Shown piece by piece: positions 1 through 34,224 of a stretch of 34,224 nt of DNA. The notes beneath the pieces were generated by a model that was not told the origin of the DNA, ran no database searches, and was given only the letters and a program-made list of their open reading frames with translations. Both the position numbers and the translations under genes were made by a program. Source of the stretch: an uncultured Flavobacteriaceae bacterium. Its GTDB lineage: Bacteria; Bacteroidota; Bacteroidia; Flavobacteriales; Flavobacteriaceae. The stretch lies in NCBI GenBank assembly GCA_905480425.1, contig CAJQQG010000001.1, forward strand, positions 1 through 34,224. Direction: 5' to 3'. How positions within the stretch are numbered: the stretch's first letter is position 1; every line of letters begins with the position of its first letter.

Positions 1-33
1 TTTTCTTAAATTACATCACATTTTAAGCACAAT

Positions 34-65
34 TGGTGTTATTAGACCAAAGTTTTTTATTTTTG
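34..65 (+). promoter_or_regulatory. Predicted acpP promoter (Bacteroidota type)
   Basis: A -33-like TTG at 34-36 is followed after 21 bases by TATTTTTG at 58-65, which fits the TAnnTTTG -7 box used by the primary sigma factor of Bacteroidota. The acpP start codon is 34 bases further on. The match is by eye, and the start of the window limits how far upstream one can look. Confidence 0.55.
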
Positions 66-98
66 CCAACAATTTAAATTCTTAAAACCAATATTATT

Positions 99-332
99 AT
101 GTCAGACATTGCATCAAGAGTTAAAGCTATCATCGTTGATAAACTGGGAGTTGATGAAAACGAAGTGGTAACAGAAGCTAGCTTTACTAACGATTTAGGG
201 GCAGATTCATTGGACACCGTTGAGTTGATTATGGAATTCGAAAAAGAATTCGATATTCAAATCCCTGATGATCAAGCTGAGAATATCGCAACAGTTGGCC
301 AAGCCATAAGCTATATAGAAGAAGCTAAGTAA
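99..332 (+). CDS. acpP: Acyl carrier protein
   Basis: Small acidic protein of 77 residues, the normal length for AcpP. It carries growing acyl chains on a 4'-phosphopantetheine arm during type II fatty acid synthesis in the cytoplasm. The attachment motif GADSLDTVE is present, with Ser37 as the modified residue, followed by the acidic helix [13 protein letters not shown] that docks fatty acid enzymes. fabF follows on the same strand, the classic acpP-fabF pair. A strong terminator hairpin lies between them, so acpP can be made in excess of fabF, as expected for one of the most abundant cell proteins. Identification is essentially certain. Confidence 0.98.
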
Positions 333-357
333 TCTATGATTTCTTAAATAGAATTTT

Positions 358-399
358 AATTATCCATGTGGTAAATACTCCGCATGGATAATTTTTTTT
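358..399 (+). terminator. Rho-independent terminator between acpP and fabF
   Basis: An inverted repeat of 14 pairs (one G-T) runs from 358-371 to 380-393, with an 8-base loop, followed by a run of T at 394-399. This is the strongest intrinsic terminator seen in the window. It lies 25 bases after the acpP stop and should end most acpP transcripts, leaving fabF dependent on read-through or on its own promoter just downstream. Confidence 0.85.
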
Positions 400-403
400 A
401 ATT

Positions 404-411
404 TACATTTG
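404..411 (+). promoter_or_regulatory. Possible fabF -7 promoter box
   Basis: TACATTTG fits TAnnTTTG and lies 28 bases before the fabF start, directly after the acpP terminator. No convincing TTG is seen at the -33 spacing, so this may be a weak promoter. It would allow fabF and the rnc-pyk genes to be transcribed independently of acpP. Confidence 0.4.
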
Positions 412-439
412 GTTTATATCTAAACTAAAAACAAGTTCA

Positions 440-1690
440 ATGCAATTAAAGCGAGTTGTAGTTACCGGATTGGGAGCACTTACACCTATCGGGAATACTC
501 TTTCAACTTATTGGGAAGGGTTACTTTCTGGTACTAGTGGTGCTGCCCCAATAACTTATTTTGACCCTACCCTTTTTAAGACGAAATTTGCTTGTGAGTT
601 AAAAGGTTTTGATCCATTAGATCACTTTGACAGAAAAGAAGCGAGGAAATACGACCGTTTCGCACAATATGCTTTAGTTGCAGTTGATGAAGCACTTCAA
701 GATGCAAAATTCCCTATTGAAACTGCAGATAAAGACCGAGTAGGTGTTATTTGGGGGGCAGGAATCGGTGGTCTTGAAACGTTTCAAAACGAAGTACTAA
801 ACTTTGCGGCTGGAAACGAAAACCCCCGTTTTAATCCATTCTTTATTCCCAAAATGATTGCTGATATCGCTCCAGGACTAATTTCCATAAAATATGGTTT
901 TAGAGGGCCTAATTTTGCAACAGTATCAGCCTGTGCATCAGCGTCAAATGCAATGATCGATGCCTTAAACTATATTCGTTTAGGCTATGCAGACGTAATG
1001 ATTACTGGTGGTTCTGAAGCGGGAGTAACAAAAGCAGGAATAGGTGGGTTTAATGCAATGCATGCTCTTTCAAAAAGAAATGAAGATCCAAAAACAGCTT
1101 CACGTCCTTTTGACAAGAACCGCGATGGTTTTGTGTTAGGAGAAGGTGCAGGAGCATTAATTTTAGAATCTTATGAGCATGCTATTGAAAGAAATGCTAC
1201 TATTTATGCTGAATTAGCTGGAGGAGGCCTTTCCGCAGATGCACATCATATGACCGCTCCACATCCTGAAGGTTTAGGCGCTATTAAAGTAATGGAAAAT
1301 TGCTTGAAGGATGCCAACTTAAAACCAAGCGATGTTGATACTATAAATATGCATGGAACCTCAACGCCATTGGGTGACATTGCGGAATCAAATGCGATTA
1401 TTGAAGTATTTAAAGAGCATGCCTATGCAATGAATATAAATTCAACCAAATCGATGACAGGCCATCTTCTTGGTGCTGCTGGAGCTATTGAAGCAATTGC
1501 CTCAATTATGGCTATAAAACATAGTATTGTACCTCCCACAATTAATCATCAAACTGTTGATGAAAATATTGACCCAAAGATCAATTTTACCTTTGGAAAA
1601 GCACAAAAAAGAAATGTAGATGTTGCATTATCAAACACCTTTGGGTTTGGAGGTCATAACGCTTGTGTTTTATTCAAAAAAATACAATAA
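440..1690 (+). CDS. fabF: Beta-ketoacyl-ACP synthase II
   Basis: Condensing enzyme that extends acyl-ACP with malonyl-ACP in type II fatty acid synthesis. At 416 residues it has the normal FabF length. The thiolase-fold Cys-His-His triad is visible: Cys165 in VSACASASN, His305 in NMHGTSTPLGD and His342 in GHLLGAAGAIEA, with Lys337 just before it. The C-terminal glycine-rich loop NTFGFGGHNA is present. Two catalytic histidines rather than His/Asn separate it from FabH. It sits directly downstream of acpP and is followed 9 bases later by rnc, so it probably leads the rnc-pyk transcript. FabB-type enzymes share these motifs, but length and the acpP context favour FabF. Confidence 0.97.
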   Translation: MQLKRVVVTGLGALTPIGNTLSTYWEGLLSGTSGAAPITYFDPTLFKTKFACELKGFDPLDHFDRKEARKYDRFAQYALVAVDEALQDAKFPIETADKDRVGVIWGAGIGGLETFQNEVLNFAAGNENPRFNPFFIPKMIADIAPGLISIKYGFRGPNFATVSACASASNAMIDALNYIRLGYADVMITGGSEAGVTKAGIGGFNAMHALSKRNEDPKTASRPFDKNRDGFVLGEGAGALILESYEHAIERNATIYAELAGGGLSADAHHMTAPHPEGLGAIKVMENCLKDANLKPSDVDTINMHGTSTPLGDIAESNAIIEVFKEHAYAMNINSTKSMTGHLLGAAGAIEAIASIMAIKHSIVPPTINHQTVDENIDPKINFTFGKAQKRNVDVALSNTFGFGGHNACVLFKKIQ

Positions 1691-1699
1691 CTTGTTGTT

Positions 1700-2440
1700 G
1701 TGAAAATTCTTGAATACATAAGAAAATCCCGAATGGAAACGTCTGGGATTTTTTTTACTCACTTGCGAAAAAAACTTGGCATTAAGACAATGAATAAAGC
1801 GTTGTATAAGCAAGCATTTACTCACAGCTCATTAAACTTAAAAGATACTTCTGGTAACAAGCTTAACTTTGAACGGTTAGAGTTTTTAGGTGATGCACTG
1901 CTAAGTGCTATTATTGCAGAATATCTTTTTTGTCAATATCCTCAAGCAAAAGAAGGAAGATTAACAAAGCTTAGGTCCAAAATAGTAAGTCGAACACAAC
2001 TAAATGATATTGGGGAAAAAATGGAGCTCTTGCAACTAGCTGATTTTTCAATTCATAATAAAAAATTTGGCGATGATATACATGGTAATCTAATTGAATC
2101 GTTGATAGGTGCACACTTCATTGATAAAGGATATATCAAAACCAAAGACTATGTAATGAAAAATATTATTGATCCTTTCGTGAATATGAAATCCTTGGAT
2201 TCATTAGTATTGAGCTACAAAAGCCTTCTAATTGAATGGGCGCAAAAAGAAAAGAAAGAACTTAAGTTTAATAATAAATTAGATGAAGGGTTTGACCCAA
2301 ACATTAATTATTATTGTAATATACTATTAGATAAAAGATTAGTTGTGAAAGCACGTGGAATTTCTAAGAAAAAAACAGAAGAAAAAGCGGCTAAGTTGGC
2401 TACTTCAATATTAAAAATAAGTATTCCAGTTAAAAAATGA
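1700..2440 (+). CDS. rnc: Ribonuclease III
   Basis: Double-stranded RNA endonuclease for rRNA and mRNA processing, 246 residues. The RNase III signature ERLEFLGDA at residues 58-66 supplies Glu58, Glu61 and Asp65. The second acidic cluster reads GNLIESLIGA, with Asn130 where E. coli has Asp114 and Glu133 matching Glu117. A C-terminal double-stranded RNA binding domain spans roughly residues 170-243, ending in the basic KKKTEEKAAKLA helix. The GTG start at 1700 gives the N-terminal extension usual in flavobacteria; ATG at 1733 (Met12) is an alternative. The stop overlaps the next start in ATGA, indicating translational coupling. A terminator-like hairpin lies inside the first codons. Confidence 0.95.
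   Translation: MKILEYIRKSRMETSGIFFTHLRKKLGIKTMNKALYKQAFTHSSLNLKDTSGNKLNFERLEFLGDALLSAIIAEYLFCQYPQAKEGRLTKLRSKIVSRTQLNDIGEKMELLQLADFSIHNKKFGDDIHGNLIESLIGAHFIDKGYIKTKDYVMKNIIDPFVNMKSLDSLVLSYKSLLIEWAQKEKKELKFNNKLDEGFDPNINYYCNILLDKRLVVKARGISKKKTEEKAAKLATSILKISIPVKK
1723..1756 (+). promoter_or_regulatory. Terminator-like hairpin inside the 5' coding region of rnc
   Basis: AAAATCCC at 1723-1730 pairs perfectly with GGGATTTT at 1745-1752, and T continues to 1756. It has the form of an intrinsic terminator (8-bp stem, 14-base loop, T tract), but it lies in rnc codons 8-19 if translation begins at 1700. It could terminate fabF transcripts, attenuate rnc, or act as a self-cleavage site. The T tract also encodes the Phe-Phe pair, so the match may be partly coincidental. 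Confidence 0.4.
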
Positions 2441-2916
2441 ATGCTAAAAAAGTATACAATTTAGAACTTGAAGAAACTTTTGAAGAAGTTAACTTGATTG
2501 CAATTCATTCTTCCTTAGAAGGCTATCAATTAGCATTTTACTTAAACAACACCCTGAACAGTAATTTTAAAAGGAGTGAAAACGACCTCAGCTTCAAAGG
2601 CATTAAAAATAATTTTATTCATTTTGAGTGGGAAGACAAAATGTATGACTTTCAATGTTCTTTATTTTCAAATAAATACCACAACGAATTAAAACAGCAA
2701 AAGTTAATTTCCAATAATTTATTCAACCTTCCCATAAGAAATGAGGTATATTTGTTTTCAGAACTTAAACAAGTTGATTTTTTCATTAAATCTTCAGACC
2801 AAGAAACAATTGAAACTGTTTTATCACATCTCAAAAAATGGTCGAAAATATCTCTCTTATACCGAGTAAATACTGAAGTTATTAAAAAAAAAATAAACGT
2901 AATATTTCATAAATGA
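2437..2916 (+). CDS. IPExxxVDY-family protein (degenerate motif)
   Basis: Protein of 159 residues of unknown function. Bacteroidota genomes commonly hold an IPExxxVDY-family protein between rnc and pyk, and this gene occupies that place. The family motif is recognisable but altered: residues around 108-117 read FSELKQVDFF where the family name would require IPExxxVDY. No signal peptide or membrane segment is visible, so it is probably cytoplasmic. Its start overlaps the rnc stop and its stop overlaps the pyk start, both as ATGA, so its dose should follow those two genes. The family assignment rests on position and the partial motif; no biochemical role is known to me. Confidence 0.75.
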   Translation: MNAKKVYNLELEETFEEVNLIAIHSSLEGYQLAFYLNNTLNSNFKRSENDLSFKGIKNNFIHFEWEDKMYDFQCSLFSNKYHNELKQQKLISNNLFNLPIRNEVYLFSELKQVDFFIKSSDQETIETVLSHLKKWSKISLLYRVNTEVIKKKINVIFHK

Positions 2917-4340
2917 GTTTTATAAAAAAAACAAAAATCGTTGCAACACTTGGACCTGCAACAGCTTCTGAAGACGTCATTGAAAAAATGATTTTAGAGG
3001 GAGTAAATGTATTTCGGATTAACTTTTCACATGCTGATTACCAAGACGTTTCTGATCGAATTAAAATGATTAGAAAGGTTGATAAAAAGCTAGATACTAA
3101 TACCTCAATCTTGGCTGACCTTCAAGGACCAAAACTTCGTGTTGGGAAAATGGAAGATGATACTTTTGTAAACTCGGGAGATAAAGTAGTTTTCTTAACA
3201 GACGAACCTTTTGTTGGAAATTCAAAAAAAGCTTTCATGAACTATCGGAATTTTCCTAACGACGTTTCAAAAGGAGAGCAAATTTTATTGGATGACGGAA
3301 AATTGATTTTTGAAGTTATTGAAACCAATAAATCCAATAAAGTTATAGCAAAAGTAATTCAAGGAGGTCCTTTTAAATCAAATAAAGGAGTCAACCTACC
3401 TAATACAAATATTTCATTACCTGCATTGACCGAAAAAGACATAAAAGATGCGGAATTTATTTTTAAACAAGATATAGACTGGATTGCCCTTTCGTTTGTG
3501 CGTTTTAGCCAAGATCTTATTGATTTGAAAGAATTAATGGCAAAACATACAGATCAAGAAATTCCAATTGTTGCTAAAATTGAAAAGCCAGAGGCAATTG
3601 AAAATATTGATAAGATTATTGCGCATTGTGATGGGCTAATGGTTGCCCGTGGTGATCTTGGAGTGGAAGTGCCTGCACAAGAAGTGCCATTAATTCAGAA
3701 ACAATTAGTGCTTTTAGCAAAGCAAGCACGAATACCAATTATCATTGCAACACAAATGATGGAGACAATGATTGACAGTTTAACCCCTACACGAGCCGAA
3801 GTAAATGATGTTGCAAATTCTGTGATGGATGGAGCAGACGCTGTAATGCTTTCTGGAGAAACTTCGGTTGGTAAATATCCTGTTGAAGTCATAAAAACAA
3901 TGACCGGAATCTTAAAAGCCGTTGAAGGCTCGCCTTTAATTAAAGTTCCTCAAATTGCACCTAATATTCGTACAAAACGTTTTATTACTAAATCAATTTG
4001 TTATCATGCAGCACATCTAGCCAACGATATTGATGCAAAAGCAATTTGTACACTCACAAATAGTGGATATACAGCCTATCAAATTTCAGCATGGAGACCT
4101 GAAGCTCATATATTAGTCTTTACATCTAATAAAAAGATTTTAAACCAGCTAAACCTTTTGTGGGGTGTAAAAACTTTTTATTATGACAACTTAAATAGTA
4201 CGGATAAAACTATTGAAGAAATCAATAAAATTGCTTTAGAAAAGGAATGTGTAGAAAAAGAGGATATGCTTATCAACTTAACATCAATGCCAATAAAAGT
4301 AAAAGGAATGGTAAATACATTACGTGTTTCTGTAGTTTAA
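2913..4340 (+). CDS. pyk: Pyruvate kinase
   Basis: Catalyses phosphoenolpyruvate plus ADP to pyruvate plus ATP, the last step of glycolysis, in the cytoplasm. The 475 residues cover the full enzyme: the N-terminal KTKIVATLGPA start of the barrel, the substrate cluster RINFSH (Arg35, Asn37, Ser39), the barrel-inserted B domain around residues 72-165, catalytic Lys222 and metal-binding Glu224 in AKIEKPEA, Asp248 in ARGDLGVEV, and the MDGADAVMLSGETSVGKYP segment. A C-terminal regulatory domain spans about 345-475. Its ATG overlaps the preceding stop. Its stop overlaps the convergent dinB stop by a few bases, with no room for a terminator between the two genes. Confidence 0.97.
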   Translation: MSFIKKTKIVATLGPATASEDVIEKMILEGVNVFRINFSHADYQDVSDRIKMIRKVDKKLDTNTSILADLQGPKLRVGKMEDDTFVNSGDKVVFLTDEPFVGNSKKAFMNYRNFPNDVSKGEQILLDDGKLIFEVIETNKSNKVIAKVIQGGPFKSNKGVNLPNTNISLPALTEKDIKDAEFIFKQDIDWIALSFVRFSQDLIDLKELMAKHTDQEIPIVAKIEKPEAIENIDKIIAHCDGLMVARGDLGVEVPAQEVPLIQKQLVLLAKQARIPIIIATQMMETMIDSLTPTRAEVNDVANSVMDGADAVMLSGETSVGKYPVEVIKTMTGILKAVEGSPLIKVPQIAPNIRTKRFITKSICYHAAHLANDIDAKAICTLTNSGYTAYQISAWRPEAHILVFTSNKKILNQLNLLWGVKTFYYDNLNSTDKTIEEINKIALEKECVEKEDMLINLTSMPIKVKGMVNTLRVSVV

Positions 4341-5443
4341 AAGGGCAAACTCAACTGTTCATTTTGAATTGTAAGCTTAACGATTTGAGGGTTCTTTTTT
4401 TTTGTGTTAAGATTTGAAAGAGAAATTCCAACTAAACGAACTGAATTAATTAACTTTTCTTGATATAGTAACTTTTTTGCTTCTTCAAAAATCAATTTCT
4501 TTGAAGACAAATAAAAGCTCCCTGTTTTACTTCGTGTTTGTTGAACAAAATCACTGTATTTAATTTTCAAGGTGATTGTTTTGCCTGCAACCTTATTTTT
4601 TTTCGCTCTTTTTTCAAGAAGCTCAGCAATCTCGAGTATTTTTTCTTCTAAAAACAATTCACTGCTGAGATTAGTAATAAATGTTCTTTCTGCTCCAACA
4701 GATTTTGGAATCCGATCGGGTTTAACAGGACTATTGTGAATACCACGAACTACTTTGAAATAATGCAGCCCAGCTTTTCCAAAATATTTATTTAAAAAAA
4801 TATCCGTTTTAGCTTTTAAATCTGCTCCTGTATAAATACCTAAACCATACATTTTGAGTTTTGTCTTAGCTCCAATACCATGAAATTTTTTAACATCTAA
4901 ATTCTCTAAAAATGGGAGAACCTCCTCTGGTGGAATTGTTTTTTGACCATTAGGCTTATTCCAATCACTTGCAATTTTTGCTAAAAATTTATTTATCGAA
5001 ATTCCCGCAGAAGCTGTAAGACCAGTTTTTTTTAAAATTTTTTCCCTAATCTCCTCTGCCACTAATGTAGCTGATGGGTAATCTGAAACATCTAAAAAAG
5101 CTTCATCTAGAGATAAGGGCTCCACTAAAGTTGTGTATTCTAAAAAAACCATACGCACCTGTTGAGAAATTTCCTTATATCGATCAAATCGAGTAGGTGC
5201 AAAAATCAAATTTGGGCATAGGCGTTTAGCAAGTATACTGCTCATTGCGCTTCGTACTCCAAATTTTCGTGCCTCATAACTTGCTGCAGAGACCACCCCC
5301 CTTGAACCATCACCTCCCACAGCTAGTGCTTTTCCTTGCCATTCTGGATGATCTAATTGCTCTACAGCAGCAAAAAAAGCATCCATGTCAACATGGATTA
5401 TTTTTCGCTTTTGATCAAACATTAGTGAATCCTCAGTTAACAT
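4337..5443 (-). CDS. dinB: DNA polymerase IV (Y-family translesion polymerase)
   Basis: Error-prone polymerase that extends across damaged templates. The 368 residues show the Y-family order: IHVDMDAFFAAVEQ with metal-binding Asp19, the SYEARKFGVRSAM finger segment, SLDEAFLDVS with Asp113-Glu114, a helix-hairpin-helix thumb near FHGIGAKTKLKMYGLGI, and the little-finger domain. The extreme C terminus QLSLPF looks like a beta sliding-clamp binding motif. The ATG at 5443 shares its A with the TAA of the upstream broken gene (TAATG), while Met8 at 5422 gives a more usual N terminus; either is possible. It is the last gene of a three-gene minus-strand unit. No LexA-like site was recognised. Confidence 0.95.
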   Translation of the reverse strand: MLTEDSLMFDQKRKIIHVDMDAFFAAVEQLDHPEWQGKALAVGGDGSRGVVSAASYEARKFGVRSAMSSILAKRLCPNLIFAPTRFDRYKEISQQVRMVFLEYTTLVEPLSLDEAFLDVSDYPSATLVAEEIREKILKKTGLTASAGISINKFLAKIASDWNKPNGQKTIPPEEVLPFLENLDVKKFHGIGAKTKLKMYGLGIYTGADLKAKTDIFLNKYFGKAGLHYFKVVRGIHNSPVKPDRIPKSVGAERTFITNLSSELFLEEKILEIAELLEKRAKKNKVAGKTITLKIKYSDFVQQTRSKTGSFYLSSKKLIFEEAKKLLYQEKLINSVRLVGISLSNLNTKKKNPQIVKLTIQNEQLSLPF

Positions 5444-5778
5444 TAATAATTCCTGTCTTTTACATCTATTCTTTTTAAATCATATTTCCTTTGTGCCTCA
5501 CATATTTTAATGGTGTAATTAGAATATGCAACTTCACGACCATACTTTTGTGCCCTTAAATGTGCGGAATGCTCTTTCCATTCTTGAATTGCAGCTATTG
5601 ATTTCTGAAAAGAAATAGTTACTCCTTTTCCTGACTTTTCTCTGTAAGATTCAATCTCTATAAATCTATTTTGATAATTAACATTTTTAAACATTTCTTT
5701 TGAAAATTATATATATTTTAAATCTTACAAATCCAAGAGGGAACTTGAAAAAATGACCGCATAGTAATTAGATTCCAC
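5443..5778 (-). pseudogene. Antibiotic-biosynthesis-monooxygenase (ABM) family gene with two in-frame stops
   Basis: The open part (residues from Met at 5694) carries the second half of an ABM-type dimeric alpha-beta barrel: FIEIESYREKSGKGVTISF, then IQEWKEHSAHLRAQKYGREVAYSNY and a closing CEAQRKY strand. This is well short of the usual 95-110 residues. Reading upstream in the same frame restores the missing first strand: GTG at 5778, then E-S-N-Y-Y-A-V-I-F-S-S, about the right number of codons before FIEIES, but interrupted by two TAA codons in the 40 bases before 5694. The GTG overlaps the asparaginase stop (TAGTG), and the 3' end overlaps dinB (TAATG). So an intact coupled gene once stood here. 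It is either dead or makes only a fragment from 5694. The exact enzyme role is unknown. Confidence 0.75.
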
Positions 5779-6803
5779 TATTTCTTATAAATTTTAACAT
5801 TTAAATTTCCTTCTGCATCCATGTGGGCACGGTACATGCCTGGAGTATTCATTTCCATTGCAACATTTCCTTTGGTATCAATCCCAACAACGCCACCGTC
5901 GCCTCCTAATCCTCCAACTTTTTCATGAATCACAATTCGTGAAGCTTCTTTGATAGAAAGGCCTTTGTATTCCATCAAAGCAGAAATATCATGCGCTACT
6001 ACTGAACGAATAAAAAACTCACCCCATCCAGTTGCAGAGATAGCACACGTTGCATTGTTGGCATAAGTGCCTGCACCAATTATAGGGGCATCACCAATTC
6101 GATTCCATTTTTTATTAGTCATACCTCCCGTAGATGTTCCTGCTGCTAAATTACCTTCGAGATCAAGAGCAACACAACCAACAGTTCCATAACGCTGATG
6201 TTGTAAAAAAGAAGTTTCTGCAGAAGAAATAGGTTTATTTCTTAAAGCCTCAAGAGCTTTAACGCGTTTTAATGCCTTGACTCTATTATCAGTGAAAAAA
6301 TATTCTGGCTCTACAAATTCTAAATTTTGAGTTGCTGCAAAATTTTCTGCTCCCTTTCCTGAAAGCATTACATGAGGAGAGTTTTCCATCACTTTTATAG
6401 CAGCTGAAATAGGATTTTTAATAGTACTAACACCCGATATTGCCCCAGCATCTAGGTTTGAACCATTCATAAAAGAAGCATCTAATTCTATGGTTTCATT
6501 TGAAGTAAGTACTGCTCCTTTTCCTGCATTAAATAATGAAGAATCTTCCATTACATGGATTGTTCTCTCAACAGCTTCTTGGCTAGACCCACCATTTAGT
6601 AATATGGTATGACCAATCTTAATTGCTTCGGTAAGTACCTTCTTATAAGCGGCTTCTTTTGCTGGTGTCATATTTTCTTTTAAGATGGTTCCTGCACCGC
6701 CATGAACAACAATCCCAAAAGTAGGGGAAAGTGATTCCTCTATTGATATCTGTTGTTTACAACCTAATATAGCTATTAGTAAAAGAAGTGATGTTTTTTT
6801 CAT
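5778..6803 (-). CDS. Isoaspartyl peptidase / L-asparaginase (Ntn-hydrolase), lipoprotein
   Basis: Plant-type asparaginase of 341 residues that cleaves itself into two chains and hydrolyses beta-aspartyl dipeptides and asparagine. Visible landmarks are VVHGGAGTI near residue 33, FNAGKGAVL and ELDASFMNG in the alpha chain, the nucleophile Thr207 in the cleavage motif GTVGCVALD, and substrate loops GTSTGGMTNK and IGAGTYANN in the beta chain. The N terminus MKKTSLLLLIAILGC is a lipoprotein signal with Cys15 as the lipidation site, so the enzyme is exported and membrane anchored. Lipidation is common in Bacteroidota members of the family. It heads the unit with the broken ABM gene and dinB. Confidence 0.93.
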   Translation of the reverse strand: MKKTSLLLLIAILGCKQQISIEESLSPTFGIVVHGGAGTILKENMTPAKEAAYKKVLTEAIKIGHTILLNGGSSQEAVERTIHVMEDSSLFNAGKGAVLTSNETIELDASFMNGSNLDAGAISGVSTIKNPISAAIKVMENSPHVMLSGKGAENFAATQNLEFVEPEYFFTDNRVKALKRVKALEALRNKPISSAETSFLQHQRYGTVGCVALDLEGNLAAGTSTGGMTNKKWNRIGDAPIIGAGTYANNATCAISATGWGEFFIRSVVAHDISALMEYKGLSIKEASRIVIHEKVGGLGGDGGVVGIDTKGNVAMEMNTPGMYRAHMDAEGNLNVKIYKK

Positions 6804-6909
6804 TGTATTGTTAATTTTATTAAATGTAAGTTTTTTTACCTCAAAAAAAATGGGGAGACAAAATGTTTAACCAAAAACTTAACCCTTCATTCTGTTAACT
6901 AAAATCTAG

Positions 6910-6917
6910 TATTTTTG
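6910..6917 (+). promoter_or_regulatory. Possible -7 promoter box for the membrane protein gene at 6932
   Basis: TATTTTTG fits TAnnTTTG and lies 14 bases before the start codon, so transcription would begin almost at the start codon with little or no leader. No clear TTG is seen at the expected -33 distance. Confidence 0.4.
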
Positions 6918-6931
6918 TATAAATTTATATC

Positions 6932-7366
6932 ATGTATTTATATTTAAAAACTGTTCACTCCTACTGGGCTTTTTTTGTCCTTTTTGTTTTAGTTGCTGCA
7001 ATTGTCAATGCATTTATTGGCCGTTATATGGGTAAAGAATTTAGCGTAAAAGACTTGAGAATAAGTCTTTTTGGGCTTATATTTTCTCATATACAATTAC
7101 TTATTGGCCTAATTTTGTACTTTGTTTCTCCATGGTTTGACCAGTGGGCCTCAATAGGCATGGGTGTAATGAAAGACCCTCAAACAAGACTATATCTTGT
7201 TGAGCACCCCATAACAAATATTCTAGCGATTGTTTTAATAACCATGGGCTGGTCAATGCATAAAAGACAATTTGAATCATCCAAAAAGTTTTTGAGGATT
7301 ATTCTTTTTTACAGCTTAGGCTTACTTCTACTTTTAAGCAGAATACCTTGGAGCACTTGGTTATAA
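6932..7366 (+). CDS. Conserved four-helix membrane protein (cytochrome b-like)
   Basis: Protein of 144 residues with four predicted membrane helices, near residues 12-30, 45-66, 90-107 and 118-138. A family of this shape is common in flavobacteria, where it is variously labelled cytochrome b-like or uncharacterised. Histidines that could bind haem or metal occur at the membrane edge: His9 in KTVHSYWAF, His53 in FSHIQL, His92 in VEHPITN and His106 in WSMHKRQ. The family is not tied to a proven function in my knowledge. A good -7 promoter box lies just upstream, and the gene diverges from the asparaginase unit. The next gene on this strand is a dead gpsA remnant. Confidence 0.75.
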   Translation: MYLYLKTVHSYWAFFVLFVLVAAIVNAFIGRYMGKEFSVKDLRISLFGLIFSHIQLLIGLILYFVSPWFDQWASIGMGVMKDPQTRLYLVEHPITNILAIVLITMGWSMHKRQFESSKKFLRIILFYSLGLLLLLSRIPWSTWL

Positions 7367-7385
7367 AATATAAAATTCTTCGAAT

Positions 7386-7701
7386 TTGAAAATACTTGAA
7401 ACTCTTGGCAAAAAGATAACTTCTGAAATATCTATAGGTGTTTTAGGGAGTGGTAGCAATTCTATTCTCTGTTTATTAGAAACCGCAGTTTTGGAAGTAT
7501 GATTGGCAGAGGTTATACCGTAAAGGAGCTCAAATGGAAATGAATATGATTGCAGAAGGTTATCATGCAACAGAACCTGTTTATAAGTTAAATAAATCTA
7601 TTGGAAATAATAGTCCTATAATTGATACTGTTTATGGAATTCTTTTTTTAAATAAAAGTCCTAAAAAGAGTTTTCAAAAACTTTCAAAAAAACTAACCTA
7701 A
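7386..7701 (+). pseudogene. gpsA: Decayed glycerol-3-phosphate dehydrogenase remnant
   Basis: No single frame is open, but three pieces read as NAD(P)-dependent glycerol-3-phosphate dehydrogenase. Piece 1 (from TTG at 7386) ends in ISIGVLGSGS, like the N-terminal nucleotide-binding loop. Piece 2, in another frame at about 7460-7525, reads FYSLF-RNRSFGSMIGRGYTVK, like the region preceding the C-terminal helices. Piece 3, after loss of one base near 7526, reads AQMEMNMIAEGYHATEPVY and on to a TAA at 7699-7701. The central part of the enzyme is missing between pieces 1 and 2. So the gene suffered a large internal deletion plus a frameshift. Pieces 2 and 3 are convincing; piece 1 is a weaker match. 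The stop overlaps the convergent pheS stop. Confidence 0.8.
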
Positions 7702-8714
7702 AGAGTTCCTTTAAATTGTTTTAAAAAGCGTACGTCATTTTCAAAAAACAGTCGAATATCACTAATTTGGTATATTAACATAGCTATTCTCTCTATTCCC
7801 ATTCCAAAAGCAAAACCTGAATATTCATCGGGATCAATACCACAGTTTTTCAATACATTTGGGTCCACCATTCCACAACCCATAATCTCCAACCACCCAG
7901 TTCCTTTTGTTATTCTATAATCAACTTCTGTTTCTAATCCCCAATAAATGTCGACCTCTGCACTAGGCTCTGTAAAGGGAAAATAAGATGGGCGAAGTCT
8001 GATTTTAGAATTTCCGAAAAGTGATTCTGTAAAATACTTTAAGGTCTGTTTTAAATCGGAAAATGAAACATCTTTGGCAATATAAAGCCCTTCGATTTGA
8101 TGAAATATACAGTGAGATCTTGAAGAAATTGCCTCATTCCTAAAAACTCTGCCTGGAGAAATGGTTCTAATTGGAGGTTGATTTTTTTCCATATAACGAA
8201 CCTGTACCGACGAAGTATGGGTGCGTAATAAAATATCTGGATCTGTTTGAATAAAAAAGGTGTCCTGCATGTCTCGTGCCGGATGGTGCTCTGGAAGATT
8301 TAAAGCTGTAAAATTATGCCAATCATCTTCAATTTCAGGACCTTCAGAAATAGTAAAACCAATTTGGCTGAAAATGTCAATGATTCTATTTTTAACTATC
8401 GAGAGTGGATGTCTATTTCCAGTTTGGATTGGAAAAGGAGTTCTAGTAGGATCCGAAATACTTGACTTTCCTCCAGTGCTTTTAAGTTTTGATTGAAGTT
8501 CCTTTATCTTTTCGGAAACAGCATTTTTTAATATGTTAAGTTCTTGCCCAAAAGCCTTCTTCTGTTCTATCGGTACCTCTCTAAAGGCGGCAAATAAAGT
8601 GTTAAGAATTCCCTTCTTTCCAGAATAACTAACTCTAAACTCTTCTATAGTAAGAGCATCGGTACTTGAAAAAGAATTGACTTCTTCTAGATATTTTTTT
8701 ACGCGTTCAATCAT
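7698..8714 (-). CDS. pheS: Phenylalanyl-tRNA synthetase alpha subunit
   Basis: Catalytic subunit of the alpha2-beta2 class II enzyme that charges tRNA-Phe. The 338 residues include an N-terminal coiled-coil region (about 1-85) that contacts tRNA, then the class II core: GFTISEGPEIEDDWHNFTAL, the HHPARDMQDTFFI segment of motif 1, RTHTSSVQVRYM, motif 2 in ISPGRVFRNE, HQIEGLYIAKDVSF, and motif 3 in GFAFGMGIERIAML. The TEPSAEVDI stretch is typical of PheS. The pheT partner is not in this window, so the subunits are encoded apart, as often seen in Bacteroidota. The upstream region (8715-9051) contains a strong inverted repeat that might belong to its leader. Confidence 0.97.
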   Translation of the reverse strand: MIERVKKYLEEVNSFSSTDALTIEEFRVSYSGKKGILNTLFAAFREVPIEQKKAFGQELNILKNAVSEKIKELQSKLKSTGGKSSISDPTRTPFPIQTGNRHPLSIVKNRIIDIFSQIGFTISEGPEIEDDWHNFTALNLPEHHPARDMQDTFFIQTDPDILLRTHTSSVQVRYMEKNQPPIRTISPGRVFRNEAISSRSHCIFHQIEGLYIAKDVSFSDLKQTLKYFTESLFGNSKIRLRPSYFPFTEPSAEVDIYWGLETEVDYRITKGTGWLEIMGCGMVDPNVLKNCGIDPDEYSGFAFGMGIERIAMLIYQISDIRLFFENDVRFLKQFKGTL

Positions 8715-9051
8715 AGTGTAAAAATAAAGTAGTTTTATGAAATGACACCCTGCTTAACAAATTAATCTACTATAGCTCCTTTCATTAAAACACTTTGCTC
8801 CGCGGGCTTAGGGGCTGAGCAAAGAATCTATAGTTCAAATGAGGCCCCCCTATCATCGATATAATCACATTTATAGTATCTGTAGGGCTCAAAAATACAG
8901 CAAATGATCATTTAATTCTGAATCTCTCCCTTCATTTAGCATATTAAAAAATATATATTTAAAAAAAATCTTCATTTTAAAAGCCAGTTTATACTTTCTA
9001 AACTCTTGTCTGTTAAATTCTTTTAAGCTTTAAAAATAGTATTTTAGCTAT
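8715..9051. other. Intergenic region with nested inverted repeats
   Basis: This 337-base gap separates the divergent pheS and cvpA-like genes. No reading frame or tRNA fold was found. The only clear structure is the nested inverted repeat at 8769-8834, which is markedly richer in G+C than its surroundings. From 8900 to 9051 the sequence is low-complexity A/T and should hold the cvpA-like promoter, but no exact TAnnTTTG box was found. Confidence 0.6.
8769..8834. repeat. Nested inverted repeat, possible structured RNA or pheS leader
   Basis: Outer arms ACTATAG (8769-8775) and CTATAGT (8828-8834) are perfectly complementary. Inside them, CTTTGCTC (8793-8800) pairs with GAGCAAAG (8817-8824) around a G+C-rich 16-base loop. 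TAGGGG (8809-8814) can instead pair with CCCCTA (8847-8852), an alternative fold that would compete with the hairpin. On the minus strand this lies 55-120 bases before the pheS start codon. No T run follows either arm, so it is not a standard terminator. Confidence 0.45.
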
Positions 9052-9561
9052 ATGAATATGTTCGATGTTGTAGTCTTAATTTTAGTTACTTATGGTCTTA
9101 TTAGTGGCTTTAAAAAAGGCTTTATTGTTGAGGTATCAGGAATGATTGCTCTTGGAGTTGGAATTACAGGGGCTTTTAAATTTTCTGAAATTCTAGAAAA
9201 TTACCTTGTTATTTATATTGATTGGGAGCCTAAATTAATTCAAATAGTAAGTTTTATCATGCTTTTTATTGGGATTGTTTATGTAATTTCTCTTTTGGCT
9301 AAAATGTTAACCAAAGCTCTTAAACTTATTTTATTAGGTGGAATAAATCGTTTATTAGGAGCTTTATTTGGAATCCTAAAATGGATGCTTATACTGTGTG
9401 CATTGACGCTTGTTTTTAAAGAAGTAAATCAAATCCTAACCCTTATGGAAAATTCGGTTCTTGAAACTTCATTATCTTATCATATACTTCAAGAAATGGG
9501 GGAATTTTTGTTTAATTGGGTAAAGCAAAGTGAAACAATAAAAAATGAAAATATCATCTAA
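9052..9561 (+). CDS. CvpA-family membrane protein
   Basis: Protein of 169 residues with about four membrane helices, near residues 4-20, 28-46, 65-88 and 100-122. The N terminus MNMFDVVVLILVTYGLISGFKKGFIVEVSG is the typical opening of the CvpA (colicin V production) family: an Asp in helix 1 followed by the G-x-x-KGF turn. CvpA proteins sit in the inner membrane and have been tied to envelope homeostasis and cell separation, without a settled mechanism. ATG at 9058 is a near alternative start. It converges on the bat operon, ending 3 bases from batE. Confidence 0.85.
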   Translation: MNMFDVVVLILVTYGLISGFKKGFIVEVSGMIALGVGITGAFKFSEILENYLVIYIDWEPKLIQIVSFIMLFIGIVYVISLLAKMLTKALKLILLGGINRLLGALFGILKWMLILCALTLVFKEVNQILTLMENSVLETSLSYHILQEMGEFLFNWVKQSETIKNENII

Positions 9562-9564
9562 CAA

Positions 9565-10353
9565 CTAATTATCTAAGCTTTTTAAAGAAGCATTTTTTAT
9601 CCAACCTTCAGAACCATTTGCAATTCGTATTTTTTCCCATTCATCAAGAGAGTCTAAAAGCTCAACTTTAGTTCCCTCATGCAGGGTAAATTGTATTTCA
9701 GCTCTTAAATTTGGCTCTGACCAAATATTTATTTCATTTGAAAATATGATAGCATATTTTTTATTCTCCTGTTCTGCGTTTGCGAAGAATTTGATGGTAA
9801 AACTACTCAAAAATAAAATTAAAGAAAAAAGAGATAATACAAAAAAAAGTCTCTTAAGTTTTGTTGTTTTATTCAACAAATAGATACTAAAAAATATTGC
9901 GAATAGCCAAACAAATAAAACAACAATCTTAGACCAAATTGAAGTACTGGCTAGAGCATAAAGTGAATTTTGAACCTGAGATAATTGTGATTCAGGAAGT
10001 GGTTCAATTGCATCAATAGTCATGTTTTGAGCAAAAGCACTATTAACTTTAAAATCTACATTTTCTGGGTCTAATTGCTTTGCTTTTTCATAATTATAAA
10101 TACTCTCTGCAACTTTATTCAACCGATAATAAGCGTTACCCAGATTAAAATAAAGTGATGCACTGTGTTTCCCAGTAAGAAGTGTTTGTTCATATAAAGT
10201 TACCGCTTTAAAAAAATCTCCATTATTGTATGCTGTATTTCCTTCTTCAAATAAAGGAGATACAGGGGCCTGAGCTTTTAAAGAAAGAGTGCTTGCAATA
10301 AAGAAAATCATTAAAGTTAGTACGCCGTGTTTTATGTCAAAAATTTTTCTCAT
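9565..10353 (-). CDS. batE: BatE: TPR / membrane / SH3 protein
   Basis: Last gene of the Bat (Bacteroides aerotolerance) operon, 262 residues. Order of parts: signal peptide (about 1-28, ending SLKAQA), TPR repeats at about 33-100 (EEGNTAYNNGDFFKAVTLYE, then YFNLGNAYYRLNKVAESIYNYEKA), two membrane helices near 140-161 and 168-190, and a bacterial SH3-like domain at about 198-258 containing NIWSEPNLRAEIQFTLHEGTKVEL-type strands. It should be an inner-membrane protein with the TPR and SH3 parts in the periplasm. It overlaps the batD stop by four bases. Which envelope ligand the SH3 part binds cannot be told from sequence. Confidence 0.88.
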   Translation of the reverse strand: MRKIFDIKHGVLTLMIFFIASTLSLKAQAPVSPLFEEGNTAYNNGDFFKAVTLYEQTLLTGKHSASLYFNLGNAYYRLNKVAESIYNYEKAKQLDPENVDFKVNSAFAQNMTIDAIEPLPESQLSQVQNSLYALASTSIWSKIVVLFVWLFAIFFSIYLLNKTTKLKRLFFVLSLFSLILFLSSFTIKFFANAEQENKKYAIIFSNEINIWSEPNLRAEIQFTLHEGTKVELLDSLDEWEKIRIANGSEGWIKNASLKSLDN

Positions 10354-12131
10354 AATTGTCGATCTATTGAGGCAATTACACTAATTGCTTTTTGATAATC
10401 TCCTTTAATACTTACAGATGAAACTGGTGCATAACGTGCCAATTCACAATTTTCAATAACTACTATAAAATCAATAGCCGATTGTCCATCTACTTTTTTA
10501 TCAAGTAATAAACGTTCAATTTTTTCTTTACTCATTTCGGTAGTTTCAATCTTAAGTTTTGCTTTTAAATAATTATGTAAAGCACGCTCTAAAGCTTCAT
10601 AAAAAATACCTTGATTATGAAAGGCTTTTTTAGCAGAACTTAAATATTTACTTGCGAGTCGTTGAGATTGTTTTTGTTTATTACTAGCACTGTCTTTTGT
10701 TTGCTTAAGAATAAAACGCTTAATAAAAATTACTATTAAAATTAGGCCTATTGGTAATACTAACAATATGAAGAAGTTTAAACTCAACCAAAATTTATTT
10801 TTTTTAATCGGGAAGAGTTGAGTGTCTAATTGAATAAACCGAAATGAATTTTCTTTTGTAGAAATTATTTGTTTGGTTTCAACTTTTTCTTGATTAGATT
10901 TATTTCCTGCTAGGGGTCCTTCAAAAACATCAACTAATAAATCTTGTGAACGCAGTGTCTTATAATTAGAAGTTTTTGGATCAAAATATGAAAACTGAAC
11001 AGGGGGAATTGGATATTTTCCTTGATATTTCGGAACAATTGTGTAGATATCTTCAATTGTACCTTCCATACCTGAAAGTGAAATTTTTACATTTTCCGAA
11101 TGCTCTGGTTCATATACTTCGAGGGTGTTTGGAACATTTATTGAGGGTAAATTAAAAAGTTTTAAATTACCATTACCTTTTACTTTAATTTTTGCTTGAA
11201 AGGATTCAGAGGCTTTTAAGGCATTTTTATCAATGATAACGTCAAAATCAAATGAACCAACGGCACCCGTATAATCTGTAGGTTGATTTTTTTTAGGTAA
11301 TGACTTCACATTGATAACTCTTCTACCTGCAGAAATAGTTTTTTGCCCTTGCGTAAGAATTCTTCTACCAAATAAATCACGTCGGTCACTTGGTACACTT
11401 AAGCTTAAATTAAGGGATAAAGGCTCTATATCAAGTTTTCCTGTTTTTTGAGGGTATAGAACAACTTTCCGCCAAACAACTTCATTAAAGGGCTCTCCTT
11501 TATATTCTCCTCTTGTATTTACTCGTACTTGACCTATCTTAATTAAATGGCTCCAAAAATCTCCATAACTAGGTGATTCTAACTCCTGAACATCGGAAAT
11601 AGATATGGGGTTTCTAAAATAGAGCTTATATAAAACTGTAATTCCTTCGTTTAAATATGGTTGAGTATTTGAAATTTCTGCAACAAGACGAATGTTTTCA
11701 TCAGTGATATAATCAATATTATTTGGATCGTTTGGCTTTTCTACTGCTGATATGACCTCTAATAGAATGGGTAGGGTTTTATATACTTCTCCTTTAATAA
11801 CTATTTCAGCCTGGCCAAGGGTTACTTTTCCTTTTCGTTTTGGCGTTAAAAAATAGGTGTAGGTTTTAGAAAAGCTACGCACCCCATTAACCCAGGATCT
11901 GCTAACGGATTGTTGTGGTCCACTAACAATTTGAAAATTGGTGAAAGGAGGAGGGGTAAAATCATCTCCATTTTCGTTCATTACAAAATCAACACGAAGG
12001 CGTTCATTTAATCCTAATCGTTTTTTACTCACTTTGGCATCAAAACTAATTTGTGATTGTATGTTTACACTCACTAAAAAGATCAAATAAAGTAATAATC
12101 GTGAAATCAAATGTTGAGTCATAATCACCAA
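10350..12131 (-). CDS. batD: BatD: BatD-family periplasmic/membrane protein
   Basis: Protein of 593 residues with the layout of BatD (oxygen-tolerance domain). A signal peptide at about 1-27 is followed by a long beta-rich periplasmic part. Its first section opens with SFDAKVSKKRLGLNERLRVDFVM, the characteristic BatD start, and repeated Ig-like strands follow up to about residue 410. One membrane helix near 447-470 leads to a cytoplasmic helical tail of about 120 residues. Met4 at 12122 may be the true start, because the longer reading overlaps batC by seven bases. It lies between batC and batE in the standard order, and probably forms part of a membrane complex with BatA and BatB. Confidence 0.9.
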   Translation of the reverse strand: MVIMTQHLISRLLLYLIFLVSVNIQSQISFDAKVSKKRLGLNERLRVDFVMNENGDDFTPPPFTNFQIVSGPQQSVSRSWVNGVRSFSKTYTYFLTPKRKGKVTLGQAEIVIKGEVYKTLPILLEVISAVEKPNDPNNIDYITDENIRLVAEISNTQPYLNEGITVLYKLYFRNPISISDVQELESPSYGDFWSHLIKIGQVRVNTRGEYKGEPFNEVVWRKVVLYPQKTGKLDIEPLSLNLSLSVPSDRRDLFGRRILTQGQKTISAGRRVINVKSLPKKNQPTDYTGAVGSFDFDVIIDKNALKASESFQAKIKVKGNGNLKLFNLPSINVPNTLEVYEPEHSENVKISLSGMEGTIEDIYTIVPKYQGKYPIPPVQFSYFDPKTSNYKTLRSQDLLVDVFEGPLAGNKSNQEKVETKQIISTKENSFRFIQLDTQLFPIKKNKFWLSLNFFILLVLPIGLILIVIFIKRFILKQTKDSASNKQKQSQRLASKYLSSAKKAFHNQGIFYEALERALHNYLKAKLKIETTEMSKEKIERLLLDKKVDGQSAIDFIVVIENCELARYAPVSSVSIKGDYQKAISVIASIDRQL

Positions 12132-12955
12132 TCTTTTTTGCCTCTTACAGGAACCCCTTTAACTTTTTTAGCGTTTACTTTATCTTGAACTTTCTTTTCC
12201 TGATTATTCATAGCCTCTAACAAACTTTGAACTTGTTGAGGTGAGAGTTGACCATCTCTTGGAGATTGTTTTTTTTCTTGAGGTTTGTCCTTAGATTCAT
12301 TAGGCTTTTCATCTTTTTTTTGATCACCTTCGTTTTTAGGCTTGCCTTCATCGTCTGATTCTTCTCCTTTATCGTCTTCTTTATTTGGATTCTTTTCATC
12401 TTTATTTTCTTCTTCACCCTCTTGATCCTTATCTTCTTCTTTTTGATCTTCCTGATCTTTATCTTGCTGCTCGTTTTGATCTTTTTTATCCTCCTGCTCT
12501 TGTTCCTCAGGAGGTTTCTCTTTCTCCAAAAGCTCTTTAGCTAATGCATAATTATAACGTGTTTCTTCATCAGAAGAATTATTACGTAAGGCACTTTTAT
12601 ATGCTTCTACTGCTTTTTGATAATCCTTTTCTTGCATATAAACATTTCCCATATTATGGAATGCTTTATGCTTATCTTCTTTTGAAGTTGCAAATTTTTG
12701 TGTTTGAAAAAAACGTTGTGATGCTTCTTGATATTTTTTGTCAAGAAAATGGGTGTTTCCAAGGTTAAATAGTGCCTTAGCTTTCTCAGGGGCGAGAGAA
12801 AGTGCTTCACGATACGCTTTTTCAGCCTCAACGTATTCTTTTTCTTGGGCCTTTTCATTTCCTTTGAAAATATGATTTATCACTTTTCCTTCTTGAGAAA
12901 AACCAAAGGAAAAAAAGCACAATAATATTATAAAAAGCTTATTCTTCATTTTCAT
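12125..12955 (-). CDS. batC: BatC: TPR protein with highly charged tail
   Basis: Protein of 276 residues: signal peptide 1-20 (ending FGFSQ), TPR repeats at about 28-145 (ALFNLGNTHFLDKKYQEAS and AFHNMGNVYMQEKDYQKAVEAYK are clear units), then about 90 residues made almost wholly of Glu, Asp, Lys, Gln, Pro and Asn (146-235). A short conserved end follows, with SPQQVQSLLEAMNNQE and the final VPVRGKKDW. The charged linker is low-complexity and surely disordered. The gene overlaps batB by 17 bases at its start and batD at its end, implying coupled translation. The role in envelope stress resistance is inferred from the family and operon. Confidence 0.88.
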   Translation of the reverse strand: MKMKNKLFIILLCFFSFGFSQEGKVINHIFKGNEKAQEKEYVEAEKAYREALSLAPEKAKALFNLGNTHFLDKKYQEASQRFFQTQKFATSKEDKHKAFHNMGNVYMQEKDYQKAVEAYKSALRNNSSDEETRYNYALAKELLEKEKPPEEQEQEDKKDQNEQQDKDQEDQKEEDKDQEGEEENKDEKNPNKEDDKGEESDDEGKPKNEGDQKKDEKPNESKDKPQEKKQSPRDGQLSPQQVQSLLEAMNNQEKKVQDKVNAKKVKGVPVRGKKDW

Positions 12956-13979
12956 TAAATAAGTTCAATTTCTTAATCCATTTTGTTTGAGTCTCAAACA
13001 AAAATAAGTCGAATATTAAAAAGAATAAGGCCCCAATCAATAAGGGTTGGAAACGATCTTTATAGCTAACAAATTTTTTAGCCTCAAATTCTTTTTTGTC
13101 CATTGCTTTCAATTGTTCTGAAACAAAATCTAATACCACTTGTGTATCATTTCCATCCTGATATTTTCCATCAGTGGCTATTGCTATTGCTTCCAATATT
13201 TTTTGGTTTCGTTTAGTAATAACAACTTCTCCATCAAAATCTTTTTTATACGACTCTATCACTCCATTTCTTTTTAGTGGGATGGGAGACCCAACTTCAG
13301 TACCTACTCCAAATGTGAAAATTTTTATTCCTAATGCTGCTGCTCTTGAAGCAGCATTTGAAGCCTCTTCAGAATGATCTTCACCATCTGAAATTAAAAA
13401 TATAACTCTATTGGTTTGGTCTTCATCATCAAAAAACGTTCCAGACAAATCAATTGCACTGTCAAGAGCAGTTCCTTGAGAGGAAAGCATTTCTGTATTG
13501 AGTGCTTGAAGGAACATCTTGCCAGCACTATAATCTGTTGTTATGGGAAGCTGAGGAATTGCCTGTGCTGCATAAGCTATTATTCCTATTCGATCACTTG
13601 TCAATTGATTTAAAATAGCTGAAACTAAGCGTTTAGATTTTTCTAAACGGTTAGGAGCTACATCTTCAGCAAGCATACTTTTGGAAACATCTATTGCAAA
13701 AACAATATCTACTCCCTCTCGTTTTACAGTTTCAAGTTGAGTACCAATTTTTGGATTCATTAGGCCTAAAACCAATAAAAAAATTGCAAGGCTAAATATC
13801 ACTAACTTTAAACCTGGTTTGAATTTTGAACGCTTTGAACTTAAAAAATCTAAAAGTACTGGGTTAAAAAATAAAGTTTGAGTTTTTCTTTTCCAACGCA
13901 AAACAAATGCATAAAATATCCAAAACACAGGAAGTATTATTAGAAGGAAGACATATTGATAAGCGTCTATCTGATACAT
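12939..13979 (-). CDS. batB: BatB: membrane-anchored von Willebrand factor A protein
   Basis: Protein of 346 residues with two N-terminal membrane helices (about 8-28 and 57-75), a VWA domain (about 90-290) and a C-terminal helix near 310-332. The metal-ion-dependent adhesion site is intact: DVSKSM with Asp97, Ser99 and Ser101, and the FLISDGEDHSEE motif. VWA domains of this type bind partner proteins through Mg2+. It is the second of two VWA genes in tandem; the start codon abuts the batA stop. In the Bat system BatA and BatB are thought to form a membrane complex driven by the MoxR ATPase. Confidence 0.92.
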   Translation of the reverse strand: MYQIDAYQYVFLLIILPVFWIFYAFVLRWKRKTQTLFFNPVLLDFLSSKRSKFKPGLKLVIFSLAIFLLVLGLMNPKIGTQLETVKREGVDIVFAIDVSKSMLAEDVAPNRLEKSKRLVSAILNQLTSDRIGIIAYAAQAIPQLPITTDYSAGKMFLQALNTEMLSSQGTALDSAIDLSGTFFDDEDQTNRVIFLISDGEDHSEEASNAASRAAALGIKIFTFGVGTEVGSPIPLKRNGVIESYKKDFDGEVVITKRNQKILEAIAIATDGKYQDGNDTQVVLDFVSEQLKAMDKKEFEAKKFVSYKDRFQPLLIGALFFLIFDLFLFETQTKWIKKLNLFNENEE

Positions 13980-14984
13980 TTATATGAAACTTTTAAATAG
14001 TGAATTTCGTCCAATCCACTCAAGTGTAATTAAAACTAAGGCAAGAATTATCAATAAGCGATATTTTTCGTCATAATTATAATACTTGAATTCTTCAACT
14101 TCAGATTTTTCAAGCTTATTAATTTCCGCATAGATTTCTTCTAACTTTTTGTTATTAGTAGCTCTAAAGTAAATTCCTCCCGTTGATGAAGCAATTTCTT
14201 TGAGTAAGGCTTCATCAATTTCTACTTTAGTCAGGGCATATTGAAATTCTCCATTGGGTAAAATACCAACTGGAGCGAGCGCAGTTCCATTACTACCCAA
14301 ACCGATGGTATAGGTTTTAATGCCAAATTCAACTGCAAGCTCAGTAGCAATTTTAGGATCAATAAAGCCAGAATTATTTACTCCGTCTGTTAATAAAATA
14401 ATTACTTTACTTTTTGCCCTGCTATCTTTTAATCGATTAACGGAAGTAGCCAATCCCATTCCAATAGCAGTTCCATCTTCTATGAGACCTTGATAAGAAA
14501 TTTCCCTCAAGGCACCTTTAATAATACTTTTATCACTAGTTATGGGAGTTTTAGTATAACTTTCTCCAGCATAAACCACCAAACCAATTCGATCTGAAGT
14601 CCTATCATCAACAAAGGTTGCTGCGACTCTTTTTAAAGCACTTAAACGGTCTGGTTTCAAATCTTGTGCCAACATACTTGAGGAAACATCAATAGCCATA
14701 ACGATATCTATACCATTATTTGTTTTTGTTCGAGTAGAAACATCTAATGTTTGAGGACGTGCAATTGCGAAAATAATTAAAGTCATTGCTGAAATTTTAA
14801 AAGCAAAAAGAATTGGGTAAATCATACTCAAAAAAGATTTTTGCTTTGAAAAACTAGAAAGACTAGACATTTTAAGTTCAGGTTGTGCTTTTCTCCATGT
14901 AAATAAATGCCATAAAATAACTACTGGCAATACTAATAGTAGCCAGAGATAGTTTGGATTTGCAAAATAAATACCTTCAAACAT
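13980..14984 (-). CDS. batA: BatA: membrane-anchored von Willebrand factor A protein
   Basis: Protein of 334 residues with the same build as its neighbour BatB: N-terminal helices near 12-29 and 54-76, a VWA domain at about 90-290 and a C-terminal helix near 307-325. The adhesion site DVSSSM (Asp99, Ser101, Ser103) and the LLTDGVNNSG motif are complete. FANPNYLWLLLVLP at the N terminus is the usual BatA opening. Four bases separate it from the upstream 545-residue protein. Similarity to BatB suggests an old tandem duplication common to the phylum. Confidence 0.92.
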   Translation of the reverse strand: MFEGIYFANPNYLWLLLVLPVVILWHLFTWRKAQPELKMSSLSSFSKQKSFLSMIYPILFAFKISAMTLIIFAIARPQTLDVSTRTKTNNGIDIVMAIDVSSSMLAQDLKPDRLSALKRVAATFVDDRTSDRIGLVVYAGESYTKTPITSDKSIIKGALREISYQGLIEDGTAIGMGLATSVNRLKDSRAKSKVIILLTDGVNNSGFIDPKIATELAVEFGIKTYTIGLGSNGTALAPVGILPNGEFQYALTKVEIDEALLKEIASSTGGIYFRATNNKKLEEIYAEINKLEKSEVEEFKYYNYDEKYRLLIILALVLITLEWIGRNSLFKSFI

Positions 14985-14988
14985 TTAC

Positions 14989-16626
14989 TTATAGTTCTTT
15001 TATCAATTCTATACTATTAATTATTCTTTCCTCAATTTCAGTCGCATAACGATCTTGTTTTTCATACATCATGGTAATTATAATTGTTCCTTCTTCAAAG
15101 TTTATCAATAGAGAAGTAAAATTACAACGTACTCTTTCGTTTTCTCCCTGTCGAGGATAGTCTAATGTTCCATAAATTTTAGCAACAGGTATTCCAGAAG
15201 GAAGTGTTAGTTCATCATTTTTCATTAAAATATTAACTGCCCCTTTTGCTTCGAAATTAGAAATAATAGATGTTATCAAAGCTTGTCCTCTTTCTGCATC
15301 TGCATCTTTTGGAATCGATGATTTGTTTTGTGAGTTTTCATTTTTTTGAAGATCTGGTTTTGGAAAATCAAACAACAAATCTATATAAAAAGGGCTGTCT
15401 AGGCTTCCTAAGTTAAACTTCTGAAGCGTTTTTGACTCAAGAGAGGCTCGTGCCAAAACTTTAGGTGTTTCAATTTTTAAGGGGGGGATTCCATATTGAC
15501 TGCTTACCCATTGACCACTTGATAAAGCTTTCGTAGGGTACTTGAAGAGCGTATCTCGAACTGGATAATAGCCATAAACTAACATAGAAATAGATAAGGC
15601 TAAAACGGTTAAAAGTCCTACGCCAGAAAGTCCCCATATCCATTGTTCTTTTCTGCGCTTTTGGGCTAATAGTTCTTGATAGGCCTCTTTTTGTTTTAAT
15701 TCTTCCTCAGTAGGATCTGGAAGAGCTTCTTTTGTTTCAATTACGACATGTTCAACTGCAATTCGATCTTCATTTGCAATTCTATATTCTGGCATTGATT
15801 TTGCGAATTTAACCAAATCTGCATTTCTTAAAACCTTTTTTAAACTCTTCAATGTAACATGATCCAAATCTAACGTTCCTGCATCTTTTCGCATTTCTAG
15901 CTTTGCCAATAATTCCTCCGATGTACTTTCTAATGCATCTATTTTTGCCTCTTCTTCAAGGTAACGACGAACCACATCCGTTAAGCGAGAATAATATTTT
16001 TTATATTCATCTTGTTCTGACGGTTTTTCTCCTTCCAAGGCTTTAAGTTCTTCAATGGCTCTATCAAATGGAGGAAGCTCTCGTTTTCGAAGTTCTTTTC
16101 TCCTTTTTTGGAAGAAATAAGCATATAAAATTCCTGCTAAAACTAATGAGAACACTGCGCCCCATAAAAGTTTTACTATAAATACTTCATAGTTCTTATC
16201 AACAGTTATTAAGGGCTTAATGTCATATAATTTTTGTTGAAGCGTATCAACAACAACAGTCTCCACCCTCACTGGAATAAGTGCTGCAATTTTAGAAAAT
16301 CCATTAATTATTACTTGCTGTTGAGGCAAAAAATAATTCCCAGAATCGAATTGAATGAGTGCATATTTTTTTGTGTACAAATAATGAGATTGCGTTTTAA
16401 TGGTGTCTACTAGACTTTCTTCAAGAAGCTCAAAAGGAGTAAAAATAGGTTGATCCGGAAAAATAACTTGTGCCGTACTATCTGCTTTTACTTGAAGAGT
16501 ATAGTTTATTTGCTCTCCAATTTTAAACTTTGTTGAATCTATAGATACAGATAGCTCTCCTTGGCTCTGAGACCAAAGTGAATTCATCAAAATGAATGCT
16601 AACAAAATATAACCTGTTTTTTTCAT
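14989..16626 (-). CDS. Bat-operon membrane protein with periplasmic beta domain
   Basis: Protein of 545 residues lying between the DUF58 gene and batA. A signal peptide (about 1-21) precedes a short Ig-like beta domain reminiscent of BatD: LSVSIDSTKFKIGEQINYTL, up to about 140. A membrane helix near 150-170 is followed by a cytoplasmic helical part (about 171-325, with KKYYSRLTDVVRRYLEEEAKIDALE, resembling the BatD/DUF4381-type cytoplasmic segment). A second helix lies near 330-352, and a C-terminal periplasmic part of about 190 residues follows. So it looks like a BatD-related protein with an extra C-terminal domain that I do not recognise. A protein in this slot is common in flavobacterial Bat operons. 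It overlaps nothing but leaves only one base to the DUF58 gene. Confidence 0.7.
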   Translation of the reverse strand: MKKTGYILLAFILMNSLWSQSQGELSVSIDSTKFKIGEQINYTLQVKADSTAQVIFPDQPIFTPFELLEESLVDTIKTQSHYLYTKKYALIQFDSGNYFLPQQQVIINGFSKIAALIPVRVETVVVDTLQQKLYDIKPLITVDKNYEVFIVKLLWGAVFSLVLAGILYAYFFQKRRKELRKRELPPFDRAIEELKALEGEKPSEQDEYKKYYSRLTDVVRRYLEEEAKIDALESTSEELLAKLEMRKDAGTLDLDHVTLKSLKKVLRNADLVKFAKSMPEYRIANEDRIAVEHVVIETKEALPDPTEEELKQKEAYQELLAQKRRKEQWIWGLSGVGLLTVLALSISMLVYGYYPVRDTLFKYPTKALSSGQWVSSQYGIPPLKIETPKVLARASLESKTLQKFNLGSLDSPFYIDLLFDFPKPDLQKNENSQNKSSIPKDADAERGQALITSIISNFEAKGAVNILMKNDELTLPSGIPVAKIYGTLDYPRQGENERVRCNFTSLLINFEEGTIIITMMYEKQDRYATEIEERIINSIELIKEL

Positions 16627-16627
16627 T

Positions 16628-17494
16628 TTAAATTCTGGCTTTAAAATAACCCAATAATTTTTTTACATAGCTCTGGTCAACAGCACAACTCAGACTACCT
16701 GCTCCATTTTTTTTAAAAAGTTCCTCATAATTACTAGCAAGAGCTTTATAATGTTTTTCATATTGATTTCTAACACTTTTTGAATGAGTGTTTATCCATT
16801 GAACGGAACCTGTTTCTGCATCGCGCATAGAAACAATTCCTAATTTTGGAAGAACGGCTTCTAAGGGATCATACACTCGAATTCCTGTTAAATCATGCTT
16901 TTTTGAGGCAATTCGTAATGTTTTCTCATAGCCTTCATCCATAAAATCAGAAAGCATAAATACTATGGCTTTCTTTTTAAGAACACTTAAAAGAAATTCT
17001 AAAGCAGTAGCGAGATTTGTCCTTTTACTTTTTGGCTCAAATTCTAACAATTCTCTAATGATTCTTAGAATGTGTGAACGCCCTTTTTTGGGTGGGATAA
17101 ATAATTCTACTTGGTCAGAAAATAACAATAACCCTACTTTATCATTGTTCTGGAGGGCTGAAAAGGATAGGGTTGCAGCAATTTCAGTAAGGATTTCTCT
17201 TTTTAGCTGGGTTTTAGTCCCAAAAGTTTCTGAACCACTCACATCAACAACCAACATGAGTGTTAATTCCCTTTCTTCTTCAAAGATCTTTACAAAAGGT
17301 TCATTATACCTTGCTGTGACATTCCAATCGATTGCGCGGATATCATCTCCATATTGATATTGACGTACTTCACTAAAAGTCATGCCACGGCCTTTAAAGG
17401 TAGAATGGTATTCTCCTCCAAATAGATGATCACTTAAACGACGTGTCTTGATCTCTATTTTACGAACTTTTTTCAGTAGCGCTTTTGTATCCAT
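16628..17494 (-). CDS. DUF58-domain protein of the MoxR/Bat system
   Basis: Protein of 288 residues, cytoplasmic, with no membrane helix. The DUF58 signature FSEVRQYQYGDDIRAIDWNV is at residues 41-60, followed by a VWA-like fold with DVSGSETFGT (Asp-x-Ser-x-Ser pattern, residues 84-93) and a SDFMDEGYE segment. DUF58 proteins are regular partners of MoxR ATPases and are thought to act as adaptors between the ATPase and membrane VWA proteins. The moxR gene is 41 bases upstream on the same strand, the widest gap in the operon. The adaptor role is inferred from this context. Confidence 0.9.
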   Translation of the reverse strand: MDTKALLKKVRKIEIKTRRLSDHLFGGEYHSTFKGRGMTFSEVRQYQYGDDIRAIDWNVTARYNEPFVKIFEEERELTLMLVVDVSGSETFGTKTQLKREILTEIAATLSFSALQNNDKVGLLLFSDQVELFIPPKKGRSHILRIIRELLEFEPKSKRTNLATALEFLLSVLKKKAIVFMLSDFMDEGYEKTLRIASKKHDLTGIRVYDPLEAVLPKLGIVSMRDAETGSVQWINTHSKSVRNQYEKHYKALASNYEELFKKNGAGSLSCAVDQSYVKKLLGYFKARI

Positions 17495-17535
17495 TGCGTC
17501 CTATGCTGTAATCTAAATAGTAATGAATTAGTATT

Positions 17536-18543
17536 TTAAGGAACTTCTACCTCATTAATGATTTGAGTAATCAAATCTTCTGTAGTAACATTCTCTGCTT
17601 CTGCTTCATATGTCAAACCAATTCTATGGCGCAACACATCATATATCACTGCACGTACATCTTCCGGGATTACATATCCTCTGTGCCTTAAAAAGGCATG
17701 GCATTTGGCAGCAGTAGCCAAATTAATACTTCCCCTTGGAGAGGCGCCAAAACTAATTAAAGGCTTGATTTTATCTAAATTATAATTCTCAGGATATCTT
17801 GTTGCAAAAATCAAATTAAGAATATAATTCTCAATTTTTTCATCCATATAAACCTCACGAACCGTTTCTTGAGCAGATATTATTTGCTTGGAAGTTACTA
17901 CGGGCTTGACCTTAGCTGAACTACTAGAAAGATTGTTTCTAACAATAAGCTGTTCTTCTTCTAATTTAGGATAATCTATTACAGTTTTTAACATAAAGCG
18001 GTCTACTTGTGCTTCTGGCAGGGGATAGGTCCCCTCCTGCTCTACTGGATTTTGAGTAGCCATTACTAGAAAAGGCGCTTGAAGTTTAAAAGTAGTATCA
18101 CCGATTGTAACCTGCTTTTCTTGCATCGCCTCTAAAAGAGCTGATTGAACTTTAGCCGGTGCTCTATTAATCTCATCTGCTAATACAAAATTGGCGAAAA
18201 TGGGTCCTTTTTTTATTAAAAAATCATTCTCTTTAATATTGTAAATCATAGTTCCTACAACATCCGCAGGAAGCAAGTCTGGTGTAAATTGAATACGACT
18301 AAAACTTCCTTTAACAGCTTGACTCAAAGTATTAATTGCCAAAGTCTTCGCAAGTCCAGGCACTCCCTCTAGAAGAATGTGGCCACGACCTAACAGACCT
18401 ATTAAAAGGCGCTCGATCATGTGTTTTTGTCCCACTATTACTTTGTTCATTTCAAACGTAAGCAAGTCGACAAAAGCACTTTCCTTTTGAATTTTCTCAT
18501 TGATTGCATTTATATCAATCACTTCATTAGTACTATTTTTCAT
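17536..18543 (-). CDS. MoxR-type AAA+ ATPase
   Basis: First gene of the Bat operon, 335 residues. MoxR proteins are AAA+ chaperone-like ATPases that remodel or help assemble partner complexes. Walker A is GVPGLAKT (residues 60-67), Walker B LADEINRAP (121-129), sensor 1 ATQNPVEQEG (162-171), and the PEAQVDRFM arginine-finger segment follows. The lid domain at about 255-335 contains GASPRGSINLATAAKCHAFL. It should act in the cytoplasm on the DUF58 and VWA proteins encoded just after it. The operon promoter must lie in the 264-base gap upstream; only an imperfect box was seen there. Confidence 0.95.
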   Translation of the reverse strand: MKNSTNEVIDINAINEKIQKESAFVDLLTFEMNKVIVGQKHMIERLLIGLLGRGHILLEGVPGLAKTLAINTLSQAVKGSFSRIQFTPDLLPADVVGTMIYNIKENDFLIKKGPIFANFVLADEINRAPAKVQSALLEAMQEKQVTIGDTTFKLQAPFLVMATQNPVEQEGTYPLPEAQVDRFMLKTVIDYPKLEEEQLIVRNNLSSSSAKVKPVVTSKQIISAQETVREVYMDEKIENYILNLIFATRYPENYNLDKIKPLISFGASPRGSINLATAAKCHAFLRHRGYVIPEDVRAVIYDVLRHRIGLTYEAEAENVTTEDLITQIINEVEVP

Positions 18544-18807
18544 CTAAATATTCTATGTTTTTTCGGACAGCAAATTTGAAAAATATATTTTCTATTTATT
18601 GTTAATAATAGGTTAAAAATTGAGGAACATTAAAATTAAAGAAATACCCGAATGTTCTTATTTTAGTGGTGAATTTAAGGCATTTAATCTGTATCCGAAG
18701 AATCCTGATTAAATTTTATCAAATCAAAATATGTATTTTAACAAAAAAACTCGATTAAATAACGAATTCGTGTATTTAGAAATCGGATAATTACAAAACA
18801 AAAATCA

Positions 18808-19674
18808 GTGAAAGACAATTCAAGAATAATCTCTGGCACAATGAATTGGGGCGTTTGGGGTAATGATTTTGACTCTTATAAAATGGAATCACTTTTAGAA
18901 AAAACTTTAGAAATCGGAATTAACACTTTTGATCATGCCGATATTTACGGAGGTTATACCACTGAAACTACTTTTGGAACTGCATTTAAAAATAGTAAGA
19001 TCGATCGGGAAACTTTACGTTTTATATCCAAATGTGGTATCCAGTTACCTTGTGAAGAAAGACCACTTCCCGTTAAACATTATAACTACTCACAAGCACA
19101 TATTCGCATGAGTGTTGAAAATTCATTACGCCGGCTAAACACAGAATACCTTGACGTACTTCTTCTTCACCGTCCAAGTCCACTAATGCATGCAGAAACC
19201 ATTGCTAGAGTAATTCAAGATTTGCAACAGGAAGGAAAAATAATTGAATTAGGCGTTTCTAATTTTACACCCTCACAAATAGAGTTATTACAACAAGAAT
19301 TAACCTTAACATGGAATCAGATTGAATGTTCTTTAACTCATGAACAGCCTCTATTTAATGGAACACTAGATTATATGAAAGCTCAAAGCATTGGCGCAAT
19401 GTCATGGAGCCCATTGGGGAGTTATTACAAAAAAAATAGTGTTAAAATAGATCGAATTTCAAAATGTATTTCCCCTCTTTGTGAAAAATATACTTGCTCA
19501 AAAGATCAGTTGCTACTTGCCTGGTTGCTTCATCATCCTTCAAAAATATCTCCTGTGGTAGGAACTACTTCAGTAAAACGTTTAAAAGCTTCCCAAGAAG
19601 CTCTTTTAATAAATTTAGAAATTATAGATTGGTTTTTAATGTTGGAAGCAAGCATGGGAAAACCGTTACCTTAA
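18808..19674 (+). CDS. Aldo/keto reductase
   Basis: NADPH-dependent oxidoreductase of 288 residues with the TIM-barrel of the aldo/keto reductase superfamily. The catalytic tetrad is visible: Asp42 and Tyr47 in FDHADIYGGY, Lys75 in ISKCG and His121 in LLLHRPSP. Cofactor-binding segments include LGVSNFTPSQ and the C-terminal PVVGTTSVKRL. The start is GTG at 18808, giving KDNSRIISGTMNWG, which matches the way such proteins open (SRIIxGTMxWG). The substrate is not identifiable; close relatives include the YdhF type. A short-chain dehydrogenase follows seven bases later, so the two probably share a transcript. Confidence 0.92.
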   Translation: MKDNSRIISGTMNWGVWGNDFDSYKMESLLEKTLEIGINTFDHADIYGGYTTETTFGTAFKNSKIDRETLRFISKCGIQLPCEERPLPVKHYNYSQAHIRMSVENSLRRLNTEYLDVLLLHRPSPLMHAETIARVIQDLQQEGKIIELGVSNFTPSQIELLQQELTLTWNQIECSLTHEQPLFNGTLDYMKAQSIGAMSWSPLGSYYKKNSVKIDRISKCISPLCEKYTCSKDQLLLAWLLHHPSKISPVVGTTSVKRLKASQEALLINLEIIDWFLMLEASMGKPLP

Positions 19675-19681
19675 AGACCAT

Positions 19682-20431
19682 ATGAAAAATAAAATTGTTC
19701 TAATTACAGGAGCCAGCAGTGGAATTGGTTGGGCAACAGCAGAAGCTTTTGCTGATCAGGGTGCAAACCTAATCTTATGCGGAAGGAGAAAGGAAAGATT
19801 AGAAAAATTATCACAGAAGCTAGCAACAAAAACCCTTCTTCTTACCTTTGATGTTCGTGACAGAAAAGCTGTATTTGAATCTCTTGGGCATCTTCCTAAA
19901 GAATGGAAAAATGTAGATATCTTAATTAATAATGCTGGAAATGCACATGGTTTAGATCCTGTTCAAACTGCGAATTTAGATGATTGGGATGCTATGATTG
20001 ATGGAAATGTTAAAGGACTGATGTATGTCACAAAAGCTATTCTTCCCAATATGTTAAAGTCAAAAAAAGGTCATATCATAAATCTTGGTTCCATTGCGGG
20101 AAAAGAAGTCTACCCTAATGGAAATGTTTACTGCAGTAGTAAATATGCCGTTGATGCTTTTACTCAAGGTTTGCGAATAGATTTGAACCCCGACGGAATA
20201 AAAGTAAGTGCTATACACCCCGGATTAGTGCATACAGAATTTTCTGAAGTTCGCTTTAAGGGGGATCAAAATCGTGCCGATAAAGTGTACGAAAGAATCG
20301 AAGCGCTTAAAGCTAAAGATGTTGCAGATGCTATTCTTTATATTGCGCTTGCACCAGCTAAAGTTAATATTGCTGATCTGGTATTACTGCCTACCCGCCA
20401 AGCTAATGCATATATTTCAAATAGAAAATAA
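19682..20431 (+). CDS. Short-chain dehydrogenase/reductase (YdfG-like)
   Basis: Classical SDR of 249 residues. The nucleotide loop TGASSGIG is at residues 9-16, with Arg35 and Arg36 in LCGRRKERL suggesting NADP(H) preference. NNAG is at 83-86. The catalytic Ser137, Tyr150 and Lys154 lie in NLGSIAG and YCSSKYAVDAF. The overall sequence, including HPGLVHTEFSEVRFKGD and the GLDPVQ-type loop, resembles the YdfG group, which oxidises serine or 3-hydroxy acids and reduces malonic semialdehyde. The specific substrate cannot be fixed here. It follows the aldo/keto reductase closely and converges with hflX with no clear terminator between. Confidence 0.9.
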   Translation: MKNKIVLITGASSGIGWATAEAFADQGANLILCGRRKERLEKLSQKLATKTLLLTFDVRDRKAVFESLGHLPKEWKNVDILINNAGNAHGLDPVQTANLDDWDAMIDGNVKGLMYVTKAILPNMLKSKKGHIINLGSIAGKEVYPNGNVYCSSKYAVDAFTQGLRIDLNPDGIKVSAIHPGLVHTEFSEVRFKGDQNRADKVYERIEALKAKDVADAILYIALAPAKVNIADLVLLPTRQANAYISNRK

Positions 20432-20460
20432 TAAAAAAGTTTAGGTGTCTTGTTGAATAT

Positions 20461-21669
20461 CTATTCTTCCAACCCTTCGGGATATAGAAAATCATTATAA
20501 GGAAAACGTGTAATGTGTATTTCTCTGACTTCTTTATACACCCGTTGACGAAAACCTTCTAAATTATCTTTGTTTAATGCCGAAATAAAAAGAGCATTCC
20601 CATTCATTCTATTCATCCATGTCTGTTGCCATTCTTCAAGGGTATAGTTGCGCTCACTTCGTTGTTTTATTAGCTCTGTCTCATCCCAAGGTTCATTTTC
20701 ATAGGCATCAATCTTATTAAAAACCATGAGAGTAGGTTTATCCAAACTTTTAATTTCTTTTAAAGTCTGATTTACAGAATCTATATGTTGTTCAAAATTT
20801 GGATGAGAAATGTCGACCACGTGCAATAACATATCTGCTTCTTGAACTTCATCTAATGTACTCTTAAAAGATTCTACAAGTTGAGTAGGTAGCTTTCTTA
20901 TGAATCCAACCGTATCGCTCAATAAAAAGGGAAGGTTTCCAATAACAACTTTTCTAACAGTTGTGTCTAAGGTGGCGAAAAGTTTATTTTCAGCAAATAC
21001 TTTACTTTTTGCAACCACATTCATGAGGGTTGATTTTCCAACATTCGTATAACCTACCAGAGCAACTCGAACCAAAGCCCCCCGATTTCCTCTTTGAGTA
21101 GCCATTTGCCTGTCGATAGTAATCAACTTTTTCTTTAAAAGTGAAATTTTATCACGTACAATTCTTCGGTCGGTTTCGATTTCAGTTTCACCTGGACCCC
21201 TCATTCCAATACCTCCTCGTTGTCGCTCTAAATGGGTCCAAAGTCCTTTTAACCTTGGGAGTAAGTATTCATATTGTGCTAGTTCTACCTGATTTCTTGC
21301 ATAACTTGTTTGTGCGCGTTGCGCAAAAATATCAAGTATTAAGCCGGTGCGATCTAAAACCTTTGCCTTTAATACTTTTTCAATATTTCCTTGTTGTGCA
21401 GGTGTGAGTTCATCGTCAAAGACAACAGTTGAAATATCATTATCGGTTACATACTCTAACACTTCTTGAAGTTTCCCTGATCCAATAAACGTTTTGGGAT
21501 TTGGAAGATCAATTTTTTGAGTAAAGCGTTTCATTACATCTCCTCCAGCTGTAAAAGCCAAAAAAGTAAGTTCATCTAAATATTCTTTCGACTGGACATC
21601 GTCCTGTCTAAAGTTTATAATTCCCACCAATACTGTTTTCTCAAATTCGAGCGATTTTTCTTCAATCAT
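20461..21669 (-). CDS. hflX: GTPase HflX
   Basis: Ribosome-associated GTPase that splits stalled or hibernating ribosomes, 402 residues. The HflX N-terminal domain contains TFIGSGKLQEVLEYV and the glycine-rich RGGIGMRGPGETEIETDRR signature at residues 151-169. The G domain has GYTNVGKS (206-213), the FATLDTT switch I region, DTVGFI (252-257) and NKID (318-321). The C-terminal end extends about 80 residues past G4. Its start lies one base after the lpxH stop, so it is the last gene of a CGS - lpxH - hflX unit. Identification is firm. Confidence 0.96.
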   Translation of the reverse strand: MIEEKSLEFEKTVLVGIINFRQDDVQSKEYLDELTFLAFTAGGDVMKRFTQKIDLPNPKTFIGSGKLQEVLEYVTDNDISTVVFDDELTPAQQGNIEKVLKAKVLDRTGLILDIFAQRAQTSYARNQVELAQYEYLLPRLKGLWTHLERQRGGIGMRGPGETEIETDRRIVRDKISLLKKKLITIDRQMATQRGNRGALVRVALVGYTNVGKSTLMNVVAKSKVFAENKLFATLDTTVRKVVIGNLPFLLSDTVGFIRKLPTQLVESFKSTLDEVQEADMLLHVVDISHPNFEQHIDSVNQTLKEIKSLDKPTLMVFNKIDAYENEPWDETELIKQRSERNYTLEEWQQTWMNRMNGNALFISALNKDNLEGFRQRVYKEVREIHITRFPYNDFLYPEGLEE

Positions 21670-21670
21670 A

Positions 21671-22432
21671 TTAGTGGTTTTCCCATTTTTTTAATTCAAA
21701 TTTCTTTCCATCAAATTCACCATAAGTGAAATGTGTAATCCAATCACCAGTGTTAACATAAGTTGAGGTATTATTTAATTTAATTTCCATGGGAAAGTGA
21801 CGGTGACCAAAAATGAAATAGTCACGGTGTTTTTGAGCTAATTTTCGTTTTGAATAGATTGCCAACCATTCCTTTTCTTCTCCCAAAAAGGAAATATCTT
21901 CATCCCCTGAAAGTATTTTATTTTTTAGTGAAAAATATTGGCCCAACCGTATCCCTATGTCAGGGTGGAGGGCTTGAAAAAGTCGTTTGGTTAAGGAATT
22001 TGTGAAAACTTTTTTCATCCGCTTATACCCATTGTCGTTTGGGCCCAAGCCGTCACCATGTCCAATGTAAAAAGAAGTGTTTCCTAGCATAAAGTCTTTA
22101 GGCTTGTGGTGCACAGGAATACCTAATTCTTTCTCAAAATAATTCTTCATCCATAAATCATGATTACCAACAAAATAGTGTACTGGTATTCCATTATCAA
22201 CAAATTCAGCTAGCTTTCCCAAAATTCTAACAAAACCCTTTGGAACTACTGTTTTATATTCAAACCAAAAGTCAAATAAGTCACCTAATAAAAATAGTGC
22301 CGCTGCATCTTTTTGAACATGATTTAACCAGGACATAAAGATTCTCTCTCGCTCCCTACTGTCTTTAAAGTTAGGAGCACCAAAATGCTGGTCAGAGGCA
22401 AAGTATATGTTTTTATCTTCAGGGATTTCCAT
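21671..22432 (-). CDS. lpxH: UDP-2,3-diacylglucosamine hydrolase (LpxH-type)
   Basis: Metallophosphoesterase of 253 residues for lipid A synthesis: it hydrolyses UDP-2,3-diacylglucosamine to lipid X and UMP at the inner face of the inner membrane. Metal ligands are seen in the usual order: Asp14 and His16 in SDQHFG, Asp51 in LGDLFDFWFEY, Asn90-His91 in VGNHDLWM, His125 in GHGDGLG, and His210/His212 in FGHRHFP. The insertion with LHPDIGIRLGQYFS matches LpxH rather than general phosphoesterases. It lies three bases after the upstream PLP enzyme gene. The related LpxI/LpxG types are structurally different or lack this spacing. Confidence 0.93.
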   Translation of the reverse strand: MEIPEDKNIYFASDQHFGAPNFKDSRERERIFMSWLNHVQKDAAALFLLGDLFDFWFEYKTVVPKGFVRILGKLAEFVDNGIPVHYFVGNHDLWMKNYFEKELGIPVHHKPKDFMLGNTSFYIGHGDGLGPNDNGYKRMKKVFTNSLTKRLFQALHPDIGIRLGQYFSLKNKILSGDEDISFLGEEKEWLAIYSKRKLAQKHRDYFIFGHRHFPMEIKLNNTSTYVNTGDWITHFTYGEFDGKKFELKKWENH

Positions 22433-22435
22433 TTA

Positions 22436-23587
22436 CTATCCTATAGCTTGTTTTAAATCTTCTATTAAATCTCTTGCGTCTTCAATTCCAACGCTAAGTC
22501 GAATCAAAGAATCAACCACACCGCTTTTTTCTCTTAATTCCTTGGGAATTGAAGCATGCGTCATACTTGCAGGATGGCCTGCTAAACTCTCAACACCACC
22601 TAATGACTCTGCAAGTGTAAAGAGTTTTAGACTTTCTATAATTTTTATAGCGGCATTGTAATCTCCTCCTTTAGTTACAAAAGAAAGCATACCACCATAA
22701 TCGTTCATTTGAGCTTTTGCCACTCTATGGTTTGGATGCTCATCAAAACCTGGCCAATAAACTTTTTCAATTTTAGAGTGTTGTTTTAAGAAATGAGCTA
22801 TTGCCGCTGCATTTTCACAATGTCGTTGCATTCTTACGTGAAGAGTTTTAATTCCACGGAGGGTTAAAAAACTGTCCATAGGTCCGCATATAGCTCCACT
22901 TGCGTTTTGAATAAAACCAATTCTTTCAGCTAATTCTTCATCTTTAACTACCAGAGATCCAAGTACAACATCTGAATGCCCTGCTAAATATTTGGTAGCA
23001 GAATGCATAACAATATCTGCACCTAAAGTTAAGGGCTGTTGAAGATACGGAGAGGCAAATGTATTATCTACTGCTACCATAATTCTATGTTTCTTAGCGA
23101 GAGTTGTAATTGACTTTATATCAATTATATTCATCATTGGATTAGTCGGTGTTTCAACCCACAAAAGTTTGGTATTGCTGTTAATAAATTTCTCAATTTT
23201 TTGAGGGTTATCCATTCCAACAAAATGAAACTTTAAACCAAAATCTTCAAATATTTTAGTGAATAAACGATATGACCCTCCGTATAGATCGTCTGTTGAA
23301 ATAATCTCATCTCCAGGTTTTAATAATTTTAAAACAGCATCCATAGCTGCTAGTCCAGAACCAAAAGCAAAGCCAAATTTTCCTGCTTCTATACTTGCCA
23401 AAGATTTTTCAAGTGCTTGACGTGTAGGGTTATGGGTCCTGCTGTACTCAAATCCTTGATGTCCACCAGGTGTGGTTTGTGCATATGTTGAGGTTTGATA
23501 AATTGGGGGCATCACTGCACCATAGGCTTTATCGGGCTCTTGACCTCCGTGAATCGTATTACTATTAAAATGTAGTTTTTTTTTCAT
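22436..23587 (-). CDS. Cystathionine gamma-synthase/lyase family PLP enzyme
   Basis: PLP-dependent enzyme of Cys/Met metabolism. From the start chosen here it has 383 residues, the normal length. The pyridoxal lysine is in MHSATKYLAGHSD (Lys199 of this reading). Other family marks are YSRTHNPTRQALE, FGSGLAAMDA, YGGSYRLF, VETPTNPMMNI, VDNTFASPYLQQPL and SLGGVESLAGHPASMTH. The frame stays open to an ATG at 23641, but that would place codons across the -7 box at 23619-23626, and the family begins at KKLHFNSNTIHGGQ, so ATG at 23587 is preferred. Cystathionine gamma-synthase, gamma-lyase and related enzymes cannot be told apart reliably from these motifs. Confidence 0.9.
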   Translation of the reverse strand: MKKKLHFNSNTIHGGQEPDKAYGAVMPPIYQTSTYAQTTPGGHQGFEYSRTHNPTRQALEKSLASIEAGKFGFAFGSGLAAMDAVLKLLKPGDEIISTDDLYGGSYRLFTKIFEDFGLKFHFVGMDNPQKIEKFINSNTKLLWVETPTNPMMNIIDIKSITTLAKKHRIMVAVDNTFASPYLQQPLTLGADIVMHSATKYLAGHSDVVLGSLVVKDEELAERIGFIQNASGAICGPMDSFLTLRGIKTLHVRMQRHCENAAAIAHFLKQHSKIEKVYWPGFDEHPNHRVAKAQMNDYGGMLSFVTKGGDYNAAIKIIESLKLFTLAESLGGVESLAGHPASMTHASIPKELREKSGVVDSLIRLSVGIEDARDLIEDLKQAIG

Positions 23588-23618
23588 TTTACGCTTTTTT
23601 GCAACAATATTTACCATG

Positions 23619-23626
23619 CAAATGTA
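23619..23626 (-). promoter_or_regulatory. Predicted -7 promoter box for the PLP enzyme gene
   Basis: On the minus strand the sequence reads TACATTTG, an exact TAnnTTTG match, 31 bases before the preferred start at 23587. No TTG lies at the best -33 distance. It supports the shorter start and serves the PLP enzyme - lpxH - hflX unit. Confidence 0.5.
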
Positions 23627-23694
23627 TTTGATTTTAAGCAAAAGGGCTGTTTTTCAATAAAAATGATTTTTCTTTGTTACCTGAAAAATAGATC

Positions 23695-24051
23695 ATGCGT
23701 AGTTTTTATTATTTGAGTAGTTGCGACAGTTGTAAGCGAATTATGGGGACTCTTTCTCTAGATTCTTCAATAAATAAAATCGATATTAAAAAAAATCCTT
23801 TAAATGTTTCCCAACTCGAAGAATTACATACTATTTCTGGAAATTACGAGGTCTTATTCAGCAGAAGAGCACAACTTTACAAGCAGCGTGATTTAAAAAA
23901 TAAAATACTAAGTGAAGAAACCTTAAAACAACTCTTACTTGAGCACTACACTTTTTTGAAACGTCCTGTACTTATTTATGATAAAATATTATTTATTGGC
24001 AATAGTGCTGCAGTTGTCGAAAAGGCGAAGACTTTCTTAGATGAACAATAG
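23695..24051 (+). CDS. ArsC/Spx-like thioredoxin-fold protein
   Basis: Protein of 118 residues of the ArsC/Spx/YffB family. It opens FYYLSSCDSCKRIM with a CxxC pair (Cys10, Cys13), followed by the family's SINKIDIKKNPLNVSQLEEL segment and a later KRPVLIYDKILFIGN, which corresponds to the RPxxxxxxxxxxG strand of the family. The third region with an Arg near residue 90 is kept. True glutaredoxin-linked arsenate reductases carry a single active Cys; the CxxC here is closer to Spx-like or redox proteins, so arsenate reduction should not be assumed. The stop overlaps the start of the next gene by 11 bases. Confidence 0.85.
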   Translation: MRSFYYLSSCDSCKRIMGTLSLDSSINKIDIKKNPLNVSQLEELHTISGNYEVLFSRRAQLYKQRDLKNKILSEETLKQLLLEHYTFLKRPVLIYDKILFIGNSAAVVEKAKTFLDEQ

Positions 24052-24949
24052 AATTTTAGCACTTTTTGCTGCCTTAGGAGCTACCACTATTTATGGAATA
24101 AATCATACGGTTGCAAAGGTTATCATGCCCCATTATATTGGACCTTTTGGTTTTATTATGCTGCGTGTAGTAGGTGCTACAGTTTTGTTTTGGCTTGTAA
24201 GTCTTTGGATGCCTAAAGAAAAAATTGATCGTAAAGATTATCCTAGAGTTTTTGGAGCTTCTCTATTAGGAATGTGTATTAATATGCTTATGTTTTTTAA
24301 AGGATTACAGCTTTCTACTCCAATAAATAGTGGTGTAATCGTAACTTTAACTCCAATAATTATTCTTATTCTTTCTGCTTACTTTTTAAAAGAACGGTTA
24401 ACTAGATTTAAATATTTAGGAATTTTCATAGGCTTTTCTGGTGCCTTATTACTAATTCTTTATGGTAATACTTCGCAAGTTTCTAACGCCCCAAATGTGC
24501 CACTAGGAAACATTATGATGCTTATTAATGCCATTAGTTATGGTGCCTATTTAGTCACTGTGAAGCCGTTAACTAAAAAATATAGTACCGTAACCTTAAT
24601 GAAATGGATGTTTTTACTGGGTGTGTTTTTAACCACTCCTATCACTTTTTCAGAGGCAAGTGCTGTTTCTTGGAGCACGCTTCCCCTTGATGCTATTTGG
24701 CGAATGGCCTTCGTAATTATTGGTACTACTTTTTTAGCCTACTTATTTAATGTATATGCTTTAAAAGCATTGCCCCCAACTACAATTGGGGCTTTTACTT
24801 ATCTACAACCTTTAATAACTATAGTTTATGCAGTTTTAACCGGAAATGACACCTTAGATATCGTTAAAGTTTTGGCTTGTATCTTGGTGTTTTTAGGAGT
24901 TTATTTAGTTTCTAAAAAAAGTAATAATCAAATTAAAGCAGTTGCTTGA
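24041..24949 (+). CDS. EamA-family (DMT superfamily) transporter
   Basis: Inner-membrane protein of 302 residues with about ten helices arranged as two EamA repeats, roughly residues 5-140 and 155-290. Typical segments are FAALGATTIYGINHTVAKVIM at the start, MLMFFKGLQLSTPINSGVIVTLTPIIILI at the end of repeat 1, and LNVYALKALPPTTIGAFTYLQPLITIV in repeat 2. Such proteins export amino acids, nucleosides or other metabolites; the substrate cannot be predicted. The 11-base overlap with the ArsC/Spx-like gene implies coupled expression. Confidence 0.92.
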   Translation: MNNRILALFAALGATTIYGINHTVAKVIMPHYIGPFGFIMLRVVGATVLFWLVSLWMPKEKIDRKDYPRVFGASLLGMCINMLMFFKGLQLSTPINSGVIVTLTPIIILILSAYFLKERLTRFKYLGIFIGFSGALLLILYGNTSQVSNAPNVPLGNIMMLINAISYGAYLVTVKPLTKKYSTVTLMKWMFLLGVFLTTPITFSEASAVSWSTLPLDAIWRMAFVIIGTTFLAYLFNVYALKALPPTTIGAFTYLQPLITIVYAVLTGNDTLDIVKVLACILVFLGVYLVSKKSNNQIKAVA

Positions 24950-24960
24950 TGAAATATGTT

Positions 24961-24985
24961 TATTGTAAATAAAATACAATATTTT
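24961..24985. terminator. Weak AT-rich hairpin between convergent genes
   Basis: TATTGTA (24961-24967) pairs with TACAATA (24975-24981) around a seven-base loop, followed by TTTT to 24985. It lies between the ends of the EamA transporter gene and the convergent peptidase gene and could serve as a two-way terminator. The stem has no strong G+C pairs, so the call is tentative. Confidence 0.35.
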
Positions 24986-26270
24986 AATTGATTCCTGTTT
25001 CAGACAATACTATTAGTAAAGCTAATTGAATGGCTTTATAACCTTCTTCATTTACCCACCACTCGCCCAGGGAGTGTGCTTTTCCTCCATTTCCTCCCCT
25101 ACCAATAGTAACTGAAGGAATCCCTTTGGTGATAGGAATATTAGAATTGGTGGAACCACGTGTTAAAAAAGGTTCTGCGCCAAAATGAGTTGTTGCAGCT
25201 AATGTTCTTTGAATTAATGGGAGTGTGTCTGAAAGTTCTCCAGAAGGTCTATTTCCTATTTTATCAATTTTAACCGTTAAATCTGGACCTTGTCGTTTAA
25301 GATCATTTTGATGTGCTAATGCTTTTTTAACAGCTTCCTTTAAAATTACTTCCATGGCATCTAAACGTTTGGGCTCAATGGAGCGAATATCAATTTCCAT
25401 AATAGATTCAAAAGGAATTGAATTGATGGAGGTTCCGCCAGAAACAACTCCAACATTATAACTAGTCTTTGGGCCTTTTTCGGTATAAATATCTGATGCT
25501 CTTACAAAATTACCGATGGCTTCTCCCATTGCATGATGAGGATTTCCTAATCCAAAAGTACCCCACGAATGTCCTCCAGGACCCTCGAAAGTTACGCGAT
25601 AGCGATAAGAACCTAAGCCTTTGTTGTTGACTCTCCCAATATTTCCTCCATCAATAGCAATCCAGCTATCGATTTGAGGTCCATTTTCTCTAAAAAGGTG
25701 TTTTACTCCTCTAAGGTCTCCCAATCCTTCTTCTCCGACAGATCCAACAAAGAGGAGGTTGTTTTTGGGCTGAATATTATTAGCTTTTATAGTTTCGAGA
25801 ATCGTTAATATCATACTTAAGCCTCGAGTATCGTCTCCAATTCCTGGAGCAAACAAGGTGTCGTTTTGAATTTTAACCTCCACATTTGTTCCCTCGGGAA
25901 AAACAGTATCTAAATGTGCATCCAGGGCAACTGTTTGCTTTCCTTCTGATCCTAGAAGAAGTCCTAAAACATTTCCTTCCGAATCAATCCAAACGGAATC
26001 CATTCCTAAATCTCTATAATATTCCGCAAAAACTGTCGCCCGCTTTTCTTCTTTAAATGGTGGCGCTTCAATCTCGGTAAGAGCGATGTGACGTTCTAAG
26101 GTTTTGGTCTCTAAGCTTACAATATGCTCAAAAGCTGCTTTCACTTTTTTATTTTTAACTAATCTTTTAATGGCCTTTGTGTATTTCTTTTCAATTGTAA
26201 TCTTATCCTGACAAAAGGATAGGTTTATAAAAAAAAATGAGATAAGAAAAAGGGATGTTCTGAAAATCAT
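24984..26270 (-). CDS. Exported M20-family zinc metallopeptidase
   Basis: Protein of 428 residues with a signal peptide (about 1-20, ending INLSFCQD; the Cys20 could also be lipidated). The di-zinc peptidase residues are seen: His119 and Asp121 in DAHLDTVFPEG, Asp146 in GIGDDTRG, Glu180-Glu181 in GSVGEEGLGDLRG, and a late histidine in GGNGGKAHSLGEWW. The dimerisation (lid) domain sits between, with GPGGHSWGTFG at about residue 231. This corresponds to M20 peptidases of the PepT/aminoacylase type rather than M28. It presumably trims peptides outside the cytoplasm. A thioesterase gene starts the unit just upstream, leaving 8 bases. Confidence 0.87.
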   Translation of the reverse strand: MIFRTSLFLISFFFINLSFCQDKITIEKKYTKAIKRLVKNKKVKAAFEHIVSLETKTLERHIALTEIEAPPFKEEKRATVFAEYYRDLGMDSVWIDSEGNVLGLLLGSEGKQTVALDAHLDTVFPEGTNVEVKIQNDTLFAPGIGDDTRGLSMILTILETIKANNIQPKNNLLFVGSVGEEGLGDLRGVKHLFRENGPQIDSWIAIDGGNIGRVNNKGLGSYRYRVTFEGPGGHSWGTFGLGNPHHAMGEAIGNFVRASDIYTEKGPKTSYNVGVVSGGTSINSIPFESIMEIDIRSIEPKRLDAMEVILKEAVKKALAHQNDLKRQGPDLTVKIDKIGNRPSGELSDTLPLIQRTLAATTHFGAEPFLTRGSTNSNIPITKGIPSVTIGRGGNGGKAHSLGEWWVNEEGYKAIQLALLIVLSETGIN

Positions 26271-26278
26271 ATTTTTTT

Positions 26279-26758
26279 TTATTGGATCAAATCTTTTGGA
26301 ATTTTATTCCATTTACGAGTGTCTTTTGAGGTTATCACTTTATAATTAGCGGTTTTAAATGAGGCTTCAAATTGATTTGTTAGATCTAAAGGTAGTGATG
26401 TTAATTTTCTTGAATTTAAATTCAACCAACCGCCTATCATTTCGCAACGTGAAATATTAGTGCCTTTTTCATTATAAAAATTATGTTCAAATTCAAAAAA
26501 AGTACCTTCTTTACTTAGTCCTGCCAACGCTGTAGATACACGAATTTTTTGACCCAGGAAGGCTTCTTTGAAATAGAAAAACTGCTCGTTAAAAACAACT
26601 GGGCCTATCATCATTTTTGATAGTTTTTTATTGTTTAAGCCTAAGGATAACAAAAAGGCCAAACGTGATTCTCCAGCATATGTAATGTATGACACATTTG
26701 CTAAATGGCGATTTGCATCCAAATCACTCCATCTTATTTCAAATTCTTTTAAAAACAT
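26279..26758 (-). CDS. 4-hydroxybenzoyl-CoA-type acyl-CoA thioesterase
   Basis: Single hotdog-fold protein of 159 residues. The opening LKEFEIRWSDLDANRHLANVSYITYAGESR matches the 4HBT signature (DxDxxxHxNNxxY), with Asp14 as the likely catalytic residue and Leu/Ala in place of the usual Val/Asn near residue 19-20. The later FEFEHNFYNEKGTNISRCE strand is the central sheet of the hotdog. It would release free acids from acyl-CoA in the cytoplasm; the substrate is unknown. It is the first gene of a two-gene unit with the M20 peptidase. Confidence 0.85.
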   Translation of the reverse strand: MFLKEFEIRWSDLDANRHLANVSYITYAGESRLAFLLSLGLNNKKLSKMMIGPVVFNEQFFYFKEAFLGQKIRVSTALAGLSKEGTFFEFEHNFYNEKGTNISRCEMIGGWLNLNSRKLTSLPLDLTNQFEASFKTANYKVITSKDTRKWNKIPKDLIQ

Positions 26759-26813
26759 CCTTTTAATTTTTTTATAAAACTATTCTTTTTCTATTTTTAA
26801 CGAAATTTAATTC

Positions 26814-27293
26814 ATGAAAAAAATCATTACTGTTTTCTTATTCTTATTTTTATTTAGCTGTGGCTCAAAAGATGAAAAGAAAAAAGGATTCGAATATAAT
26901 CGTACTCAAAAGATTGATAAAAAATCTAATGATAGAAATGTGAGTAAAACTCCTGTAGATTTAAACAATAAAGGTATTGGTCCCATAAAAAAAGTTGATT
27001 TTGAAACTACTATAAATAATGATTTAGCTGAAAAAGGAAAAGCGACCTTTAATCAGAAATGTACTGCCTGTCATATGGCAAACAGAAAATTGATTGGCCC
27101 AGCAATGAAGGGAATTTATGAGCGTCGTAGTCCAGAGTGGGTGATGAATATGTTGTTAAATCCTGCAGAAATGTTAAAAAAAGATCCTGTAGCAATTGCT
27201 TTGCTTAAAGAATATAATAACATAATGATGCTAAATCAAAACTTGACTAACGAGGAAGCACGCAGTATTACTGAATACTTGAGGACTTTGTAA
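26814..27293 (+). CDS. Lipoprotein c-type cytochrome
   Basis: Protein of 159 residues. Lipoprotein signal MKKIITVFLFLFLFSC with Cys16 as the lipid anchor; a lysine-rich linker of about 50 residues; then a single class I cytochrome c domain with haem motif CTACH (Cys83, Cys86, His87) and a likely Met ligand at 138 or 139 in NIMMLNQNLT. LIGPAMKGIYERRSPEWVMNMLLNP is the usual surrounding sequence in Bacteroidota cytochromes. It should sit on a membrane facing the periplasm and carry electrons. The last 22 codons and about 60 bases downstream recur as a decayed copy at 31582-31713. Confidence 0.93.
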   Translation: MKKIITVFLFLFLFSCGSKDEKKKGFEYNRTQKIDKKSNDRNVSKTPVDLNNKGIGPIKKVDFETTINNDLAEKGKATFNQKCTACHMANRKLIGPAMKGIYERRSPEWVMNMLLNPAEMLKKDPVAIALLKEYNNIMMLNQNLTNEEARSITEYLRTL

Positions 27294-27361
27294 TTCTTTT
27301 GAGTATCCATTTGCATATTCATTTGCATATTTATCAATAGTACCTCCTTTTCATCTGTAAA

Positions 27362-27378
27362 GTGTAAAAGGTTTACAC
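27362..27378 (+). repeat. Palindromic repeat, copy 1
   Basis: GTGTAAA-AGG-TTTACAC, a perfect 7+3+7 palindrome, preceded by a further TGTAAA (27356-27361) and followed by CCCC. It lies 68 bases after the cytochrome c stop and 18 bases before the small membrane protein at 27397. All four copies have the same orientation, with the purine-rich spacer on the plus strand. Confidence 0.8.
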
Positions 27379-27396
27379 CCCCTTAAATCAACTAAA

Positions 27397-27579
27397 ATGA
27401 AATCAAAATTTGCTCAAATGGTTTTTCGGATATTGGGTTATATTGCAAAATCAGGTTGGATTGTTGTAATTATATTTGAACTTATAGATGGAAAATATTT
27501 TTCTGCAATAGGATGGTTTTGTTTCGGTTTAATATTTTTTTTCCCACAATGGCTTTATAAGAATTTCTTTGGTGGATAG
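27397..27579 (+). CDS. Small membrane protein (60 aa) between palindromes 1 and 2
   Basis: Short reading frame MKSKFAQMVFRIL... with two hydrophobic stretches (about 9-28 and 34-55, the latter with several Phe, Trp and Tyr) separated by the polar turn ELIDGKYFS. A Lys/Arg-bearing N terminus is present. It fills the space between two palindromes almost exactly, 18 bases after the first and 9 before the second. Composition and the membrane pattern argue for a real gene, but no family is recognised. It could be a small stress or toxin-like membrane peptide; that is a guess. Confidence 0.55.
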   Translation: MKSKFAQMVFRILGYIAKSGWIVVIIFELIDGKYFSAIGWFCFGLIFFFPQWLYKNFFGG

Positions 27580-27898
27580 TATTTGTAAGTGTAAAGGGTT
27601 TACAGGGGTGTTTTCTATTTCTTCAATCATTTAAAAACTATGAAGCAATAAAAAATGAAAATGAAAATAACAGCAAATAAAATTATAGGTCTTGAAAAAA
27701 ATTCTTTCATAATACAAAAATAACGTTTTCTATTTATTGACGTTTTCTTTTAAACCACAGGCATATCATCTTCTGTAAGTTCTAGAATACACTTTACCAA
27801 GAATGAAACAAGCTACTAATGAAGTAAGTGAATACTTGCATTTGTTTGTTAAGTAAGTTCTGGGATTTGTGATTTTTTAAGTGTAAAGTGTAAAGGGT
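27580..27898. other. Gap with palindrome 2 and no clear gene
   Basis: This stretch holds palindrome copy 2 at its start, the first part of copy 3 at its end and about 280 bases between. The only frames are under 25 codons (for example ATG at 27662). A short direct repeat ACGTTTTCT occurs twice near 27723-27751. It may be the remains of a small gene unit. I see no further feature. Confidence 0.5.
27589..27605 (+). repeat. Palindromic repeat, copy 2
   Basis: GTGTAAA-GGG-TTTACAG: inner six pairs TGTAAA/TTTACA are perfect, and the outer pair is lost by one change. It begins nine bases after the stop of the 60-aa membrane protein. Confidence 0.75.
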
Positions 27899-27904
27899 TT
27901 ACAC
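27888..27904 (+). repeat. Palindromic repeat, copy 3
   Basis: GTGTAAA-GGG-TTTACAC, perfect 7+3+7, with an additional GTGTAAA directly before it (27881-27887). The GTG TAA that ends the MGR-family gene on the minus strand (27899-27904) is inside the palindrome, so repeat and gene end share sequence. Confidence 0.8.
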
Positions 27905-28186
27905 CCCTTCTGGAAGTTCTCTGCTTTCAACATCAAAACCTTCACCTGACTCCTTTTTAGTACAAACATCCAAAAAGACTGGTTGCTCCCAAGCGCCTTC
28001 CGTTTCTCCTGAAACGTGCTTTAGTTTTGGTAATAGATATTGCAATCCTATCTGCAGCATCTTCAGTTTCTGGTCGGTTGTCATCTCACTAATATCTAAT
28101 TGAGATACTACGTCATCCATTACTGTCTGTAGTTTGTTTTTTACTTCTGTGGTAAGTTTATTTGGCTGTCCTGCTATTCTGCCCAT
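27899..28186 (-). CDS. Small MGR-family protein (95 aa), intact copy
   Basis: Protein of unknown function with three visible parts. A basic N terminus MGRIAGQPNKLTTEVKN resembles the GRxxGxxNK openings seen in some phage and mobile-element proteins. A helical core VMDDVVSQLDISEMTTDQKLKMLQIGLQYLLPKLKH follows. An acidic tail contains AWEQPVFLDV and ends ELPEGV. Two related broken copies occur nearby (28646-28705 and 31768-32016), so it belongs to a locally repeated family; the core is best conserved, the tail less. The stop lies in palindrome 3. It starts 19 bases from the divergent small membrane protein. DNA or nucleic-acid binding is a guess from the basic start. Confidence 0.7.
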   Translation of the reverse strand: MGRIAGQPNKLTTEVKNKLQTVMDDVVSQLDISEMTTDQKLKMLQIGLQYLLPKLKHVSGETEGAWEQPVFLDVCTKKESGEGFDVESRELPEGV

Positions 28187-28205
28187 ATTTTATTATTTTA
28201 GTTAT

Positions 28206-28391
28206 ATGAAAGACTTTCTTAAAAAATATCCTGAAATTTTATTAACTGGGGGCATTCTTTTATCTATTGCAGGTCATTACTATCCTGATGAAACAGCTAC
28301 TAATAACTTTATTGCAGCAGGTATTTATATAGTCTCTGCTGTACTTTTTGTACTTGCAGCAATTGGCTTTCTTATGAAAAACAAGAAATAA
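28206..28391 (+). CDS. Small membrane protein (61 aa)
   Basis: Start at ATG 28206 gives MKDFLKKYPEILLTGG..., with two hydrophobic helices (about 10-24 and 36-56) joined by the polar turn HYYPDETATNN and a basic KNKK end. The frame extends upstream to 28134, but that would run antisense into the MGR-family gene, so the inner ATG is preferred. It is divergent from that gene with only 19 bases between. No family is recognised. Like the 60-aa protein at 27397 it is a two-helix protein inside the palindrome region. Confidence 0.6.
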   Translation: MKDFLKKYPEILLTGGILLSIAGHYYPDETATNNFIAAGIYIVSAVLFVLAAIGFLMKNKK

Positions 28392-28402
28392 AAACCTGTA
28401 CT

Positions 28403-28513
28403 TTATTTTTTAGAGAAAGTCATTATCCTTGACTTGCTTTCAAATCTACTTGTCTGATTGTTTAGTTTTTGATAAACAACCCTTACAGTTACTGTGCTTC
28501 TATTGTTGGTCAT
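28403..28513 (-). CDS. Possible 36-aa peptide
   Basis: Reads MTNNRSTVTVRVVYQKLNN... and ends FSKK. The sequence is balanced and slightly basic rather than low-complexity, with alternating Val/Thr strands, but at this length chance cannot be excluded. It lies downstream of the hydrophobic fragment on the same strand. Confidence 0.25.
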   Translation of the reverse strand: MTNNRSTVTVRVVYQKLNNQTSRFESKSRIMTFSKK

Positions 28514-28634
28514 ATAATTGATTATTTAAACGTTTCTATTATTAGGTATACTATCCATACGAGTATTAAAACGATGAAGTAAATCTCAAACGCTTTCGTC
28601 TAAATATTCATCAAGATTAAAAGCTGTCTGTAAA

Positions 28635-28651
28635 ATTTAAAAGGTTTACAC
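28635..28651 (+). repeat. Palindromic repeat, copy 4 (left arm degenerate)
   Basis: ATTTAAA-AGG-TTTACAC: the right arm and spacer match copy 1 exactly, the left arm differs at two positions, and the preceding TGTAAA (28629-28634) is kept. As in copy 3, the stop codon of an MGR-family reading frame (GTG TAA) is within the right arm. Confidence 0.7.
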
Positions 28652-28705
28652 CTTTTTTGGAAGTGGTTTCCTTTCAGTCTCCCAACCGCCATTTTCTTCG
28701 CCCAT
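28646..28705 (-). pseudogene. MGR-family remnant with internal deletion
   Basis: Nineteen codons: MGEENGGWETERKPLPKKV. The first two codons and the upstream bases match the start of the intact gene at 28186. From Glu4 on it matches the C-terminal tail, best seen against the other remnant (KENGGWNSDIRP) and the intact tail ELPEGV. It looks like the family gene with about 75 internal codons deleted. Too short for a folded protein. Confidence 0.6.
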
Positions 28706-28750
28706 ATTATCTTAACAGAAATAGATATAACATCCTTTTTTACTAAAGGA

Positions 28751-30994
28751 TTAATTTAACTTCCAACGTAAACCAAAGAAAAATCGAATACCTTGGTTTG
28801 ATGCATAAACATAAGAAGGATCAAAAGTTAATGCAAAAGGATTATTTTTTGTAGACATTGCATTTCCTTCTGTATCAAAAGTAACTTCATTATCAAAAGG
28901 GTCAAATGATCTCGCAATACTATCTCTAGGTGGTGTAAAATCTAGTAGGTTTTTAACACCACCATAGGATTCAAAAGTGTTATTCCAAGATTTTGTTAGC
29001 TGAAAATTTAAAATATGAAAAGTTTTTGAATAAGAAGATCTAGGATCAAGTATTCCGAGGGTTGGTAACTTTAAGGGCCCTGTAGCTGTCCCTGTTATAT
29101 CTAACACAAGATTTGAGGTTATCCATTTTTTCTCGATTTTCCAAACCCCTTGAAACCTTTCGGTCAAGTAAGGAGTTGTTCTAAGCTTTTGCTTATTTAT
29201 ATAAGAATCAATATATGTTGCTCCTAAATTAACTCTAAAACCATTTTGAATCAAAAGGTTAAAATTCAGTGAAGCTCCTTGATGTATTGAATTCCCATTG
29301 AGATTAGCATAGATAATTTTATTAGGATCGGTATCGTAGTCTGGAATAATTTTATTTGAAAATTGGGTATGAAAAATACTGAAATCAAAATCTACTATTG
29401 CTCCTTGTTTTAAGTATAACTTTTTAAGAAAATTACCATTTATATTCCAAGATCTTTCCGGATCTATATCTTCTAAGAAAACCACATCACGAGCTCCAGT
29501 TAAAGCTGCATGATCTTCCGTAAAAACTTGTGCTACGCGATAGCCAGATCCAATACTAAATCGAACGGTTGTACTTTTAGCCTTATTACTTATTTTATAA
29601 TTAACTCTAGGTGTCAAAATATTTCCATGAAGGGAATTATAATCATAACGAAGACCAAGTAATAGAGTGTTTTTTGAATTGAATATTATCTCATCTTGAA
29701 TAAATATTCCTGGTAAATGTGTAATTTTCTCCTGATTTAGTTTTGACAATTCATTAAATGTGGCTGTGGTATCATCATCATAGATTGTATAGCGATATGC
29801 CATTCCAAGTAAAATGTCGTGACGTTTTATGTTTTTATTCCAAACGAATTGTCCAAAACCAATTGTTTGGTTTGCATTGAAAGAAGTTGATCCATAAACA
29901 GAATTTTGATTATGGTCATTTAAACTGAAACTAAATGAAAACTCCGAATTTAATTCATACTTACCAAAAATTTCAAATCGTGCAGTAAAAATACTTTCTC
30001 CATAAATACTTTCTCCTCCGCGATATTCAGGCGACCAATTCATTTGGCCACCCCACCTGTCTTCATAGACAAATCGGGTTGCAATTGATAATTTTTTTCC
30101 AAAAGTTAGCTTGTTAAAAATAGAAATACGGTCCTGTAGTGTTAAATCTGTGAAACCGTCTTGATTATTATCTATTGGGTTTGAATAATTAAAATAATTT
30201 ATACCTATCAAACCTGAATTTTTATCAGATAAACGATACTTAAATCCAATATCTGTATTAATTTCTCCCCAGCCTGATAAAAAAGAATCTACGGCTAGTT
30301 TGGATGTATTTTCAGGTAACCTAGTAATTAAATTGATCACACCCCCAATGGCCTCTGAACCGTAAAGTGTTGAGGCAGGACCTTTAATCACTTCAACGCG
30401 TTCAATCAGAGATTGTGGTATCCCAGATAAACCATAGACGGTTGACAATCCGCTAACTATTGGTAAGCCATCTATAAGTATCATTGTATAGCTTCCCTCT
30501 TGACCATTGATATGAATATCCCCTGTATTACATACATTACAATTCAACTGTGGTCTGATACCATTAATATTTTCTAAGGCCTCAAAAATTGAAGCTGTTG
30601 GGTTAGCTTTAAAAAAAGTTTGACTGTACACTTCAACTGGCACAGGACTATCCAACTTAGAGACCGGTTTTAAAGTCCCTGAAATTACAACCTCATCTAA
30701 GGTTTCATCAGATTCTAAAACTATAATTCCAAGATTTAAATCTCCAACATCTATTTTCCGTATAACTGGTTTATAACCGATATACGAAAATATTAATTTT
30801 TGATTTTTTAAATTAGCAATGTTTAATTTAAATTGTCCCTCAAAATCGGTTATTGTTCCAATATTTGAACTTTTTAAAAGTATAGAAACACCCTCCAGGG
30901 GTTGCCCATTAAAAAAAACCTTTCCCTTAACAGAAAGTTCCTGTGCTGAGGCTATTTGAATTATAAAAAAGAGGAAAACCAAACGAATTGTCAT
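28751..30994 (-). CDS. TonB-dependent outer-membrane receptor (probable metal uptake)
   Basis: Protein of 747 residues: signal peptide 1-18, a carboxypeptidase-regulatory-like beta domain (about 19-100), plug domain (about 110-230) with LIDGLPIV, VEVIKGPASTLYGSEAIGGVINLIT, and a 22-strand barrel to the C terminus. The plug has a CNVC cysteine pair (Cys152, Cys155) followed by TGDIHINGQEG, a feature of one receptor subgroup in Bacteroidota. It takes up an unknown ligand using TonB energy. It is divergent from a DtxR/MntR-type regulator, and its promoter is overlaid by two operator-like repeats, so the cargo is most likely a metal, manganese or iron. The cargo is inferred from the regulator, not seen. 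Confidence 0.92.
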   Translation of the reverse strand: MTIRLVFLFFIIQIASAQELSVKGKVFFNGQPLEGVSILLKSSNIGTITDFEGQFKLNIANLKNQKLIFSYIGYKPVIRKIDVGDLNLGIIVLESDETLDEVVISGTLKPVSKLDSPVPVEVYSQTFFKANPTASIFEALENINGIRPQLNCNVCNTGDIHINGQEGSYTMILIDGLPIVSGLSTVYGLSGIPQSLIERVEVIKGPASTLYGSEAIGGVINLITRLPENTSKLAVDSFLSGWGEINTDIGFKYRLSDKNSGLIGINYFNYSNPIDNNQDGFTDLTLQDRISIFNKLTFGKKLSIATRFVYEDRWGGQMNWSPEYRGGESIYGESIFTARFEIFGKYELNSEFSFSFSLNDHNQNSVYGSTSFNANQTIGFGQFVWNKNIKRHDILLGMAYRYTIYDDDTTATFNELSKLNQEKITHLPGIFIQDEIIFNSKNTLLLGLRYDYNSLHGNILTPRVNYKISNKAKSTTVRFSIGSGYRVAQVFTEDHAALTGARDVVFLEDIDPERSWNINGNFLKKLYLKQGAIVDFDFSIFHTQFSNKIIPDYDTDPNKIIYANLNGNSIHQGASLNFNLLIQNGFRVNLGATYIDSYINKQKLRTTPYLTERFQGVWKIEKKWITSNLVLDITGTATGPLKLPTLGILDPRSSYSKTFHILNFQLTKSWNNTFESYGGVKNLLDFTPPRDSIARSFDPFDNEVTFDTEGNAMSTKNNPFALTFDPSYVYASNQGIRFFFGLRWKLN

Positions 30995-31003
30995 ATTTGA
31001 TTA

Positions 31004-31078
31004 TATTAATTAGTTTTATACTACAAAACATTATTAGTTTACAAATGTATTAATTAGTTTTATACTGCAAAACATTAT
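31004..31078. promoter_or_regulatory. Tandem operator over the receptor promoter
   Basis: A 31-base sequence occurs twice (31004-31034 and 31048-31078) with one difference. Each holds a 17-base imperfect palindrome GTTTTATACTrCAAAAC (31013-31029 and 31057-31073); centres are 44 bases apart, about four helical turns. On the minus strand a TTG at 31070-31068 and TACATTTG at 31049-31042, with 18 bases between, form a near-ideal promoter for the receptor. One operator covers the TTG and the other lies just after the expected transcription start. This is the layout of a repressor site, most likely for the adjacent DtxR/MntR-type protein. Confidence 0.75.
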
Positions 31079-31080
31079 AT

Positions 31081-31491
31081 ATGAAAAATACTATTGAAAA
31101 AGAAAATTATCTAAAGGTTGTTTATAAGATGGAAGAAAAATCTCAAAAAATTAGTGTCACATCTCTTTCAAAAAATTTTAATGTTAGTATGTCTACAGTA
31201 TCTAATATGATCAAAAAATTGGTTGTCATGAATTTGGTAGACAGTAAACCCTATAAACCAATTATTTTGACAAAACAAGGAAGGCAGAGTGCTTTAGAAA
31301 TAATTGCAAAGCACCGTTTAATCGAACTCTATTTAGTAGAAAAAATGCAATTTAGTTTAGATGAGGTACACGAAATTGCTGAAGAAATTGAACACATAAA
31401 AAATACAAAGTTTTTTAATCGAATGAAGGAAATTTTAGGAAATGCCCAGCTAGATCCACACGGGTCGATTATCCCAAAGTGTGACTTTTAG
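31081..31491 (+). CDS. DtxR/MntR-family metal-dependent repressor (short form)
   Basis: Regulator of 136 residues with the winged-helix domain first (about 7-68, ISVTSLSKNFNVSMSTVSNMIKKL) and a dimerisation/metal domain after it. It ends at about the point where B. subtilis MntR ends, and lacks the SH3-like third domain of DtxR. Aligned metal ligands are His78, Glu82, His97, Glu101, Glu104 and His105. Glu101 stands where DtxR has Cys102, the arrangement seen in manganese-sensing MntR; the residue equal to MntR Asp8 is Asn9. It ends DPHGSIIPKCDF. It probably represses the divergent receptor when metal is ample. The start codon lies three bases from the second operator repeat, suggesting self-control. 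Confidence 0.88.
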   Translation: MKNTIEKENYLKVVYKMEEKSQKISVTSLSKNFNVSMSTVSNMIKKLVVMNLVDSKPYKPIILTKQGRQSALEIIAKHRLIELYLVEKMQFSLDEVHEIAEEIEHIKNTKFFNRMKEILGNAQLDPHGSIIPKCDF

Positions 31492-31581
31492 TTTGTTAAA
31501 AAATTCAAGAGAATATCTATAAATAGTGATGTGTGAGAGAACAAAAGTTTATGTAAATGCAAGGTTATTTAGGGTGTTCTG

Positions 31582-31713
31582 ATACTTAATCAAAACTTGG
31601 CTAACGAGGAAGCACAGAGTATCACTGAGTATTTAAGGGCTTTATAATTTTTTTGAGTATGTATTTTGCATATTCATTTTTCATATTTGTCAAGAATACC
31701 GTCTATTTTCACC
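31582..31713 (+). pseudogene. Decayed cytochrome c tail and downstream copy
   Basis: Bases 31582-31647 read ILNQNLANEEAQSITEYLRAL then TAA, matching the last 22 residues of the cytochrome c at 26814-27293 at about 19 positions. Most base differences are silent, so the copy evolved under selection before it was cut off. Similarity goes on past the stop (GAGTAT, GCATATTCAT, CATATTT) to about 31713. The haem-binding part is absent. Confidence 0.75.
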
Positions 31714-31740
31714 TAAACTTTTAATAAGATAAAAAAAGTT

Positions 31741-31764
31741 TGTAAAGCATAAAATGTATACGAC
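31741..31764 (+). repeat. Degenerate palindrome of the decayed block
   Basis: TGTAAAGCATAAAATGTATACGAC matches the 24 bases of copy 1 (27356-27379 region) at about 18 positions but has lost dyad symmetry. It sits four bases before the stop of the broken MGR-family gene, the same relation as at copies 3 and 4. Confidence 0.5.
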
Positions 31765-31767
31765 TTG

Positions 31768-32016
31768 TTAATGGTCTTTAATTGGAAAAGTTCCAAATGG
31801 TCTAATATCAGAGTTCCATCCTCCATTTTCTTTATCTCTGGTTACGATGTCAATAAACAATGGTCAGTCTAAAACCTCTTTTTCATTTGACTCGTGCTTC
31901 AGTATTTGGAACTGGTATTGCAGTCCCATTTGGAGCATCTTTATTTTTTGGTCTGCGCTTATAGAATCAATGTCAAGCTGAAATACTACATCGTCCATAT
32001 CTAGTAAATTATGCAT
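31768..32016 (-). pseudogene. MGR-family gene, broken copy
   Basis: From ATG at 32016 the frame reads MHNLLDMDDVVFQLDIDSI..., then SADQKIKMLQMGLQYQFQILKH, clearly the same core as the intact 95-aa protein. A TGA at 31864-31866 interrupts it, after which PLFIDIVTRDKENGGW continues in frame to a stop at 31768. The basic N terminus (about 15 residues) is missing. Identity to the intact copy is roughly half, so this is an old duplicate. The frame surviving after the stop suggests the mutation is fairly recent. Confidence 0.7.
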
Positions 32017-32106
32017 TTAAAATGAATAATCTTATTTACGTATTTAGTGATCTCTAAATCATTTCGTAAACTGATCAATTTAATAACCAAATTATATTCA
32101 TAATTA

Positions 32107-32125
32107 TATAGTTATACTAACTATA
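32107..32125. repeat. Perfect AT-rich palindrome
   Basis: TATAGTTA-TAC-TAACTATA, perfect 8+3+8, nine bases beyond the stop codon of the minus-strand FGE gene. It may be a weak transcription end or a protein-binding site. It does not match the GTGTAAA palindromes. Confidence 0.45.
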
Positions 32126-32134
32126 AAAAGATGT

Positions 32135-33193
32135 TTACTTTGACGGAGATTCAATTGATTTAACTAATCTAAATCCTGTATGTTGTAAACCAGTGTCAGG
32201 AGAGGACTTCATCCTTGAAGCTACTCTATAGCCTGAACAATATGCATCATTGCAAAGAAAAGATCCTCCGCGCATAACCTTTTGCCTTAAATAGGGTTGG
32301 TAAGGATCATATGGTGCTTCAGGACCTTGAGGATTATTCCCTCTTTGACTTTCAAAAGATTCGTAATAAGTATAATCATACCAATCTGAGCACCATTCCC
32401 AAACATTACCAGCCATATCAAATAGACCGAAAGGGTTTGGTTTAAAAGAGCCTACTGGAGCAGTGTAAAAAAACTCATCCTTAAGTGTATTCTTATAAGG
32501 GAAACTCCCCTCCCATGCATTTGCTTTGGGTTCTCCAGTTGTAACTGCTTCGTCGCCCCATGGATACTTTTTATTCACTCCTCCACTTGCGGCCCATTCC
32601 CATTCTGCTTCTGTAGGTAAACGCTTTCCTGCCCAAGCGGCATAAGCTTGTGCATCATACCAAGAAATATGAACTACAGGATGGTCCATTTTATTTTCAA
32701 TCGAACTTCCCTTTCCTTTTGGATAACGCCAACTGGCTTTAGACTTCCATTGCCACCATGCACCATAATCATTGAGGTTTACAGGACCATCTGTTGCTTC
32801 AAATACTAATGAAGCTGCTTTAAGTAGTGAGTCATTTGGCTTAGGTGTATCTGGAGGAAGTTCTTTTTTCAATTCCTCCCAATTAGGTTTTTTTTCTGCA
32901 GTAGTTATATATCCAGTAGCATCAATAAATTCCTTGAATTGAAAATTGGTAACCTCGGTTTGATCCATCCAAAAAGCATTAACATGAACAGGATGAATAG
33001 GGGATTCATCGTCTCTAGCTTGTTCATCGCTGCTTCCCATTAGAAAATCACCAGAAGGAATCATTACCATACCATCTTTTATGACTTTAGGTAGATTTTT
33101 CAATTCCTTATTAGCACATTTAGCAAAAAATAAAAAGATAAATAATCCCGAAAGTAGATTAATTTGAAGATTTTTAAATATTTCTAGTTTCAT
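32135..33193 (-). CDS. Formylglycine-generating enzyme (sulfatase activator)
   Basis: Protein of 352 residues of the FGE-sulfatase family. It oxidises a cysteine of sulfatases to formylglycine, using oxygen and copper in the aerobic enzyme. A hydrophobic N terminus (about 12-25) ending AKC suggests export and perhaps lipidation at Cys26. The domain opens MVMIPSGDFLMGSSDEQARD and contains RLPTEAEWEWAA, MAGNVWEWCSDWY and MRGGSFLCNDAYCSGYR. The last holds Cys314 and Cys319, in the spacing of the two active cysteines of true FGE, which many FGE-like proteins lack. GFRLVK closes the fold. A sulfatase gene with a CTPSR site is divergent 263 bases away, fitting the role. Confidence 0.9.
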   Translation of the reverse strand: MKLEIFKNLQINLLSGLFIFLFFAKCANKELKNLPKVIKDGMVMIPSGDFLMGSSDEQARDDESPIHPVHVNAFWMDQTEVTNFQFKEFIDATGYITTAEKKPNWEELKKELPPDTPKPNDSLLKAASLVFEATDGPVNLNDYGAWWQWKSKASWRYPKGKGSSIENKMDHPVVHISWYDAQAYAAWAGKRLPTEAEWEWAASGGVNKKYPWGDEAVTTGEPKANAWEGSFPYKNTLKDEFFYTAPVGSFKPNPFGLFDMAGNVWEWCSDWYDYTYYESFESQRGNNPQGPEAPYDPYQPYLRQKVMRGGSFLCNDAYCSGYRVASRMKSSPDTGLQHTGFRLVKSIESPSK

Positions 33194-33456
33194 CTAAATC
33201 GTATCTGTTACTGTTTTTATAAGGTATATTTCCATTTGATGTCTTTAAATTGTTTTTATGATGATTTATAGTTACTTAAATTAATAGAATATTTTGATTT
33301 TAAACACTCTTTTTAAATTACTCTTTAAAAAATTGATTATTATTTAAGCTATTTTTTTTGTAGTAGTGGAATTTATTAAACATCCAGAATACGGGAAAAA
33401 AATAAAATGAGGTTTTTTAATCTGACATTATAAATAATAATATTAAATTTAAATAT

Positions 33457-34224
33457 ATGATACAACTATACATAACACTATTAACAGGTTTAATTTTTAA
33501 CTCTAGTTATAGACCATATTATGAAATTAAATCAAATTTAAAACCAAATTTTATTATTGTTTTTGTAGATGATATGGGTTACGGAGATTTAGGGTCTTAT
33601 GGGCATCCAACCATCAGCACACCCAATCTAGATAAAATGGCCTACGAAGGCCAAAAGTGGACTCAGTTCTACTCTGCGTCAAGTGTTTGTACTCCAAGTA
33701 GAGCAGGATTATTAACTGGCAGACTTCCAATAAGAAATGGAATGATTGGTTCAAAAAACAGAGTTCTATTTCCAGATTCAAAATATGGACTACCCGATTC
33801 TGAGATTACTATTGCAGAAAAATTAAAAGAAAATGGATATAAAACTGTAGCAATAGGTAAATGGCATTTAGGCCATAAGAAAGAATATCTTCCTCTTCAA
33901 CATGGATTTGATTATTATTATGGCATTCCATATTCGAATGACATGGATAAAATCAATGGTGAAACATGTTGTCCTGGATCAAAATATTGGCAAAAATATC
34001 AAAATAGAAGTCCAGGATCAACTAATTATTACAATGTTCCTTTGATTGAAAATAATGAAATTATTGAAAGACCAGTAGATCAAACAACAATAACCAAAAG
34101 GTTTTCAGATAAAGCGGTTGAATTTATCAAAAAAAATAAAGAAGATAATTTCTTTATTTATCTGGCTCACAACCTACCACATATTCCCCTTTATGCTTCA
34201 GATGATTTTTTAGGAAAAAGTAAA
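33457..34224 (+). CDS. Sulfatase, partial (runs off the window)
   Basis: Open from ATG at 33457 to the end of the window, 256 codons with no stop; a whole enzyme would be about 450-550. A hydrophobic N terminus suggests export. Metal ligands are Asp38-Asp39 in VDDMGYGDLG. The formylglycine site is CTPSRAG with Cys78. GKWHLG supplies Lys135 and His137. HGFDYYYGIPYSNDM and AHNLPHIPL follow as in arylsulfatase A-like S1 enzymes, including the N-acetylgalactosamine-6-sulfatase type. It cleaves sulfate esters, probably from sulfated polysaccharide. Cys-type maturation matches the neighbouring formylglycine-generating enzyme. The substrate and the C-terminal half cannot be judged. Confidence 0.93.
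   Translation, partial: MIQLYITLLTGLIFNSSYRPYYEIKSNLKPNFIIVFVDDMGYGDLGSYGHPTISTPNLDKMAYEGQKWTQFYSASSVCTPSRAGLLTGRLPIRNGMIGSKNRVLFPDSKYGLPDSEITIAEKLKENGYKTVAIGKWHLGHKKEYLPLQHGFDYYYGIPYSNDMDKINGETCCPGSKYWQKYQNRSPGSTNYYNVPLIENNEIIERPVDQTTITKRFSDKAVEFIKKNKEDNFFIYLAHNLPHIPLYASDDFLGKSK

What the first reader, a model, noticed from the sequence alone, without database searches (positions are those of the whole stretch)
27294..28750. Palindrome-delimited run of tiny genes, possibly a new kind of cassette array
Seen: GTGTAAA-N3-TTTACAC occurs at 27362, 27589, 27888 and 28635, always in the same orientation and mostly preceded by an extra (G)TGTAAA. The units between hold a 60-aa membrane protein (fitting its unit to within 18 and 9 bases), a unit with no clear gene, and a divergent pair of a 95-aa and a 61-aa protein. 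Inference: the palindromes may be recombination or insertion sites for small gene units. Alternatives are operators for one regulator, hairpin ends of transcripts, or 3' scars of a repeated gene, since the MGR gene stop lies in the palindrome.
Basis: partly seen in the sequence, partly recalled or inferred. Interest (0 to 1): 0.72.

Follow-up and report, generated by a model that had tools for sequence, protein, structure and literature searches.

The report
Gene-cassette arrays beside decayed mobile islands
The palindromes mark worn ends of small mobile DNA islands inserted at a cytochrome gene, and following them led to what looks like a new integron-like way for marine bacteria to collect single-gene cassettes, with the tail of the integrase gene itself as the docking site.

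Summary
The palindromes are real (4 copies, one orientation) but are not cassette joints. They belong to a three-half-site box near ends of integrative elements, beside a small "MGR" gene or, in 15 of 30 genus matches, 129-206 bp from a tRNA. In the window, DNA was gained at the 3' end of the cytochrome c gene: 13 relatives are empty there, and displaced copies of that gene end bound two tandem, decayed islands (TonB/DtxR; sulfatases, inferred to continue on another contig).

The "unit with no clear gene" holds one copy (27751-27779, -) of another repeat, found 255 times in 32 of 38 genus genomes (reversed-pattern control 0). It delimits mostly same-strand arrays of usually single-gene cassettes (median spacing 907 bp). 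Matching cassettes of different species end at or near it in 6 of 7 pairs. It is the last ~38 bp of a tyrosine integrase gene, up to the stop codon; two other genera have same-strand arrays of their own integrase's version. It works like an integron, but the integrase is far below the integron cut-off and no hairpin site was seen. Exchange is supported by comparison; catalysis by this integrase is inferred. Seven open-access searches showed no description.

The parts
26814..27293 (+). cytochrome c gene; its 3' end (about 27222-27293) is the island target, left junction
   Evidence: Pfam Cytochrom_C; directly abuts the next gene in 13 relatives
27310..27330 (+). direct repeat TTTGCATAT (12-bp period), possible integrase arm sites
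   Evidence: sequence; also after cytochrome c in G180, G156, G155; role inferred
27397..27579 (+). 60-aa membrane-protein-like ORF, cargo
   Evidence: no Pfam, PHROG or NCBIfam match
27582..27605 (+). box 2, degenerate (palindrome 27589)
27751..27779 (-). worn copy of the cassette site (integrase 3'-end repeat), 1 mismatch
27782..27853 (+). 3' fragment of an MGR gene, opposite orientation
   Evidence: tblastn, translation
27881..27904 (+). box 3 (palindrome 27888)
27899..28186 (-). intact MGR gene, 95 aa
   Evidence: relatives in 22 of 38 genus genomes
28206..28391 (+). 61-aa membrane-protein-like ORF, divergent from MGR
   Evidence: only weak sub-threshold matches
28628..28651 (+). box 4 (palindrome 28635), followed by an MGR 3' remnant to about 28705
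28751..30994 (-). TonB-dependent receptor, island 1 cargo
   Evidence: Pfam
31081..31491 (+). DtxR-type metal-dependent regulator, island 1 cargo
   Evidence: Pfam
31576..31644 (+). displaced copy of the cytochrome c 3' end: junction of islands 1 and 2
   Evidence: tblastn and blastn
31801..32001 (-). decayed MGR gene of island 2, with a worn box just before it (about 31741-31765)
32135..33193 (-). sulfatase-modifying enzyme, island 2 cargo
   Evidence: Pfam FGE-sulfatase
33457..34224 (+). sulfatase, runs off the contig, island 2 cargo
   Evidence: Pfam Sulfatase

Best explanation
Two layers. (1) In the window: small integrative elements of the tyrosine-integrase type inserted repeatedly at the 3' end of the cytochrome c gene and decayed, leaving two tandem cargo islands and several worn element ends. 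An end carries direct repeats, then the palindromic box, then MGR. The box is most likely a binding site for an element-encoded DNA-binding protein such as its excisionase/regulator (inferred). (2) In the genus: a tyrosine integrase of about 350 aa ('type A', my label) sits beside a tRNA or tRNA fragment. The last ~38 bp of its own gene, ending at the stop codon, act as a cassette site. Copies of the site, each next to a leader and usually one gene, form integron-like arrays after the integrase or as orphan arrays. Cassettes have moved between species with ends at the site (shown by comparison). That the type A integrase catalyses this is inferred. The window holds one worn copy of the site.
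For: Islands: 13 empty relatives and displaced gene-end copies. Ends: box 30 matches against 1 control, 15 beside tRNAs and 9 beside MGR; complete elements with tRNA direct repeats. Cassettes: 255 site matches in 32 of 38 genomes, control 0; 196 sites against 2 in a shuffle, 128 same-strand neighbour pairs against 15; site equals integrase tail; 7 shared cassettes between species, ends at or near sites in 6; different cassettes at one locus in the two closest species; tRNA beside the integrase in 13 of 16.
Against: No recombination was observed. 14 of 23 type A integrase loci show no further copy of their tail; four of these have under 130 nt downstream, and in five the ORF end used as query is not the site. 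22 cassettes have their longest ORF the other way and 17 none. The window's own genome has no type A integrase at E <= 1e-25 (assembly 85% complete). Half-site linkage did not locate the crossover. The box's partner protein is unknown.
Confidence: 0.72

Rival explanations
1. The arrays are made by non-autonomous elements that use the integrase gene's 3' end as an ordinary target and are moved by another recombinase in trans; the type A integrase is only the landing pad.
For: Islands in gene 3' ends are common; the cytochrome c site in this window is one. The own genome has arrays but no type A integrase found.
Against: In G224 and G136 the array copies follow the local integrase and resemble its own tail rather than the tail of the window's genus.
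Confidence: 0.2
2. The palindromes themselves are recombination or insertion sites of tiny cassettes.
For: Four copies in one orientation with small genes between; relative to G180 the window has about 1.25 kb more between box positions.
Against: Empty and occupied sites differ at cytochrome c, not at the box. The left junction lacks spacer next to the box that the right copy and G180 keep. The box recurs inside elements.
Confidence: 0.07
3. The repeated site is a promoter or leader element of a gene family or regulon, copied with gene duplication, not a recombination site.
For: It lies just upstream of gene leaders, 49-50 nt from the ATG in 23 of 89 cassettes.
Against: It is the integrase's C-terminal coding end and stop; cassette homology between species ends at or near it in 6 of 7 pairs; 89 cassette proteins fall in 60 families, 44 of them singletons; promoter consensus only weakly enriched, 119 against 87 of 171 in shuffles.
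Confidence: 0.08

Closest known systems
Integrons and orphan cassette arrays (IntI, attI, attC)
   Same: tyrosine recombinase, row of mostly single-gene cassettes in one orientation, one common site, exchange at the site, orphan arrays
   Different: integrase far below the NCBIfam integron-integrase cut-off (17-28 against 265 bits); site is the integrase gene's own 3' end; no unusual folding of the site; in the arrays that follow an integrase (G172, G173) most cassette genes point towards it
Genomic islands in tRNA genes or gene 3' ends
   Same: regenerated target plus displaced fragment; integrase beside the target in complete elements
   Different: window islands have no integrase; tandem and decayed; type A elements add a second site at the integrase tail
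Phage satellites, tycheposons and other small marine integrative elements (papers seen as listings or abstracts only)
   Same: small, tRNA-targeted, integrase plus helicase-like and DUF6371 genes, few other hallmark genes
   Different: no packaging gene identified; cassette arrays not mentioned in what I saw
[quoted passage not shown]
   Same: marine elements with tyrosine recombinases that do not move like integron cassettes or ICEs
   Different: two recombinase genes and no cassette array in the abstract; sequences not compared

Membership tests
Integron | IntI-family integrase | tested here: not met
   TIGR02249 17.1-28.3 bits against cut-off 265 for four type A integrases; the IntI-specific insertion was not aligned
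Integron | attC sites that fold as single strands | tested here: inconclusive
   mean fold z -0.4 for 60 of 171 site regions, RNA parameters, simple shuffles
Integron | attI beside and upstream of intI | tested here: not met
   primary site is the integrase 3' end and stop codon
Integron | same-orientation array of mostly single-gene cassettes | tested here: met
   128 same-strand against 15 opposite neighbour pairs; 89 cassettes in expected direction, 22 opposite, 17 without ORF
Integron | cassette exchange with ends at the site | tested here: met
   7 interspecies pairs, ends within 60 nt of sites in 6
Integron | integrase catalyses the exchange | not testable with these tools
   needs an assay
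Site-specific genomic island (window) | target regenerated at one end, displaced fragment at the other, empty site in relatives | tested here: met
   the far end lies on contig C79, linkage inferred
Site-specific genomic island (window) | integrase inside the island | tested here: not met
   own genome has only two Xer-length integrases over the Pfam cut-off (genome 85% complete)
tRNA integrative element (type A integrase) | tRNA or tRNA fragment next to the integrase | tested here: met
   13 of 16 ORFs of at least 318 aa with testable upstream DNA
Phage satellite | packaging by a helper phage | not testable with these tools
   two circular MGR elements lie in the viral collection, which may hold plasmids

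The most novel reading that the evidence does not exclude
A second, independently built gene-cassette platform in marine Flavobacteriaceae: a tRNA-borne tyrosine integrase whose gene's last ~38 bp are the cassette attachment site, so that it captures cassettes onto its own tail while each incoming site restores its reading frame. It has filled these small genomes with many cassettes of mostly unknown function.
Probability: 0.6. Interest if true: 0.9.

Novelty: new variant of a known kind. Interest (0 to 1): 0.78.

Why it matters
Integrons are the textbook system that stockpiles and shuffles single genes. A second platform with an unrelated attachment site would suggest that this way of evolving arose more than once, and would give a handle on many unknown genes in small-genome marine bacteria. 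Its rule (the site equals the integrase's own tail) can be searched for in any genome. The window layer also shows how metal- or nutrient-uptake and sulfatase genes pile up as tandem islands at a housekeeping gene.

Tried and rejected
Palindromes as recombination joints: disfavoured, see rivals. Box as the integrase's arm site: disfavoured, because other direct repeats lie between box and target and differ between targets while the box stays alike (read by eye). Box as terminator: hairpins are weak (-2.5 to -6.7 kcal/mol; 15, 18, 69 and 30 of 200 shuffles fold as well). Of 12 matches to the 18-bp core in the genus, 5 lie in what looks like conserved protein-coding sequence and count as chance. 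MGR: no Pfam, PHROG or NCBIfam match and no phage record; its single-sequence model is poor (mean pLDDT 53.2), so no fold search was made. Type A integrase in viral contigs: 9 stretches matched a pattern, none confirmed. Phylum sample: 2 of 395 genomes at E <= 1e-40. Half-site linkage to place the crossover: inconclusive. Cytochrome c site: 19 of 20 relatives with a long match were fetched; G168 was left out, G171 was too divergent, and G155 ran off its contig. The 49 loci were mostly fetched because they hold sites or MGR genes, so site density there is not a genome average.

Full report
WHAT WAS CLAIMED AND CHECKED. The full unit is a 24-bp box of three 7-bp half-sites, two direct and one inverted after 3 bp. 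The palindrome alone is not clearly enriched in the own genome (4 places at <=1 mismatch, three of them here, against 2 for the reversed pattern). The 24-mer at <=2 mismatches occurred in 2 of 149 family genomes, both of this genus.

THE WINDOW IS A TANDEM ISLAND AT CYTOCHROME C. In 13 of 19 relatives examined the last codon of the cytochrome c gene directly abuts the end of a convergent gene, gluconate-2-dehydrogenase subunit 3 (Pfam). In G180, G167, G170 and G156 0.5-1.5 kb lie between them. G155 has over 4 kb of other genes before its contig ends, and G171 was too divergent to judge. In the window's genome the two genes lie on different contigs. A displaced copy of the last 24 codons of cytochrome c abuts the neighbour gene on contig C79, another copy (23 codons) lies in the window at 31576-31644, and G180 has one abutting its neighbour gene. 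A regenerated target plus displaced fragments is the mark of site-specific islands; here there are two in tandem. Island 1 carries a TonB receptor and a DtxR-type regulator. Island 2 carries a sulfatase-modifying enzyme and a sulfatase and is inferred to continue onto C79, whose end carries a gene that looks like a sulfatase (by eye). A 12-bp-period repeat (TTTGCATAT) follows the cytochrome c stop in occupied G000, G180, G156 and G155; the 13 empty sites have no room for it. It may be integrase arm sites (inferred). The own genome, 85% complete, has only two integrases over the Pfam cut-off, both of Xer length.

THE BOX AND MGR ARE ELEMENT ENDS. MGR relatives occur in 22 of 38 genus genomes. 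Complete elements exist: in G175:C20 a 46-bp repeat of tRNA-Asn sequence stands 6.5 kb apart, with MGR near one end, an integrase towards the other, and excisionase-like, helicase-like and DUF6371 genes between. G184:C2 has a 51-bp repeat of tRNA-Arg sequence 9.7 kb apart. The degenerate box gave 30 matches in 16 of 38 genomes against 1 for the reversed control. Of the 30, 15 lie 129-206 bp from a tRNA whose 5' end faces the box, 9 have MGR just inside, 3 are in the window, and several of the poorer matches are probably chance. The left-end word TGTAAACTGTAAGAGGTTTACA of the G184 element recurs as its exact reverse complement after the integrase stop. This fits a binding site for an element-encoded protein, perhaps the excisionase/regulator; that role is inferred. 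At the cytochrome c site of G180 there is one box followed by an MGR remnant, which matches the window's fourth box. The window's extra copies are therefore probably ends of further, decayed elements.

THE CASSETTE ARRAYS. The unit between the second and third palindromes contains a repeat (27751-27779, minus strand) joined to an MGR fragment. In G180:C6 nine copies lie within 19 kb. A 24-base pattern of it matches 255 times in 32 of 38 genus genomes, and its reversed control never (255 is my sum of that table); at <=3 mismatches the own genome has 32. In 49 loci (664,554 bases, mostly chosen because they hold sites or MGR) there are 196 copies against 2 in one shuffle. Of 143 neighbouring pairs closer than 4 kb, 128 are on the same strand. 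The 128 cassettes come from 17 genomes and have a median spacing of 907 bp; 89 have their longest ORF in the expected direction, 22 the other way, and 17 have none of 40 aa. The site-to-ATG distance is 49-50 nt in 23 of the 89 and 40-80 nt in 48; none of the 22 opposite cases falls in 40-80. In G174:C1 nine sites stand in a row on one strand over 6.7 kb; of 10 proteins from that region 8 have no Pfam match at 1e-3 and the other 2 match domains of unknown function.

THE SITE IS THE TAIL OF AN INTEGRASE GENE. Six genus loci hold a tyrosine integrase ending ...LRGLEIPELNEEDMPMI or a close variant (G173, G178, G164, G172, G183, G177; the G177 copy is broken and lacks the tyrosine). Its last codons and stop are the site, and further same-strand copies were found around it in G172 (6), G173 (5), G178 (1) and G177 (6). 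In other genera copies resemble that genus's own integrase tail: G224 three and G136 three on the same strand, G360 four and G396 one on the opposite strand; five shuffles per locus gave none. 14 of 23 integrase loci show no further copy; four of these have under 130 nt downstream, and in five the ORF end used as query is not the site. Over 171 copies conservation runs from about -9 to +29 and drops at the integrase stop codon; 60 site regions show no unusual folding. A tRNA or tRNA fragment lies 15-178 nt before the start in 13 of 16 integrase ORFs of at least 318 aa with testable upstream DNA. The integrase scores 17-28 bits against the integron-integrase cut-off of 265. At E <= 1e-25 it occurs in 18 of 397 family genomes, 14 of 237 genera (where the own genome has none); at E <= 1e-40 in 2 of 395 genomes of a phylum sample.

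EXCHANGE AT THE SITE. Seven cassette pairs from different species match over nearly their whole length at 82-98% identity, for example G176:C6 and G154:C44 over all 1028 bp and G176:C10 and G177:C1 over all 530 bp. In the four pairs with neighbour data on both sides, the neighbours differ; three pairs lack such data. Alignments with flanks end within 60 nt of the sites at both ends in six of seven; in one the main alignment stops 123 nt short. The arrays of the own genome (C26) and of its closest relative G180 (C6) share a 93%-identical chromosomal flank, yet only two cassette-level matches were found between them, each starting at a site. This is that evidence, for a different delimiter.

HOW IT MOST LIKELY WORKS. 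Shown by sequence: identity of site and integrase tail, array anatomy, cassettes shared between species with ends at the site, tRNA on the integrase's other side. Inferred: the type A integrase recombines a circular cassette's site with its own tail, the incoming site restoring the integrase's last codons; orphan arrays persist where the integrase is lost, as in the own genome. Not located: the exact crossover.

LITERATURE. Searches of an open-access library listed nothing that describes such arrays; one search returned no paper. I read the outline and abstract of PMC12324425 and PMC9345347 and passages of PMC8138268; every other paper was seen only as a listing. General statements on integrons, tandem islands and integrase arm sites are partly recalled. 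Names such as type A, box, site and MGR are labels used here.

Noticed in passing
L076, L077, L079, L080 (viral contigs): The box TGTAAAGTGTAAANNGTTTACAC sits right at the end of the same gene, which looks like a phage terminase large subunit (by eye), in four related viral contigs out of six contigs matched. Whether it links elements to a helper phage is unknown.
   Followed up: partly
L151, L152 (viral contigs): Two circularly permuted, otherwise identical contigs with terminal repeats (127 and 115 bp) imply a 7.2-kb circle carrying an MGR relative, a ribbon-helix-helix gene, and by eye two serine-recombinase-like genes and a repetitive surface-protein gene.
   Followed up: partly
G180:C6:233101-235968 (L095) and window 28751-31491: The TonB-receptor/DtxR pair of island 1 recurs (about 70% identical) at another locus of the closest relative, also beside an MGR fragment.
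   Followed up: partly
L082 16124-16340: Beyond the right tRNA-Arg repeat of the G184 element lies another box with the same flank: a second element end in tandem at a tRNA.
   Followed up: no
L264 (G000:C21), L081 (G180:C7), window 27751-27853: In a subset of arrays the site is joined to an MGR 3' fragment instead of the usual leader, at the same MGR position; the reason is unknown.
   Followed up: partly
G000 contigs C21, C27, C34, C52: Several short own contigs (3.1-3.7 kb) hold cassette sites, so the arrays probably break the assembly and cassette numbers are underestimated.
   Followed up: no
L005, L025 (contig ends of G137:C28, G161:C23): Two boxes 38 bp apart stand upstream of tRNA-Arg in two species, close to the contig ends.
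   Followed up: no

What the first reader, a model, noticed from the sequence alone, without database searches (positions are those of the whole stretch)
27294..28750. Palindrome-delimited run of tiny genes, possibly a new kind of cassette array
Seen: GTGTAAA-N3-TTTACAC occurs at 27362, 27589, 27888 and 28635, always in the same orientation and mostly preceded by an extra (G)TGTAAA. The units between hold a 60-aa membrane protein (fitting its unit to within 18 and 9 bases), a unit with no clear gene, and a divergent pair of a 95-aa and a 61-aa protein. Inference: the palindromes may be recombination or insertion sites for small gene units. Alternatives are operators for one regulator, hairpin ends of transcripts, or 3' scars of a repeated gene, since the MGR gene stop lies in the palindrome.
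Basis: partly seen in the sequence, partly recalled or inferred. Interest (0 to 1): 0.72.

Follow-up and report, generated by a model that had tools for sequence, protein, structure and literature searches.

The report
Gene-cassette island beside a cytochrome gene
The run of tiny genes is the end of a genomic island inserted in the tail of a cytochrome gene in a marine flavobacterium, and it contains one copy of a short site that elsewhere in this and related genomes separates interchangeable one-gene units and looks copied from the end of a recombinase gene, an integron-like gene-shuffling system that still needs a bench test.

Summary
The palindromes are real: three near-perfect copies where 0.01 are expected, plus a degenerate fourth. 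They are probably not the cassette sites: 12 of 18 distinct good matches lie within 200 bp of a tRNA, a tRNA half-copy or the cytochrome c 3' end. The run 27294-31580 is flanked by copies of the cyt c 3' end (101 of 121 identical). In 11 of 15 relatives where the downstream neighbour is visible the site is empty; G004 carries one gene there between similar repeats. The run is a tandem pile-up of integrative-element ends.
The "unit with no clear gene" (27735-27880) holds another repeat (core ~47 bp) found in 18 of 38 genomes of the genus, 0 in the control. It is the reverse complement of a tyrosine recombinase gene's end. It separates mostly single-gene units in one orientation, and several units shared between genomes start and stop at it. 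Six of 15 recombinase loci have 1-6 extra copies of their own 3' end downstream on the same strand, none on the opposite. Exchange at the site is shown by comparison; catalysis by this recombinase is inferred. G000 and G004, with the most copies, lack it.

The parts
26814..27293 (+). cytochrome c lipoprotein gene whose 3' end is the attachment target
   Evidence: PF00034 E=4.4e-10; homologues in the genus
27226..27344 (+). attachment-site copy 1: cyt c 3' end, stop, and the sequence just beyond
   Evidence: 101 of 121 aligned positions identical to copy 2
27310..27333 (+). 12-bp-spaced direct repeat TTTGCATATTCA-TTTGCATATTTA, probably an integrase arm-type site
   Evidence: similar repeats directly after cyt c in 4 of 21 sequences (window, L065, L068, L077), read by eye; role inferred
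27355..27380 (+). palindrome 1 with extra TGTAAA box
27397..27579 (+). 60-aa putative membrane protein (cargo)
   Evidence: 163 of 171 bp match at another place in G004
27589..27605 (+). palindrome 2
27743..27790 (-). cassette site: reverse complement of the last codons of a tyrosine recombinase gene (ELTEDDMPVV-stop)
27783..27870 (+). degenerate remnant of the 95-aa gene's family, part of the long form of the site
27881..27906 (+). palindrome 3; the stop codon of the 95-aa gene (27899-27901) lies in it
27899..28186 (-). 95-aa 'MGR' gene, multicopy in the genus, element-end gene
   Evidence: distant relative beside an integrase in a Bacteroides phage
28206..28391 (+). 61-aa small membrane-type protein divergent from MGR
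   Evidence: L117 has a 58-aa small protein, not similar in sequence, in the same position
28628..28653 (+). palindrome 4, degenerate left arm
28646..28705 (-). 3'-terminal fragment of a second MGR-type gene (MGEENGGWETERKPLPKKV-stop)
   Evidence: repeats D3 and D7
28751..30994 (-). TonB-dependent receptor-like gene (cargo; named from its sequence, no family scan run)
   Evidence: 71% DNA homologue over 2.7 kb, together with the next gene, at another place in G004
31081..31491 (+). 136-aa DtxR/MntR-like regulator (cargo; named from its sequence, no family scan run)
31580..31700 (+). attachment-site copy 2 (cyt c 3' end repeat)
31777..32016 (-). second, degenerate MGR copy at the start of the next tandem unit

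Best explanation
(1) The run is the proximal end of a genomic island inserted in the 3' end of a cytochrome c gene. Elements carrying their own copy of the cyt c 3' end integrated there in tandem; each restored the gene and left a constant left end (12-bp-spaced repeats, palindrome, end of the MGR gene) plus cargo. The palindromes are protein-binding sites of the element's attachment arm. (2) Inside it lies one copy (27743-27790) of a cassette site of an integron-like system: the last ~35 bp of a tyrosine recombinase gene serve as the recombination site, every cassette carries a copy, and cassettes (usually one gene, often with its own promoter) line up in one orientation downstream of the recombinase gene or in detached arrays. 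Shown: repeats, empty and occupied sites, shared units with breakpoints at the site, identity of site and recombinase 3' end. Inferred: that the recombinase catalyses cassette movement, the cassette promoters, and the role of the palindromes.
For: Island: cyt c 3' end repeated at 31580. Of 15 relatives where the next conserved gene is seen, 11 have it 582-589 bp from cyt c and 4 have about 0.5-1.5 kb extra. G004 has one gene between cyt c 3'-end repeats. Other MGR copies: in 20 fetched regions 10 have a tRNA within 500 bp of an MGR match and 13 within 1500 bp, against 8% of random places within 500 bp; four have 43-47-bp tRNA-half repeats at 98-100% identity, a fifth 63 bp at 92%. Cassette site: 18 of 38 genus genomes, 0 in control. 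The site is the recombinase 3' end. Fifteen recombinase loci: 18 extra copies of their own last 36 bp downstream on the same strand, 0 downstream on the opposite strand, 1 upstream same strand, 0 upstream opposite, 0 with shuffled cores. 155 of 173 distinct sites have no further recombinase coding sequence beyond the core. Shared cassettes that start and stop at sites on both sides: 1447 bp at 91.7%, 572 bp at 89.0%, 962 bp at 78.2%. G000 against G004: of 60 internal ends of 35 alignments of 300 bp or more, 18 lie within 60 bp of a site in at least one genome (about 3 expected from coverage) and 8 in both (about 0.05 expected). Contig C21 overlaps both C34 and C52 by 141 nt, and these then diverge within the long form of the site. 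A G004/G023 cassette is 98.1% identical over 834 bp while their cyt c genes are 75.7% identical.
Against: G000 and G004, with the most sites, have no recombinase of this family at E<=1e-5; the MAGs are 85-86% complete. Nine of 15 recombinase loci show no extra downstream copy; four of these have under 800 nt downstream, but L245 (18.7 kb downstream, 99% complete genome) is a true negative; L254, whose stop lies beyond its contig, was left out. 42 of 60 alignment ends between G000 and G004 are not near a site. Seven of 173 sites are longer recombinase remnants (L134, L204, L218, L219, two in L251, one in L258). Between two site lineages only 2 of 76 fully typed sites are chimeric, so the crossover point could not be mapped. 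Cassettes shared by G000 and G004 (mostly 86-95%, some 72-77%) are no more alike than two core genes (90% and 94%), so they do not by themselves show recent transfer. Homologous recombination between ~50-150-bp repeats could also reshuffle units. The island in the window has no integrase.
Confidence: 0.68

Rival explanations
1. One reading: the palindromes themselves are recombination sites for small gene units.
For: Four same-orientation copies bound small units in the window. A weak palindrome match (score 11.3, near control level) follows a cassette site in L203, and palindrome matches lie near the int gene in L117 (11695 and 12637) as well as beside its tRNA copies.
Against: 12 of 18 distinct good matches lie at attachment points. 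No exchanged unit bounded by palindromes on both sides was found; the one strong 60-aa homologue matches from its ATG to about its stop. Only 3 of the 18 lie within 200 bp of one of 129 cassette sites.
Confidence: 0.12
2. The cassette sites are only repeats that spread and reshuffle units by RecA-dependent homologous recombination or gene conversion; no dedicated recombinase acts on them.
For: The largest arrays lack the recombinase. Sites plus shared flanks are long enough for homologous recombination.
Against: Copies lie downstream of, and in the orientation of, a recombinase gene: 18 same strand against 0 opposite. The boundary is sharp in 155 of 173 sites. The L247 copy matches its own recombinase (7 mismatches) far better than the five other lineages compared (21-26).
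Confidence: 0.25
3. Ordinary integrons (IntI with attC) with diverged sites.
For: Units in one orientation in tandem beside a tyrosine recombinase gene. Integrons are reported from Bacteroidota, and chromosomal ones can have attC sites conserved in sequence and cassette-borne promoters (PMC8618304, passages read).
Against: No attC box pair in any of 85 sites tested, nor in 85 random windows; no genome of 38 has a TIGR02249 match over the cut-off; the core lies in the recombinase coding region.
Confidence: 0.04
4. The palindromes are operators of one regulator or transcript-end hairpins and have nothing to do with mobility.
For: The motif is an inverted repeat that overlaps the MGR stop; the fourth copy is followed by six T.
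Against: Only three exact places in 1.85 Mb; concentrated at attachment points in several genomes; the first and third copies are not followed by a T-run.
Confidence: 0.12

Closest known systems
Integrons (IntI, attI, attC cassette arrays)
   Same: Tyrosine recombinase gene, first site next to it, tandem units in one orientation, units shared between genomes
   Different: The site is the 3' end of the recombinase coding sequence; no attC boxes; recombinase not IntI by the TIGR02249 cut-off. A promoter-like TAnnTT(T/A)G follows 26 of 85 sites against 2 of 85 controls, but chromosomal integrons can also have cassette-borne promoters and sequence-conserved attC sites (PMC8618304, passages read)
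Additive flexible genomic islands and tandem accretion of integrative or cis-mobilizable elements
   Same: Units piled up at one attachment site and separated by copies of the target gene's 3' end, as at cyt c; [quoted passage not shown]
   Different: Target is a cytochrome c gene; the separate arrays use a recombinase gene's own end as repeat. Accretion of cis-mobilizable elements is recalled, not read
Tycheposons and phage satellites
   Same: Integration at tRNA genes by tyrosine recombinases in streamlined aquatic bacteria (tycheposons as described in passages of PMC10872708); L115 is a 6.5-kb element with integrase, HTH_17, AAA_25 and DUF6371 proteins and a perfect 44-bp tRNA repeat
   Different: No capsid or packaging gene was identified in the L115 element's annotated proteins; MGR function unknown; the original tycheposon paper was not read
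tRNA-Arg genomic island in Gulf of Maine flavobacteria related to MS024-2A (PMC4164334)
   Same: Variable island beside tRNA-Arg in related bacteria (passages read)
   Different: The words integrase, recombinase and cassette do not occur in that paper's main text

Membership tests
Integron | IntI-type integrase | tested here: not met
   0 of 38 genomes over the TIGR02249 cut-off; L119 recombinase 28 bits against a cut-off of 265
Integron | attC sites with R''/R' boxes | tested here: not met
   0 of 85 sites, 0 of 85 random windows, simple box pattern only
Integron | tandem units, mostly one gene, in one orientation | tested here: met
   74 closed units, median 1019 bp; 62 of 113 sites followed by an ATG ORF of at least 50 aa on the same strand, 17 in the mirror position
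Integron | recombinase moves cassettes at the site | not testable with these tools
   needs an excision assay
Integrative element at a gene 3' end (cyt c island) | direct repeats of the target end flank the insert | tested here: met
   window 101 of 121, G004 52 of 67 identical
Integrative element at a gene 3' end (cyt c island) | empty site in relatives | tested here: met
   11 of 15 relatives with the downstream neighbour seen, of 20 fetched
Integrative element at a gene 3' end (cyt c island) | own integrase in the element | tested here: not met
   no PF00589 match listed on the window contig; only a chance-level match (E 0.78) in 27291-34224
Phage satellite / tycheposon | packaging in phage particles or vesicles | not testable with these tools
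   no MGR relative in IMG/VR by the pattern search or, for the window protein, in the phage records; a distant one in two Bacteroides phage records

The most novel reading that the evidence does not exclude
Marine Flavobacteriales carry an integron-like system that is not an integron: a tyrosine recombinase whose own gene's last ~35 bp is the cassette attachment site, so each insertion rebuilds the enzyme's C-terminal tail, and dozens of self-promoted single-gene cassettes are collected, lost and traded between species.
Probability: 0.45. Interest if true: 0.88.

Novelty: new variant of a known kind. Interest (0 to 1): 0.72.

Why it matters
Integrons are the textbook bacterial device for collecting genes as cassettes. 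A second such device with a different site and recombinase, in small-genome ocean bacteria, would explain part of their flexible gene content, give a ready tag (the recombinase 3' end) for finding mobile genes in metagenomes, and show how a cassette system can start from a recombinase whose gene overlaps its own target. The cyt c island is a clean natural record of empty, single and tandem insertions.

Tried and rejected
Rfam on 24000-34224: two matches far below their gathering scores, taken as chance. Pfam, PHROGs and NCBIfam for the three small proteins: no match with E below 0.05. MGR family scans: weak PHROGs matches, phrog_15261 in 11 of 16 members, best E 2.2e-4; no convincing Pfam or PDB match (SUS1 at E 0.0098 taken as chance). 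AlphaFold model of MGR too poor to use (pLDDT 63.8); no fold search was run. Searches of viral contigs and phage records with the window MGR and of plasmid records with the recombinase gave nothing; phage records gave two records of one Yersinia phage at 26% identity for the recombinase and two distant MGR relatives in Bacteroides phages with another MGR as query. MGR was not searched in plasmids. attC idea rejected. Mapping the crossover by two site lineages was inconclusive: 2 chimeras among 76 fully typed sites of 130; 54 not typed on both sides were dropped. A terminator hairpin before each site was looked for by folding: median -7.4 against -6.6 kcal/mol in controls, not convincing overall although clear in single copies. 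My impression that the 60-aa homologue breaks at the palindrome centre was not borne out by alignment. Paper searches for the system; none of the titles and abstract starts listed describes cassette arrays built on a recombinase gene's 3' end, but the library holds only open-licence papers and I opened passages of three papers only (PMC4164334, PMC8618304, PMC10872708).

Full report
What is there. The palindromes at 27362, 27589 and 27888 are far beyond chance (3 at <=1 mismatch, 0.01 expected); the one at 28635 is degenerate but lies in a longer repeat. The genome is a flavobacterial MAG, 1.85 Mb in 79 contigs, 85% complete. Contig lengths tie two of its genus mates to public records: G004:C7 to a record named Flavobacteria bacterium MS024-2A isolate FRAM18_bin161 and G014:C20 to AG-461-O21.

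The run is an island end. The cyt c gene (26814-27293, PF00034) has its last bases, stop and following sequence repeated at 31580-31700 (101 of 121 identical). I fetched 20 relatives' cyt c regions. The conserved downstream neighbour (read by me as a GMC-type oxidoreductase, no scan run) was found in 15: at 582-589 bp in 11, and about 0.5-1.5 kb further away in 4 (G042, G004, G007, G047). The other five had too little downstream sequence or no hit; the window had no hit either. In G004 a single gene, read by me as an esterase, sits between an intact cyt c and a second copy of its 3' end (52 of 67 identical), followed by the sequence that directly follows cyt c in empty genomes. Right after the cyt c stop, the window, L065, L068 and L077 share a 12-bp-spaced direct repeat (by eye). 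This is the anatomy of elements that integrate in a gene's 3' end and carry a copy to restore it. The window holds at least two units in tandem, the second starting at 31580 with its own degenerate MGR gene. I found no integrase in it.

MGR and the palindromes. The 95-aa protein is multicopy: 14 of 40 genomes searched (own included) have it at E<=0.01, all in one genus; with a profile, 10 of 296 genomes of the order (own included), with many of the copies near contig ends. In 20 regions fetched around copies, 16 contain a tRNA gene; the nearest MGR match is within 500 bp of it in 10 and within 1500 bp in 13, against 8% of random places within 500 bp. L115, L117, L121 and L124 show a 43-47-bp repeat of half that tRNA at 98-100% identity, roughly 5.4-9.7 kb away; L126 has 63 bp at 92%. 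L115 is a compact element: integrase (PF00589, PF13102), HTH_17, AAA_25 helicase-like and DUF6371 proteins, MGR at the far end. A distant relative of MGR lies next to the integrase of Bacteroides phage BKO1-TP3. A weight matrix of the palindrome with its extra box gave 26 matches of score >=11 in 851,893 bases against 6 in the reversed control (nine sequences trained the matrix, so their own matches are by construction). Of 18 distinct places scoring at least 17.8, 12 lie within 200 bp of a tRNA, a tRNA half-copy or the cyt c end; three lie within 200 bp of a cassette site. I infer a protein-binding site in the attachment arm; its protein is unknown.

The cassette site. Unit 27735-27880 matches 41 places in the assembly, itself included. 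The core, about 47 bp with information falling to zero outside (85 sites), is present in 18 of 38 genomes of the genus at <=3 mismatches over 30 bases, 24 copies in G000 and 32 in G004, 0 in the control. Read on the other strand it ends in ELTEDDMPVV-stop, and complete recombinase genes of the genus end in ...TYLRGLEIPELNEEDMPMI-stop or close variants. The L119 recombinase (357 aa) is only distantly Xer-like (PF00589 42 bits; far below NCBIfam cut-offs). In the genus 13 of 38 genomes have a match at E<=1e-5, several only fragments; in the order 15 of 296 genomes in 8 of 91 genera at E<=1e-40.

Link between site and recombinase. At 15 recombinase loci I looked for the gene's own last 36 bp (<=9 mismatches) elsewhere in the locus: 18 downstream same strand, 0 downstream opposite, 1 upstream same, 0 upstream opposite; shuffled cores gave 0 downstream. 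Six loci carry the 18 copies (L222 6, L119 5, L251 4, L118, L247 and L258 1 each); nine carry none downstream, four of these with under 800 nt to look at; L254 was left out because its stop lies beyond the contig. The L247 copy has 7 mismatches to its own recombinase and 21-26 to the five others compared, so the site can follow the recombinase lineage; elsewhere lineages overlap, and the L118 copy is nearer to L119 (2) than to its own (8). Among 173 distinct sites 155 have no recombinase coding sequence beyond the core; of the 18 others I count 11 recombinase genes and 7 longer remnants.

Units and exchange. In the held loci 129 sites bound 74 closed units of median 1019 bp (139-3710); 62 of 113 testable sites are followed by an ATG ORF of at least 50 aa within 260 bp on the same strand, 17 in the mirror position. 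A promoter-like TAnnTT(T/A)G follows 26 of 85 sites against 2 of 85 controls. Of ten cassette proteins scanned, seven have Pfam matches: SMP-30, xylose isomerase-like, AHSA1, InlB B-repeat, rhodanese, YgaP-like and beta-lactamase-fold hydrolase. Of 158 homologous unit pairs I re-aligned 21 with flanks. Several begin and end at sites on both sides while neighbours differ: L188 2139-3573 with L211, L123 with L198 1992-2558, L209 6516-7462 with L220; others start or stop at a site on one side only, or span parts of units, and L197/L213 share several blocks in rearranged order. Over all G000-G004 alignments of 300 bp or more (35), 18 of 60 internal ends lie within 60 bp of a site in at least one genome (about 3 expected from coverage) and 8 in both (about 0.05 expected); 42 lie elsewhere. 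Contig C21 overlaps both C34 and C52 by exactly 141 nt, and these then continue into different genes: either two variants in the population or two copies. One cassette is 98.1% identical over 834 bp between G004 and G023, whose cyt c genes are 75.7% identical; this alignment starts 43 bp after the start of the site's 23-bp core in G004 but about 330 bp after it in G023.

Verdict. The palindromes mostly mark element ends at attachment sites; the cassette boundary is the recombinase-gene end. The cyt c island belongs to a known kind. The recombinase-tail cassette arrays work like an integron but fail two defining tests of one (IntI, attC); I found no description of them in the searches listed under Tried and rejected. 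Catalysis by the recombinase is inferred; the lack of a recombinase in the two genomes with the largest arrays is the main gap.

Noticed in passing
L115:1706-8305: 6.5-kb element at tRNA-Asn with integrase, HTH_17, AAA_25, DUF6371 and MGR genes and a perfect 44-bp tRNA repeat; looks like a small satellite or integrative plasmid.
   Followed up: partly
L119:7270-8676: 469-aa protein beside tRNA-Asn with no Pfam or NCBIfam match; motifs recall a DNA polymerase A-like replication protein (recalled, untested).
   Followed up: no
L135:4977-6903: Bacteroides phage BKO1-TP3 has an MGR-like gene (gp58) directly beside its integrase; the relative in phage BF1-TP2 is annotated DUF5681.
   Followed up: partly
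window 32140-34224: Second tandem unit carries what reads as a sulfatase-modifying-factor-like gene and a sulfatase, beyond the second cyt c repeat (named from sequence only).
   Followed up: no
L209:6615-7322, L213:10343-11107, L220:6954-7718, L219:2739-4451, L222:11778-12566, L127:12871-13641: Several cassettes encode secreted proteins of similar size and look (about 236-263 aa, no Pfam match for the one scanned), suggesting repeated capture or duplication of the same kind of gene.
   Followed up: partly
G018:C55:1314-2129, G047:C66:11895-12698, G007:C46:2242-3057: Three genomes have longer partial matches to the integron integrase model (113-131 bits for the larger piece), still below its cut-off.
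   Followed up: no
G071:C22 and G071:C25: A genome of another family (G071) has a recombinase fragment and seven matches to the site pattern in two contigs, one of them in the fragment's own 3' end, so the arrays are not confined to the window's genus.
   Followed up: partly
L212:5366-8070: The window's TonB receptor and regulator pair has a 71% identical relative at another place in G004, about 0.7 kb from a cassette site.
   Followed up: no
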